From Zoroaster sp. YZ-2022 (taxonomy: Eukaryota > Echinodermata > Asteroidea > Forcipulatida > Zoroasteridae): a stretch of DNA of 64,000 nucleotides. Position 1 is the stretch's first letter, and each line of letters begins with the position of its first letter. The translations under genes and the position numbers were made by a program. Below are positions 1 to 64,000 of the stretch, piece after piece. Under the pieces are notes generated by a model. It did no database searches. It saw only the letters and a program-made list of their open reading frames with translations, and was not told the DNA's origin. Location: the NCBI GenBank assembly GCA_029582265.1, contig CM055816.1:37115357-37179356 (forward strand), read 5' to 3'.

Positions 1-603
1 ACCCATTTTTTTGGGTGAAAGGTGGGCAATTGTGTATCGTTTGGCAAGACAAAAAATCTGTAACACTTTTAACTAATGTAGGCAACACTGATTTGTCCAA
101 AAAGCAAATTCGGTGTAATAAAAGCACAAGTGGATTTTGTGATGTTATGAAGCCCAATTGTATTGAAGATTACAACAAAAACATGGGTGGAACTGATCTT
201 GCCAACCAATGTTTTCAGTACTACAATCATACACACAGAAGCTTGAAATGGTGGAAAAGAGTTTTTCCATATGCTGAATATCTGTATTGTCAATAGCAGA
301 GTAATATTCACCAGCATAGCAGGGAACAAAAATGTCAGTAATCTTGATTTTCGTATAGGGATTGTACAGGGCTTGCTGTTGCGTTGGGAACGTAACGCAA
401 CATGTCAGTTGAGATACCATATTCCTATTGAGTTGACAGGGCAACAGCACTATCCTGGCAAAACCCCCAATGGAAAGAAACGCGACTGCATTGTTTGCAG
501 TAACCGAAAATTAGGCAGGCGAAAACAAACAAAGATGATCTGTAAACAATGTACACAACCTATGTGCATAGTTCCTTGCTTTGAGAAATACCACATCACT
601 TGA
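1..603 (+). pseudogene. piggyBac-type transposase, C-terminal part, frameshifted
   Basis: The reading frame from the window edge to about 293 has the piggyBac (DDE_Tnp_1_7) signature KPNCIEDYN, MGGTDLANQ and HRSLKWWKRVF, which holds the last catalytic Asp region of the family. A second frame (271-603) continues with the typical C-terminal part, including a Leu-rich stretch, an 'ELTGQQHY' linker and a Cys-rich zinc-binding tail (CIVCSNR, CKQC, CIVPCFEKYH). The switch between frames at about 275-290 is a frameshift or an unrecognised intron. The N-terminal part lies outside the window. The transposase cuts and pastes DNA at TTAA sites in the nucleus. This copy is probably inactive. The family call is firm; the cause of the break is not. 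Confidence 0.85.
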
Positions 604-675
604 TTGTAAATCTATACTATTTGCCTTCAAACCCCCCCCCCCCCCGTTCAATGTTGGGAATGGTCGGACAAGCCG

Positions 676-1192
676 CAGATTACAGTCCAAACCAACATTG
701 AATTGGGGGGTGGGGTGTTAGCATGGATTGTGATGTATTTACACTGAATACAAGTAAATGGTTCATTTCCAAGTAGAAAACCAAAAAAAATCCCCCAAAA
801 TCTCATTCAAGTTATTGTTTTTCACATGGAAAAAAAATCTTATACCTGTACCGTATTTGCATGAAATATCACCCATTTGTATTACTTTACTTTAGTGTAA
901 ATACTGATCCAAATATTTAATTGTTTTGCTTTTACACTTAAAAAATCTGCAGATTACAGTCCAAACCAACATTGAATTGGGGGGTGGGGGGGGTGGGGTG
1001 TTAGCATGGATTGTGATGTATTTACACTGAATACAAGTAAATGGTTCATTTCCAAGTAGAAAACCAAAAAAAATCCCCCAAAATCTCATCCAAGTTATTG
1101 TTTTTCACATGGAAAAAAATCTTATACCTGTACCGTATTTGCATGAAATATCACCCATTTGTATTACTTTTCTTTAGTGTAAATACTGATCA
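676..1192 (+). repeat. 274-bp tandem duplication in piggyBac 3' region
   Basis: The block starting CAGATTACAGTCCAAACC at 676 recurs at 950 and stays nearly identical for about 240 bp (same 'GTGTTAGCATGGATTG', 'CACATGGAAAAAAA' and 'CACCCATTTGTATTAC' segments). It differs mainly in the length of a G run. Nothing suggests that it encodes protein. Confidence 0.85.
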
Positions 1193-1556
1193 AATTATTT
1201 CGCTTTTGCACAATGTTTTCCTCCCTTTTGTATACTCATTTTTACATACAAATGAGAAAGTTAAAAAAGTGTCTATTCCTGCCGTGTGAGGGCGCACTTC
1301 AATGAAATTGTGAAAAACCCACTGGTGCTGAAGTGACATTGGGCTCCTAATTACTGTGGTAAAGAAGGGTACTCTCTGACATAACTGGCTGGTAATGAAA
1401 GGGTTAAAGGAATTTTCGGCAATTTGTATTTTAATCCAAAAATTGCTCCAAACAAAATTTTTGTATTATATTTTAAAAAAAAAATCAAACCAGTTTAACA
1501 GTAATTTAATACATCAATAAATAAATGACGAGGCCCTGAACCTTACATGCGTCATG

Positions 1557-1745
1557 CAGCGGCGTAGCCAGGACTTTTTCAGTGGGGGTCACAGGGGCCA
1601 TTACTTTTCAGTGGGGGGGCCAGGGGTATGGTTTTTTCCCCTTTTGTTTTCTTTTCTGTTTTGGGGGCGCTATGAGGGGGCACTGGAAAATTGTGTGGAG
1701 CACGTGCCCCCCCCCCCCCCCCGGCCTCCCGTGGCTACGCCGCTG
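1557..1745. mobile_element. MITE with 14-bp terminal inverted repeats
   Basis: The element starts CAGCGGCGTAGCCA and ends TGGCTACGCCGCTG, a perfect 14-bp inverted repeat. GTCATG directly flanks both ends (1551-1556 and 1746-1751), consistent with a 6-bp target duplication. The 189-bp interior is G/C-run-rich and non-coding. The termini resemble common 'CAGNGGCGTAGCC' non-autonomous DNA elements of animals. The superfamily cannot be fixed from this copy. Confidence 0.7.
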
Positions 1746-2148
1746 GTCATGAACTAAATCAAGAACAACTGTGCCATGTTTCTAAAAGCTATTTTTGGGG
1801 AACACCCATTTTGACATTTTGAAAATGGCGGGAAAATGCATAATTTTTAAAGTAAACATTCCACAGTTACATGTTTTGCAGTTTTACCTATGTTTTGAGG
1901 TTCCGTGATTATAAATACAGCTTTGAAAACAGTGAAGAAATATAATTAGAAGAAATATAATTAAATCAATTAAATATAATTAGGTACATTAAACAAAGCC
2001 ATGCCCACTAAGTATCTATATACCACGCCCCTGATGGTTTTAATGTGCCTAATAATTGCATCAATACTTTATTGTATCTCTTAAACACTGCTTCTTATCA
2101 CCTTGAAACTTTTTCTAATAAATCGCCCGGAAGATCACGCACGCGATC

Positions 2149-2399
2149 GCCTTTACCAGTCCGTTCCAAGGACGCTTTTTGTGAATTATCCATAAAGCTC
2201 CAGAAAAATTAATAATTTATGGATGCAAATTTATTTATACCAATCACCGTAAGCAAAATGTTGCGTTTATCTATAATTACATAAGTGATACCATAACAAA
2301 ATAGTTACCTAATGCATTATAAATATCTTAACATTTCTCTACCAAATCGGTAGAAAAGTATAAAGAAAAACATAAGACCACAGAACGGACTGGTGAAGG
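2149..2399. repeat. 17-bp inverted repeat flanking 217 bp
   Basis: CCTTTACCAGTCCGTTC at 2149-2165 is matched in inverse at 2383-2399 with one mismatch. An internal short palindrome (CTACCAAATCGGTAG) sits near 2340. It may be a small MITE, but no target duplication was recognised. The rest of 1752-2640 holds only a poly-C run near 2508-2525. Confidence 0.35.
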
Positions 2400-2640
2400 C
2401 CCTCGGGGCGTCTGTTACTCATGTGCGTGGTCTTTTCTCGTGTCTTGTGTTCAGGGTTGCCGCGTGAGCCTTGACTAACAGCTACCGAACTGCTGGTATA
2501 ATGACTCCCCCCCCCCCCCCCCCCCAATCTGTAAAAGTTTATGGCGGCACAGAAAATTCTCAATATCAACAAATTAATTAGTCTTCGTTCGCTTTTTCAA
2601 CAAGGAATATGTCTATTTTGAGGATCCGTATTTATTTTAA

Positions 2641-4570
2641 AAATCAATAAAAATGCAAAACATTCATCCATCTACACACTCCGATCAGGACCTCGCAAAT
2701 GCTTTTTCAAACTTTTTTGTCACAAAAATTGAGAATATCCGTCGTTCTTTTCCCTCAGTACCTGCCATTCTATCACAAACACCATCACGCAAGGATCCAC
2801 AATGTAGACTGTCCATGTTTGAGCCTACTAGTGTTACGGAGATAAAGAAACTCATCATGAAATCGCCATCAATATCATGTGAACTTGATCCAGTGCCAAC
2901 TTCGCTAATAAAACAAAATATTGATGTGTTTGCTAAGTATATCACAATTATTGTAAACAGATCTCTTTCTTCCGGTTGTTTCCCTAATAGCCAGAAGGTT
3001 GCTCATGTTAAACCACTCCTAAAGAAACCCAGTTTGGACAAGGAAGTTTTCAAAAATTACCGACCAATAGCGAATTTAAAGTACCTTGGAAAAACAATCA
3101 AGCGAGTTGTTTCATCACGGATCTCTGACCATGTTCGTGCTAATAACCTGTCGGACACATTTCAGTCAGCCTACAAACCATTTCATGAAACGGAAACTGC
3201 TCTTCTTCGCGTCAACAATGACATTTTATCTGCCATGGATGAGGGGAAAATCACTGCATTAGTTTTGTTAGACTTAAGCGCCGCTTTTGACACTGTCGAT
3301 CATAAAATTCTTCTCTCCCGCCTTCAATATCATCTTGGAATACATGACACAGCCCTGGATTGGTGTAAGTCCTACCTTTTAAATAGGCCTCAGCATGTTT
3401 GTATTGGTAACGCTATCTCCGAGCCTGTTACTCTTGACTATTCTGTACCCCAAGGCTCTGACCTCGGCCCACAGTGGTTTACTGTATATACCTTTCCAGT
3501 TCGTGATACCATTTTGAAGTATAATTTAAATTACCATGTTTACGCTGATGACACGCAGCTTTACATTACTTTTAAATCTTCTCAAGAACCTGATGATTCC
3601 TGCATTAAAACACTGGAGAAATGTATTCAAGAGATTCGAAGTTGGATGAGACAAAACTTCCTGAAATTGAACGATGAAAAAACAGAATTTTTGTTCTATT
3701 TGGATCACGTCAGCAATTGTCTAAAGTTTCTCTTCCATTTATTACAATTGGTGACTCGCAGATAACCCCCTCATTACATGCACGTAATTTGGGTGTTATA
3801 TTTGACTCGACAATGACTTTAAAACCACATATCTCCAACATTGTTCGCATATCATCATTTCATATCAGAAATATAAGCCGAATTAGGAAATACTTGAATA
3901 AAAGTGCTGCTGAACAAATTATACATGCATTTGTCACATCACGGCTCGATAACGGGAATGCTCTCCTTTACGGTCTTCCGCAGAATCAAATATCTCGTCT
4001 TCAGCACATACAAAACACAGCAGCTCGTGTTGTGACTTTGTCCAGAAAAGTCATGCCATATCACGCCAATCTTGAAGAACTGCACTGGCTTCCTGTTTCA
4101 CAGAGAATTGTTTTAAACTTATGCTAATTGTTCACAAATCTTTTAATAACATTGCTCCAATTTATATTTCTGAACTACTTAAAGTCTACACTCCATCACG
4201 CAATTTGCGCTCCAGCAACATGTCACTCCTCAAGGAACCAACTTCAAAACGGAACTGGGGTGATAGGTCGTTTTCTGTCGCAGCTCCGAGACTCTGGAAT
4301 CATCTTCCAACTAAACTCAAATCTTGTCATAGTATAACCAGATTTAAGTCGATGCTTAAAACTCATCTTATGTCACAACTCTTCAAAGATGATGTATATT
4401 TGTAATTGCATTGTAGGTACATGTATCTCGGTACATAATTTGTTTTGTTTTCCCTATGCTATCATTGTATATTGTTTGTATTAATGTTTTTCTTTGTTTC
4501 CGCGCCTTGAGCGCCCAGCAGGGTGGATATGTGCGCGCTAAAAATCTTTATTATTATTATTATTATTATA
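2641..4570 (+). mobile_element. LINE B: 5'-truncated CR1-like retrotransposon
   Basis: The region carries a CR1-type reverse transcriptase in three frames and ends in a GCGCCTTGAGCGC-containing 3' segment followed by an (ATT)n tail at about 4549-4570, as is usual for CR1/L2 elements. No endonuclease is present upstream, so the insertion is 5'-truncated. This is a dead copy inserted in host DNA. Confidence 0.85.
2653..4405 (+). pseudogene. CR1-like reverse transcriptase (ORF2 C-terminal part)
   Basis: Motifs appear in order: NYRPIANLKYLGK (RT1), FQSAYKPFHETETALL, LVLLDLSAAFDTVDHKILL (RT3, motif A Asp), a damaged 'VPQGSDLGP' (RT4) and YADDTQLY (RT5, catalytic Asp pair, about 3538-3563). The frame breaks near 3720 and again near 4120. 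The remaining frames (3717-4127 and 4121-4405) carry the thumb and C-terminal segments, such as LHWLPVSQRI and WNHLPTKLK, typical of CR1/jockey elements. The enzyme would copy LINE RNA at a nicked target; here it cannot be made whole. The CR1/L2 group call rests on motif style and the 3' tail. Confidence 0.88.
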
Positions 4571-4756
4571 TATTTTGGTTTTATAGACAACAGCTGCTCG
4601 TTGACAGCATAAAACAATAAAATATCAGATGTGAAAAAAATGGAAAGAAATGTACGTCCCTTAATATTTCTATCTAGTAAAATCACTGGTTAAACAACTT
4701 TTTTCACTTCCACAAGCACTAACTTTCCAGTAAATTAAATCATACAATTTCACTAT

Positions 4757-4915
4757 GATGTTTATTTTTGTAACAAGCATGACCTAGATAAGTTTATGCA
4801 ACCAGTAATACGCCATAGTTTTGTAAGTTTTCAGAGAAATTCTAAGCCAAAGGTAAGTGCGTCATTTCACGAGTGCGGCGAATTACGTACACGGACGATA
4901 TCAATACTAACGTTT
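4757..4915 (+). repeat. SINE tail fragment
   Basis: 'AACAAGCATGACCTAGATAA' through 'GAGTGCGGCGAATTACGTAC' closely matches 30180-30300, where the same tail follows a tRNA-like head. The tRNA-related head is missing here, so this is a 5'-truncated copy. Confidence 0.65.
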
Positions 4916-5814
4916 ACGTCACTTTTCACTGATTACAGTCCATGTGAACTTTTTGTATTTCTAAAAAAGAAGCAAGTTAATCATCAAAATATCCCATGAG
5001 ATTTACGCCTGGATATGGTATGAATATTCATGAGGTGACGTTTTCAGCAAGTATTAGAAATGAAGGAGTCACGTGCAATAAGTGCATCGTCTGAATACAT
5101 ACACACAATAATTATATCATCGTACCAGGAGAATGCAAATTTCCAATAGTTCCCGTCCGTATTGGTTAATCCGTGGCGTTTGATCAAAAGGCTGGATTGG
5201 TCTATAGCATCTTCCAAGTCTAACATAAACTTCTTTCTCAGATAATAGAGAGCTGACCAAGTAATATGTTTTGGTCAGAAATGCATAATAATCTTCTATA
5301 CATTTATCACTTGTAGCATGGGCTACATGTGATCATGAATTACATTTTTGTGACTTCTTATTAAGTTGTATAGTTGTATTTTAGTGATAACATCCTATCA
5401 CTTCAAAACGCATGCTGCAGTAGGTATTCCAACTGGTTGGTTGAATGCGAATAGCTGTAGTGTACAGTACCTCCCTGAATCTTGCGGTCACCTGAGTGTC
5501 TCCATCAGTGTTACCGATGAACTGTTAACAAGCCAAAAAATAATTTAATGCTTAATTAATACAACACAATTTGTAAGAATGTTTGTAAGTGACAGTAAAT
5601 TTTTCTCCCACGATTTTTTTCTAGGTAATAAATTTTCCGAAATAGTATTTGTTATCAGAACAATGATATTGTTTGACAAACAAAAAGGCAAACAAATACC
5701 GTTTTTAACAATTGCATTTCACAACAGAATCATGAGAACCATTGTTTTACAGTTCACAAGTGCCGAAATAAAAGTATAATTGGGGTGCTGTTAAGTTCTA
5801 TTTAAGTATATCCA
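4916..5814. other. Non-coding host DNA
   Basis: No gene or recognisable repeat was found. It lies 3' of the minus-strand host exon at 5815-6068 and could include its downstream intron or untranslated region. Confidence 0.4.
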
Positions 5815-6068
5815 TCAATTGTCCCCACAGTGTGTATAGTCTTTATTACTTGCCTCCATTGGTGCACCGTCTGTATCGGTCACCAAACCCCAGAGATGAC
5901 CGCCATCACTTGGTATAGACACATTGAATGTCTGCACCCATTGGTCAGTACCGTCACTGCTGGCACGGCCTTGTGTAATCAGACCAGTGATGGATACCGT
6001 GGTATTGAAGTCAACTTGTATCCAGGGCTGGGAGTCACCTTCGCCAGCACACCAGGCAGCAGCAAAAC
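5815..6068 (-). CDS. Host exon: F5/8 type C (discoidin) domain, middle part
   Basis: Read on the minus strand, the exon follows an acceptor (TTTACCCAATA... ending in CAG) at 6069-6070 and encodes an F5/8C core: 'AAAWCAGEGDSQPWIQVDF', then a hydrophobic 'VSITGLITQGR' strand and 'WVQTFNVS'. This is the ligand-binding beta-sandwich found in secreted or cell-surface adhesion proteins. Its starting phase (two bases completing a codon) fits the donor phase of the exon at 7231-7362. The 3' boundary is uncertain. The frame meets a stop at 5815-5817 before a full discoidin fold is complete, so the true donor is probably slightly upstream of the stop, or the gene is a partial copy. Confidence 0.65.
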
Positions 6069-7230
6069 CTGTTTACCCAATAATAAAGACCATACATCAA
6101 ATATGACGATAGATACTCAGTAAATATACATGCTCCGTGCTCATTTTACCGTCTTGAAATTCTGATTAATATCTTGAATCGCAAGATATTGTGATACCAG
6201 CCATCACTTTTGGGGTAAATTTTGGGTCATTTATTTGTCAAACTAATAGTTGTTACTGGAACTGTCACTGCATATCGTGGATGCATGCATAAATACGACT
6301 GTCGTAAACGGAGCCTGTCATTTTAATTTAGTTTAAGGGGGACAAGTGCTCCATGGATGTCATTTAACATACGATTTGTGGCAGAATGCCCCTTTTTTGA
6401 CAATGTTCCCCTTTTTTCCTGCAGTACAATTCCTCCGTTTAGGTGTGTGCCCGCATTTTATGTCACCCTGTATCCCTCGCTGTATTATTAATTCATTTAT
6501 TTACTTTATAAAGCTTGATATTTCTTTCTCAATTCATTTAAATATTTATAATAATTTCCATACAAATATTTTACAATACAGAATGCTAAAATGTGTAATG
6601 AGGCACAGGTAAGCAAAGGGTTGTATTGGAGTGCCCTTAACATAGAACAGCATTACAACACCAAACATCAAAACTGACAGACAAACAAAACGTACAGACA
6701 AACAAGAAGGACAATAAAGTGAATATTGTAGTGGAATGCCTGATGATATATAAACCTACTTGTAGTTAAAGAAAGAGAAAGAAGATACCAAAGAGAAATG
6801 TAATTAAGAAAAATAAATATATGTCCTGGTCAGTTATTTTGTGAAATAGCTCATTTAAAGAGAAAGTTTAATTTATACTTCTACAAGGACAAGATAAATG
6901 TACAGATTTAAACCAAAACTGACGAAAAATAAAGATATGCATCCCAATATTGTACCTGATTGTCAATTGTATTTATAACTACTAATATAATTATGGTGTA
7001 CATGTAGTATTTTGCTCTCTGACCTCGTAAAATCTTGGGGTTTTAATTTATGGTAACATTTGTTCATATCTCTAAAATATCTCAAATAATGCTGACCTGT
7101 TGTCCAAGCGTCACAATGTTTACATCCTTTTGGATTAATTTCTTGTTTCTTGTCTTCTGTCACTTTGGTTGTAGTTTCTTAATATTCATTATAATATAAG
7201 GATTATATTCAACTAGTATATCAGTTTTAC
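6069..7230 (-). other. Intron of the host F5/8C gene
   Basis: The stretch between two phase-compatible exons shows no coding signal or identifiable repeat. It is AT-rich with short poly-purine runs. Canonical splice ends occur on the minus strand: GTAAAAC at the upstream donor (7224-7230) and a CAG acceptor at 6069-6071. Confidence 0.5.
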
Positions 7231-7362
7231 CTTGAGTATTAAGTCGTGTCCTATTAGGTGCAGTGTATGCTTTGTTCTTCCAAAATGATGAGGCTGTGAT
7301 GCTGTCATCTGGGATATCACCGTTCTCCATACCAAGATGCTCCTCCGTATCAACTGAACAAA
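7231..7362 (-). CDS. Host exon: F5/8 type C domain, N-terminal part
   Basis: On the minus strand the exon runs from a CTAG acceptor to a CAAG/GTAAAAC donor and encodes 'CSVDTEEHLGMENGDIPDD' followed by 'ITASSFW'. This is the Cys-then-LGMenG-I-PD-ItASS opening of discoidin/F5-8C domains. It is 132 bp, entered with two bases and left with one, which matches the exons on both sides. Together with 5815-6068 it forms most of one discoidin domain. The domain call is strong. The whole protein is unknown because flanking exons were not all found. Confidence 0.7.
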
Positions 7363-7898
7363 CTAGATAAAGTTTGATAACAAATTAATTAAAATTAATT
7401 AAAATAAGGTGGTTCAGTGAAGAACCACTAGTATAGCAACTATAGATGTTTAGCAACTCTGTGTGAAATTGGCCTAATGTGTAATTTTCAATGGGAGACA
7501 TTTGTGACGCTGGTGGCAACAGACTTCGGTTCAGGGCCCGCCCAAGGAAGCTCTTTGGTTATAGATATTCTTTTAAAGAAGAATTCTGAAAAAAGGGGAA
7601 ACATTCAAATGAATTTGAATCACAGGTACTAGTAGAAAGAGGGTAGCATTATTTCTCAATGCTGATATATATCCCAACTAACCATGCTTTTTGATAGACA
7701 CAAGTAATGTTTGTCCATTTATTAATTTGCAATTTGGTTTTTACAACTGTAGATCTAAATGAGAGCACCCGTGACATAATACTTCACTCCAAGTTGGCTA
7801 TGCTTTCAGCTTAACGTGATATTACCAATGACACGTAGCCCAATAATGTAATTTGTATTTATTAATTGTAACCACGATTGCACTCTTCAAAGGCTCAC
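7363..7898 (-). other. Intron of the host gene
   Basis: Non-coding AT-rich sequence between the donor GTGAGCC at 7892-7898 and the acceptor at 7363-7364. Nothing else was recognised in it. Confidence 0.5.
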
Positions 7899-8106
7899 CT
7901 TGACAATTGAAATACATGCGAATCTTTTCCTGATCATCCGTGAACAGTGGATGATCGGTGTAGTGTGGTTCGTAGTGTCTCTGCGGTGTATACATGTTAA
8001 CGCCGCCTGGTCTGATGCTTGTGCATGAGCAGCGATCCTTGAGCTCAACTGGCTTTACCCATCGGAGTTTGCCTCTCTGGTCCTGCTCTTGATCAAGATA
8101 ACACAC
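7899..8106 (-). CDS. Host exon upstream of the F5/8C domain
   Basis: This open exon lies between a GGCCAAG acceptor (8107-8108) and a consensus CAAG/GTGAGC donor. Its 208 bp leave one base over, which joins in phase with the two bases that open the next exon. The peptide has Cys pairs (DRCSCTSIRPGG, FNCQ) and is probably extracellular, but no domain was recognised. It may belong to a module preceding the discoidin domain. Confidence 0.5.
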
Positions 8107-9002
8107 CTTGGCCGCCGCTTCGAATCAAAAGATATAAAACAACAAAGAGAACCTTGAAGAGTATTGTTTTAATCAAATTCGAAGCTAAAGGGGATTGAAG
8201 AAAATTATTAATTATTAATATTATTTTTATTTGTTATTCTTATTTTGTATCGTGCGTTAACTTGACAGCACCTTGTTTGGTTATTTTTCTGACAACACAT
8301 TTCTCTGAAAAAATGGAATTCTCAAAATGATAACGGCATAGACTGGCTTTTTAATTGCAATACCAATACAGCTCTGTGATTGAGTGAAAGAAAAATGCTT
8401 CAATAGGCCAAAAAATGTATCCAGTTTCTGGTCATCGGTCGGCTTCAAAATCAGTGCGGTGAGGCATTTCTTTAATTTATTTTATTTTTATTTTTTTGCC
8501 AACATGGAAATACGTTATACATGTATATGCTGGGAAAGAAAGGATACAAGAATCGGGCAAACGTTCATAACCCTATGTGAAAAAGACGTTTAAAACACAG
8601 CACGGCAGAATTTCAATCGATTCAGCAATTTTGGGTGTAATTTGATGCCGATGCGAGGGTCTGAGGCGACGTGCGCGGAGACCACAAACCAGAGACGTTT
8701 TTTAGATGCCTCAACAGGTTCTTGCGTCATTCGCATGTCTTTGAATATGTGTAAAACGCAGAAATGAAGCTCACTCGATTGTATGACAATTTCCTTCATT
8801 ATAATTTGTTTCTTTTGAAAAAAAAAGCCACAGTCAAAGGCATTATGTATGCTTCTATACATCTCAAGGGTACGGGTAACAAAATATCAACTGTGAAAAT
8901 GAGTTGCTGCTTATCATATTCCATCAATATTTCGTACACAGGTGCACCACACTGGAACATCATACAGTATGCAAGACAAAACAAAGATGCTAATATTAGA
9001 GT
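8107..9002. other. Non-coding host DNA flanking element 1
   Basis: No gene, RNA or known repeat was recognised. Further upstream exons of the minus-strand host gene might lie here but none was convincing. Confidence 0.35.
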
Positions 9003-9310
9003 AGTAGTATGGTAGATGGGGGTCCTGGCTCAAGTACTTAAAAATGGGCGTGGTTGATGATGAGATTAAAAAAAGGGGTGGGTGAGTGGGTGTGGTTGAC
9101 GCTTGCGCGGTGGAGCATGACGTCATCAAAAAATGATGACGTCATCATGAGATGTTTGCGGTTGCGCGGTGTCGTGTATAGGTATAGGGGTAAGATTTGT
9201 AAAAGACTGAGTGTGTGAGGTACTCGCAAAAAAAGTATTTTTTTAAATCGATAAAAAAAGATATTGTTTTAGTCGCTAGAAAATTGAAATATCGATTCGA
9301 TATTATGTAG
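9003..9310 (+). repeat. Left terminal repeat of element 1
   Basis: It begins AGTAGTATGGTAGATGGGGG and contains two TGACGTCA palindromes at 9118-9125 and 9137-9144, arranged as an inverted repeat around a short A-rich loop. The rest is G/T-rich and then AT-rich and reads into the first gene at 9323. The partner right repeat was not found. Confidence 0.7.
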
Positions 9311-9322
9311 ATAATAGTAAAG

Positions 9323-9624
9323 ATGACGACGAGAGCGAAGATTCCCTGCGAATGGCTTTTAGTTGGCAAAACAGTCAAGTGTTGTAAACCAAGTATGAGT
9401 GGCGGTGCATATTGTTCACTTCACTCGTATCGTATTCGACACGGTCAACGTATACCCGTCCCATGTCGAAAATGTAAAAATGGTACAAAACAGCGACAAA
9501 TTTATGTACGAAATGCTGTAATGTATTAAAAATACATTATTTAAATAGCGTTGAAGCAAAAGCAACACGATGTTATAATATAGTGATGAAAGAGTTGGTT
9601 GAAAAGACAAGCGCTCGTTTATAG
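9323..9624 (+). pseudogene. Small Cys-rich (zinc-finger-like) Polinton protein, frameshifted
   Basis: The gene has close relatives at 56886-57185, 61736-62050 and 40338-40533. The family pattern is PC-WL-GKT-KCC, then YC-H, then C-C, then LC-C and a C-terminal helix with K-A-R-NLVM-EL. The spaced Cys/His pairs suggest a zinc-binding fold, perhaps nucleic-acid binding. The first frame stops at 9529. The missing second half (LCTKC to the final TAG at 9622-9624) continues in another frame, so about one base was lost near 9490-9500. It is the first gene inside the left terminus, and TTAATAGTAAA-like sequence sits just before the start. The function is not known. Confidence 0.75.
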
Positions 9625-9648
9625 TGGCTAAAAATTTAAATTATACGG

Positions 9649-9705
9649 GGGAGGTCTATCAGTTGTTGTTGTCCGCTCCGCTATTTGCGAAGCGGGTTTT
9701 TGATT
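9649..9705. terminator. Conserved hairpin between convergent genes (element 1)
   Basis: GGAGGTCTATC is followed by a stem CCGCT (9673-9677) / AGCGG (9691-9695) and a T run. The same arrangement with a different stem occurs at 62425-62480, and a hairpin of different sequence at 56828-56851. All three lie between the Cys-rich gene and the glycine-rich membrane protein gene, which converge. A transcription end or RNA-processing role is inferred. Confidence 0.5.
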
Positions 9706-9742
9706 ATAATGTGATTTTTGTATAGTAAAGTTTACTTTAAAT

Positions 9743-10348
9743 TTAAAAGTTTTTCTGTAAGAACTTGTTTTCTTTATCTACATCGTCGGTTTTGACCTCT
9801 GTTTTAGCCGGTAAAGCCGTAGCTTTGCTAGAGTTGTTACGGATTTGTTCTTTCATTTTAGAAAATTTATCTCGTTCTTCGAAGATGAGTAAAAATTCAT
9901 CTTGGGTAACGACGCCGTCTTCGATGGCTTTTGAAACGTGGTTTTCGATCGTGTTGAGTTTAGACGATGCTAAAACTCTAATTTCATCGTGTTTTTTAGC
10001 TTTTTTAGATAATTTATATTTCGCGTATCTGAGAGCAAACGCCGCACCCCCCAACCCTAAAGCTAAACCTTCTAAAACAAGCCCAACCGGCGCCGCTATA
10101 ACGGTGGCGATACTCGCGATTCCGATAGCTCCCGCTCCCATACAGCCCAATTCTGTCATAGTTTCTACGATGGAGCAAGTGTTGATGATTTTATTATATT
10201 TTGTATAGACGGCTTTACGATGATTTATTTCGATTCGTAATTCTTTTTGAATATCGTCGATTTTTTGCAGACGAAATGTTTTAGCATCATCCGTCATAGG
10301 TTGTAAATTTGGATAAAGTACATTCGTTGATTCTATAGGTACGCTCAT
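9743..10348 (-). CDS. Conserved Polinton glycine-rich membrane protein (201 aa)
   Basis: The reading frame is intact, with relatives at 56168-56791 (broken) and 62509-63138 (intact). Residues about 15-55 form a charged helix (AKTFRLQKIDDIQKELR). Residues about 65-110 are a Gly/Ala-rich hydrophobic block (GCMGAGAIGIASIATVIAAP and on) able to form one or two membrane helices. After that comes a basic 'KYKLSKKAKKHDEIRVLA' segment and a C-terminal helical region with Asp/Glu. It may be an internal membrane-active virion protein, but that is inference. A palindromic CTATTAATAG sits just upstream of the start. The start is fixed by conservation of the MSV.E.TNVLYPNL opening. Confidence 0.75.
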   Translation of the reverse strand: MSVPIESTNVLYPNLQPMTDDAKTFRLQKIDDIQKELRIEINHRKAVYTKYNKIINTCSIVETMTELGCMGAGAIGIASIATVIAAPVGLVLEGLALGLGGAAFALRYAKYKLSKKAKKHDEIRVLASSKLNTIENHVSKAIEDGVVTQDEFLLIFEERDKFSKMKEQIRNNSSKATALPAKTEVKTDDVDKENKFLQKNF

Positions 10349-10372
10349 TGTTTTTCTATTAATAGAAAAAAT

Positions 10373-10870
10373 TTAATTTAACGACCAAGTTTTAATTTTT
10401 AAATCGTAACAGATTCCCGTTTCTAGAGAGCCGAAAAAGGTCGCATGTACAAAAACTTTTTTTCTGTAGTTTTCTATTTTGAAGCAAATTCCACATTCTA
10501 TATGTTTCGCTTGATCTTCATTAAAATAATCTTGCGATCTAGCATCAAACTCAAAAAAATCTGGTATACGAAGCGGGTTTATTTCTCGTTTCATAACATT
10601 GGAATAAAAAGATTCATCGTTGTATATTATTTTAGAAAAAGTTGTACAGTTTGTTATCGGTTCAAAGGTGGCAAACCTCGCTATACCGATATTTGCCGAA
10701 CCGTTCCATTGAATGTAAAATATATCGCCCAACTTGTACGAGGTTATATTTTGTTGAATTTCATCGCTATCTATATGACCAGTTTTTTCAAAAAAGTTTT
10801 TATCGTTAGCGTCGCTCGTCTTACTACTCTCTACGCTAGAGGTACGACTGGGACCATAAATGCTCGCCAT
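10373..10870 (-). CDS. MASIYGPSR-family protein, copy a (165 aa)
   Basis: This is the most downstream of three tandem relatives in element 1. The family has a constant N terminus (MASIYGPSRTS), a Ser-rich linker, a variable beta-rich middle starting with '(H/Y)GYI.R.EI' or 'TGHIDSDEIQQ', and a constant C terminus (ATFFGSLETGICYDLKIK then W-LN). The fixed ends around a changing core suggest a small virion surface or vertex-binding protein, but no known domain was recognised. It is about 80 percent like copy b at 10910, so the duplication is recent. Intact. Confidence 0.75.
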   Translation of the reverse strand: MASIYGPSRTSSVESSKTSDANDKNFFEKTGHIDSDEIQQNITSYKLGDIFYIQWNGSANIGIARFATFEPITNCTTFSKIIYNDESFYSNVMKREINPLRIPDFFEFDARSQDYFNEDQAKHIECGICFKIENYRKKVFVHATFFGSLETGICYDLKIKTWSLN

Positions 10871-10909
10871 TCTTTTAATAATAATAAAAGATTAAATTTA
10901 ATTTAACGA

Positions 10910-11401
10910 TCAAGTTTTAATTTTTAAATCGTAACAGATTCCCGTTTCTAGAGAGCCGAAAAAGGTCGCTCGTATAAATATTTTTCTATCGTACTCGCTG
11001 TTGTTTTCTATTTTGAAGCAAATTCCGCATTCTATAAGCTTCGCTTGATCTTTATTAAAATAATTTTGCGTTCTTGCATCAAACTCAAAAAAATCTGTTT
11101 CACGAAGCGGGTCTATTTCACGCTTCATAGCATTGGAATAAAAACTTTCATTATTGTAAAATATTTTAATAAAAGTTGTACAGTTTGTTATCGGTTTAAA
11201 GATGGTAAAACTGGGTATACCGACATTTGTCGAACCGTACCATTGAATGTAAAATAGTTCGCCCAACTTGTACAAGGTTATATTTTGTTGAATTTCATCG
11301 CTATCTGTATGACCAGTTTTTTCAAAAACGTTTTTATCGTTAGCGTCGCTCGTCTTACTACTCTTTACACTCGTTCGACTAGGACCATAAATGCTCGCCA
11401 T
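10910..11401 (-). CDS. MASIYGPSR-family protein, copy b (163 aa, slightly truncated)
   Basis: Closely related to copy a along its whole length. At the 3' end the Trp codon of the KTWSLN ending is changed to TGA, so the last four residues are lost. The original stop remains four codons further on. The spacer to copy a is only about 40 bp of AT-rich DNA. Function unknown. The small truncation may or may not matter. Confidence 0.72.
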   Translation of the reverse strand: MASIYGPSRTSVKSSKTSDANDKNVFEKTGHTDSDEIQQNITLYKLGELFYIQWYGSTNVGIPSFTIFKPITNCTTFIKIFYNNESFYSNAMKREIDPLRETDFFEFDARTQNYFNKDQAKLIECGICFKIENNSEYDRKIFIRATFFGSLETGICYDLKIKT

Positions 11402-11416
11402 ATTTATAGTATAAAA

Positions 11417-11929
11417 TTAATTTAATGGTAAACTTTTAATTTTTATATTGAAACAGATTTTAGAATTTAGCGCACCGAAAAAGGTTGCATCTACAAAAAC
11501 TTTTTGAACATTTCGCATTTTAAAACACATTTCGTATCTTAAATGTTGCGTTTCATTATCGATAAAATTTAATGTCTTATCTCGTTCTGGAGAAGGAATA
11601 TAATAAACGTCGGCCGCATAATCACGCGTTGCTGAATATGTAACAATATTATCAGTTTTTATAAATTTTACAAAAATAGAGCAGTACGTTGGCGCCTCGT
11701 TAAACATGAAAAAGGGTAGTTTAAACGAAGCGTGCCATCCGAGTATGACGTTGTATTTTTCGACTAGAGGTAACGTTTGTAAAATTTCATCTCTGTTGAT
11801 GTATCCGTGGTGTTCATAAATTTCGCTAGGTGCGCTCGCTCCTGCTCGTACAATTTCGTCTCTATCTTTAGCGGCTACGCTAGTAGCAACAACGCCACTC
11901 GTTCGACTAGGTCCGTAAATGCTCGCCAT
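11417..11929 (-). CDS. MASIYGPSR-family protein, copy c (170 aa)
   Basis: It shares the N-terminal MASIYGPSRTS block and the C-terminal VFVDATFFGAL / FNIKIKSLPLN block with its neighbours, but the middle is clearly different (HHGYINRDEILQTLPLVEKY, FMFNEAPTYCSIF). It is a second subfamily, matched by 55147-55619 in element 2 and by 63698-64000 in element 3. The ATG lies three bases after the stop of the upstream beta-rich protein gene, which suggests a shared transcript. Intact. Confidence 0.75.
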   Translation of the reverse strand: MASIYGPSRTSGVVATSVAAKDRDEIVRAGASAPSEIYEHHGYINRDEILQTLPLVEKYNVILGWHASFKLPFFMFNEAPTYCSIFVKFIKTDNIVTYSATRDYAADVYYIPSPERDKTLNFIDNETQHLRYEMCFKMRNVQKVFVDATFFGALNSKICFNIKIKSLPLN

Positions 11930-11931
11930 AT

Positions 11932-12611
11932 TTATATAATTTCTAGATTTAAAATAACGGGGAAACCGTGATTATTTATGTCTCTACCTTTTGAATCTTT
12001 AATTTGAAAGCTCAATGCGTTAAAAGTACCAACTTTTAATTTTTTTATTAACGGATTTGTATATTCCATATACATACTTTCTCCGAATGATTTGTCTTGC
12101 AATGGAAAAGCGTTTAAAATAGTACAAGGTTTACCATTAAAATAATTATTGGTTGTAGAAATTTGATCGCAATGAATGTATAGAATTTTTAAAAGTTGTA
12201 TATCAATTTTTTTTTACTATATTCTCCCACAGTTAAAAATTCATTGTGAAGCCCGAGTAAATTAGCTAACCCGGATGTAAATTTGACGGATTTGTTTTCT
12301 TGAGTCAAATTTACCGAGAAAACACCCGTTGTTTTATCGATGGTGAAAATGATCCACGCCGCGTCTTTTACTATAATATCGATAATTTCGTTAATGTTGT
12401 AAAGTCCCGGTTCGATAAACTTTACGACATCTTGTCGCTCACCCGTCGTACGATAAATTATTCTTTCTTTTTTACGCACGTTGTAATATCCCACCCAAAT
12501 GTTTACGCTATGTAATAATATCGCGAGATTGCCCTCGCGATTATCGATGACGTCGTTTAATTGAACCGACCCGCCATTTTTTTCAATTTCGATTTCAAAG
12601 GTATGATACAT
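11932..12611 (-). pseudogene. 225-residue beta-rich Polinton protein (minor capsid candidate), frameshifted
   Basis: The first 130 residues are closely similar to the intact copy at 54463-55140 (MYHTFEIEIEKN start, GYYNVRKKE, EPGLYN.NEIIDII, SGLANLL, GEYSK). The frame then breaks in a T run near 12210, and the remaining third is readable in another frame to a TAA at 11932-11934. Its size, beta-strand-like pattern and place beside the large structural gene fit a single-jelly-roll penton-like protein, but this is a structural guess only. It is divergently transcribed from 12648. Confidence 0.65.
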
Positions 12612-12647
12612 TTTATTATTAAAAATTTTTAATTTTAATATAATAAA
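12612..12647. promoter_or_regulatory. 36-bp divergent promoter
   Basis: The only sequence between two divergent starts is 36 bases made almost entirely of A and T with near mirror symmetry (TTATTATTAAAAATTTTTAA and its reverse). The same gap of 37 bp with a similar composition separates the homologous genes of element 2 (54426-54462). Confidence 0.55.
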
Positions 12648-14037
12648 ATGACGTTTCCATTAGCGTTTAAGAGTAATTTTTCATTTCCATATAAGCAATC
12701 TGGAAATTTTAACGCACCTCAGAATTTTAACGCTAGCGATTTGACGAGTCTAAAAATTTATATCAACGAGAACGAGTTTTTTAACGCACAATTCGATACT
12801 GTTTTTAGCAACTACAAGCTGCCTCGCGTTGATAGCGACGAGATTGTAAATAGTTGGAAATCTAATCCGCTAAAATTTTATCAAAATCAAATAAATTTTG
12901 TAACGTACTGCGGTACAACGAGATGCGGCGTGAGTTATAAACATTTAAATCATTCGAATGCGATGATTAGTAGTTTTTTTTTTAGATTTCACATTTATTA
13001 TCAAATGAGACGATTGCTCAAAGAAATGAGCTGTCCTACATCTTTTCAAAATTTTTATGACGCGTTTAACAACAATATAGACATTAGTGCGTATAAAAAA
13101 ATATGTAAAGACTTTCACCTTTCACAAGTCTCCAATTGGAAACAACGAGTAGACAAAAATTCGTCGGGATTGGGAACGGCCTATTATTACGATAACGGCT
13201 ACAAAGCGGTACCCGGAAACGACTACGATAAAAGTAGTTTGAACGTCATCTCTACCGAGGTGAGTGATTACGATTATTATAAAACTGCAACAAAAATGAG
13301 TTTTGGAGATCATCCCTCGACCTATACGATCGGATACATTTTACAATCTCCATCTACAGAGCTCGCTTGGACAAAATTTATAATCGATGAGTCTAGAGGT
13401 TTTACGGATATCGGTACAGAACGCATAAACGACTCTATAAGAACGTACGTTTACGCGTTATTAGGAGCTCAAGCGCAAGCAAAAACATCATTTTTTACAT
13501 CCGGTACCGGTTTAGACGCGCAGCGTGAATTTATAAATATAGTAAATGCCGAGATTGATTCTCCGGTCGATTTACAATCTTCTATTCAACGATATCAAGA
13601 TAATTTACAATACGCTCGTTCTCAATTAAACTTTGCTATCGGAGAAAATTTATACATGATGCCGAGTGATATGAATTTACGAATAGGTACGTACGAAGGA
13701 TACAACAATAATATTTTAATCGCGACGAATGATTTATCTCCAGGTTCAAATTTAGATACAAATTCAGAACCCATTCCTCCTCCTCTTTTACCTTTACAAT
13801 CAACGTCGCCGTTAACCGCTAAGCACGCTAGCGAGAGCTGTGCAAGAATCTAATGATCTAGTATCGAGTGTGCAAAAATCTCCCTCTACAATAACCCAAG
13901 ACCCTTTGGAAACTACAATAACTCAAGACCCTTTAAAAGAATCGCGCGATAGCCACCAAGAAGAAAAGAACGCTTTAATTATTGGTTTTGCGATTTTAAG
14001 TGGACTCGGCGTTATGATTTATGAATTGCTATTCTAG
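12648..14037 (+). pseudogene. Large conserved Polinton protein with C-terminal membrane anchor
   Basis: The frame is open from MTFPLAFKSNF for 401 residues. It then shifts near 13845, and the last part (13840-14037) holds a Ser/Thr/Gln-rich linker and a C-terminal membrane helix (NALIIGFAILSGLGVMIYEL). The homologue at 53087-54425 has the same layout. A conserved block CGTTRCGVSYKHLNHSNAM followed by QMRRLLKE is the most distinctive part. A Pro-rich segment precedes the linker. This is probably a virion structural or membrane protein. I do not recognise a named family. Confidence 0.65.
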
Positions 14038-14048
14038 CGCCGCTAAGG

Positions 14049-15179
14049 CTAGAGTTTTTTCTGCACAGAAGTTAAAATTAAAACTCCAACTCCCGTCAAA
14101 GCCAACCACAAATGTTCCACCGTCCACGTGACGATGTTGGAAGCTGTTTTAAATAGCCAACTTGTTACCGCACCGATAATACCCGGTAAAGCGGCTAACG
14201 CTTTTTCTCCGAGTTTTGCTAATACACTCGCTAGATTTTTTAATGTTTTTTGTATCCACTCTTTTACACCACCGCCGCTCGGTTCTGGCGGCGTGGGTTT
14301 TGGTGGCCCGGGTGTTGGTTCTGGTGGTATAGGTTTAGGTGGTATAGGTTTGGGTGCGGGTGTAGGTTTTGGTAAAACTGAATTTACAGCATTGCCGATC
14401 CATTCGCCGATGGCGGCGATGGTCATACTAAACGCCGTGAATATACTAACGATCGTTACGCCTTGTTTTTTAAATAAAGTTTTTATTTTTTCGCTCCACG
14501 TGTCGTCGCTTTCTATCATGTAACGAGCCAATTCACGGATTTCACCGACTTGACCAAGAATTTCTCCCGTATTTAATTTTAGTGCGTCTAATATAATTTG
14601 TCTTTTTTCTTTTTTTTCTCGCAGCTGTATACTAGCTCGTTCAGTTAATTCATTTAATCCACGCCGTTTACCGTCAAGAATTAATTCTTGAAGATCGGAT
14701 ATTTCTAGCTCTGTTTTAGACAAATTACTTAAAATTAGATCGCGATTACCTTGCTTTGTTTGCAAATCTTTATCGAGACCCACCAGCTCCCTAAATGTAT
14801 ATTCAATTCCACGCTCTTTCAACCATTCATTTATCACGCGATCTCTTTCTTCTTCAAACGTAATGGGAGTGTCTTCTCACGCATCAAAATAGGGAGTGTC
14901 TTCTCGCGCGTCAGTTATCACCTCGTCTTCCGCTTCTTTTTGTACAGTAGAAAGAACGACGTCAAAGCTCTCTTTTACAACTTGCACATTTTGTGATAAC
15001 TGATGCGGATCGACGTCTTCACGAATTGGTTGAAAGATATTACTTGTTGATTCGAGTACCTCTTTAGTATCGGGAAGTAATCTTTTTTTTAAAGTAATAT
15101 CCGCCGCTTCATTAAATAATGCCGTTCCACGGTATCCTTTATCATTCGCTCTTTTAATTATTATTGGTAACGTATTCAT
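14049..15179 (-). pseudogene. Pro-rich coiled-coil protein with C-terminal membrane segments
   Basis: Two frames belong together: 14877-15179 (N-terminal, Ser/Asp/Glu-rich) and 14049-14837. A near-repeat of GGGAGTGTCTTCTC around 14870-14900 marks the break. The second part has a heptad-like coiled coil (LSKTELEISDLQELILDGKR), a hydrophobic stretch (VSIFTAFSMTIAAIGEWIG), a (PxP)-repeat hinge of about 35 residues, and a conserved amphipathic/hydrophobic tail (LAALPGIIGAV to LWLALTGVGVLIL). The homologue at 52177-53105 has the same order. The tail is suited to membrane disruption or anchoring, which is inferred. The start overlaps the end of the gene at 15174-15565. Confidence 0.65.
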
Positions 15180-15565
15180 CTACGTTATCTATACGCGTTA
15201 AAAGTACATCGCGGTAATAAAAACCTTTATGAAATTGTCTTTTAAGTTTATCGTCTTTACTTTTAAAAGTAATTTCACTATTACGTTCATTCGCTTCATC
15301 TTCGCTAACAAAGCTAAAATTTTCGCTATTTTGTATTATTTCACCGAGTTTGTATTTTTTCGTTAATTAATAACGCCGTCGGATTTAAAGTAGATTTTCC
15401 ACTTTCTAATCTTTCTAAATATTCTTTTTCTAATCTTTGTCGACTCGCTTCTTTTTTCTCTTCATATTCATCATTTTGAAATTCTGTTTCTTCATCTTGA
15501 CGATCATCTTGAGGACTATCGTCAATGCCACTCATTTCTTCCATTTCATGTTCTCCCGCCGCCAT
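15174..15565 (-). pseudogene. Acidic Polinton protein of unknown function, frameshifted
   Basis: It opens with a very acidic segment (MEEMSGIDDSPQDDRQDEE), followed by a charged helix. The frame breaks in an A run near 15355 and continues in the next frame to a TAA at about 15174. It occupies the same slot as 51789-52238 in element 2, but the two show no clear sequence similarity apart from an acidic start. Its 3' end overlaps the start of the next gene. Function unknown. Confidence 0.5.
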
Positions 15566-15579
15566 TTTATAATTACTTT

Positions 15580-15962
15580 TTATTTTAATAATTTATAACT
15601 CGCGTAACCTACGGCGCTCATGCCTAAAATAATGAATATGATTTCTCGCGTTTTTTGATTTTCGCTAGGAACGTAAAAATCTTCAAATTGTGGTTTGTTG
15701 TATAAATCTTTCGGTAAATTTATTCGTTCGCCACTAACGATATGATATTCATTCATCGCTTCGTCAATGTTATTAAACGTTCTTACAGCGCTGGATTCTT
15801 TTTGTATTTTTTCGTTTAAATAATCTAGATATTTTAAACGCTTTTTACTAAATTCATCTCTGGCTTTCGAAAGTTGTTCTATCGCTAAATCGTGTCTTTT
15901 ACGTTCTTGTTCGGCGTCGCTAGAACGAAAAGTACTAAATAAAACATTTGATCCGGTATTTT
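15580..15962 (-). pseudogene. Small membrane protein, N-terminal part deleted
   Basis: From 'SSDAEQERKRHDLA' onward the translation matches 51348-51781: a charged helix (KARDEFSKKRLKYLDYLNE), a linker, 'FYVPSE.QKTRE' and a C-terminal membrane helix (IIFIILGMSAVGYASYKLL). In element 2 the protein starts with a first membrane helix, but here that part, including the start codon, has been lost near 15950-15962, where the sequence runs directly into the capsid promoter. The layout is helix in membrane, soluble coil, helix in membrane. Function unknown; it is divergent from the capsid gene. Confidence 0.6.
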
Positions 15963-16002
15963 AAAATTGTTTTCTTTATTTTATATTTACAAACTATAAA
16001 CT

Positions 16003-17287
16003 ATGGCAAATAATACGTACGGAGATGTACTCGATCCATACAGAAGAACAAGAGAACCGAGAGGTATAAAAGGATTGCGTCAAAAAGTCGTCATTACAAA
16101 CAATCCGAGCGTCATTACCGAAAATCAATTGTTGACGGTTCGTTTTCCAAATTTAGGAATAAATGACGTCATCGTTCCGAATACGGTTCGATTAGCTTTC
16201 AACATTGATCTTTTTTCTGCGGATGATGATACGAGAACGATGGTACAAAACATAGGTAGAGCCATCGTAAAACATATAATCATTAAAATGGAACGAAATG
16301 AAATATTGTCATTAGACGATGCGGATGTGTTCAATTGTTATAAAGACGAATGGTTAATTAACGAAAGATCAACGCGATAATCTAGCGTATCAAGGAATCG
16401 AAGATGCTAACGTGACTAAATTAAGAATAAACGCTAGCGATAAGGTTCCCGCAGGCAACGGGGGAAAAGATAAAGCCATCGCGGATACATTAAAAAATAG
16501 ATATCACATTCCGCTCGATTTTGAATTGTTGACCGATCATCAGCCCTACTACCAATCGGGGATCGGAGATCGATTGACTTATGAACTCGTGTTTAATAAA
16601 TTTTCAGACGTGATTAAAAGCACCGACGATAATGCAAAATATATCATAAGTGGGATTTCTTTAGAATTCTAAGTCGTTCATATGCCGGAACTCGCTCGAA
16701 CGATTAAAAATCAATATAGCAACCGTTTGTCGATATTGTTTGATCGCGTACTAAGACAGAGCGTGACCCCGTTAAACAAACGCAACACGACGTGGAATAT
16801 AAATTTAAATACTCCCGCAAAAAGTATGAAAGGAATATTTTTTTTATTTAAAGAACCCGATGTGAAAGAAAGCAACAAGTTTTATAATCCAAACATCGAT
16901 AAAGTTTCAATTACCATCGAAGGCGTTCCCAATCAACTCTACGCGCACGGAATGAAAAGGTATCAACATTGGGAAGAAATTCAAAAATATTTTGGTGATT
17001 CGAGCAAACAACACGCTATACAAGTCGTTAAAGCTCTAAATTTATCCAACGTCAAACAAGCCGATTATTTACTCAATCGATACGGTTTATTTTTAGATAT
17101 GAGAACGAGCGATGACAATAAAATACACGGAAGCGGGAGACGAGTACAAAACTTATCCGAAGGAATTACCATTCAATTTATAGATAAAGAAGCGGAAACC
17201 CCGGGTGAATTATACATGTATACTTTTATTATTATGGACGCGCAACTCGTTATAAAAAACGGACGTTTTGAATCTGTCGATTATTAA
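16003..17287 (+). pseudogene. Polinton major capsid protein (double jelly-roll), frameshifted
   Basis: Three frames (16003-16380, 16412-16672, 16682-17287) together span about 428 residues and end NGRFESVDY. The N-terminal jelly roll region contains LLTVRFPNLG and FNIDLFSADD. The second half has 'ITIEGVPNQLYAHGMKRY', a stretch conserved even in the distant relic at 57637. Identification rests on its size, its place next to the packaging ATPase and three related copies in this window. The protein builds the hexagonal capsomers of the particle. It is broken near 16380 and near 16675. The gene is divergent from the small membrane protein gene and lies just before the ATPase gene. Confidence 0.82.
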
Positions 17288-17963
17288 TATTAGCGACTAA
17301 TACTAAAAGGGAATGTTGTCTAAATATCCACTCGCTGCATTAATTTGTGGTCAAACCGGATGCGGAAAAACTGAATTTGTTTTAAATTTGCTACAAAAAG
17401 AATATTTAAATCATTTCGAAAGGATCGTCATATTATGCCCCACCATCGGTAACAACGACGCGTATCAAAATAGAAAATGGATTTGGGACGACGAGCGAGT
17501 GATCGTCGACGATTTAAAAGATTATACGTTAAACAAAGCGATAGAAATGTATAGCGACGTATTAGAAGGATACGAGACGTTGTTTATCATCGGCGATTGT
17601 AGCGCAACTCGTTGAAAGAAATGGGCGTTTTGAATCTGTCGATTATTAGTATTAACGACTAATATTAAAAGGGAATGTTGCCTATTGATTCACGTATTGG
17701 ACTAATTTGTGGTCAAACCGGATGCGGAAAAACTGAATTTGTTTTAAATTTGCTACAAAAAGAATATTTAAATCATTTCGAAAGGATCGTCATATTATGC
17801 CCCACCATCGGTAACAACGACGCGTATCAAAATAGAAAATGGATTTGGGACGACGAGGGAGTGTTCGTCGATGATTAAAAAAATTATACGTTAAACAAAG
17901 CGATAAAATTGTATAGCGACGTATTAGAAGGATACGAGACGTTGTTTATCATCGGCGATTGTA
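17240..17963 (+). repeat. 362-bp tandem duplication across capsid end and ATPase start
   Basis: The block from GCGCAACTCGTT at 17240 is repeated from 17602. Each copy contains the last codons of the capsid gene (NGRFESVDY), the intergenic spacer with GGGAATGTTG and the first 100 codons of the ATPase. The junction falls at AGCGCAACTCG inside the ATPase, where only a few bases of homology exist, so slippage or microhomology repair is likely. Confidence 0.85.
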
Positions 17964-18295
17964 GCGCGAGTAAAGATTTGCGATATAAAATTTTTTGTCG
18001 AGATGAGACGAATGCATTGGTATACTTGGCTTTTAGCGGCCGACACACGCATCGCAGCTGTTGGATTATTTCACAAAAATATAATAGCGTATTAAAAGAT
18101 TTTAGAGAGCAACTCAAATGGGTGTGTTTATTTTATTGTAAAGATAGATATTCGTTTGAGAATTGTCTTCAAGAAAATGATGTCATACCGACGGCTAAGT
18201 TGAGAGAGGAAATTCATGAAAAATTAAAACGAGTTAAATATCGGAAATTGATTTTAAAAACGGATCAACCTACCAAGTATGCGATTATAGACTAA
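17313..18295 (+). pseudogene. A32-like genome-packaging ATPase, broken by partial duplication
   Basis: The Walker A motif GQTGCGKTEF is present in both copies of the duplicated 5' part (17313-17615 and 17675-17878). The Walker B region is LFIIGDCSAS, in which the first acidic residue of the intact copy (IIDDCS, 49334-49954) is Gly. The C-terminal part from 17909 to 18295 continues in a different frame after a break near 17877. In the intact family the enzyme is an FtsK/HerA-type ATPase of about 205 residues that pumps DNA into the capsid. Here no full-length product is possible. Confidence 0.85.
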
Positions 18296-18304
18296 ATGAC
18301 TTTG

Positions 18305-18432
18305 CATTACTTGTAGGTTACCTGTAGGTTACTTGTAGGTTACTCGTAGGTTACCTGTAGGTTACCTGTAGGTTACCTGTAGGTTACTTGTAGGTTACCT
18401 GTAGGTTACTTGTAGGTTACTGAATCATTACT
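18305..18432 (+). repeat. 11-bp iteron array (element 1)
   Basis: About ten head-to-tail units of GTAGGTTAC(C/T)T lie directly after the ATPase stop. The last unit reads GGTTACTGAATCATTACTT, which is the unit type used in element 2 at 49045-49325. On the other strand both arrays share AGTAAC every 10-12 bases. Degenerate units also appear within 18590-18640. Confidence 0.85.
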
Positions 18433-18459
18433 TAAATAAATTATAAATACTTATAATAA

Positions 18460-18672
18460 ATGGAACAAGTTCACAAAACGTCATTCATGTTACCCCCACC
18501 ATCACCCAATGATGAAAGTAACAACCTACTGCTGCTGCTGAAGCAAAAGCAACGAGAACGAAAAGATGACGAGCGACTCTTGCCCATTACTGATGTATTA
18601 CCTAGCATTACTTATTGGTTACTCTCTGTTTTTTTAAATTTTACTGATTATTTTTCAAAATACTTATAATAA
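18460..18672 (+). pseudogene. Duplicated 5' fragment of the next gene
   Basis: The translation MLPPPSPNDESNN, Leu run, KQKQRERKDDERLLP resembles the N-terminal region of 48401-49021 and of the following gene at 18674. It then runs into iteron-like sequence and stops. Both this and the next start are preceded by ACTTATAATAAATGGAA. This looks like a tandem duplication that copied the iterons and the gene start. Confidence 0.6.
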
Positions 18673-18673
18673 A

Positions 18674-19309
18674 TGGAAGACATTCATGAACTATTAAACG
18701 AAGAGAGCTTAAATAATCAGCCGTCATTGATGTTGCCGCCAACATGTTGATTCTGATGACGACGCGCTACTGTTAAAGCGAAAGAATCAAGAAAAACGTC
18801 TTTTATCCGTTGTCGCGGGAGGAGATTCAAAAAAATATTTTGGTAAATCGTACTCCATCAGCGACATTGAAGCTTTGTCGGTGGAAGAAAAAAGTAAATT
18901 ATACGCGCAATACGAAGCTAAATTAGGCCACGACATAATAGCTTCTATAGGTAGTGCGATTATAGAATGTTACGTCAAAACATTAGAGTATACTTTAGAC
19001 CGCGTTGATTTACTCGGATATAGTTTTGAAATTGATGACAGAGGTAAATTAATTACAGATTTAGAAAATGATCCATTCATTTTGAGCGCTCTTTCCCCCA
19101 TATTATGCAAATTATACTACGAGCACGGTATGTACTTGGCGCCGATTGCTCTGGCATTAAATACGACAAAACATTTAAAAGGAAAAGAAGAATCTTGTAT
19201 AGATAATAAAAGGGATGGAGCCAGAGCAGAATGTAGAGCAGACGATAAACGCCGCACCGCGTCAGCGCCAAGCGAGCACACCGTTGAAGGTAACAAAAAC
19301 ACCGACTAA
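18674..19309 (+). pseudogene. Conserved Polinton protein of unknown function, frameshifted
   Basis: The start MEDIHELLNEE matches MEEVENILNEE at 49021. The frame breaks near 18748 and the main part is open at 18875-19309. Features are an acidic N terminus, a Leu/Lys/Gln-rich segment, 'KLGHDIIASIGSAIIECYVK' and 'GYSFEIDD.GKLITDLENDPFI', then a hydrophobic segment (MYLAPIALAL). It overlaps the next gene by about 95 bases in a different frame, as the element 2 copy also does. No family recognised. Confidence 0.6.
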
Positions 19310-19512
19310 AAAAGAAAAAAACCCAAACAGAGTCGCAGCTGGAAAAAGACTCGCGGAACTTAATAAAAAGAAAAAACAAAAATTAAAAAAAGGTGCGCTT
19401 CGCGGCTCAAGCGCGACCAAAACTCGTTATGCAACGTTGCAAGCGTCACAAAGTGATATTCAAAAAGAAGAAAGCTCTGGAATAAACTACTACTATATCG
19501 CTATTGCCTTAG

Positions 19513-19514
<2 letters not shown>
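19215..19514 (+). pseudogene. Basic membrane protein, 5' part (split by LINE A)
   Basis: It encodes a Gln/Ala/Thr-rich start, a strongly basic block (KNPNRVAAGKRLAELNKKKK) and the beginning of a membrane helix (GINYYYIAIALV), after which the poly-T of LINE A begins. The 3' part resumes near 25090. The homologue is at 48056-48492. A basic N terminus with a single membrane segment could bind DNA or anchor the core; this is inference. Confidence 0.6.
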
Positions 19515-19549
<35 letters not shown>

Positions 19550-19698
19550 AACACTTTTGTTACAGTGGCACACACCGTGTGGTGGTGCATCCAAATTATA
19601 TAATGACAATTATAAGGTGACAATTATAAATATGACAAACACAATAATTACAAGTTAATTACTAACTACCGGTACAGTATAAAATTATACGGTTCAAG

Positions 19699-22600
19699 TT
19701 ATAATGTGGATAGTATTAGAGATCTTGCTGTCCATGCTCGATTTAAGTATTGTTTACTTTGAACGTCGAAGATTTTACCTAATACTACGTTTTCTGTGTA
19801 CATATTGTCAAGCATGAAATGTCTTTTTAATTCTTGAGAGCCATTGCTAAAGTTTTCCCAATATTCGTTTAACCCATTTTCCCAGAGACTGTTTCTAATA
19901 TTTAAGTAAATAGCATCCCTAATATCATACAATTTAGTACAATCAAATAAAAAATGTTCTACTGTTTCGGTTTGGTTGTTCGTACATAGTTTACATAGGC
20001 CTGTATTTTGAGCACACCATGATTGCTTACGGCCTTCAAGGTCTAACAATTGGACCTTGCTTTAAATTTTAGGTTAACATTTTTAAAGTTTGTATTGTCA
20101 AGTAGATATTGTTCAAAATTCGGACTTCCCTTATACATAATGTATTCTGTTAATGATGTTTTACTTTGAGCTCTGGTGAACCATTCTTTGGCATCTTTGC
20201 TCTTGTTTTCTTTCCTAAATTGTTGTGTCCATTTATCAGTTGCAGGTTCTTCACTAAACATATTAATTAAATTGAATTTCATTAGATTATTTTTATATTC
20301 GTTAACCATTGCCATTTCATATTGTCTTCAACATGAAGAATAGCTTTGAAAAGTAAGCGAGACCACCTACTGTTCTCCATATTTTTCAGCCTATTAAGTA
20401 TTGAATTCTATACTCATTTTGCACAGAAGAAACAGTTTGCCATCCCAAATCACCGTACAGTGCCTCTTTAGCAACATTCCTGGGGGCCTTTAATATTATT
20501 CTGGCCATTTGGTATTGCAAGTTTTCGATTTTGACTTGTGCTGTTTTTCCCATTGCAAAACCAAATGGAGCTTGCATAATTTATTGTAGGTAGCCCAATT
20601 GTTTTCCAAAGCAAATCTCCATAATAAACCCTGTTAAAATCTTCTTGTTCAGTGATTATTGACTTAATATATGAAATGATACGATTGCCCTTTTGATAAC
20701 TTCATCTATGTGGTGCGTATCAGATAATGATCTAGAGATGTGTACCCCAAATATTTATATGTTTCGGTTTCTGATATGTAATGATTGCCCTAATTGCCAT
20801 TTTCTGTGCACATTCACGTTGTCCTGTAATTAAAACATTCGATTTGTCATAGTTGAAAGAAAGTTTCCATTTTTTTGAGAATTCCCCTGCTGTTTCCAAT
20901 AGTAAATTAAGATCTCTTTCATTATCTGCAATAAGTACCACATCATCTGCCCAAAACAGACTACCTATCTTAACATCGAAAATGCTTACACCTAAGTCTT
21001 TGTCTTTTATCATTTTATACAATTCATTTATAAATATTGAAAACAAAAGTGGAGAAAGCGTACAACCTTGTTTAACACCTTCGTCAATATTGAAATAATC
21101 AGTTTCTATATCCCCAAATACTACTTTACATCTTACGTTCGCATATAGGTTCTTAATTATGTTTAGCAAGTTTCCTTTAATACCCATTCGCTTAATGGCA
21201 TAGATAAGACCATCTCTCCAAACCGTGTCGAACGCCTTTTTGAAGTCTAAAAATGCAAGGTAAGTTTTTTGTTTACCTTCAGCCTGTCTAGTTGCAATGA
21301 TACTTTTGAGAGTGAAAATGTGATCTTCACATCGTCTACCTTTCCGGAATCCTCCTTGAACTTCATTTAGTAGATTATTGTCCTCGATATAGTCCGACAC
21401 TGTTTGGGCGATAATCCTATTATACACCTTAGAGACACACGAGTTTAATGTGATACCTCTGTAGTTATTTAAGTCTTTGATGTCACCTTTTTTCAATAAT
21501 GGTATGATCGTACCTCTATTCCATTCGTCAGGTATACATTGTAGTTCAGTTAATCTTGTAAACATTTTATACATTGCTACAACCATTTCATTACCTCCAT
21601 TTTTTAACATTTCATTCGTTATTGTATCTATTCCTGGACATTTGTTATTTTTACAATAAGATATGGCTGTAGCTACATCATTTATATCGAAAGTGAGCTC
21701 GTCTATAGAGTTGTCTTGATTACCTGTATCATCACGAGATGAGTTATCAATATAATTAATATTAGGCCCAGTTGAATCGTTATCTTCAAGGTTTTGGTTC
21801 ATTTTCCTAGTGTGTTGTAGTACATTTTTAGGGATGACTTAATTGTGTTTTTGTTAGATGTAACAGTTTTTGTACCAGGTATTATTATTGATTTCACTTT
21901 ATTTGTTTGTTTCTTTCCTTTTAGCATATGCCAGAAATCTCGACATCGGGGACCGCCCTTTTTTATTAGTTTTGAACAATTGTCTACTCTCATTTGCATA
22001 ACTTTTCTTCGTATTAATGACTTTGATTTATTGCGTTTACTTTGGTATTCATCCCAAAGAGTATCACACGTGTTTTCATCAAAAGTATAGTTGCCTTTAC
22101 ATTTGTAGTAATGGCGGTGCGCACGGCATGCATCTTTTCTGTTTTTAATAGATTCTTCAATTTCTTTGTCAAACCATGGTTTATGATTCTTATATTTTGG
22201 TTTGTGTCCGAAACATTCTTGAGCAGAAGTTATTACTTTGGATTTCCATTGTTCCCAAGTTTCATCTGCGCTTAAACCAGCTGGGTCCCACTCCTTAAAA
22301 TCTGTTGCCAGAGATTGTTGGAAGGGTTCCCAGTCTTGGTCAGTTTTATATTCAAAACACACGTTGTTCAACGTCTTTATCAATATATTCCGATTTATAA
22401 TTATGGGTCTCGATGGACAGGTCGATTATCATCATGTTATGATCACTGCCTAAATTGTGCATTCCTAGATCATCAATTTGAAATTCTTTAACTCTATCGT
22501 GTACATTATGCGACACCAATCCGTAATCTAGAATGTGTTGCTGTCGCTTTTAACCCAGGTAAAAATACCTGTACATTTATCACTACTGTTGAGAATAATA

Positions 22601-23345
22601 AGATCGCTGTCTTTCCTAAAGTTTAACAGACCTTGTCCATTGTAATTTATAATGTCGTCGCCGCCAGAAATGTTTTCTCCAATCTTTCCATTGAAATCAC
22701 CAACGATAATAATGTTAGCTTCATCGCAGTTTTGAGTGATTTCTAATTTTTCTGCTAAAAGAGATATATAAAGTTCATCTGTTAGATTGTGATCATTGCC
22801 TTCACATGGGAAGTATGCTACGGCCATGTAATACACCGTATTCGAAGAGTTGGTCAATTGTATTTTAATCCATAGCCTTTCTAGAGGATCCGATCTCGTA
22901 TTTAAGACATTATCATCTAAAATTCTTATGGTATCCTTGATTAAAAATCCGATCCCACCCTGGCTTTTCTTTTCTCCAAGTGTTCTGTTTTTACCTACCC
23001 AGTTGTAGCCTTTAACATTAATTATATCTCTGTCCCTCAGGAATGTTTCTACAACTCCAAAAATACCGATACTATTTCTGTTTAAGAATCGTTGAACATC
23101 GTATTTTTGCTTTTGTATCCCCTAATATTATTGTACGCAATTTTGAGGGTATCAGTTTTGTTGACACTTTTACTTTTACTGCGTCTAATGCATTTGCGTT
23201 TCTTCTTCTGTGTAATTGGTTTGTTATTGCTATTACCATTTTGTTCGGTGTTTTTGACCTCATTCTCCTCGTCATTATTATTGAGTTCATCAATTAGAAT
23301 ATCGTATTTATTATAACTACAAAAATGGTTAACCGTATTACCCAA
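19699..23345 (-). pseudogene. LINE A ORF2: endonuclease and reverse transcriptase, broken
   Basis: Minus-strand frames in order are an Arg/Lys-rich linker and 'TLKIAYNNIRGYKSKN' (endonuclease start, 23082-23345), 'IIVGDFNGKIGE' (endonuclease core, 22528-22857), a linker (21799-22383) and the RT domain (20732-21802). RT motifs are NNYRGITLNS, FLDFKKAFDTVW, GVKQGCTLSPLLF and WADDVVLIAD, where the usual aromatic-Ala-Asp-Asp starts with Trp. The tail (19699-20577) carries a CKLC-x-ETVEHFLFDC zinc knuckle. Several frameshifts and stops make it inactive. The product nicks DNA and copies RNA at the nick. Confidence 0.85.
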
Positions 23346-23433
23346 ACGTGTAGTTTCTTCCCTGGAGTTTGCAGGTACGGCATCATCTTCTTTGCCAATA
23401 CTCTATTGTGCTCGGCACATGCTATGCCCTTGC

Positions 23434-24656
23434 TTATGGCCAAGCTGCGCACAGACGCGGCAGCGAATTGGCCGTCATGTGGTGGTTCGCCTCGCCACAA
23501 AAGTAGCACCCTTCATTGTTCTGCTTGGAGTGATGCGGTTGTTGACGTTCAAGCCATGTGTTGTGATGTTTCCTTTGTGTGTTGAAAGCGCTTTGTTGAG
23601 ATCTGTAGTTGTCATGGATTCCACTGGATGTTCTGCGTCTAATGATCTGATGTACACCATTCATGTTCCTCAGTAGTTTCCTCGTTCCGTAGCTACTTAA
23701 GTGTAGTCCACTTCTGTTCAATGAACCGCGCTCACATTCATTGTTGCTCAGTCTGAATGTTGAATCATTGTCAACGATTGTGCAATTGTTTTTGGTTGCA
23801 AGATCTTTGATGCTTTTATTCATATCATCAACTCTAGTTTGGTAGATGGCATTGTCAGTTCTTGGACATATGGATGAGATGATCAATTTTGTCTGTGGTG
23901 CCTTCGATTTCATTTCTTGGATCATTTCTTCGAATTCTTCGCACGCGTTGTCTAGGTGTCCGTCTTCTGTCGCACAATCATTCGTTCCCACATGTGTTAT
24001 GATGGTTTTGTGGTCTTTCATGTTTAGCTTGCTAAGTGTTGTCTTTATATCTTTGATTTTGGCTCGGGAATACAGATGACCTTTGTGTTTTCCAGTCCCG
24101 CCTCATTAATATTCTTAATTATGGAGTCTCCGATAATCAAGGTGTTGGGTGTCTGGGCTGTAGGATTTGCGTGTTGTGTTGGTTTCGCGTATCTGCTTTC
24201 ACTTCTTGCATTGTTTGGAGTAGGCGTGTGTTTGGTAATATCCTTGGTTAAGGCTTGTTGCTTGTCAGAGGCATCTTGCAGTTGCTCAATAGAATATTTC
24301 AATTCGTTATTTTCAGCTTTAAGTGCTTCGTACTCCTTTCTGAAGTGTTGAACATTCTCGTGTATTTCCCTGATGGTTTCATTTTGTTGGTCGATTATTA
24401 GGTGGAGACTCGCAGTGGTTGACTGGATGTTCCGGCATGGCGGACAGAACCATGTTCTCTTTGATGAGGGAGCAACTCCAACACATTGGTGATGACATTC
24501 CCTTTGACAAAGAGCACATTTGATGGAATTTCCAGACTTGGTGTTTGTTTGATCAACTGAGCAGTGATCAAGACACTGAATTTTTTTTCCTGTGACTGTA
24601 ACTTTAGGGTTAGTAGTACCTGTATCAGAAGGTCCAGGTTTGGATGGTGAAATCAT
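23434..24656 (-). pseudogene. LINE A ORF1: PHD finger, coiled coil, SGNH esterase, zinc knuckle
   Basis: The N-terminal part (24045-24656) has a PHD-type Cys4-His-Cys3 finger (CLDHC, IKCALCQRECHHQC, WFCPPC) and a coiled coil. The second frame (23434-24021) has an SGNH/GDSL-like hydrolase with 'THVGTND' (block III) and 'GLHLSSYGTRKL' (block V), then a CxxC-type knuckle (CYFCGEANHH). The break lies near 24040. Such ORF1 proteins are known from CR1/L2-type LINEs and act as RNA-binding chaperones. Confidence 0.8.
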
Positions 24657-25038
24657 GGTTAAACACAGTACATATACATGTACAAGTATTCAAGCTTCCT
24701 GATCTGTCTTCAGATTACACAGCTGATGACTCACCTACCCCGAGATTGTTTACCAGGCTTTGTCCACAGCTTTGCATACGTAATGAGGAAGAGCATGGAG
24801 TTGCAGTTGCAGTAAGAAGTTCAGTGATGCATGACCCACTTGGCACACCCAGAATAAATCCAGAGGAAAACTCACAAATATATCCAAAGATATTATCAAA
24901 GTCGTCGAGAACCTGAAGGAATAGATATGATCACTGGTTTCTCTGATTGAAGATCTTGATGATGGTATGAAAATGATACTACAAAAACCCCTAAAAACCA
25001 CTGAAATATTATGAAAACTTGGAGAGTGTATGGCGAGC

Positions 25039-25098
25039 GTGGCAGTCTCTTGTGGCAGTCTCTTGTGGCAGTCTCTTGTGGCAGTCTCTTGTGGCAGC
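25039..25098 (+). repeat. 13-bp tandem repeat at the LINE A / element 1 junction
   Basis: GTGGCAGTCTCTT is repeated four to five times immediately before the point where Polinton coding sequence resumes. It may be a product of the LINE insertion or a repeat already in the target. Confidence 0.8.
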
Positions 25099-25291
25099 CT
25101 TCCTCATTTCCTACGCAGTTGACATTATCGTTGGAGGTTTGGGTGCTTATTACTTGTTTTCCAATAAACAGTCAGCGCCGCCAAAACCTACACGCTACGC
25201 CGCGCAAGGGCCAAAACCCGCACCACCTGCACCGCCAAAACCTACACCCCCACCACCAACGAGAGAACTCGCTGTTTTTGAAATGGAATAA
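25090..25291 (+). pseudogene. Basic membrane protein, 3' part
   Basis: This frame encodes a membrane helix (SYAVDIIVGGLGAYYLF), a Pro/Lys/Ala-rich hinge and the ending AVFEME, matching the NVFKME ending of the homologue at 48056-48492. It is the remainder of the gene that begins at 19215. The Pro-rich hinge is absent from the element 2 copy, so the tails differ. Confidence 0.5.
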
Positions 25292-25332
25292 AAAATTTAA
25301 AAAATTAATAATTATATTGACAAGTATAAAAT

Positions 25333-25477
25333 ATGATGGATACAAAAACAATCGCCGATTCAGCTTATCACAGTGCCGTTTTGGGACTTTTTACCATTTT
25401 GTACAGCATGCTCGGTAAAAAAGTATTTAAAATAAACCCAGCCGATTTAGGAAAGTTAGATATAATGGACGGTCTAA
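25333..25477 (+). pseudogene. 62-residue Polinton protein, 5' part (split by CACTA)
   Basis: The start MMD then 'SAYHSAVLGLFTILYSMLGK' and 'INPADLGKLDI' match the intact 47831-48019. The reading frame is interrupted exactly at a TAA target site by the transposon beginning at 25478. The last part continues at 30948-30994. The first half forms a hydrophobic helix. Function unknown. Confidence 0.75.
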
Positions 25478-25690
25478 CACTATGAACATCTCCTCCGTGA
25501 ATGCACCGTGAAAGCTCGGTGAATTGCACTTTTTCCGTGAATTTCACGGCGCTCGTTCCCATTTCACGGTGTGAGAGCACCGTGAATGCACCGTGAAACC
25601 ACCGTTAAACAAATCTTTTGTTTGGTCCTCGGTGAAAGCTGGGTGAAAACGCGGTGAACCTCGAAAGCTCAGTTGAGGCCAGCTCATTAA
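25478..25690. repeat. Left terminal and subterminal repeats of the CACTA element
   Basis: A 64-bp terminal inverted repeat is followed by at least eight short CGGTGAA or TTCACGG units in both orientations up to about 25660. The right side (30805-30947) mirrors this. Confidence 0.8.
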
Positions 25691-27289
25691 CTACATCAAA
25701 GGAAGTTATCCTCTTGCCCATTGTTGACGCTTTTGTGCATGTGATAATCCCTCTTGGATGGAAGGTAAACACACTAAACATAACGGTACTGTTGGTATTT
25801 TCTTCCTCCAGCTCCATGGTTATAGGTTGCTTGAAAAATTCTGCTACGACTTGACGGGCAGGTTACATTTTCGGCATTGCAATTTGCGTGCGCTGATCGT
25901 TTGCAACGATACAGGGCCCCATTGCTTTTTGTTTGGCTTTCTTTAGCAGTAGAGGAAAATACAGTAGGCCTTCGATGTCCGTTAACAATAAATGTAACTG
26001 TGAAATGATTAAATTCGCTGCCAAGGCTCATAGAAAACACAATTCTGGCAGCTACAACAATCCTCTTTAACCCCGGCAGGACTTTGGCCGAAGGTCGGTC
26101 TCGTGTTTTGTATGTTTGCAAATTTATTTATGTTATTGTTTATGAACCCGGTGAGGTTTATAGTTTTGCGATATGACTCGATTAACGAACGTCGTTTTAT
26201 TCACGTATCGTACCCGTGACTTGTGTGAGAGCGCGCCCGCCGCCCGCGAAACCGTTGTTGCAATCATTCACGGTGACCTCTAGTGCACGTTCAAAATGCA
26301 TGCACGCCGCCGATTACCAGCCGCGACCATGTGCTCGCAGCCGGGGCCGGGGAACCCCGTAACAATTACACTTGCTTATTACCACCACACGCAGTCCTCA
26401 TTTATTTCCAGGATCGTGTAAACATTACCAACGTCGAAGTGTCATTATCTGGGTTCCTTCCTCCATGATTCATGTGTTTCTACTTTTTCCGTGCTATGAT
26501 GTACTTTATGCTTTACAAGGAATCGAATTGTTTTTATTCAAAGCAAATGGATTAATAATGATACTTGGCTTGTCACTTGAAATAATTTATTTGGCAATAG
26601 GCCTATTTGTAAATATAAACAGGAAACTGAACATCAACAAGTTACCCTAAATATAAAGCTTTTATAAATTAGGCCTAGTCATGCACACGTATCAAAACGA
26701 TGCGCTAAATAGTGTTTAAAGTTTATATTGATGATTTATATGTACGAAGTTTTAATACCTTGACGGTTGTGCCTACACTTGTCATTGATAACAGATCGAA
26801 TTATTACAAACGGCTTTAATTTGTTCTTCTCCATGGAACTGTCGCTTTACAACATCTTAGTCTTACAATAATAAAACTAATCCTTACTCAAAACATAGTG
26901 CCATCAAAATTAGAGTTTTTCGTTACATGAGATGAGAAAAAGGGACATCAAACCTCGGACGAATGACGATGCTCATTGATTGTTGATTACATCAATAAAA
27001 TAATAATCATGAAGTTAAATTATCAAAACCGTAAGAAGATGATAGTCCATAATAAATTGGTTTCACACACAGCAGCTGCTTCCGCAGGTCATGTCCCCTG
27101 ACGTGCTGATACAATTACGTGGGTAGTACACTTGGAAGGAGCCAGGCTGAAGTGCGCCCTCTTCGTTCAAGAATTGTTTTCTTAAAAAAAAAATGTCATT
27201 CCCAACAATTCATTTATTTATTTATTTCAGCTTTCTTTATTCAGGGTAGCAACGATTAAACTTCACAAAATTGTGTTATGATAGCTGAG
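25691..27289. other. CACTA interior without genes
   Basis: No coding or RNA feature was recognised in this part of the transposon. It looks like captured or degenerate host sequence. Confidence 0.4.
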
Positions 27290-29735
27290 TTCAAAATCGA
27301 ATCATGCCTTGAATTTTCAATAACATACATGAAGCCGCTAAGAAATAATGAGCAAATTTGTTGACAAATTTGAGACTCTTTGCTCAAGTACGAGGTGCCC
27401 AATATCGATCCGTGAACCACAGAGATTGCCCGGCCGAACGCGTCGCACGTCGGCCTGGGGTCGACCGCGTGCAGCGTGTACCAGATTCATATTCATTCCT
27501 TGTGTCTCATCGTTAAAGATTTCTTTCTTAGAAATCCTTGCCAAAAAATCACAACGCTTTTATTAAACGTCACCAAAATTGTCTCATGATATCGGACCAT
27601 AAGTTCGAATCATGTCTTGAATTTTCAATGACCTACATGAAGCCGCTAAGAAATAATGAGCAAATTTGTTAACAAATTTAAGACTTCACTTTGCACAAGT
27701 ACGACTGACTTCCACTGTAGAGATGTTTAAGAAATCCTTGCCAAAAATCACAACGCTTTTATTAAACGTCACCAAAACTGTCTCATGATATCGGACCATA
27801 AGTTCGAATCATGTCTTGAATTTTCAATAACATACATGAAGCCGCTAAGAAATAATGAGCAAATTTGTTGACAAATTTGAGACTCTTTGCTCATAGTACG
27901 AGGTGCCCAATATCGATCAGTGAACCACAGAGATTGCCCGGCCGAACGCGTCGCACGTCGGCCTGGGGTCGACCGCGATGCAGCGTGTACCAGATTCATA
28001 TTCATTCCTTGTGTCTCATCGTTAAAGATTTCTTTCTTAGAAATCCTTGCCAAAAATCACAACGCTTTTATTAAACGTCACCAAAATTGTCTCATGATAT
28101 CGGACCATAAGTTCGAATCATGTCTTGAATTTTCAATGACCTACATGAAGCCGCTAAGAAATAATGAGCAAATTTGTTAACAAATTTAAGACTTCACTTT
28201 GCACAAGTACGACTGACTTCCACTGTAGAGATGTTTAAGAAATCCTTGCCAAAAAATCACAACGCTTTTATTAAACGTCACCAAAACTGTCTCATGATAT
28301 CGGACCATAAGTTCGAATCATGTCTTGAATTTTCAATAACATACATGAAGCCGCTAAGAAATAATGAGCAAATTTGTTGACAAATTTGAGACTCTTTGCT
28401 CATAGTACGAGGTGCCCAATATCGATCAGTGAACCACAGAGATTGCCCGGCCGAACGCGTCGCACGTCGGCCTGGGGTCGACCGCGTGCAGCGTGTACCA
28501 GATTCATATTCATTCCTTGTGTCTCATCGTTAAAGATTTCTTTCTTAGAAATCCTTGCCAAAATATCACAACGCTTTTATTAAACGTCACCAAAATTGTC
28601 TCATGATATCGGACCATAAGTTCGAATCATGTCTTGAATTTTCAATGACCTACATGAAGCCGCTAAGAAATAATGAGCAAATTTGTTAACAAATTTAAGA
28701 CTTCACTTTGCACAAGTACGACTGACTTCCACTGTAGAGATGTTTAAGAAATCCTTGCCAAAGATTCACAACGCTTTTATTAAACGTCACCAAAACTGTC
28801 TCATGATATCGGACCATAAGTTCGAATCATGTCTTGAATTTTCAATAACATACATGAAGCCGCTAAGAAATAATGAGCAAATTTGTTGACAAATTTGAGA
28901 CTCTTTGCTCATAGTACGAGGTGCCCAATATCGATCAGTGAACCACAGAGATTGCCCGGCCGAACGCGTCGCACGTCGGCCTGGGGTCGACCGCGTGCAG
29001 CGTGTACCAGATTCAGATTCATTCCTTGTGTCTCATCGTTAAAGATTTCTTTCTTAGAAATCCTTGCCAAAAATCACAACGCTTTTATTAAACGTCACCA
29101 AAATTGTCTCATGATATCGGACCATAAGTTCGAATCATGTCTTGAATTTTCAATGACCTACATGAAGCCGCTAAGAAATAATGAGCAAATTTGTTAACAA
29201 ATTTAAGACTTCACTTTGCACAAGTACGACTGACTTCCATTGTAGAGTTGTTTAAGAAATCCTTGCCAAAAAATCACAACGCTTTTATTAAACGTCACCA
29301 AAACTGTCTCATGATATCGGACCATAAGTTCGAATCATGTCTTGAATTTTCAATAACATACATGAAGCCGCTAAGAAATAATGAGCAAATTTGTTGACAA
29401 ATTTGAGACTCTTTGCTCATAGTCATAAAGTACGAGGTGCCCAATATCGATCAGTGAACCACAGAGATTGCCCGGCCGAACGCGTCGCACGTCGGCCTGG
29501 GGTCGACCGCGTGCAGCGTGTACCAGATTCAGATTCATTCCTTGTGTCTCATCGTTAAAGATTTCTTTCTTAGAAATCCTTGCCAAAAAATCACAACGCT
29601 TTTATTAAACGTCACCAAAATTGTCTCATGATATCGGACCATATTAAAGTTCGAATCATGTCTTGAATTTTCAATGACCTACCGGTACATGAAGCCGCTA
29701 AGAAATAATGAGCAAATTTGTTGACAAACCACTTT
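27290..29735. repeat. Satellite-like array inside the CACTA element
   Basis: About four and a half copies of a roughly 509-bp unit. Each unit consists of a roughly 308-bp half containing CGCACGTCGGCCTGGGGTCG and a roughly 200-bp half lacking it; both halves carry CACAACGCTTTTATTAAACG and TGAAGCCGCTAAGAAATAAT. Copies differ by single bases and small indels. Apparent reading frames (for example starting MLTNLRL) repeat only because the DNA repeats and are not genes. Confidence 0.9.
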
Positions 29736-30037
29736 TGTGCCACTGTGTAACAAAACGTCTAATCTGCCTTTTTCGTCGAGCAGAAAAGTAGCAAAAATTT
29801 ACCGTGCTTGTCTTCAAACCGAAAAGCAAAAAGGCAGAAAGCTGAACTTGTTTAAAGACAAAGAAAAGCGGAAAAAGGCACTTGCAACAACGTTCAATCT
29901 GCTTTTTCAATATTTAGAAAGCTGAAAAGCAGATATCCACTTTTCGACCTCCACAGCTAGTTGGCACCATTCTTGGATTTAAATTTTTGCGGCCATCTTG
30001 GAAAATAAATAAAACGGCCTGCATCTTCTTTCTTGTG

Positions 30038-30310
30038 AAGTGTCGTGGCCGAGCGGTCTAGATTACCGGACTCAAGTTCTGGTGTTAGCAGCAGAATGTG
30101 GGTTCGAATCCTGGCCGTGACAATTGTGTCCTTGAGCAAGACACTTATAATTTGTTTCACTATAATTTTTATTTCTGTAACAAGCATGACTTGGATAAGT
30201 TTATGCAACCAGTAATACGCCATAGTTTTGTAAATTTTCCGAGAAATGCTAAGCCAACGGTAAGTGCGTCATTTCACGAGTGCGGCGAATTACGTACATG
30301 GACGATATGT
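30038..30310 (+). repeat. tRNA-derived SINE
   Basis: It begins with an A-box-like TGGCCGAGCGGTCTAGA and a B box GGTTCGAATCC, then TGTCCTTGAGCAAGACACTT and a tail shared with 4757-4915. The head looks like a tRNA-Leu/Ser-type promoter. It lies inside the CACTA element. Confidence 0.75.
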
Positions 30311-30947
30311 TGGCCTCATAAAAACAGTATTGCAACACTTACAGTTTATGTCACCAAATTAAAACAATAAATAAAAAACACAATGTTAACCCGAAAAAAC
30401 ATCAAGTTTTATGCATTTGGATGTGGCAGTATTCAGTTCACTTTTTTTATTTTTATTGCTAGTCGACCCTTTGACAGCATGTTGACGACCACCAAAAGCG
30501 AAGCTCAGCCCTGGCCACGTAATGTACATTTTTATAACATACACGTTTGTGTACGGTACAGCGACACGAATCGACGATCAATGCGTCAATGCTATAATTA
30601 TATCCGACGCACACGCTGCATGCACGTCTATGTACAGACTCGGCATGTATTATTTACGTTGCGTGTGTTTTGACTAAACTAATCCATTCATCCAAGATAA
30701 GCGCACAATGGGAGAGGTTATTACTACTAAAAGCCTAAACCATGCCTTGCTTTTGTGTCAGTGCAATAGGATTAAATCCACTGTATAACAATAGGAGACA
30801 TACACTCGGTGAATACTCGGTGAAAACACCGTGAACGAAACCACTGGGGCGTAAGCACCGTGAACTCGCCGTGAAAATGCATTTTCACGGAAAAAGTGCA
30901 ATTCACCGAGCTTTCACGGTGCATTCACGGAGGAGATGTTCATAGTG

Positions 30948-30994
30948 TAAAACTCACCACGACGGTTGGATTATCTTTAATGACTCAGAACTAG
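30948..30994 (+). pseudogene. 62-residue Polinton protein, 3' part
   Basis: After the TAA duplication the sequence encodes the Thr-rich, hydrophobic ending (LTTTVG, then MTQ) found in 47831-48019, ending in TAG at 30992-30994. It is in phase with the 5' part at 25333-25477 once the transposon and one TAA are discounted. Confidence 0.75.
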
Positions 30995-31117
30995 AAAACA
31001 TGGGTGTGTGACGCACGGGTTTTAAAAGTGCTCCCCAAAAGTCAACTAAATTTAGTCTGTAACCGCAAATTATAACATCTTTTGGTCAACTAAAAAATCA
31101 TACAAACCATCCTGACC

Positions 31118-32012
31118 ATGACCGATTCCCTTGATGTGAGCAAACCCACAAGAGGCAGCAGAAAACGAGGGAAAATCGATCAACCTTCGTCGACTCAAAC
31201 CACCAGTGAGCCCGATCGGGGTTCAAGATGGCTGCCAGTGCTGTCGTGGTGCATTGTCTACGGTGAACATCAAGCTGGACAAAATCCTGAATACTCTCGA
31301 GATCATGGGTACCAGGCTGTCCATCCTAGAAGTCAGTCTTCGTGACACCAATCATCGTGTCAGTGGCAACACCAAGGACATTGATGACCTGAAAATATCC
31401 ATAGAAATGCTTGAGAACAAAAATAAGAGGCTTGTAGAGACCATCAACAACAGGTCCGACGGACATTGCAAAGATATCAGCAAGCTCGATGACCAGCTTG
31501 ACGATCTGCAAAACCGGAGCAGGAGAAACAACATCGTCATCCATGGTGTCCCCGAGGGATCTGGAAAAGATCAGTCCTGTGAGGATTTTGTGACGGATTT
31601 CCTGGTTAGCCACATGAAACTGGAGGGGGGCTCAGATATAGAAATCGAGCGAGCCCACCGCACACCTGGACGCCAACCACCCCACACCGGGACTGGTGAT
31701 CAGAAACGCCCACGACTGATTCACTGCAAGTTATTGAGATATACGGATAGGCAGTTCATCCTCAAAAACGCTGCCCGGACTCTGAAGAATAATCCCTATA
31801 GAGGATCAAATATTTACATCACCGACGACGTCACCTCAAAGATCCGGGGAGCCAGGAAACGCCTAAGAGAGGATCATCTCCAATCCATCCGACAGGACGA
31901 AAGGGTTCAGTTTGCATACGTCCCAATGTCTGTCCCAGCGGTTATCACCTACAAACTGAAAAGCGGTTCATTTAAGACCTTCCGATTCGGGGAAGCAAGC
32001 CCTATATCATAG
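31118..32012 (+). pseudogene. LINE C ORF1: coiled-coil RNA-binding protein (L1-like)
   Basis: The N-terminal basic part starts at 31118 and shifts frame near 31210 into a 268-residue frame. That frame has a long coiled coil (about residues 20-95), the LQNRSRRNNIVIHGVPEG signature of L1-type ORF1p RRM domains, a conserved IERAHR motif and a C-terminal domain. The protein would coat LINE RNA. This is the Transposase_22 family type. The frame change near the start may mark decay. Confidence 0.85.
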
Positions 32013-32387
32013 CTTGTTAGCTCCAGACATAACATCTAGCATCAGCTGAGAAATTGTTATTATTATTATCAGTTCTATTATCATATTTAACAAATCAATG
32101 TCACTGGAATGTACCTTGTTAAATATATGTGTTATTTTTTTCTTCTTTTTCTTGGAAATCAAATTGCTACCAAGTTTACATTACTTAAATATGTATCTCA
32201 TGTGCCATACAATATGTCTCAAACGATTGTTTTTTGCTTCCATTCTCGGTTCCATCTTGTTCCCCATGCACACAAAATACTGTACGCAGAATTGAGCTTC
32301 CTATACCTAGCTCGCTATATATAAACACTTCTTTGTACTTAATCAGTCTACCATACCGTTGTTTTCAATTTGAGTTCGTAACACATA

Positions 32388-35300
32388 ATGAATGACAACA
32401 ATAGCATAAGCGATGACAGTAACCCTGAATCAGTGGATGATACGGCTGTTCGTTTTAACGATTGTGTTTTTAATCCTGCTTCTCTGAATTCAGTGGACCA
32501 AAGTGAGCTTTTATTTAACACATGTGGTGCTCAATACCTATCTGAAAGACAACTCAGAGCAAAAATTAACGAATTAGAAAATGAATCTTTCTCAATATTT
32601 CACATTAATATCAGAAGTATACACAAACATTTCGACGATCTTACTCTTACTCTAAACGAAATACAACACAAATTTCATATTATCGGTCTAACTGAAACGT
32701 GGCTTAAAAGCACCCCTCATTCGATGTTATCTATTCCTGGTTATAAATGTGAGCATAAAAACAGACAGAGGCAAAATGGTGGGGGTGTCATGTTATATAT
32801 AAAAGATTCATTGCAATATACCATTAGGCCTGATTTATTTAGTGCTTCGGAATGCTTTGAATCCATCTTTTTAGAAATAGGAATTCACAAAAAGATAAAT
32901 ATTATCGTAGGTTTAATTTACAGACCTCCTGGTCTTGCTGTTTCTAATTTCTCAGATGAAATGAATGAAATTCTTGGCAAAATAACGTCCGAAAACAAAA
33001 TCTGTTACATTTTAGGAGATTTCAATATAAATTTGCTTAAGAGTGATTCCCATAACCCAACACACGAGTTTTTAGATACGTTATATTCACATTCTTTTCG
33101 CCCTTCCATAGACAAACCAACAAGAATTACGCACAATACAGCTACCCTCATTGACAATATTTTCACTAACAGCATAGACAGTCACCAGGCAGAAATTATT
33201 ACTTCTGGGCTGAGTGATCATTTGCCTATAGTCTTGTTTGGTCCTAGTTTTACTAAAGCCACAAAATCAAAGATGTTTTATTGGAAACGGAATACTAGTG
33301 ATCGAAACATCTCTTCCTTGAAGCATGAGCTCGAGACAGTCCAGTGGAATGAAATTGTTATTGCAGAAAATGTAAATGATTGTTACTCGCAGTTTATTAC
33401 AAAATTAAATGAAGTGTTAAATACATGTGTTCCATATAAAGATTTAAATGTAAAAAGACTGCGGGCAATCATTGGTTAACAAAGGGTCTATTGAAGTCAA
33501 TCAGGCGGAAAGGCAAGTTGTATAAGTGTTATCTCCAAAACCCAAATGAATCTAATAAAAGAAAATATGATAAATATAGGAACAGGTTAACTACTGTAAT
33601 ACGAGAAGCCAAAAAAACTTATTTCACTGCTTCCTTCGAAAAGGAAAAATGCAATATAAAAAATACATGGAAAATAATCAATAACGTCTTGAACAAAACA
33701 AAACAAAAGTTGCCGGGTCCTGACTCATTTCATATAAATGATACTACTACCTTAGACGACCCGAGACACATCGCGGAGCATTTTAATGAATTCTTTACAA
33801 ATATTGGTCCTAATCTAGCATCTAAGATTCCTGAATCCAGATTTGACCCTACAGATTTTATTGAAGGTGATTTTCCTCATTCTCTTTTTATGACCCCAAT
33901 AACTAACAATGAACTTCTGAAATGTATTGATGCGTTACCTTCTAGAAAAAGTCCAGGCCATGACAAATTAGACACCTATCTCATTAAGAAAATCGGAACA
34001 CTCATTGCTTGGCCATTGTTGAAAATATTTAACCTATCTTTGCTATCTGGAATTGTGCCCAATGATTTTAAGATCGCAAAAGTAATTCCTATATTTAAAA
34101 ACGGTGACTCTCAATTAATTTGCAACTACCGCCCTATCTCTATATTACCTTGTCTTTCCAAAGTGCTTGAGCGATTGGTTGCAAATCGTCTTGATACATT
34201 TATAACTAAGTATAATATTCTGTATAACTCTCAGTATGGATTTCGCGCTAATTTCTCAACTCAAATGGCCCTTATAGACCTTGTTGATAAAATCAGCTCA
34301 TCTATGGATAAATCCAACCACACTATTGGATTGTTCCTGGACCTTTCAAGGCATTTGATACTATTGACCACGATATTTTACTTTCAAAGCTTGATAGGTA
34401 TGGTGTTAGGGGAAATGCCCTGGACTGGTTCAGGAACTATCTTTGTGACAGGAAACAGTTTGTTGAATGGAAAAATACAAAATCTTCACTTACATCAATC
34501 AAATGTGGTGTACCACAAGGTTCTATTTAGGTCCAATACTCTTTCTTTTATATATAAACGATATCTATAATTCTTCAAAATTGTTATCCTTTATTCTGTT
34601 TGCAGACGACACCAATGTTTTCTTTAGTCACAGTAATTTAAAGGAGGCAGTTTCAGTTATAAATAAAGAACTTCAAAATGTCTCCTTGTGGTTTAAATGT
34701 AACAAACTGTCGATTAACGAAAAGAAAACATGCTTAATGTTATTCTCAAATAAGTACAAAGATGTAAATATCAATATTTATATTAATAATTCTAAAATAA
34801 CTCAAGTAAATTCTTTTAGATTTCTAGGGGTTATAATTGATAGCAACCTTACGTGGAAGTTGCATTGTCAAAAGGTCACACATCAGCTTCCAAAATTTTG
34901 GGTGTTCTGCGTAAACTTCGACTTGTTTTGCCAAGAAATGTCCGGTTCTCTATTTATAATACATTGACATTGCCCCATCTTCAGTACGGAATTTTAGCAT
35001 GGGGAAATACTCATATTACTTATTTGAACAAATTATTGGTAGTACAGAAGAAATCATTGAGAGTCATCACAAATTCCAGTTATAGAGAGCACACTTTACC
35101 CCTTTTTAGGCACTTTAATACTCTCAATATTTTTGAACTGTACAAATATCATCTAGGCATCATTATGTTTAAATTCGAAAGTAACCTGCTACCTAGCAAC
35201 ATAAGATCTCTTTTTTTGAGAAATCTGGACGTCCATATGCATAATACTAGATCAGCAACTAAAATTCATATTGGAAAGGCTAGGACCACATTATTTATGA

Positions 35301-35419
35301 AAACAGTCAGACATCAAGGCCCCCTACTCTGGAATCAGCTTACACCTATACCTTTTTTTAGAACTGTGCACAGTTTTAAAAAATACCTCAAAAACCTAAT
35401 TATTTCCAATATTATTTAA
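32388..35419 (+). pseudogene. LINE C ORF2: endonuclease and reverse transcriptase, frameshifted
   Basis: The first frame (32388-33479) is an apurinic-type endonuclease with SIFHINIRSI, IGLTETWL, YRPP, ILGDFNINLL and SGLSDHLPI. RT follows in 33491-34570, 34467-34967 and 34853-35419, with NYRPISILPCLSK, a broken motif A region near 34340, 'CGVPQGS' near 34505, and FADDTNVFF at about 34597-34623. The tail has LPHLQYGILAWG and WNQLTPIPFFRT, typical of jockey-superfamily elements. Frameshifts near 33480, 34340, 34530 and 34860 disable it. Confidence 0.88.
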
Positions 35420-35948
35420 GATATGTACACATGGTTACATTACATTCCAATTTATTAAGTCTTGTAATGCAAAAAAAATATATATAAAAATAAAAAAAAT
35501 CTTATTTTTCTCTCGTTTTTCTTTTTTTACTTCTCCTTTTTTGCTTGTTACACATTCATTTCATTCTGTATATAATGTACTATAGTTCTATTAATTCTAA
35601 AACTGAATGTAAAAGCTAGTTTACTAATCGAATTATTGTTTGCCATATACATGTACACTTCACCTTACTGTACTTCATCGATAATTATTTTTTTGCTATT
35701 CATAAATTGTTATTAATTCATTTATTAACTAAAGGGACCAGGTCCTGTATAAGCCTAGGCTTTTTACCTGGTGCCCTCCATTTGTCACCATTTGTACATA
35801 ATTGTTGTATTAACATATTGTATTAAGCTGTGATATATGGAAAATAAACAAACAAACAAACAAACAAACAAGTTAATCAAGGAATTTTGCCAAAATCGGT
35901 TATGCCTAGTAATTATACGGAATAAAATATATTGCACAATATTAAAAA

Positions 35949-36962
35949 ATGGATAAACGTATAAAACTAAAGCTACAAAACGTCTATTATAGTCCAAAAG
36001 GATACTACAAAGGTCTCGACGCGATTAATAAATTAGCTAAAGAAACAAAGGTGAATAAAAAATTTGTTTCGCGGTGGATAAAAAAGCAAGCGCTGTGGCA
36101 AATTTATTTACCGTATCCTAAATACATTCCTAGACCGACCAGTTCAAATAGTACGTTGGAAAAACCAAATAAGGTTCATCAAGCGGATTTATTGTTTCTT
36201 CCGCACGATAGTATAGGTAAAAAGACGTACAAGTACGCGTTAACCGTTGTGGATGAAGCCAGTAGATATAAAGAAGCTGAACCGTTAACCGAAAAAACTG
36301 CCGTTCAAGTCGGTAACGCATTTGAAAAATTTTATAAACGTTCGCCGCTCACTTGGCCAAACATTTTAAAAGTCGATCCTGGAAAAGAATTTATGTCGAC
36401 CGTCGGCATATTAATGAGTAAACATAATGTAAACATTCAAAGAAGCGAGGCCGGTAATCATAGAGCTCAGGGTATAGTAGAGCGATTCAATAGAACTTTA
36501 GGTGAAAGAATATTTTCTCATCAATACGCTAAAGAAATAGCGACAAATACGAGAAATAGAGAATGGGTTAAAAGATTACCGCTAGTCGTAAAAGCATTAA
36601 ACAACGAAACGACCAGACTCGTTAATTTAAAACCTAAAGACGCGATTAAATTACCCGTCGTTGAGCAAAATCCAGCCTCACCAGCTTCAAAGAAAGAAAA
36701 AAGAATCCCAACTAGCAGTTTGGTTCGGTATTTATACGCACCCGGTGAAGCTGAAAAAGATACGAGACGTCGCACGACCGATCCTATATGGAGTATAAAA
36801 ATTTATAGATTAGCTAAAACGATGAAAGCTGCGAATCAACCCATCTTGTATTATTTAGCGTCTGCGCCGGGTGTAGAAGCAAGCCCCGCTCGTAGTTTTG
36901 TAAAAGAAGAATTACAAATTGCACCGCTAGATACGGAAAATCCACCAATTAAACGATTATAG
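35949..36962 (+). CDS. Polinton integrase (rve/DDE family), 337 aa
   Basis: An intact frame. An N-terminal helix-turn-helix-like region with 'YSPKGYYKGLDAINKLA' and WIKKQALWQIYLP precedes the rve core. Catalytic acidic residues are D80 (HQADLLFLP), D143 (KVDPGKEF) and E178 (GIVERFNRTL), with 34 residues between the last two, close to D,D-35-E. A C-terminal domain with 'DPIWSIKIYRLAKTM' and a Pro-rich end is likely chromo-like. The enzyme joins element ends to host DNA. It ends 14 bases before the PolB stop on the other strand. The homologue at 46789-47757 lost 12 codons just before the first Asp. Confidence 0.92.
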   Translation: MDKRIKLKLQNVYYSPKGYYKGLDAINKLAKETKVNKKFVSRWIKKQALWQIYLPYPKYIPRPTSSNSTLEKPNKVHQADLLFLPHDSIGKKTYKYALTVVDEASRYKEAEPLTEKTAVQVGNAFEKFYKRSPLTWPNILKVDPGKEFMSTVGILMSKHNVNIQRSEAGNHRAQGIVERFNRTLGERIFSHQYAKEIATNTRNREWVKRLPLVVKALNNETTRLVNLKPKDAIKLPVVEQNPASPASKKEKRIPTSSLVRYLYAPGEAEKDTRRRTTDPIWSIKIYRLAKTMKAANQPILYYLASAPGVEASPARSFVKEELQIAPLDTENPPIKRL

Positions 36963-36976
36963 CGTAGGCTAATTCA

Positions 36977-39900
36977 TCAAGTTATTGATGCGCTATAATG
37001 TCCGTAAGAACAAGTATGTATTCCATCTGGTAAAATATATCTCTTTGTGTCTAAAGGAGAGAGTGATATTTTATTTACTCGCGTTGTATATAATCTATGT
37101 TTTTCATTTCTAATAAAATTCATAGGGTGACGTAATGGTTTTAAATTATCTAAAACTTGTTTATATCGCTCGTGTTTAATTTCCTGTTCTAAAACTTGTT
37201 TTTTAACGCCCTTGGCTTTTCTTATTTCTTTTTCATTCGATAAAAGTATCGAATACATTTTCGTTCTTAAACCTACAATTTCGGAGATTAGAGTTCCCGC
37301 AGTCTCGTCTTTCATTTTACCGATCACTTTTTTATTCTCTTCAGAATATAACAAATTTTGTGTTTCTTTTTCTTTGCTATAATAATTACTAAAATCGTAC
37401 GAGTCTTTGTCTTTTTCATATCTTTATAAACATCTTCCGTTTGAATCTCGAGTAACAAGCTATCCGTATCCGTGTAAAGTAAATTACACCTCTCGTCGTA
37501 TTTCTTTTTTAAATGATTGTAATAAAAATCGTACATTAAATGTTTAGATAAATCCAGTATGCTCATTCCTACGTAGACTGGACGGTTGAGTACAAGTTTT
37601 GTTTTATGCATGTGAATCGCCGCTAAATCGTTATCAAAAATCCTAACCTCGGCAAAATTTGGTTTTGCGATTAATGTACGAATTTGATTTTCTTCTTTTT
37701 CATCGTTTAATCGCTTCAAATTCACGTTGACGCGATTTCGTACATTTTCCATCGTTTTTCCAAAAACTGAATTATTCATGAGTTTGTATAAATCTTTTTC
37801 AAAATCTGACGTTGCGTTTTTTCTGAGTTGAGTGTTTAAATCAATGTATGATTTCATCCAAGGCGATTCATCAAATTCTAAAACGCGATGAATTTTAGTC
37901 AGTTTCATACCGAGTTGTAAATACAATCGTAAATTACTATAATGAATAACGTATTTTGTTTTATCGTATAAATTTGGAACTAATTTTGTAACGTTTGGAG
38001 CAGGTTTGTCTTTTAATAACTCTCGTTGGTATTCAGACATCCATTCTTTCGGTACTACCAACGACTCTGGCGCGAGTGGATATGCATTGTGAGAATCGTG
38101 TAATTCTTTAGGGTATTCTAAATCAACTTCTAAAATGCATCCTTTTCCGCGTTTTAATCCTTTGTTTGAGAGTCTGTCAATTTGTTTTTTAGTCAACCAT
38201 TTAAAATTACCCATTGGCAAAGGTTGACTCATCGCATAACCGTACAAATTATTCGCGTCTAAATATTGTATATAACTCGTTGGTTTTGTTTTATCGTAAT
38301 CGGGTAAATAAACATTGTTTGCTCTCGCGTATCGTTTACTTACCGTACACGTTCCTCCTCTAGTACCTTTTTCTATAAATAAATGCATGTCGATATCCGT
38401 AAACAATTCTAAACAAACTTTCGAATGTTTAAGCAAAGCGTCCCAACTCAATCCTGGACTCGTGTAATAATTAGCCGGATCCAAACCGTATTCTCGTACG
38501 CAAGTAGTACGAAAATTTTCAAACACGTCCGCCAATAAGCAAGTATCCGTACGCACGTACAAATCGTGATAATCGCCTAGAGTTTTACAATCAAACTTGT
38601 TATAAACGTTCGTTGCATGCTCGTATTGTTCTTTAGTAATGTGTTGGTCGTTTAAACTACTATGAAATTTTTCTTGTAAAGGAAGCTGCGATTCTTCGAA
38701 TCTTTCAAAACTATCCATGTACTCGTAAGGATAAATACCCTTTTGTTTTAAAAGATTAAATTTTTCTAAATCGGATTCAAACTTTTTAGTAATTGGAAAA
38801 AAATCGTTGGATTTTACGAGTTTATCTAACGACGCTAGTAAAAATTTAGCGCTGTCGATAAATCGCAGTTGTCCGATTGAAAAAGATATGTACTTTTCTA
38901 TATTGTTTGGAATACACGTTAGATTTCCTCGCGTTTGACTCGCGGATTGCATAATGAGATGAGTCGTATCCTCGCAAATTATGAAATACGACCGGAATAA
39001 AAGTTTTGTCTGGTTTTAAACTCAGTTTTAAATTGTGCGCCGCGCCTCTATATTTACCAGTGACGTGACAATGATCGCGTACTTTGCTAAACTTGTCATC
39101 ACCTACAAAAAATCCCTTTTCACATATCCAACACTTGCTAGCATTTTTGAAATCTTCTACATTTTCTTTAGTCATGAACATTTTTTGAGGGTTTTTAAAT
39201 ATCGCGTTAATATTTTCTTCTTCTTTTCTTCTAGTATTGATTTTGATTTGTAACCAAAAACGTTTATAGCGATACAATTTTGTTTCTCTACTCGCTTAAT
39301 TTGATTAATCGGAGTTGGAGCCTCGATATTGTCAAAATTTAAACCATCCTCTGTCGGGTATTTAGACATTCTATCAACATTCTTTTTTGCAGGAAAAAGA
39401 GCGCTACGCAGCGCCCATCGTAAACAATTATCGTCTTTGGTTTTTACGTTGATGCACGCTTTTTTGTTTTTTATGTAGTCGCATAGCTCGATATAAGAAC
39501 CCCCTCTCAAAGGTTGATATCTCGCGATAGTAATACTCATATCTACAATACGATCAATCTCCCATCCAGAACCCCTTTGCGTCCATTTTTCTAAAGACTC
39601 TTGAATTTGTGAAAAAACGGTATTAAATACATTTTCGATACTATCCAAATTCAATAAAACAATTTGCCTATTATTATGAAAATTTGGTTCGGCATAATCG
39701 ATCGTACCGTGTAATTTTTCTTTACGTAAATTAATACGTATATATATCATAAACTTGTATGACTTAAATTCTTGCAAGTCTAAAACAAACTTGGCTCTGA
39801 TCTTTGGTTTTACCGCTTCCCAAAAAATGATTAAATCTTCTTCTTTGCTGTGATTGAGCGGAACAAACATTCTTCGTTGACGTAAATATCTTCCACCGTC

Positions 39901-40246
39901 GATCGGCGGTTCGTCAAAAGCTAACTCTTCTTCTTGACCGTAAAACCTTTTAATGGCGGCGATGTAGTCTTTTTTTTAACAACTGCCCTCTTTTCCCGAT
40001 GCCGCGTTGAGGTAGCTCAATATTTTCAGACGCTATACGCTCTCTCAGTTCAACTAAATTTAATTTATACAATGGCTTTGGTCTATGCCGTTTTATATAT
40101 TTTTTTACTGCTTCGTACATGTAATAAGAACGTTTATCAACTTTACCCTTGAGGTTTTGCGCAAGAATTATAGGTCTGTGTTCTCGCGCAAACTCTTTCA
40201 ATTCTCGCAATGTCCATTTCGATAAATATCCTCTTCTTTCTTCCAT
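36977..40246 (-). pseudogene. Protein-primed DNA polymerase B, frameshifted and missing part of exonuclease
   Basis: Frames in order on the minus strand: 39950-40246 (SAP-like helices, LSKWTLRELKEFAREH), 39172-39870 (N-terminal domain with ARYQPLRGGSYIEL), 38846-39277 (zinc-binding CWIC and VRDHCHVTGKYRGAAH, exo II HNLRGYDS), 37324-38952 (polymerase) and 36977-37354 (C terminus). Polymerase motifs are [17 protein letters not shown] (A), [17 protein letters not shown] (B) and YTDTDSLLLEI (C), all with the expected catalytic residues. About 170 residues present in the element 2 copy, including exonuclease motif I, are missing at a junction near 39235. The enzyme replicates the linear element from a terminal protein. 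Confidence 0.9.
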
Positions 40247-40252
40247 ACTCTC

Positions 40253-40263
40253 TTTACTATTAA
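40253..40263 (-). promoter_or_regulatory. TTAATAGTAAA promoter motif before PolB
   Basis: TTAATAGTAAA on the minus strand ends seven bases upstream of the PolB start codon. The same word lies just upstream of other early-looking genes in elements 1-3 (9311, 56155, 61720). Confidence 0.5.
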
Positions 40264-40337
40264 TCTATATTATATTTTTTTCTCAGTTTTTTTTTGGTGA
40301 TATTTTTTTGGGTGGTTTTATTTTTATTTTTTAGTCA

Positions 40338-40533
40338 CTACAAACGTTTTGTTGTCTCTAGCAACTCATTCATCACGCTATTAAACAAACGTATAGCTTT
40401 TCCTTTTGCATGCTTAAAACTTTGTACATTTAATATCTTTGCACATTTCGTACACAAACCTATCGCTGTTTGTGTACCAACTTTACATCGACGACACGCA
40501 ACGGGTATACTTTTTCCACATTTAAGTTTCCAT
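40338..40533 (-). CDS. Cys-rich Polinton protein, partial (5' part in gap)
   Basis: It encodes the C-terminal two thirds of the same family as 56886-57185: KCGKSIPVACRRC, LCTKCAKILNVQS, KAIRLFNSVMNELLE. The remainder is hidden by the 500-base gap. In complete element 2 this gene sits at the end opposite PolB. Here its 3' end faces the PolB start, so it probably belongs to another element copy or to a rearranged end. Confidence 0.7.
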
Positions 40534-41033
40534 NNNNNNNNNNNNNNNNNNNNNNNNNNNNNNNNNNNNNNNNNNNNNNNNNNNNNNNNNNNNNNNNNNN
40601 NNNNNNNNNNNNNNNNNNNNNNNNNNNNNNNNNNNNNNNNNNNNNNNNNNNNNNNNNNNNNNNNNNNNNNNNNNNNNNNNNNNNNNNNNNNNNNNNNNNN
40701 NNNNNNNNNNNNNNNNNNNNNNNNNNNNNNNNNNNNNNNNNNNNNNNNNNNNNNNNNNNNNNNNNNNNNNNNNNNNNNNNNNNNNNNNNNNNNNNNNNNN
40801 NNNNNNNNNNNNNNNNNNNNNNNNNNNNNNNNNNNNNNNNNNNNNNNNNNNNNNNNNNNNNNNNNNNNNNNNNNNNNNNNNNNNNNNNNNNNNNNNNNNN
40901 NNNNNNNNNNNNNNNNNNNNNNNNNNNNNNNNNNNNNNNNNNNNNNNNNNNNNNNNNNNNNNNNNNNNNNNNNNNNNNNNNNNNNNNNNNNNNNNNNNNN
41001 NNNNNNNNNNNNNNNNNNNNNNNNNNNNNNNNN
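40534..41033. other. Scaffold gap (500 N)
   Basis: Unknown bases of a round length, so the real size is not known. It hides the rest of the Cys-rich gene and possibly the right terminal repeat of element 1. Confidence 0.99.
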
Positions 41034-41049
41034 GTACATAATGTTAAAA

Positions 41050-41082
41050 TCACCACCACCACCACCACCACCACCACCACCA
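41050..41082 (+). repeat. (CAC)n microsatellite
   Basis: About eleven CAC/ACC triplets directly beside the scaffold gap. A simple repeat that may have caused the assembly break. Confidence 0.9.
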
Positions 41083-41109
41083 CTTATATTACCCCTATTT
41101 ATCTGGCTC

Positions 41110-41340
41110 AATTATAAACAGCTCAATTGCTGCCATTACAGCGCATATAGGGCTAATCAAACACAACAACCAACTCTGCCCTCACAGGTACCCATTCACC
41201 CCTGGGTGGAGAGAAGCAATTACGGTAAAGTGTCTTGCTCAAGGACACAAGCACCATGGTCGCGGTTGGGATTCGAACCCACATTTTGACGACTCAGCCA
41301 TCAGAACACAAGTCCGATGCACAAAACCGCCCGACCATGG
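41110..41340 (-). repeat. tRNA-derived SINE (minus strand)
   Basis: On the minus strand it reads CCATGGTCGGGCGGTTTT (A-box-like), GTGGGTTCGAATCCCAACC (B box), then GTGTCCTTGAGCAAGACACT and a CACCCAGGGGTGAATGGGTA segment. It shares the head design and the CCTTGAGCAAGACACTT core with the SINE at 30038. Confidence 0.75.
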
Positions 41341-41392
41341 TTTTAGAGCATGCATTCAAATGACGAATGCTCTAACTGGCTATTTTTGTAAT

Positions 41393-41431
41393 TTGGCAAA
41401 GTGACCAATACCGCATTGGTCACTCTGCCAA
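41393..41431. repeat. 39-bp imperfect palindrome
   Basis: TTGGCAAAGTGACCAAT, five bases, then its reverse complement with one mismatch. It lies in otherwise unremarkable host DNA (41341-42270), where no gene was found. Confidence 0.6.
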
Positions 41432-42280
41432 CTTAATTCGGGATTGATCACTATGGCAAATTAGGGACGAGATGTCCTGAGTGCCGAGTGGGCAATGGTG
41501 CCACAGACGAACCTCTAAAACAAAATGGATACTAACATTTACATTTATATACTAACTACAACGTTAATACGATGGGAAGGTAACTCATCGGCCACTGGCC
41601 ACCACAATCCCATGTCATAATACAAATATCTGAAATCAGAACTGTATTTGAGGTCATTCTTAAATTGTATCAAAGGTGTGTAATGCGACTGCCCATAGTT
41701 ATATCTGCTTAAATTATAATCTGTTGTAAAGTCTAACAGCTCATTGCTCTAACCGGTCTTTTGTCAAGCATCACATTAGTCCGATGACTCTGCTACAGTT
41801 AAAACAGCCACCAGTCACTCATCGGAACACCAAACAATCCTAAATAAAGATTTGTCTTGGTGCCATTTACTAGCCAGGGAACCTGGTATTGTTTACGGGG
41901 CTAAAATTTGAATCAGCCAGTGGTACCATAACAATGGTAAATGCGCACTATACAACAACGGCCTTTGTCAAGTCTATTCAGAGCCAGATGTAATAGTGGG
42001 AGTACGAATACATCCGCGCAACTGCTAGCTAATTTATTGTGGTTATTTGTTTGTGATGTAAGTGTATTTCCCCTTTCTTTAGTTAAAGGAAATTGAGGAT
42101 ATGTTTTTGTTATGTTTGGGCCCTAGTGTTTACATTAGAGAAAACTGTTTTCAGTCGCAGATACAGAAAAGTGAGGAATGTGAGGATGTTTTTCCCCCTG
42201 ACATACACGAAACCACACCATGAAACAGGAAACATATTTTTGTAAAACTTGTAGCTTTGCATGGTGAGGAGGTAAGTGAA

Positions 42281-42530
42281 TAATTGCGGTGACACCATGT
42301 GAAGAATTCTCAATTGAGTAGTAGTTCTGAAAAGAACTGGAGGTACAACTCGACGTTTCGACCAGTGTGCTCTGATCGTCCTCAGGAGAATTGCTGAAAG
42401 CAAAGTGCTTCCTTACCTCATCCCACTGCTGAGGACGATCACAGCACACTGATCGAAACGTCGAGTTGTACCTGCAGTTCTTTTCAGAACTAATTACTAC
42501 TCAATTGAGAATTTCACATGGTGTCACCGC
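42281..42530. mobile_element. Foldback element with a Polinton capsid fragment in its loop
   Basis: The left arm (from AATTGCGGTGACACCATGTG to TGATCGTCCTCAGGAG) is repeated in inverse order from CTGAGGACGATCACAGCACA to CACATGGTGTCACCGCAATT, with arms of about 110 bp and a few mismatches. The loop, near 42390-42428, is AAAGCAAAGTGCTTCCTTAC and CTCATCCCACTGCTG, which is identical to part of the capsid relic at 57700-57732 (encoding QQWDEVRKHFAF on the minus strand). Confidence 0.75.
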
Positions 42531-42636
42531 AATTAGTCTATCTTTTTGTAAGTCCCACGATGTCTGAACTAGTACAATGGGGTATAATTTCAGACATTTT
42601 ATGAATGGAATGTTTGTGAAATGTTTGAAAACCGCG

Positions 42637-42870
42637 AGTAGTATGTCAGATGGGGATCCTGGCTCATTTCACTCCGCTGCGCTCCGTTCATGATCCAGGA
42701 CCACTGCGCGGCGAGAGGTCAAGAGGTCAAGACGTCAAGAGGTGAGAGGTCAAGAGGTCAAGAGGTTCTAGTTAAATTTTCTAAAACTGATTTTTCCAAA
42801 AAAATGTCCCCTGTTGGTATACTAAAAAATCTTCCGCAAAAAAAAAAAGATGAATAAAAAAAATGAGAAA
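42637..42870 (+). repeat. Left terminal inverted repeat of element 2
   Basis: It matches 57240-57477 in inverse. It contains a short direct-repeat array of AGAGGTCAAG (about 42715-42765) and ends near TGTCCCCTGTTGG, beyond which the two ends diverge. Confidence 0.85.
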
Positions 42871-42926
42871 AAAATGAGAAAAAAAATAAATAAATAAAAC
42901 ATTATCTAGGTGTAATAATAAATAAG

Positions 42927-45900
42927 ATGGAAAACAATAAATATTTATCAAAGTGGACGTTAGCTGAATTGAAAGAGTTTGGTCGCTCGCATAGACCAAT
43001 CATATTAGTACAACACAGAAAGGGTAAAATCGATAAACGGTCTCGCTATCTGGCGGTAAAAAGATATATAAAACGGCATAAACGAAAGCCCTTATATAAA
43101 TTAACAAAGAGTCAACTTGAGGCTGTTATAGAAGCTGAAAGTATTCCGATGAGAGGAGTAGGAAGAAGATATTTGCGAAAAGATTTGTATAAGATTGTAA
43201 AAGATTGGCGCGCTGGTGTTTTAGAATTTGATGAACCAGCGATTGATGGTGGAGGATATTTACGTCGACGAATAATGACCGTTCTGCTGAATCGTATCAA
43301 AGAAAAAGATTTAAACAAGTTTTGGGAAGCGGCAAAGCCAGCGATTAGAGCCAAGTTTTTTTAGACTTGCGAGAATATACGTCATTTAAGTTTATGATAT
43401 ATATACGTATAAAATTACGTAAAGATAAACCGGACGGTACTACCGATTATGAAGATCCTAGTTTTCATAATAATGGACAAATTGTTTTATTGAATTTGGA
43501 TGGTATTGAAAATGTATTCGTTACCGTTATTTCACAAATTCAAGAGTCTTTAGAAAAATGGACGCAAAAGGGTTCTGGATGGGTATAGAGAGTATAGAGT
43601 ATAGAGAGTATAGAGAGTATGAATATTACGATCTCGAGATATCAGCCTTTGAGGGATGGTTCTTATATCGAGTTATGCGACTACCTAAAAAATAAAAAAG
43701 CGTGCATCAACGTAAAAAACAAAGACGACGATTGTTTGCGTTGGTCGTTGCGCAGCGCTCTTTTTCCCGCAAACAAGAATGGTGATAGACTGTCTAGCTA
43801 TCCGACGGAAGACGGTTTAAATTTTGATAATATCGACGCTCCGACCCCGATTGATCAAATAAAAAAGTAGAGAAACAAAATGGTATCGCGCTAAACGTTT
43901 TTGGTTACGAATCAAACTCATTTATAGTTTACAAACTTAGCGATCAACTTGAGACTATAGATCGTATTAATTTATTATTAATTCATAAAGAAAATAAATC
44001 TCACTACGTTTGGATTAAAGATATAAATAAATTACTTTTCGATCAAACGAAACATAACGAGCGTAAACAATTTTGTTTGAGATGTTTACAGGGTTACTCA
44101 ACGGAAGCGTATCTTGAGAATCACATAACAATGTGTAAGGGAATAAACGACAGACCGACAAAGTTCGTGATGCCTGAAAAGGGTAAAAATGATCCGCTAA
44201 AATTTATAAATTTTCATAGAAAGATGAAAGTTCCTTTCGTTATAATACGCCGACTTTGAAAGTATAATTAAAAAGATTGACGATGTGAATACTACTAATA
44301 CTAAAAAACTGCAAGAACACGTTATTTGCGGTTATTCGTACACGTCGTTGTTCGGTGCGACGGTGAAACTTGTCCTCCCGTTGTATACCGAGGAGAAGAT
44401 GCAGCGGAGCATTTTTTAAATAAATTACAAAAACAAGTAGAACGCAGCAATGAGATATTTAGAAATCCTAAAAAAATGTTTATGAAAAGAGACGATGAAG
44501 AAGATTTCAAAAATGCTAAAAAGTGTTGGATATGCGAAAAACATTTTATGAGAAAAGATGATTTGGAAGACTTTTTACGAGATTAGCGAGTGTTGTAAAA
44601 AAGGTGCGATGAAATGTGTCAAATGTAAAAAGAAATTTGGCGCGTTTTGCGTCAAGTTTAGTCGAGTACGCGATCATTGTCACGTGACCGGGAAATATAG
44701 AGGAGCGGCGCATAGTAAATGTAACTTGCAACTAAGTTTAAAACTGAACAAAACTTTTATTCCGGTCGTATTTCATAATTTGCGAGGATACGACTCTCAT
44801 CTCATTATGCAAGCCACGAGTCAAACGCGAGGAAATCTAACGTGTATTCCAAACAATATGGAAAAGTACATATCTTTTTCAATCGGGCAACTGCGATTTA
44901 TCGACAGCGCTCAATTTTTACTCGCTTCGCTCGATAAACTTGTAAAATCGAACGACGTTTTTTCAATCGTTAAAGAGTACGAGCGCGATTTAGAAAAAAA
45001 ATAATCTTTTAAAACAAAAGGGTATTTATCCTTACGAGTACATGGACTCTTTCGAACGTTTTAAAGAAACGCGTCTTCCTCTGATAGAATCTTTTTATAG
45101 TAGTTTGAATGACGAACGCATTACTAAAAAGAGTACGATTACGCCAAAAACGTTTGGAAAACCTTCGAGTGTAAAAATTTAGGAGATTATCACGATGTGT
45201 ACGTGCGTACGGATACTTGCTTATTGGCGGACGTGTTTGAAAATGTTCGTACCACTTGTATGAAACAATACGGGTTAGATCCAGCTCATTATTATACCGG
45301 CCCAGGATTGAGCTGGGACGCATTGCTTAAACATTCTAAGATAAATTTAGAATTGTTGACGGATTATGACATGCATTTATTTATAGAAAAAGGTACTAGA
45401 GGAGGAACGTGTATGGTAAGTAAACGATACGCAAAAGCAAACAATTACGATGAAACGAAACCTAGGACTTTTATACAATATTTAGACGCGAAAAATTTAT
45501 ACGGCTATGCGATGAGTCAACCTTTGCCGACTAGTAATTTTAAATGGTTGACTCGTAATCAAATGGATAGACTCTTAGAAAAAGGAATAATACGTGGAAA
45601 AGGATGCATTTTAGAAGTTGATTTAGAATATTGTCGAGAATTACACGATTCTCACAATGCATATCCACTCGCGCCAGAGTCGTTGAAGGTACCGAAAGAA
45701 TGGATGTCTGACTATCAACAGGAGTTATTAAAAGGCAAACCCGCTCCAAACGTTACAAAATTAGTTTACAATTTATACGATAAATCAAACTACGTGCTTC
45801 ATTATCGTAATTTACAATTGTATTTACAACTCGGCATGAAACTGACTAAAATTCATCGCGTTTTAGAATTTGATGAATCGCCTTGGATGAAATCGTACAT

Positions 45901-46797
45901 CGATTTAAATACCCAACTCAGAAAAGACGCAACGTCAGATTTTGAAAAAGATTTGTACAAACTCGTGAACAATTCAGTCTATGGAAAAACGATGGAAAAT
46001 GTACGAAATCGCGTCAACGTGAATTTGAAACGCCTCAACGATGAAAAAGCAGAAAATCAAATTCGTGCATTAATCGCGAAACCAAATTTTGCCGAGGTTA
46101 GGATTTTCGATCACGATCTAGCGGCGCTTCACATGCATAAAACAAAACTTTTACTCAACCGTCCAGTATACGTAGGAATGAGCATACTGGATTTATCTAA
46201 AGCTTACATGTATGATTGTTATTACAATCATTTAAAAAAGAAATACGACGACAAGTGTAATTTACTTTACACGCATACGGATAGCTTGTTCCTCGAGATT
46301 GAAACGGAAGACGTTTATAAAGATTTATATAAAGATGTGGATTTATACGATTTTAGTAATTATAAGAAAGATCATTTCTTATATTCTGAAGAGAATAAAA
46401 AAGTGATTGGAAAATTTAAAGATGAGACAGCTGGCGTAGCTATTTCTGAATTTGTAGGTTTAAGACCAAAAATGTACTCGATACATTTATCGAAAGAAAT
46501 AGAAATTAAAAAAAAGCTACTAGCTTAAGACCTAGCGTTTTATCGAGAGAATTTAAAAAAAGCTAAAGGCGTTAAAAAACAAGTTTTAGAAAAAAAATTA
46601 ACCACGAAAACTTTAAAGATGTTTTATTTGAAAATGAAACGTATCATCACAAGATGAATTTTATTAGAAACAAGGGTCATCATCTTTACACTATAAAAGT
46701 TGACAAAAAATCGTTAGACGGTCTCGATACAAAGAGATATATTTTACTAGATGGAATACATACTTTAGCTTACGGTCATTATAAAATTTCAGAGTAA
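42927..46797 (+). pseudogene. Protein-primed DNA polymerase B, frameshifted, catalytic motif C altered
   Basis: It spans about 1290 codons in at least eight frame segments. The order is SAP-like N terminus (YLSKWTLAELKEFGRSH), N-terminal domain (ISRYQPLRDGSYIEL), Cys-rich segment (FCLRCLQGYS), exonuclease motif I (YADFES, split by a frameshift near 44250), zinc-binding VRDHCHVTGKYRGAAH, HNLRGYDSHLIM (exo II), then a long open polymerase frame (45197-46528) with [17 protein letters not shown] and [17 protein letters not shown]. Motif C reads YTHTDS instead of YTDTDS (GAT to CAT at 46273-46275), which removes a metal-binding Asp. A TATAGAG repeat interrupts it near 43590. The stop at 46795-46797 overlaps the end of the integrase on the other strand. 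Confidence 0.9.
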
Positions 46798-47757
46798 TTT
46801 TTTAGGAGGATTTTCCGTATCTCGAGGAACAATTTGTAATTCTTCTCTTACAAAACTACGTTTGGGGCCCGCCTCTAAATAATACAAGATGGGTTGATGT
46901 TGAGCTTTTATAGTTTTACCTAAACTATAATTTTGTATAGACCATATAGGATCGGTCGCGCGACGTCTCGTATCTTGTTCAGCTACACCGGGTGCGTATA
47001 AATACCGAACTAGAGCGTTCGCATTAATTCTTTTTTCAACAGCAACTTTTTTAATAGCCGGTGAGGCTGGATTTTGCTCGACGAGTTGTAATTTAATAGC
47101 ATATTTAGGTTTTAAATGTATGAGTCTGGTCGTTTCGTTATTTAACGCTTTTACGACCAACGGTAATCTTTTAACCCATTCTCTCGATCTTTCATCCGTT
47201 GTTATTTCTTTAGCGTATTGATGAGAAAATGTTCTTTCGGCTAAAGTTCTATTAAATCGCTCTACTATACCCTGAGCTCTATGATTCCCGGCTTGGCTTC
47301 TTTGGATTTTTACATCGTGTTGACTCATGATTTTAGCGACGCTCGACATAAATTCTTTTCCAGGATCGACTTTTAAAGTTTTTGGCCAAGTGAGCGGGCT
47401 CCGCCTATAATTTTTTTCAAACGCTAGACTGACTTGAGCGGCAGTTTTATCGATTAGCGGTTCCGCTTCTTTATATCTGCAGGCTTCATCCGCAACGGTT
47501 AACGCGTACTTGTACGTCTTTTTACCTACACTATCGTGAGGAAGAAACAATAAATCATTTGAACTGGTCGGTCTAGGAATGTATTTAGGATAGGGTAAAT
47601 AAATTTGCCACAACGCTTGCTTTTTTATCCACTGCCGGACTATTGTAGGAGAAATTTTTGTTTCTTGAGCTAATTTTTTAATCGCGCCGAGACCTTTCCA
47701 GTATCCTTTCGGACTATAATAGACGTTTTCTAGCTTTAATCTCGTACGCTTATCCAT
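46789..47757 (-). CDS. Polinton integrase (rve family), 322 aa, internally deleted
   Basis: The frame is open and closely related to 35949-36962. Compared with that copy, 12 codons are missing immediately before the first catalytic Asp, so the strand leading into the active site is shortened although the Asp itself seems to remain (SSNDLLFLPHD). The second Asp (KVDPGKEF) and the Glu (GIVERFNRTL) are present. The C-terminal 'DPIWSIQNYSLGKTI' block is kept. It was probably inactivated without a frameshift. It is convergent with PolB and overlaps it by a few bases. Confidence 0.88.
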   Translation of the reverse strand: MDKRTRLKLENVYYSPKGYWKGLGAIKKLAQETKISPTIVRQWIKKQALWQIYLPYPKYIPRPTSSNDLLFLPHDSVGKKTYKYALTVADEACRYKEAEPLIDKTAAQVSLAFEKNYRRSPLTWPKTLKVDPGKEFMSSVAKIMSQHDVKIQRSQAGNHRAQGIVERFNRTLAERTFSHQYAKEITTDERSREWVKRLPLVVKALNNETTRLIHLKPKYAIKLQLVEQNPASPAIKKVAVEKRINANALVRYLYAPGVAEQDTRRRATDPIWSIQNYSLGKTIKAQHQPILYYLEAGPKRSFVREELQIVPRDTENPPKKLL

Positions 47758-47830
47758 TTAATATTTATAAAATAACAAAAAATTATTCGTTAGACATGAC
47801 AGAGTCTGGTAAAATTCCTTGTTGAACTAA

Positions 47831-48019
47831 TCACGTTTGAGTCATTAAAGCCGCTCCAACCGTCGTGGTGAGTTTTAGTCCATCGTTTATATCCAACTTT
47901 CCTAAATCGGCTGGATTTATTTTTAATACTTGTTTACCGAGCATGCTGTATAAAACGGATAAAAGTCCTACAACGGCACCGTGATAAGCTGAATTAACGA
48001 TTCTTTTTCTATCCATCAT
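47831..48019 (-). CDS. 62-residue Polinton protein
   Basis: Intact. A hydrophobic N-terminal half (SAYHGAVVGLLSVLYSML) is followed by a short conserved soluble part (INPADLGKLDINDGLKL) and a Thr/Ala-rich end. It is conserved in element 1, where two exons' worth of sequence are split by a CACTA insertion. It may be a small membrane protein. Function unknown. Confidence 0.7.
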   Translation of the reverse strand: MMDRKRIVNSAYHGAVVGLLSVLYSMLGKQVLKINPADLGKLDINDGLKLTTTVGAALMTQT

Positions 48020-48055
48020 ATTTTATAGGTGGTAAATATAATTTAAAAAAAAAAC

Positions 48056-48492
48056 TTATTCCATTTTAAAAACATTTATCGTCGCTTTGCCAGCGTGAGC
48101 GCTTGCGCCGCGTAGCGCTTTCTGTTCTTTTTCCTCCATTGTAATCGCTGGCGACGGAGTTTTTATATTTTGTTGTTGGTGGTAAATGTAATAAGCAAAA
48201 CCTATTAAACCTATTAAACCAAAACCGACGTAGTAGTAGTTTATTCCAGCGCTTTCTTCTTTTATTGCTGGTGTAGTTAAATTTTATTTTTTTACATAAT
48301 GAGTTTTGACAGCGCCCTTTTTTAATTTTTTTTTTTTTTTTTTTATTAACTTCCGCGTTTTTTTTTACCAGCAGCGACTCTATTTAGATTTTTTATTTTC
48401 TTACTGATCGCTGGTGTTTTCGTTACTGTCAACGGAGTTGCCGAGGGCTCCACATTCTGCTGCTGCGCATTCTCCAACTCGTTCGTTTCCAT
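48056..48492 (-). pseudogene. Basic membrane protein, frameshifted
   Basis: The start METNELENAQQQ and TVTKTP, then NLNRVAAGKK, match the element 1 copy. The frame breaks in long A runs near 48320-48360 (a Lys-rich tract in the intact gene). The end has EESAGINYYYVGFGLIGLIG (membrane helix) and terminates NVFKME. The A-rich tract is prone to slippage. It may be a DNA-binding, membrane-attached virion protein; this is inferred from charge and helix only. Confidence 0.6.
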
Positions 48493-49021
48493 CGCTTTTA
48501 TTATCTATACAAGATTCTTCTTTTCTTTTTAAATGTTTTGCCGTAATTAACATCGCGGTGATCGGGGCCAAATACATGCCGTACTTGTATTATATTTCAC
48601 ACGCTACGGAAGAAAGAAGGCTAGAAATGAATGGATCTTTTTCTAAATCTGTAATTAATTTACCTTCGTCGTCAATTTCAAAATGATATCCATATAAATC
48701 AACGTAGTTTATACTATATCCTAATCCTTTGACATATAATGTTAGAATGGCGCCACCTAAAGACGATGTTAGGTCGTGACCTAATTTAGTTTCGTATTGC
48801 GTGTATAATACATCTCGCTCCTCCGCCGACAAAGCTTCAATGTCGCTGACGGAATACTCTTTACCGAAAATGTTTTTTGAATCTCCTCCTGCTACAACAG
48901 AGAGGAGTCGTTTGTCCCGTTGCTTTTGCTTCAGCAGCAGGCTGTCACTTTCATTAAAATCCATTGATGGTGGGGGTAACATCAATGGTTCTTCGTTTAA
49001 TATGTTTTCAACTTCTTCCAT
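48401..49021 (-). pseudogene. Conserved Polinton protein of unknown function, nonsense mutation
   Basis: The first 143 codons are open (MEEVENILNEEPLMLPPPS, KLGHDLTSSLGGAILTLYVK, GYHFEIDDEGKLITDLEKDP). Then a TAA near 48590 interrupts, while the same frame continues through MYLAPIT and KEESCIDNK to a TAA at 48401-48403. The extended part overlaps the next gene by about 90 bases, as in element 1. Soluble and largely helical by composition. No family recognised. Confidence 0.65.
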
Positions 49022-49044
49022 TTATTATAAGTATTTATAGAACA

Positions 49045-49325
49045 ATTTGAGTAATTTTTAGTAACGATTCAGTAATTACTAAGTAACGATTCAGTAATGA
49101 TTCAGTAATTTTTAGTAACCAATCAGTAATTTTTAGTAACGATTCAGTAACGATTCAGTAATTACTAAGTAACGATTCAGTAATGATTCAGTAATTTTTA
49201 GTAACGATTCGGTAATGATTCAGTAATGTTGAGTAACCAATCAGTAATTTTTAGTAACGATTCAGTAATTACTAAGTAACGATTCAGTAATGATTCAGTA
49301 ATGTTTAGTAACCAATCAATAATGT
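49045..49325 (+). repeat. Iteron array (element 2)
   Basis: About 25 units built on AGTAA(C/T)GATTC, AGTAACCAATC and AGTAATTTTT/AGTAATTACT spaced 10-12 bases apart lie between the ATPase and the unknown gene. The position matches the array at 18305-18432 in element 1, and the shared core on this strand is AGTAAC. Confidence 0.88.
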
Positions 49326-49333
49326 TAAGTAAT

Positions 49334-49954
49334 TTAGTCTAGAATAGCATAATCGGTAGGTTGATCCGTTTTTAAAATCAATTTGCAATGTTTGGCTCGT
49401 TTTAATTTGTCATGCATTTGCTTTCTCAACTCTTTCGTGGGTATGACATCATTTTCTCGAAGACAATTTTCAAACGAGTCTCTATCTTTACAATAAAATA
49501 AACACACCCATTTGAGTTGCTCTCTAAAATCTTTCAATACGCTATTATATTTTTCTGAAATAATCCAACAGCTATGATTGGCGTGTCGACCGCTAAAAGC
49601 TAAGTGCGTCAGCGCGTGCGCCTCATCCTGGGAAAAAAATTTATATCGCAAATCTTTACTCGCGCTACAATCGTCGATGATAAACAACGTTTCGTTTCCT
49701 TTGAATACGTCGCTATAAATTTGTATCGCTTTGTTTAACGTACAACTTTTTAAATCGTCAACGAGCACTCGCTCGTCATTCCAAATCCATTTTCTATTTT
49801 GATAAGTGTCGTTGTCGGCGATGTTGGGGCATAATATGACGATCGTTTCAAAATATTTAAAATATTCTTTTTCTAACAAATTTAAAACAAATTCAGTTTT
49901 TCCACATCCGGTTTGACCACAAATTAATGCAACGTGTGGATATTTCGGCAACAT
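49334..49954 (-). CDS. A32-like genome-packaging ATPase, 206 aa
   Basis: An intact frame. Walker A is GQTGCGKTEF at residues about 13-22. Walker B is TLFIIDDCSAS at about residues 88-98. A downstream 'LAFSGRHANHSCWIISEKY' segment fits the sensor region of FtsK/HerA-type packaging motors of Polintons and large DNA viruses. It pumps the element genome into the capsid. It directly follows the capsid gene on the minus strand, so the two are likely co-expressed. This is one of the few large intact genes in element 2. Confidence 0.9.
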   Translation of the reverse strand: MLPKYPHVALICGQTGCGKTEFVLNLLEKEYFKYFETIVILCPNIADNDTYQNRKWIWNDERVLVDDLKSCTLNKAIQIYSDVFKGNETLFIIDDCSASKDLRYKFFSQDEAHALTHLAFSGRHANHSCWIISEKYNSVLKDFREQLKWVCLFYCKDRDSFENCLRENDVIPTKELRKQMHDKLKRAKHCKLILKTDQPTDYAILD

Positions 49955-50015
49955 CCATTTTAATATTAGTCAAGATGTTAGCGTAGCGTCGCTAGCGTAC
50001 CCGCTAAGTGTAATA

Positions 50016-51290
50016 CTAATAAACGACAGAATCAAAGCGTCCATTTCTTATATTGAGTTGCGCATCCATAATAATAAAAGTGTACATGAATAATTCACCC
50101 GCGGTTTCTGATTCTTTATCCATTTGAATGGTAATTCCTTCGGATAAGTTTTGTACTTGTCTTCCACTTCCATGCATTTTATTGTCGTCGCTAGTTCTCA
50201 TATCTAAAAATAAACCGTATCGATGAAGTAAATAATCGGCTTGTTTGACGTTGGATAAATTTAGGGCTTTAACAACTTGCATAGCGTGTTCTTTGTTTGA
50301 ATCACCAAAATATTTCTAAATTTCTTCCTAATGTTGATACCTTTGCATTCCCTGCGCGTAGAGTTGATTGGGAACGCCTTCGATCGTAATTGAAACTTTA
50401 GCGATTTTTAGATTATAAAATTTCCACGTTTCTTTCACATCGGGCTCTTTGAATAAAAACAATATTCCTTTCATACTTTTTGCGGGTGTATTTATATTTA
50501 TATTCCACGTTGTATTGCGTTTGTTTAATGGGGTCACGCTCTGTCTTAAGACTCGATCAAACAATATCACCAACTTGTCGCTGTATTGATTTTTTATCAT
50601 CGTTGCGAGATGCGGCATATGAACGACTTCATATTCTAAAGAAATCCCACTTATGATATATTTCGCATTATCATCGGTGCTTTTAATCACGTTAGAAAAT
50701 GTATTAAACACGAGTTCGTAAGTCAACCGATCTCCGATCCCCGATTGGTAGTAGGGCTGATGATCGGTGAGTAATTCAAAATCGAGCGGAATGTGATATC
50801 TATTTTTCAAACAATCCGCGATGGCTTAATCTTTTCCTCCGTTGCCTGTGGGAACCGCGTCGCTGGTGCCTACTCTTAATTTAGTTACGTTAGCATCTTC
50901 GATTCCTTGGTAAGCTAGATTTTCACGTTGATCTTTCGTTAACCATTCGTCTTTATAACAATGAAATACATCCGCATCGTCTAATGAAAATATTTAATTT
51001 CCTTCCATTTTAATGATTTTATTTTTTACGATGGCTCTACCTATGTTATGTACCATCGTTCTTGTATCATTGTCCGCAGACTGGAGAACAATGTTGAAGG
51101 CTAATCTAACCGTCCCCGGAACGATGACGTCATTTTTTCCTAAATTTGGAAAACGAACCGTCAACAATTGATTTTCGGTAATGGTGCTTGGATTGTTTGT
51201 AATGACGACTTTTTGACGGAATCCTTTTAATCCCAAAGGTTCTCTTAATCTTCTCTATGGATTGAGTACATCTCCGTACGCATTCATCAT
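50016..51290 (-). pseudogene. Polinton major capsid protein, multiply broken
   Basis: It is closely similar to 16003-17287 throughout. The start lies at 51290 (MMNAYGDVLNP), followed at once by an in-frame TAG where the other copy has Tyr. Further breaks occur near 50994, 50825 and 50320. Conserved landmarks include LLTVRFPNLGKNDVIVP, the RYHIPLDFELLTDHQPYYQS region, ITIEGVPNQLYAQGM and the C terminus NGRFDSVVY. It would form the double jelly-roll capsomer. It is divergent from 51348. Confidence 0.82.
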
Positions 51291-51347
51291 ATTTTATATT
51301 TACAAACTATAAAATATATTTTCTTTTTTTTTTTAAGAAAAAGTAAA
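51291..51347. promoter_or_regulatory. Divergent promoter of capsid and small membrane protein genes
   Basis: 57 bases of AT-rich DNA containing TATATTTACAAACTATAAA, which is also present in the matching gap of element 1 (15985-16001). It separates divergent start codons. Confidence 0.45.
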
Positions 51348-51781
51348 ATGGTGTCACTAGCGATGATGATTGGAGGCGCGGTCGTCAACGCGTTAGCTTT
51401 TACCGGATCAATTTTTTTATTTTCTAGTTTTCGTTCTAGCGATGCAGAACAAGAACGTAAAAGACACGATTTAGCGCTAGAACAACTTACAAAAGCCAGA
51501 GACGAATTTAGTAAAAAGCGGTTAAAATATCTAGATTATTTAAACGAACGAATACAAAAAGAATCAAACGCTAAAAAAAGTTTAATAATATTGACGATGC
51601 GATGAATGAATATTATAACATCACCGGCGAACAATTTGACTTACCTCTTCGCGAACCCAAACTTGAGGATTTTTACGTTCCTAGCGAAGATCAAAAAACG
51701 CGAGAAGTACTATTCATTTTGATTGGTATGAGTATAGTAGGCTACGTAAGTTATAAATTACTGAAAAAAGATAAAACGTAA
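51348..51781 (+). pseudogene. Small two-helix membrane protein, frameshifted
   Basis: The N-terminal membrane helix (MMIGGAVVNALAFTGSIFLF), a charged coil (EQERKRHDLALEQLTKARD) and, after a frameshift near 51590, 'FYVPSEDQKTRE' and a C-terminal helix (VLFILIGMSIVGYVSYKLL) are seen. It is the better preserved form of 15580-15962. The two membrane helices at opposite ends suggest an envelope or inner-membrane role, which is inference. Confidence 0.65.
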
Positions 51782-51788
51782 TTGTAAA

Positions 51789-52238
51789 ATGGTAGAAGGA
51801 AAAAACCCCTTCATCGAGATGGATCCAAATTTTTATTACCCCGAAGATGATGGATATATTGAAGATGATACCATCAACACCCAGTTAGGTATACCAGAAG
51901 AAGAAACATATTTCATAACTTTATCTCAAAAAGATAGATTACGTAAAGATATAGTCGATGATTTTTATAAAAGTATAGGGTATGAACCCATTATAAAAGA
52001 CTATAATAATTTCAAGTATGAACTAGACGATAAAGGAGTGGGTATACTATATTTTATAAGAGGTGATAGCCTTAGCGGCTACGCTAAAGAAATACGTCTA
52101 TCTAATTTGAGAAAAAAAGGCGAATTTTTAAAATTAAGTTCAATAAAAGGTTTAACTAAAAATGATTTAGGACTATTTGATGAAAGTAGAAAAAGCTATA
52201 TTAAATGTTATAAACGAAACAGAAAAACCATTACCTGA
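51789..52238 (+). CDS. Acidic 149-residue Polinton protein of unknown function
   Basis: An open frame with an acidic N terminus (MDPNFYYPEDDGYIEDD) and a mixed alpha/beta pattern (GVGILYFIRGDSLSGYAKEI). It takes the slot of 15174-15565 but shows no clear similarity to it, and its 3' end overlaps the next gene by 62 bases. Function unknown. Confidence 0.55.
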   Translation: MVEGKNPFIEMDPNFYYPEDDGYIEDDTINTQLGIPEEETYFITLSQKDRLRKDIVDDFYKSIGYEPIIKDYNNFKYELDDKGVGILYFIRGDSLSGYAKEIRLSNLRKKGEFLKLSSIKGLTKNDLGLFDESRKSYIKCYKRNRKTIT

Positions 52239-53105
52239 CTATGGCGATAAAGAAATGGATGGTAGAAGGTTACCTTCTATACCGAAACAACGTGTAGAAA
52301 AATCAATACAAGTAGAAGAAGCTATCGAAATGGCGAGAGATCAAACCGCTCAAACGGAATTAAACATTCCATGGCGAGAAGTGTTAGCACTCAATGAAAT
52401 CATGACTAGAAATCGAGGTGAACAATTAGATCTTTTAACTAAATTAAAAGTACTCAATCAAAAAATATCTGATATTCAAGAATTAATTTCCGACGCTGAA
52501 GAAAGAGGGCTTGATGTTAGCGAAAAAGATCGTCGCGAGTTGCAAAAACTAAAAGATGACAAACGAATTATCGTAGAGCAAAGAGATGCGCCTGGTTATG
52601 TTCTTCATAGTCAAATCAATAGAATTAAAGAAACTTTTCAAAAAATGTTAGAAAGAGATGTCACGTTGGGGGATAAAATTAAAACTTTATTTAGAGAACA
52701 AGGTGTAACGATCGTTAGTTTATTAACGGCTGTTAGTATGACCCTCGCTTTTATCGTCGAATCAATCGCCAATGCTGTAAATACAGCTTTACCAAAACCT
52801 ACACCCGCACCAAAACCTGCGCCGCCAAAACCTGCGCCGCCGGAACCAACACCGGCGCCCACGCCAGAACCTAAACCGAGCGGCGGTGTAAAAGAGTGGA
52901 TACAAAAAACATTAAAAAAGCTAGCGAGTGTATTAGCAAAACTCGGAGAAAAAGCTTTAGCCGCTTTACCGGGTATTATCGGTGCGGTTATAAGTTGGTT
53001 ATTTATAAAACAGCTTCCAGCGTCGTCACATGGGCGGCAGAACATTTGTGGCTAGCCTTAACCGGGATTGGAGTTTTAATTTTATCTTATATAAAACGCT
53101 CATAA
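52177..53105 (+). pseudogene. Pro-rich coiled-coil protein with C-terminal membrane segments
   Basis: Open for 292 residues, then a frameshift near 53010; the conserved end (LWLALTGIGVLILSYIK) continues to a stop at 53105. Parts in order: an N-terminal acidic region, a coiled coil (LLTKLKVLNQKISDIQELI), a hydrophobic segment (VSLLTAVSMTLAFIVESIA), about 40 residues of KP/AP repeats, then LAALPGIIGAVISWLF and the terminal helix. It matches 14049-15179. The amphipathic tail may act on membranes. Confidence 0.7.
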
Positions 53106-54425
53106 GTAATCACTGCTAATCCAGCCAATATCGCGAAACCAATAATTAAAGCATTTTTTTCGTCTTGGTGCGTTGCGTCCTGGGTAGAGGTAGGGGGAGA
53201 GCCGAGGCTTTTTAGATCTTCTTGGACATGCTGCGGCGTTGGTGCATCTGGAACAGTATTCTTAGGTAGCTGTACCGCTATAGGTAGTGGTAAAGAAAGC
53301 AACGTTGAATTCGTGTCTTGATTTAATCCTAATGATAAATCTGACGTTGCGATTAAAATATTATTGTTGTATCCTACGTACGTACCTATATGCATACTCA
53401 TATCGCTTGGCATGAGATATAAATTTTCCCCGATCGCAAAGTTTAATTGCGATCGAGCGTATTTTAAATTATCTTGATATTGTTGAATAGATTTTTCTAA
53501 ATCTACGGGGGAATCGATCAAAGCATCCACACTATTTAAAAATTCGCGCTGTGCATCTAAACCGGTACCACCTGTAAACAATGAGGTTTTTGCTTGCACT
53601 TGAGCTCCTAATAATGCGTAAACGTACGTTCTTATAGAATCGTTAATTCGTTCTGTACCGATATCTGTAAAACCTCTAAACTCATCGATTATAAATTTTG
53701 TCCAAGCGAGCTCTGTAGATGGAGATTGTAAAATGTAACCGATCGTATATGTCGAGGGATGATCTCCAAAACTCATTTTTGTTGCAGTTTTATAATAATC
53801 GTAATCGCCCACCTCGGTAGAGATGACATTCAAACTAGAATTATCGTAGTCTTTTCCAGGCACCGCTTTGTAGCCGTCGTTATCGTAATAATAGGCCGTT
53901 CCCAATCCTGACGAGTTTTTGTCTACGCGTTGTTTCCAATTAGAAACTTGTGAAAGGTGAAAGTCTTTACATATTTTTTTATACGCGCTAATGTCTATAT
54001 TGTTGTCGAATGCGCTAAAATAATTTTGAAAAGACGTGGGGCAACTAATTTCTTTGAGTAATCGTCTCATTTGATAATAGACGTGAAATCTCAAAAAAAC
54101 TACGAATCATCCTATTCGAATGATTTAAATGTTTATAACTCACGCCGCATCTCGTCGTACTGCAATACGTTACAAAATTCATTTGATTTTGATAACATTT
54201 TAGCGGATTAGAATTTCAACTATTTACAATCTCGTCGCTATTAACGCGAGGCAACTTGTAGTTGCTAAAAACATTGTCGAGTTGTACGTTAAAAAACTCT
54301 GTTTCATTGACGTAAATATTCATAGTCGTCAAATCGCTAGCATTAAAATTTTGAGGCGTACTAAAATTTCCAGATTGCGGATATGGAAACGAAAAATTAT
54401 TCTGAAACGCTAATGGAAACGTAAT
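53087..54425 (-). pseudogene. Large conserved Polinton protein, start codon lost and frameshifted
   Basis: The long frame 53087-54094 matches residues from about 105 of 12648-14037, including QMRRLLKE, 'YDYYKTATKMSFGDHPSTYT' and the C-terminal anchor (NALIIGFAILAGLAVITYE). The upstream part is in other frames to 54425, where the expected ATG reads ATT. Thus both translation start and frame are lost. The C terminus overlaps the gene at 52177-53105 by 19 bases, tail to tail. Probably structural; no named family. Confidence 0.7.
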
Positions 54426-54462
54426 TATTATTATATTAAAATTATAAATTTTTAATAATAAA
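54426..54462. promoter_or_regulatory. 37-bp divergent promoter
   Basis: Made of A and T only apart from two bases, with repeated ATTATT/AATAAT on either side. It corresponds to 12612-12647. Confidence 0.5.
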
Positions 54463-55140
54463 ATGTATCACACCTTTGAAATCGAAATTGAAAAAAATAG
54501 CGAGTCGGTTCAATTAAATGACGTCATCGATAATCGCGACGGACGACTCAATATTTCATTAAATAGCGTTAACATTTGGGTGGGATATTACAACGTGCGT
54601 AGAAAAGAAAACATAATCTATCGTACGATTGGTCAGCAACAAGATGTCGTAAACTTTATCGAACCGGGGCTTTACAACATGAACGAAATTATCGATATTA
54701 TAGAAAAAGATGCGTCTTGGCTCCCTTTCACCATCGATGAAAAAACAGGTTTTTTCTTGCTAAATATTAAGCAAGAAAGCAGATCTATCAAATTTTCATC
54801 TGGGTTAGCTAATTTACTCAGGTTTCACAACGAATTTCTAACTGTGGGAGAATATAGTAAAACAATTTATGTACAACCTTTTAAAATGTTATACATTCAT
54901 TGCGATCAAATTTCTACGACCGAAAATTATTTCACCGGTAAAACTTATACTATTTTAAACGCTTTTCCGTTACAAGACAATTCGTTCGGAGAGAGTATGT
55001 GGATAGAATATAACAATCCCTTAATGAAAAAGCTTAAAACCGGTACTTTTAACGAATTGAGTTTTCAAATTAAAGATTCAAAGGGTAGAGACATAAATAA
55101 TCACGGTTTCCCTATTATTTTAAATCTAGAAATTATATAA
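54463..55140 (+). CDS. 225-residue beta-rich Polinton protein (minor capsid candidate)
   Basis: An intact frame. Conserved segments are YHTFEIEIEKN, NIWVGYYNVR, EPGLYNMNEIIDII, SGLANLL, 'PFKMLYIHCDQIST', and a C-terminal 'LSFQIKDSKGRDINNHGFPI' strand pair. No hydrophobic anchor and alternate-residue patterns suggest an all-beta protein. The size and location between the large structural gene and the MASIYGPSR genes would suit a penton-type single jelly roll. No diagnostic motif proves this, so the call is a candidate only. The stop is separated by six bases from the next ATG. Confidence 0.6.
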   Translation: MYHTFEIEIEKNSESVQLNDVIDNRDGRLNISLNSVNIWVGYYNVRRKENIIYRTIGQQQDVVNFIEPGLYNMNEIIDIIEKDASWLPFTIDEKTGFFLLNIKQESRSIKFSSGLANLLRFHNEFLTVGEYSKTIYVQPFKMLYIHCDQISTTENYFTGKTYTILNAFPLQDNSFGESMWIEYNNPLMKKLKTGTFNELSFQIKDSKGRDINNHGFPIILNLEII

Positions 55141-55146
55141 ATAGAT

Positions 55147-55619
55147 ATGGCGAGTATTTACGGACCAAGTCGAACAAGCGCGCAAATTTCGTCTAGCGTA
55201 GCCGCTAAGGCTAGCAACAACGTTTACGAACATCACGGCTATATCGATAGGGGTGAAATTTTACAAACAATACCTCTTGTCGAAAAATTTAACATTATAC
55301 TCGGATGGCACGGTGTGCTTAAACTACCCTTGTACATGTTCAATCAAGCACCCGCATACTGCTCAATTTTTGTAAAATGTATGAATGTTGAAGGTATTTA
55401 TTCACATTCGGCGGAGGGTAGTTTTGACGCCAACGTATATCATATTCCTTCTCCCGCTCGAGATAAAAGATTAGTTTTCAACGAGACTTCGCAGCACGTA
55501 GAATACGAAATTTGTTTCAAAACGCAAAATGACAAGGTTTTGTACAAGGAAGCTTTTTCGGCGCTTTAAATACTAAAATATGTTTCAATATAAAAATTAA
55601 AAGTTTACCGTTAAATTAA
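55147..55619 (+). pseudogene. MASIYGPSR-family protein (subfamily c), frameshifted
   Basis: Open for 140 residues with MASIYGPSRTS, HHGYIDRGEILQTIPLVEKF and FNQAPAYCSIF, as in 11417-11929. A frameshift near 55545 disrupts the FFGAL region, and the conserved SLPLN ending is found in another frame with TAA at 55617-55619. Confidence 0.72.
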
Positions 55620-55640
55620 ATTTTATTTTATTATATAAAT

Positions 55641-56127
55641 ATGGCAAGCATTTACGGACCTACTCGAAAAAGCGAAGCGAGTCAGTCACGCGTTTCTAAT
55701 AAAAACATCATCTTTGAAAAAACTGGATATATCGATAGGGAAGAAGTTGAAAATTCAAAACATTTGTATGTATCGGATGATTATACATTTCGTATACGAT
55801 GGTCTGGAAATGGAATACCATTTTTTTTATCATACGGTAGACACACCAACATACTGTTCAGTGTATTACAAAATAAAATACAATAGTGAAAAAAAAATTT
55901 CAAGCGTTTCAAATTGTGAAATTAATCCAAATTCAAGGGATGGTATTTTTTTTCCAGAAGAAGATTTTGAAGAAAGATTTCAATTTAATAATGAACCAAA
56001 GCTTATTGAAATAGGAATTTGTTTCAAAACACAAAATAAAAAAGTTTTTGCACAAGCGACCTTTTTCGGCTCTGTAGAAACTGGAATCTGTTACGATATC
56101 AAAGTTCATACTTGGCCGTTAAATTAA
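55641..56127 (+). pseudogene. MASIYGPSR-family protein (subfamily a/b), frameshifted
   Basis: It starts MASIYGPTRKSE, with EKTGYIDREEVE, and shifts frame near 55840. The second frame gives the Cys-containing middle and the ending VFAQATFFGSVETGICYDIK with WPLN. It lies next to the previous gene with a 21-base AT-rich gap. Confidence 0.72.
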
Positions 56128-56154
56128 AAAATAAAAGATTATAATATTTTACTA

Positions 56155-56165
56155 TTAATAGTAAA
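56155..56165 (+). promoter_or_regulatory. TTAATAGTAAA promoter motif
   Basis: It lies two bases before the ATG at 56168, inside the palindrome ACTATTAATAGT. Matching sequences precede other genes of all three elements. Confidence 0.55.
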
Positions 56166-56167
56166 TA

Positions 56168-56791
56168 ATGAGCGTAGTTACCGAAACAAATAAACTTTAT
56201 CCAGGTGTACGGTATATGATGGATACTTCCGATAATGCTAAAACCTTTCGTTTGCAAAAAATCGATAACATTCAAAAAGAATTACGAACCGAAAGAAACC
56301 AACGCGAAACAAGTTATAAAAAATATAATAAAATCATCAACGCTTGCTCTATCGTAGAAACGATGGCTGAATTGGGCTGTATGGGAGCAGGGGCCGTTGG
56401 TATCGCTACCGTTATAGCAGCCCCCGTAGGATTCGCTTTAGAAGGACTAGCTTTAGTGTTAGGTGGGGCGGCGTTTGCCATCAGATACGCCAAATATAAA
56501 TTGTTGAAAAAAGCTAAAAAACATAACGATATTAGAGTTTTAGCATCATCTAAACTTAACACGATCGAAAACCACGTTTGAAAAGCCATTCAAGACGGTG
56601 TCATTGCCCAAGAAGAATGTTTACTCATCTGCGAAGAACGAGATAAATTTTCTCAAATGAAAGAAAATATCCGTACTACCTATAGCGGTACAGCTAAATT
56701 TAGTCCTAAAAATGACGATAAAACAGATGTAAAACCTGTCGATGATAAATTAAAAAAAGATCTTATAGAAAATATTATGAATTTAAAATAA
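56168..56791 (+). pseudogene. Conserved glycine-rich membrane protein, nonsense mutation
   Basis: The first 137 codons are open (AKTFRLQKIDNIQKELR, GCMGAGAVGIATVIAAPVG, KYKLLKKAKKHNDIRVLA). A TGA at 56579-56581 replaces the Ser of the NHVSKAI motif. The same frame then continues to TAA at 56789-56791 with the conserved 'EERDKFSQMKE' segment. A single substitution accounts for the loss, so this may be a recent lesion. Counterpart of 9743-10348. Confidence 0.75.
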
Positions 56792-56814
56792 ACTTTAGTA
56801 TAAATAAATACAGA

Positions 56815-56880
56815 TTTAACGAGGATACGCGAGCTACGCCAGCGGCTCGCGCCGCTCCTCCGCCGTATAATTTTTTATTT
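56815..56880. terminator. GC-rich hairpin between convergent genes (element 2)
   Basis: CGCGAGC at 56828-56834 pairs with GCTCGCG at 56845-56851 across a 10-base loop, in otherwise AT-rich DNA. It stands in the same slot as the hairpins at 9673-9695 and 62452-62478. Confidence 0.5.
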
Positions 56881-56885
56881 ATAAA

Positions 56886-57185
56886 CTATAAACGTGTTGT
56901 TGTCTTTATCAACTCTTTCATCACTAAATTAAATAAACGTCTTGCTTTCCCTTCAACGCGCTTTAAACTTTGTACATTTAATGTCTTTGCACATTTCGTA
57001 CACAAACTTATTGTTGTTTTTGTAACTTTTTTACATCTTCTACACTCAGTCGGAGGTCTTTTTCCACATTTTATTTTCCACTGATGTAAGGCGCAATAGT
57101 CCACAATGGGTGAGCTAAGTATACAACACTTGGCTGTTTTACCAACTAAAAGCCATTTGCAGGGAACGATCGCTTTAACTGACAT
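56886..57185 (-). CDS. Small Cys-rich (zinc-finger-like) Polinton protein, 99 aa
   Basis: An intact family member with Cys/His groups PCKWL, KCC, YCALH, CRRCKK, LCTKC and a helical end (KARRLFNLVMKELIK). Four Cys pairs could bind two zinc ions. It is the rightmost gene of element 2, transcribed inward, with the terminal repeat upstream. A role in DNA or terminus binding is possible but not shown. Confidence 0.75.
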   Translation of the reverse strand: MSVKAIVPCKWLLVGKTAKCCILSSPIVDYCALHQWKIKCGKRPPTECRRCKKVTKTTISLCTKCAKTLNVQSLKRVEGKARRLFNLVMKELIKTTTRL

Positions 57186-57239
57186 CCTCGCTTTTATTAT
57201 TGTACTATATATATTTTTTATTCATCTTTTTTAGTGGGC

Positions 57240-57477
57240 CAAATTTTTTTTTTCAGTTTTATTTTTATTAAATCTCACCTAGTCCTACAGGGGACATTTT
57301 TTTTTTGAAAAATCAGTTTTAGAAAATTTAACTAGAACCTCTTGACCTCTTGACCTCTCACCTCTTGACCTCCAGTAGTATGTCAGATGGGGGAACGGAG
57401 TGCAGCGCAGTGGTCCTGGATCATGAACGGAGCGCAGCGGAGTGAAATGAGCCAGGACCCCCATCTGACATACTACT
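57240..57477 (-). repeat. Right terminal inverted repeat of element 2, with terminal palindrome
   Basis: It matches the left repeat in inverse. The last 104 bases (57374-57477) begin and end with AGTAGTATGTCAGATGGGGG in opposite orientations, so the terminus can fold on itself. The left end lacks this inner inverted copy. Confidence 0.85.
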
Positions 57478-57600
57478 CCGGGAAAGATTTATTACAGCGG
57501 AGTTACTTAGAGCAGACACAGTAACAACTGTAAAGTACTCAGATAGACTGTTCAAAGTTATATGGGAACAAGAGAAAGTGCCATCAGATTGGAATAAATA
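57478..57600 (+). pseudogene. LINE reverse transcriptase fragment at right flank
   Basis: Reading from 57480, the peptide has AELLRADTVTTV, LFKVIWEQEKVPSDWNK and a following 'YVIP', an RT fragment of the LINE type 'IPAELL...WN...P..W..G.I.P'. Only this short piece is present and it starts right at the element 2 boundary. Confidence 0.55.
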
Positions 57601-57636
57601 GTCAGGGGGTTATGTCATCCCGTGGGTACTGAATGA

Positions 57637-58428
57637 TTAGAAGATCCCACCTATTCCACTGCCGTGCAGCCAATTCTTGGCGACCAATGATTTGTTGAAA
57701 GCAAAGTGCTTCCTTACCTCATCCCACTGCTGGTAAGCACGCATACCCTGGGCGTACAGGTGGTTTGACACCCCTTCAATCGTGATATCTACGTTATGGA
57801 TCTTGGGGTTGTAGAATGTTTCTGTGTCTCTGTTATTAGGAAGCAGCTGTGGTTCCAACATCTTTGAACAGCATGAGGATGCCCTTCAAGCTTCGCGCAG
57901 GGATATTAAGATTGATAATCCACAGAGTCTGACTCTTGTCGAGGTAACCTTGTGGTGGCGCAATATATGCGGATGTCGAGCCGCGCAGCATACCACTGGT
58001 TGCGAATCATTCGGGCCGGGCTCGGCTCGCTCACAATTTCAAACTCGAGAGAGATGTTGTCAATGGTGTAACTGGCACTGGCATCATCGGTTGCCGGGGC
58101 TGTAGGTTAACGCAGCTGTAGTCGTTAAGGGTCGTTAAAGGTCAGCTCGTACTCCAGTCGCTCACCAAGAATTGACTGGAAGAATGACATGTGGCTCTCC
58201 AACTCCCCAAAAGTCCAGCGGCACACTGAACCGATTCCCACAGGTATCTACACTGACTTTGTCCCGCACCAGGGTACTATTGCCGTCTCTAGCACCCAAC
58301 CCCAGTTTTAGCATGTTGGTTGTCGACCCACCAATGCCCTTGCTCTGTCACTCTTGCTTTGTTTTCCAGAAGTCTGTGAAGCAGCCGATAATCGATATCA
58401 TCGTGATCCTGATCCTGATAGTCGTCTT
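57637..58428 (-). pseudogene. Major capsid protein relic of another Polinton family
   Basis: On the minus strand the segments ERLEYELTFND, 'YTIDNISLEFEIVSE', IPARSLKGILMLFKD and VDITIEGVSNHLYAQGM align with the capsid genes at 16003 and 50016. Codon use is more GC-rich and identity is low, so it is a distinct family. It is cut by frameshifts and stops, and its 5' part runs into the scaffold gap. Small deletions are seen around 58110-58130. Confidence 0.8.
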
Positions 58429-58928
58429 NNNNNNNNNNNNNNNNNNNNNNNNNNNNNNNNNNNNNNNNNNNNNNNNNNNNNNNNNNNNNNNNNNNNNNNN
58501 NNNNNNNNNNNNNNNNNNNNNNNNNNNNNNNNNNNNNNNNNNNNNNNNNNNNNNNNNNNNNNNNNNNNNNNNNNNNNNNNNNNNNNNNNNNNNNNNNNNN
58601 NNNNNNNNNNNNNNNNNNNNNNNNNNNNNNNNNNNNNNNNNNNNNNNNNNNNNNNNNNNNNNNNNNNNNNNNNNNNNNNNNNNNNNNNNNNNNNNNNNNN
58701 NNNNNNNNNNNNNNNNNNNNNNNNNNNNNNNNNNNNNNNNNNNNNNNNNNNNNNNNNNNNNNNNNNNNNNNNNNNNNNNNNNNNNNNNNNNNNNNNNNNN
58801 NNNNNNNNNNNNNNNNNNNNNNNNNNNNNNNNNNNNNNNNNNNNNNNNNNNNNNNNNNNNNNNNNNNNNNNNNNNNNNNNNNNNNNNNNNNNNNNNNNNN
58901 NNNNNNNNNNNNNNNNNNNNNNNNNNNN
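58429..58928. other. Scaffold gap (500 N)
   Basis: Unknown bases of a round length. It hides the start of the capsid relic on its left side. Confidence 0.99.
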
Positions 58929-59150
58929 ATACTTTCATTGCGTGGACGTAAAGTTTGTGATCATTCCGGGCGGAGCTAAATTATTTTCAAACACGAATTT
59001 GGCGGCAAAACCAAATCCAATATTATCCAATCGGTGTTTGCTAAAAGAGTGTCACATAATCTTTGTAAATTAAAACCCAATCCTGGGCCATTGTGTACAA
59101 ACTGGAAAGGAGTTGATTATAATGCGGGCGTGTTTAAATTTTACGAGTAA
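58929..59150 (+). pseudogene. Fragment of an unidentified coding sequence
   Basis: The frame from about 59000 to 59148 encodes 'FAKRVSHNLCKLKPNPGPLC' and then 'GVDYNAGVFKFYE' followed by TAA, with a stop further upstream. The basic, Cys-containing pattern and the nearby capsid relic suggest another Polinton gene remnant, but no family was recognised. Confidence 0.35.
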
Positions 59151-60421
59151 CCTCAACGACAGTCAACGACCTCAACAAGAGAAACGGACAACAGAAAATG
59201 AAAATAAAATTAAGTAAAGCTGCTCCCTGATCAGGGTGCACCATGGCGGGGGGGGGGATGTGTAAAAATGCTTGTTATATATACTGGTGGCCCTTCAAGC
59301 TTACATGCACATGCATACGCAACGCCGTAAAATATAATAGTGAGTGGAATAAAGGGAAAACTTTTGGAGGGGAGCTTGAGTCTCCTGAGTCCCCATCCCT
59401 TGTACCACTGCCCTATACTCCTTGCCGAACTCCTCTGTAGACAAGACTTGGGCTCAGAGTTTGCTCTCTTTCCTGGCTCCTTCTTTAAAAAAAAAAAAAA
59501 ACATCAGCGGGCCCTTGGGGGGGGGGGGGCTCGAGCCCCCCAAGCCCCCTCCCCCTTGGGTGCGCCACTGCAAGTTATAGTTACCTCTCTTGTTGGGTTT
59601 GTTTGAACTTTGACCTTTTCGGCAGCAATTTCTCGAACTGTTGTCCCCTTATCGTAAAGACTTACTTGCAGATTCGGTGCTTCGAAACGCTCCATATTGA
59701 ATGGTCTTGCCCGAGAACTGCAATAAATAATAATATACCAAAACTACAGCCAGATTTCCTTTCAAACAATCTTGCTAAAAAGCAAACTAATGCAAACGGT
59801 TGCTGAACGGGTGCTGAACTTTGACCAACCATTTTCAATCACATTTCTCATTAAGAACACACCTTTTTTCGTACAGATTGTCCTCTGTTACAGTGTATAA
59901 TTATGTGACAACCCCATGCATAGGAGTGGGGTTTGTAAAGAAAAAGTTAAGCAAGTTAATCACCCTTCAATTCGCACCTTCACCCAAGGTTTATTTTGTT
60001 TGAAGGCGAATTAGTTTGAATCTCGCTCGGTAGCCAACACAGCGTGATGTCACTGCTAGAGATAATAGTTCGATTGTTCAATTATAATCAGTTACAACGT
60101 GAACAATCTAAAAGCATGATGATAAAAGGGATTTTTGACTGTTTATTAACTTACCGGTATAAACAAAACAAAGGTCACATTCCCCAAATCTGTGTTCAAG
60201 CAAGCACCAGTTTGGGGCCAGTTGTGTCACGCTGGTTAGCGGGCGCTGGTGAATCTATTTACGTTAAAATTAGTTATCTCTGCATTCCCCATTGACTTTT
60301 TACATGCAAATGACTTCCACACATGCCCAGCTAGCTATGTCTAGGATTATTTTCAACCCCCAGATGACCCCCAGATGACACACAACACCCGTGTAGTGTA
60401 TCTCTCTGCTGTATGACCTTG
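59151..60421. other. Non-coding host DNA with simple repeats
   Basis: No gene found. G- and C-runs near 59250 and 59510-59550 lie close to GGTGCGCCACTG, which resembles the end of a hAT-like non-autonomous element, but no convincing partner end or target duplication was seen. Confidence 0.35.
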
Positions 60422-60660
60422 AGTAGTATGGTAGATGGGGGTCCTAGCGCAACTTCTCAAAAAACATATTTTTTTCCAAATTCCCTGGGTAGTAGTAGGC
60501 AGTTTTGAAAAAGTAGAAAAAACTAGCGTTTTAAAACACCTAAATTCCCTGGGTAGTAGTAGGGGGATTTAACTCCAACTTTGCAAGAGCTTTTTAAGAA
60601 AATCTAAACACTTCACGTTTTTTAATTTTATTTTTCCCGTTTTTATTTTCTAAATATATA
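60422..60660 (+). repeat. Left terminal region of element 3
   Basis: The first 20 bases match element 1. Inside, AAATTCCCTGGGTAGTAGTA occurs twice (from about 60478 and 60542), a direct repeat of a piece that itself echoes the AGTAGTA terminus. Confidence 0.7.
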
Positions 60661-60673
60661 TTAATAAGAGAAA

Positions 60674-61660
60674 ATGGCAAAACAAATACCAGTCAACAAC
60701 ATAAAACGCAAAGTATTAGATTTTTCAAAATTTTTAAAATACAACGAAAGTACTAATGAATATGTACCACAACCTAAAGTATATCAAATACTAACACCCC
60801 CAGATTGGGACAACAACGTAAAACGTGAAAAATTAGATAAATCAAAATTTTTAGAATACAACGAAACATTAGAAAACAATAAAGAGTACGAATACGATTT
60901 TTATTTTAAAATCGAAACGGGTTATGTGTTCAAAATTTTAATAGATATTTTAATAGGTATCAAACCGAAAGCTCGGTTTAAGGTAGATAAAACGGGGTTT
61001 TATTATCACGAGGTAGATTTATCGCAAAGAATACTCGTAGATGTATCGTTAAACAAAGAAAACCTTTTAGAATTTAAATGCGAAAACCCAATTGATTTTT
61101 CGATAAATTTAAAAGTTTTACAAAAAATTACTCGCGGTATTAAACGAAAAGTTCCAATAACTGTTTACGTAAAAAAAGAACGATTGTATATTGAAACATG
61201 CTATGAAAAAAGCGAGAAACCAACAACATATGCATTTTCAAGTTTGCTAACACGTTAGTGGTTGAAGCTCCTATTGACGACGATTATCACTGTCCCTACA
61301 TAGTTGAAAGTGTTGATTTTTTAAAACTTAAAAAAATGTTGCAAGAAAACGTAACACTTTCTATTAACATGAACAATTTAGATTACATTAGCTTTTTAAA
61401 CGATGACAATCATGTTTATGGTACATGTTTAGAATTCGGGTGATATACATAAAAAGCAACTGCTTACTTATTCAGCTACTTTTGATTCAACTCTATTTAG
61501 CGCTCTATTAAAAATGTCGCCTTTAAACAAAGAAATACAATTTTTTGCGCCCAAGAATGAAAAAGTTCCATTAAAAATTGCAGCGTCAGTAAGCAATTTA
61601 GGAAAAATTACAGCTTATATTAAAGACGAAAGTTTTTTACAGATGGAGAAAGAAGCATAA
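60674..61660 (+). pseudogene. PCNA-like DNA sliding clamp, frameshifted twice
   Basis: Three frames (60674-61258, about 61230-61443, about 61436-61660) read as one protein of about 325 residues. From residue about 74 the pattern follows PCNA: F-KI at the first strand, 'FKILIDILIG', 'ARFKVDKTGFYYHEVDLSQR' (G-x-x-x-x-x-x-D), a LEFKCENPIDFSINL segment, then 'LVVEAPIDDDYH' (inter-domain connector-like), and a C-terminal 'FSALLKMSPLNKEIQFFAP', 'VPLKIAASVSNLGKI.AYI' matching the end of the second clamp domain. The clamp would encircle DNA and hold PolB. It is the first gene inside the terminus, and elements 1 and 2 lack it. Residues 15-25 and 54-64 repeat LD-SKFL-YNE. The family call is from pattern only. 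Confidence 0.65.
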
Positions 61661-61719
61661 ACAAAACATTATAAAAAAACAATAACAAATGCAACGAGAA
61701 ACAAAAAATATTATCTACT

Positions 61720-61730
61720 TTAATAGTAAA
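61720..61730 (+). promoter_or_regulatory. TTAATAGTAAA promoter motif
   Basis: It lies five bases before the start codon of the Cys-rich gene at 61736 and is identical to the motif upstream of PolB in element 1. Confidence 0.55.
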
Positions 61731-61735
61731 AGAGT

Positions 61736-62050
61736 ATGCAGAAAATAATCGTTCCTTGCAGATGGTTAATAACTGGTAAAACGTACAAATGTTGCGTGCG
61801 TAGTTCACCCAACGTATACTATTGCGCTTTTCATCAGTTTAAAATTAAAAACGGAAAAACCTCACCAGTCGAGTGTAAAAATTGTAAAAAAGGTACAAAA
61901 ACAACAACGGGTTTATGCGCAAACTGCGCGAGAGCATTAAAAGTAAAAACTTCTTACCAAATGAACAAAAAAGCTACACGGTTGTTTAATTTAGTAATGG
62001 TAGAGCTAATAGAAAATAAACTAAAACTAAAAAAAATTAATGTTGAGTAA
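61736..62050 (+). CDS. Small Cys-rich (zinc-finger-like) Polinton protein, 104 aa
   Basis: Intact. Metal-binding pattern PCRWL, KCCVRSS, YYCAFH, ECKNCKKG, LCANCARAL, then a helical end (KATRLFNLVMVELIE). It is the complete form of the fragmentary genes at 9323 and 40338. Its last codons overlap the start of the next gene. Function unknown. Confidence 0.75.
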   Translation: MQKIIVPCRWLITGKTYKCCVRSSPNVYYCAFHQFKIKNGKTSPVECKNCKKGTKTTTGLCANCARALKVKTSYQMNKKATRLFNLVMVELIENKLKLKKINVE

Positions 62051-62420
62051 TATCAATATGGGTGAACTACTACGAACGTGTATACTTGATCTTATTGACG
62101 ATTTAAAACGCTTCTCGTCAGAGTCGTTTTGTACGCTGTCGCGAAGCGCAAATTCTCTCGATTTTATATTTTTAGAATATTATATTAAAAACATTCTCGC
62201 ACAACGATTGATTATACTCGTGCGAGAAAAATTAGTTCCAGCGTCAGAGTTGTTTAAATCTAGAAATTTAGCTGGTATAAAAAGGTATTTACAAGCACTC
62301 GGTTTAGACACGTATTACATCGATTTGTATTATACCGAGTTCAAGAGTATAAACGAAATAATTAAAGAAACTATTTTTTGCCATTTAGAACTAATTATAA
62401 ACATTGTACTAAACATTTAA
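62040..62420 (+). CDS. 126-residue helical protein of unknown function
   Basis: An open frame overlapping the previous gene by 11 bases. A second Met (62058) could be the true start. The sequence is rich in Leu/Ile and charged residues (LLRTCILDLIDDLKRFSSES, FLEYYIKNILAQRLIILVRE), consistent with a compact helical bundle. No copy was seen at the same place in elements 1 or 2. No family recognised. Confidence 0.55.
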   Translation: MLSNINMGELLRTCILDLIDDLKRFSSESFCTLSRSANSLDFIFLEYYIKNILAQRLIILVREKLVPASELFKSRNLAGIKRYLQALGLDTYYIDLYYTEFKSINEIIKETIFCHLELIINIVLNI

Positions 62421-62427
62421 ATTGTAC

Positions 62428-62482
62428 GGAGGAGGTCTATCGAACGTGTTTACACGCTCCGCTACTTGCGAAGCGTGTTTTG
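62428..62482. terminator. Conserved hairpin between convergent genes (element 3)
   Basis: GGAGGTCTATC is followed by ACACGCT (62452-62458) pairing with AGCGTGT (62472-62478), with CCGCTACTTGCGA between and a T run after. The stem differs from that of element 1 by paired changes. Confidence 0.55.
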
Positions 62483-62508
62483 ATCATTGTAATAATATTT
62501 ATTTACGC

Positions 62509-63138
62509 TCACTTTAAACTCAAAAGTTTTTCTATAAGAATTTTTTTTTCTGCGTTAGCGCTAACTGGAGTTGGAGTACTAGTTTTAACCTCGGTTTTAA
62601 CCGGTATAGTCGTTGGTACATTACGGATTTTTTCTTTCATTTTATAATATTTATCTCGCTCTTCGCATATGAGCACAAATTCTTCTTGACTGACGTAACC
62701 GTCTTCGATGGCTTTACTAACGTGGTTTTCGATCGTGTTGAGTTTACTCATTGCTAAAACTCGTATTTCATCATGTTTTTTAGCTTTTTTATACATTTTA
62801 TTTTTCGCAAATCTAATAACAACCGCTGCGCTACCCAACCTCAAAGCTAAACCTTCTAAAGCTAATCCTACTGGCGACGATACGACGCTGGCGATACTGG
62901 CTATTCCGATGGCTCCTGCTCCCATACAGCCCATTTCTACGATAGTTTCTATTATATTACAAGCGTTGATGATTTTATTATATTTTTTATATACGGCTTC
63001 GCGTTCGTTTATTTCGATTCGTAATTCTTTTTGAACATCGTCGATTTTTTGCAATCTGAATGTTTTAGCACGCTCTGTTTCATAGTTGTTTGTAATAACT
63101 GGTAAATTTGGATAAAGCACGTTCGTTGATTCGCTCAT
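62509..63138 (-). CDS. Conserved glycine-rich membrane protein, 209 aa
   Basis: Intact; equals 9743-10348 in layout. N-terminal 'STNVLYPNLPVI', charged helix (AKTFRLQKIDDVQKELR), Gly-rich hydrophobic block (GCMGAGAIGIASIASVVSSP), basic 'KNKMYKKAKKHDEIRVLA', C-terminal 'EERDKYYKMKEKIR' and a Thr/Lys-rich tail. Possibly a virion membrane-active or core protein. The TTTATTAATAGTAAA palindrome lies just upstream (63140-63154). Confidence 0.75.
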   Translation of the reverse strand: MSESTNVLYPNLPVITNNYETERAKTFRLQKIDDVQKELRIEINEREAVYKKYNKIINACNIIETIVEMGCMGAGAIGIASIASVVSSPVGLALEGLALRLGSAAVVIRFAKNKMYKKAKKHDEIRVLAMSKLNTIENHVSKAIEDGYVSQEEFVLICEERDKYYKMKEKIRNVPTTIPVKTEVKTSTPTPVSANAEKKILIEKLLSLK

Positions 63139-63159
63139 TGTTTATTAATAGTAAAGATT

Positions 63160-63678
63160 TTAATCTTTATGAAAAGTATAAATTGGAATTTTTTTAAGTA
63201 AAACTTCATGGCATATTCCTGTGGTTAAAGAACCAAAAAAAGTAGATTTTAAATAGAATTTAGCATGATTTACATAACGATTTGAAAGGAAACAAAATGT
63301 ACATTCAAAATAACTCGGTTCATTATCAAAAAGAAAACTTTCGCCTCCTGGGGTTCCAATTAGTTGTTTCCAAGTATCATGAGAATTATCTTCATTAAAT
63401 TGTTCACTTTTTACCACAGAATAAACATTATTTGCACCTTTATGACTCGTTGTAAATAATGAATAATATAATATATCATCAACTAAAAAAACTAGTCGGT
63501 TGAGTAACAGCTGTATTTCAAAGTTTAAAGTGTTGAAATATTTAAAAGAAATTAATGTTACAAGTCTTACTCCAAGTTCACTAGGGGCGATATATCCAGT
63601 ATTTTCAAACATAATGTTTTTTTCACTTTTTTGGCTCCGCTCACTCATTATACGACTGGGTCCATAAATACTCGCCAT
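63160..63678 (-). CDS. MASIYGPSR-family protein, divergent (172 aa)
   Basis: The N-terminal MASIYGPSR and the C-terminal STFFGSLTTGICHE blocks identify the family. The core (HKGANNVYSVVK, WKQLIGTPGGES) is unlike the others, and the ending is extended by a different tail. An intact frame. It shows that the middle can change almost completely while the ends stay. Confidence 0.7.
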   Translation of the reverse strand: MASIYGPSRIMSERSQKSEKNIMFENTGYIAPSELGVRLVTLISFKYFNTLNFEIQLLLNRLVFLVDDILYYSLFTTSHKGANNVYSVVKSEQFNEDNSHDTWKQLIGTPGGESFLFDNEPSYFECTFCFLSNRYVNHAKFYLKSTFFGSLTTGICHEVLLKKIPIYTFHKD

Positions 63679-63697
63679 ATTTATTATATCTCTATAT

Positions 63698-64000
63698 TTA
63701 ATTTAACGGTAAACTTTTAATTTTAATATTGAAACAGATTTTTGAATTTAGCGAACCGAAAAAACTCGCTTCAACAAAAACTTTTTGAACGTTTCGCATT
63801 TTAAAACACATTTCGTATTTTAAATGTTGAATTTCATGATCGAGAAAATGAAATTTTACATCTCGTTGCGGAGAAGGAATATAATAAACGTTGGGAGCGT
63901 AATCGCGCGTCGATGAATGCGTAGCAAAACTATTAGTTTTTATAAACTGCGTAAAAATGCTGCAATACGTAGGCGCGACCGTAAACAAGAAAAAGGGTTG
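63698..64000 (-). CDS. MASIYGPSR-family protein, subfamily c, partial at window edge
   Basis: The C-terminal 97 codons are visible: FTVAPTYCSIFTQF, YIPSPQRDVKFHF, KVFVEASFFGSLNSKICFN and the SLPLN end. It is closely similar to 11417-11929. The N terminus is beyond the window. Confidence 0.7.
   Translation of the reverse strand, partial: QPFFLFTVAPTYCSIFTQFIKTNSFATHSSTRDYAPNVYYIPSPQRDVKFHFLDHEIQHLKYEMCFKMRNVQKVFVEASFFGSLNSKICFNIKIKSLPLN

What the first reader, a model, noticed from the sequence alone, without database searches (positions are those of the whole stretch)
60674..61660. PCNA-like sliding clamp encoded at the end of a Polinton
The gene next to the element 3 terminus reads, across two frameshifts, as a two-domain clamp with the strand and loop pattern of PCNA, including the conserved Gly-x6-Asp region and the end-of-domain 'PL.i...v..LG.i..Y' pattern. 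Elements 1 and 2, which share the rest of the layout, have no such gene. A transposon-borne processivity factor beside a protein-primed polymerase would be unusual, because that polymerase class normally works without a clamp. Observed: the sequence pattern. Inferred: the clamp fold and function.
Basis: partly seen in the sequence, partly recalled or inferred. Interest (0 to 1): 0.78.

Follow-up and report, generated by a model that had tools for sequence, protein, structure and literature searches.

The report
Virus-like transposons carrying their own PCNA
A family of large virus-like jumping genes in this genome carries its own distant version of PCNA, the ring that slides along DNA during copying, although the polymerase it travels with is of a type thought to need no ring.

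The parts
60417..60421 (.). target-site duplication CCTTG of element 3 (left copy; the right copy follows C1:37192566, outside the window)
60422..60571 (+). first 150 bp of the terminal inverted repeat of element 3, identical to the reverse complement of the far end
   Evidence: exact 20-mer at both ends; 150 of 150
60674..61258 (+). clamp gene piece 1: N-terminal extension plus PCNA domain 1
   Evidence: PCNA_N E 5.6e-10, residues 79-188; model 4-154
60694..60749 (+). first copy of a repeat in the N-terminal extension
   Evidence: 84% identical to 60811-60866
60811..60866 (+). second copy of the same repeat
61207..61443 (+). clamp gene piece 2 (another frame): end of domain 1, linker, start of domain 2
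   Evidence: model 159-236, E 7e-35
61433..61660 (+). clamp gene piece 3 (third frame): rest of domain 2
   Evidence: model 236-307, E 7e-38
61730..62050 (+). small cysteine-rich (zinc-ribbon-like) ORF; the gene that stands first inside the TIR in elements 1 and 2
   Evidence: weak, below cut-off; 18 of 20 clamp loci
62031..62420 (+). ORF of 129 aa, unknown; follows in 18 of 20 clamp loci
62509..63141 (-). ORF of 210 aa, unknown; in 20 of 20 clamp loci, similar DNA in elements 1 and 2
63160..63702 (-). ORF of 180 aa, one of several related ORFs at this end
9003..9022 (+). TIR of element 1 (no clamp)
42637..57477 (.). element 2 (no clamp), TIRs at both ends, 14,841 bp
45128..46528 (+). PolB fragment of element 2 (motif B; motif C changed)
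46789..47757 (-). retroviral-type integrase of element 2
   Evidence: rve E 1.4e-4, below the cut-off; element 1 copy 35946-36962 E 1.2e-7, just below it
49334..49969 (-). A32-type ATPase of element 2
   Evidence: Pox_A32 E 6.9e-10, above the cut-off

Best explanation
A lineage of Polintons in this genome carries, as the first gene inside one terminus, its own PCNA-type sliding clamp. Shown: the gene family, its place in mobile elements that also have integrase and PolB, both domains by sequence profile, constraint on both domains, retention of most basic residues that line the PCNA hole, and a single origin apart from the host PCNA. Inferred: the protein forms a ring on DNA and serves the element's own DNA synthesis, either by holding the element's PolB on the template or by organising gap filling and second-strand synthesis around integration. 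Because several residues of the PIP pocket are changed, I expect element-specific partners rather than the host PIP-box proteins, with loading by host RFC or by spontaneous opening.
For: Copies. Polinton context: TIR in 34 of 40 loci, same gene order in 20 of 20, integrase and PolB in 4 of 4 far ends read and in element 3; 8 of 91 scored PolB places have a convergent clamp within 25 kb against 0.17 on average and 3 at most in 2,000 random placements. Fold. Constraint: median dN/dS 0.36 for the core, 0 of 337 pairs above 1. Basic residues: K13 27/27, K77 26/27, R80 25/27, R146 26/27, R149 27/27, K217 27/27 against a mean of 0.134 per core column. Origin: one clade, support 100/100.
Against: No strict PIP box in the PolB frames of four clamp-bearing elements; the loose match in the fingers/palm stretch is shared with clamp-less element 1, and one further loose match is in L081 alone (the PolB of element 3 was not examined for this). 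K14 and K20 are basic in 0 of 27. Many Polintons here seem to do without the gene: 3,750 first-look PolB candidates (91 scored) against 328 first-look PCNA_N candidates (150 scored), and elements 1 and 2 lack it. A related Entamoeba B2 polymerase is reported as not stimulated by PCNA (PMC3511435, passages). Domain 2 has low model confidence. The PolB identity rests on motifs (B and C in 3 of 3 frames, A in 1 of 3 with the pattern used) and a weak Pfam match, with no solved-structure hit; protein priming was not tested.
Confidence: 0.55

Rival explanations
1. The clamp is a decoy: it sits on element DNA but lacks the usual docking pocket, so it keeps host PCNA and its clients (chromatin assembly, silencing, repair) off the element instead of helping a polymerase.
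For: Hole-lining residues kept while pocket positions change: H44 0 of 27, V45 0 of 27 (Arg in 27), P234 6 of 27, and the C-terminal LAPK stretch reads IKDES or alike; the N-terminal extension evolves fast (dN/dS 0.70).
Against: No binding or loading data; the pocket could simply have changed its partner. The pocket positions are named from recall and mapped by alignment.
Confidence: 0.2
2. The clamp serves in the particle or in packaging rather than in replication, as PCNA domains occur in a structural protein (VP1) of the archaeal virus HCIV-1.
For: PMC4958249, passages: HCIV-1 VP1 has two PCNA domains and no recognisable polymerase gene was found in that virus.
Against: The gene stands at the terminus, about 8 kb from the A32 ATPase in the layout of element 2; hole residues are kept.
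Confidence: 0.1
3. The gene is a passenger copy of host PCNA without function in the element.
For: The copy in the recent insertion of element 3 is frame-broken.
Against: 16% identity to host PCNA and a stem of 2.06 changes per site; constraint on both domains; same place in many elements; the host gene is spliced and lies on another contig.
Confidence: 0.04
4. The two frame breaks in the window copy are assembly errors rather than decay.
For: TIRs of element 3 are identical over 150 bp and neighbouring frames are open, so there was little time for decay.
Against: Broken copies also occur elsewhere: 12 of 147 places have a stop inside the match. Not testable here; it would not change the family result.
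Confidence: 0.1

Closest known systems
Eukaryotic and archaeal PCNA (Pfam PF00705, TIGR00590)
   Different: 16-18% mean identity, N-terminal extension of about 25-120 aa, changed PIP pocket and C-terminal stretch, one open frame in a mobile element
PCNA of nucleocytoplasmic large DNA viruses
   Same: Virus-borne PCNA
   Different: Large genomes; PMC4602308 (passages) lists PCNA together with replication factor C. No search for RFC was made in the Polintons
HCIV-1 VP1 (archaeal virus)
   Same: PCNA domains in a small virus with linear DNA (PMC4958249, passages)
   Different: Structural protein, similar to haloarchaeal clamps, no recognised polymerase gene
Polinton/Maverick elements
   Same: TIR, short duplication, integrase, PolB, A32-type ATPase
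   Different: Vertebrate Mavericks are described with eight core genes, int, ppolb, atp, pro, two capsid proteins, pz, pw (PMC8097293, passages), no clamp among them; duplications here are 5 bp

Membership tests
PCNA-type sliding clamps | PCNA_N domain above the curated cut-off | tested here: met
   window piece 39.5 bits against 20.3; five of five intact relatives scanned at 38.5-47 bits
PCNA-type sliding clamps | Second, C-terminal clamp domain | tested here: met
   hhalign over 235 columns, PCNA 4-252, E 5.6e-10; with 21 clamps 209 columns, E 2.1e-8; Drosophila PCNA 4hk1 aligned over 13-255. Against: no Pfam PCNA_C hit, pLDDT under 50 for most of this part
PCNA-type sliding clamps | Clamp fold of domain 1 | tested here: met
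   (the alignment held no PCNA)
PCNA-type sliding clamps | Basic residues lining the hole | tested here: met
   6 of 8 positions basic in 25-27 of 27; K14 and K20 in 0 of 27 (positions recalled)
PCNA-type sliding clamps | Homotrimeric ring around DNA | not testable with these tools
   needs protein
Canonical PCNA (PIP-box hub) | PIP-binding pocket and C-terminal LAPK | tested here: inconclusive
   H44, V45, P234 and LAPK changed; binding not tested, so I do not file it as a PCNA orthologue
9-1-1 clamps (Rad9, Rad1, Hus1) | closer to Rad9, Rad1 or Hus1 than to PCNA | tested here: inconclusive
   Pfam lists PCNA_N and no 9-1-1 family for five clamps; the 60 PDB sequences shown of 86 are PCNA or archaeal clamps; no 9-1-1 protein was put in the tree
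Polinton/Maverick | Terminal inverted repeats | tested here: met
   element 3 150 of 150 bp; L068/L078 148 of 150
Polinton/Maverick | Short target-site duplication | tested here: met
Polinton/Maverick | Retroviral-type integrase | tested here: met
   rve above the cut-off in clamp-bearing L079; just below it in elements 1 and 2; relatives
Polinton/Maverick | Family B DNA polymerase, protein-primed | tested here: inconclusive
   motifs B and C in 3 of 3 frames, A in 1 of 3 by pattern; DNA_pol_B_2 weak; no PDB hit; priming not tested
Polinton/Maverick | A32-type packaging ATPase | tested here: met
   (E 4.3e-12 in a clamp-bearing element)
Polinton/Maverick | Capsid proteins and protease | not tested
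   no such Pfam hit among the ORFs scanned at E 0.01; no further work

The most novel reading that the evidence does not exclude
A terminal-repeat, integrase-carrying virus-like element, whose polymerase class is thought to be protein-primed and clamp-free, has evolved a dedicated sliding clamp with its own partner specificity, kept under selection and spread in well over a hundred copies. It would be the first clamp known to work with, or around, this type of replication in eukaryotes.
Probability: 0.4. Interest if true: 0.85.

Novelty: new variant of a known kind. Interest (0 to 1): 0.74.

Why it matters
Polintons are considered ancestral to many eukaryotic DNA viruses (abstract of PMC7805220 in the listing) and are thought to rely on a self-sufficient protein-primed polymerase. 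A conserved clamp in some of them would show that the clamp module can be joined to this replication type. It gives a natural pair, clamp-bearing and clamp-less elements in one genome, with which to ask what a clamp adds, how it is loaded without a known element-encoded loader, and whether a PCNA can be rewired away from the PIP-box network.

Tried and rejected
Pieces 2 and 3 alone against Pfam, PDB and PCNA profiles: no significance. AlphaFold of piece 1 without relatives: pLDDT 32, unusable. Relatives elsewhere: protein database with P0001, 192 candidates, none at E 1 or below; viral contigs with P0001, with 11 intact clamps and by the TIR pattern, none; phages, none. Viral contigs with the integrase, none; with the ATPase, one weak locus, L001; with PolB, one contig, L029, 44% identical, best clamp-profile match E 0.039 over 28 positions, not convincing; with yeast-type PCNA, one contig, L002, with a eukaryote-like PCNA in two frames. 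PIP box in PolB: none strict. PHROGs named no clamp or polymerase for the clamps and PolB tested. 9-1-1 membership considered, not supported. Capsid genes: Pfam named none; not pursued.

Papers: ten searches. Passages were read in PMC3511435, PMC11244446, PMC8715426, PMC4981718, PMC12198294, PMC8097293, PMC4602308, PMC4958249, PMC10598087, PMC10132985 and PMC10285105; none of these passages reports a clamp in a Polinton. The other listed papers were seen as title and start of abstract only, among them some that hold both terms (such as PMC12085832, PMC11464507, PMC7281927, PMC6746690, PMC2607284). Subscription papers, preprints and Repbase were not searched. PMC11244446 names PCNA among enriched domains of endogenised regions of Amoebidium; I could not check whether any lies in its adintoviruses.

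Sampling limits: of 147 places 40 loci were read, 20 of the top 21 hits and 20 further ones that I chose by hand, mostly with long frames, so 31 of 40 uninterrupted (match from model position 120 or earlier to within 45 of the end) is not an unbiased rate. 27 of 40, chosen by me as uninterrupted, went into dN/dS; pairs with dS outside 0.05-1.5 were dropped (core 337 of 351 kept, extension 250 of 351). The tree used 15 of the 27.

Full report
What was claimed.

The observation. The terminal 20-mer occurs exactly at 9,003 and 60,422 and with 2-3 mismatches at 42,637, 57,374 and 57,458; none are expected by chance. The frame 60674-61258 matches Pfam PCNA_N at E 5.6e-10 over residues 79-188, NCBIfam PCNA at 3.7e-9, below that model's cut-off, and PCNA chains in the PDB, best single clamp E 4.7e-5. 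Against a profile of 32 relatives of yeast PCNA and 5 archaeal clamps it is first among the 1,416 window ORFs, at 4.1e-10, with 0.58 next. The other two frames were not significant alone.

The genome settled it. After many unanswered calls, the window's own genome (1.0 Gb, 616 contigs; window at C1:37115357-37179356) gave 150 scored PCNA_N matches out of 328 first-look candidates, all above the cut-off. Three are exons of a spliced host PCNA on C9; 147 are others, the window copy included. Of these 147, 12 have a stop inside the match and 63 have an open frame of at least 290 aa and no such stop (retyped). I read 40 of the 147. With a profile of 27 uninterrupted frames, the three window pieces match model positions 4-154, 159-236 and 236-307 of 310 at E 3e-77, 7e-35 and 7e-38, and the next window ORF is at 0.48. 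So the window copy is one whole clamp gene broken in two places, and elements 1 and 2 show none.

The clamp belongs to Polintons. The terminal 20-mer (4 or fewer mismatches) lies upstream on the same strand in 34 of 40 loci, 102-573 bp from the frame start, median 220; the other six have 5-7 mismatches at 145-300 bp. A base-shuffled control of the 20 longer loci gave 0 hits in 825,885 positions. In 20 of 20 longer loci Polinton ORFs of the window follow the clamp; 18 of 20 have the small cysteine-rich ORF and its neighbour. Far ends read for four clamp-bearing elements hold integrase and PolB in 4 of 4, at 68-87% identity, some in several pieces, and the opposite terminus in 2 of 4. Those two elements are 17,186 and 16,857 bp with perfect 5-bp duplications CAGCG and CACCC. 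Element 3 itself ends at C1:37192566; it is 16,789 bp long, its TIRs are identical over the 150 bp compared, it is flanked by CCTTG on both sides and holds integrase and PolB. Of 91 scored PolB places 8 have a scored clamp within 25 kb in convergent orientation, 12.4-18.0 kb away; random placement gives 0.17 on average and at most 3 in 2,000 runs; two further pairs within 25 kb are not convergent. The 20-mer with up to 3 mismatches occurs 1,987 times in the genome against 33 for the reversed pattern. Clamp-bearing elements are therefore probably a minority of a large population, but no full count was possible, since 91 of 3,750 PolB candidates and 150 of 328 clamp candidates were scored.

Is it kept? 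Among 27 uninterrupted frames the median dN/dS is 0.36 for the core, 0.37 for domain 1 and 0.35 for domain 2, with 0 of 337 core pairs above 1; the N-terminal extension is at 0.70, 46 of 250 pairs above 1. Positions that in PCNA face the DNA (numbers recalled) are basic in 25-27 of 27 at K13, K77, R80, R146, R149 and K217, and in 0 of 27 at K14 and K20; the mean core column is 13% basic. In contrast H44 is kept in 0 of 27 (mostly Glu), V45 is Arg in 27 of 27, P234 is kept in 6 of 27, and the C-terminal LAPK stretch reads IKDES or alike. D41 is kept in 27 and L47 in 26 of 27. I read this as a DNA ring with changed docking.

Where it came from. In a tree of 15 clamps, 9 fungal-type and 4 archaeal PCNAs and the host PCNA, the clamps are one clade (100/100) with a stem of 2.06 changes per site; the host gene groups with fungal ones; the clamps are on average 16% identical to the host. 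The tree tool warns that long branches meet, so the deep place of the clamps is open, but a recent copy of the host gene is disfavoured. Clamps differ among themselves by up to half (mean identity 65%, lowest 50%, in the 15 compared), so the family is diversified in this genome.

How it may work. Most likely it is an accessory of the element's own DNA synthesis or of repair around integration. The PolB frames of four clamp-bearing elements have no strict PIP box; one loose match is shared with clamp-less element 1, another is in L081 alone. No clamp loader was seen, and none was systematically sought. A related Entamoeba polymerase was reported not to be stimulated by PCNA (PMC3511435, passages), which is why a dedicated clamp is surprising and also why the role cannot be taken for granted. 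The main rival is a decoy that keeps host PCNA and its clients off the element.

What is known. Vertebrate Mavericks are described with eight core genes without a clamp (PMC8097293, passages). PCNA is known in large DNA viruses (PMC4602308, passages), and a virion protein of the archaeal virus HCIV-1 has two PCNA domains (PMC4958249, passages). Ten literature searches brought no paper in whose passages, or title and abstract as listed, I saw a Polinton clamp; not all listed papers were opened, and subscription papers and Repbase were out of reach, so priority is not established. The host may be a marine invertebrate: among the few named hits of the integrase search are MAGs of Thiodiazotropha and Sedimenticola, which I recall as clam symbionts; a weak hint.

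Verdict. Observation confirmed, interpretation supported, function inferred. New variant of a known kind: a Polinton lineage with its own PCNA-type clamp.

Noticed in passing
60694-60866 and N-termini of the clamps in L038-L077: The N-terminal extension carries a motif like KREILDxSKFL in one or more copies and varies in length; it evolves faster than the core.
   Followed up: partly
   Followed up: partly
L079:4070-7501 and window 44552-45001: The long PolB frame includes a stretch like recombination endonuclease VII (Pfam E 5.7e-5, just under its cut-off).
   Followed up: no
45128-46528: PolB of element 2 has motif C as YTHTDS where the others read YTDTDS, so this copy is probably inactive.
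   Followed up: no
20732-24689 and 31140-34970: Non-LTR retrotransposon pieces lie inside element 1; beside one reverse transcriptase and endonuclease stands a GDSL esterase domain (E 1.2e-10).
   Followed up: no
9743-11971, 55120-56128, 63160-64000: Several minus-strand ORFs near this Polinton end resemble each other (cross-matches), a small tandem family of unknown function.
   Followed up: no
60478-60499 and 60542-60563: A 22-bp subterminal repeat follows the TIR; GGGTAGTAGTAGG words also lie near the ends of other elements.
   Followed up: no
L040, L042: A second clamp subfamily shows no match to the cysteine-rich ORF and its neighbour after the clamp: gene content at this end varies.
   Followed up: no
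genome G000: 3,750 first-look PolB candidates and 1,987 terminal 20-mers point to a very large Polinton load.
   Followed up: no
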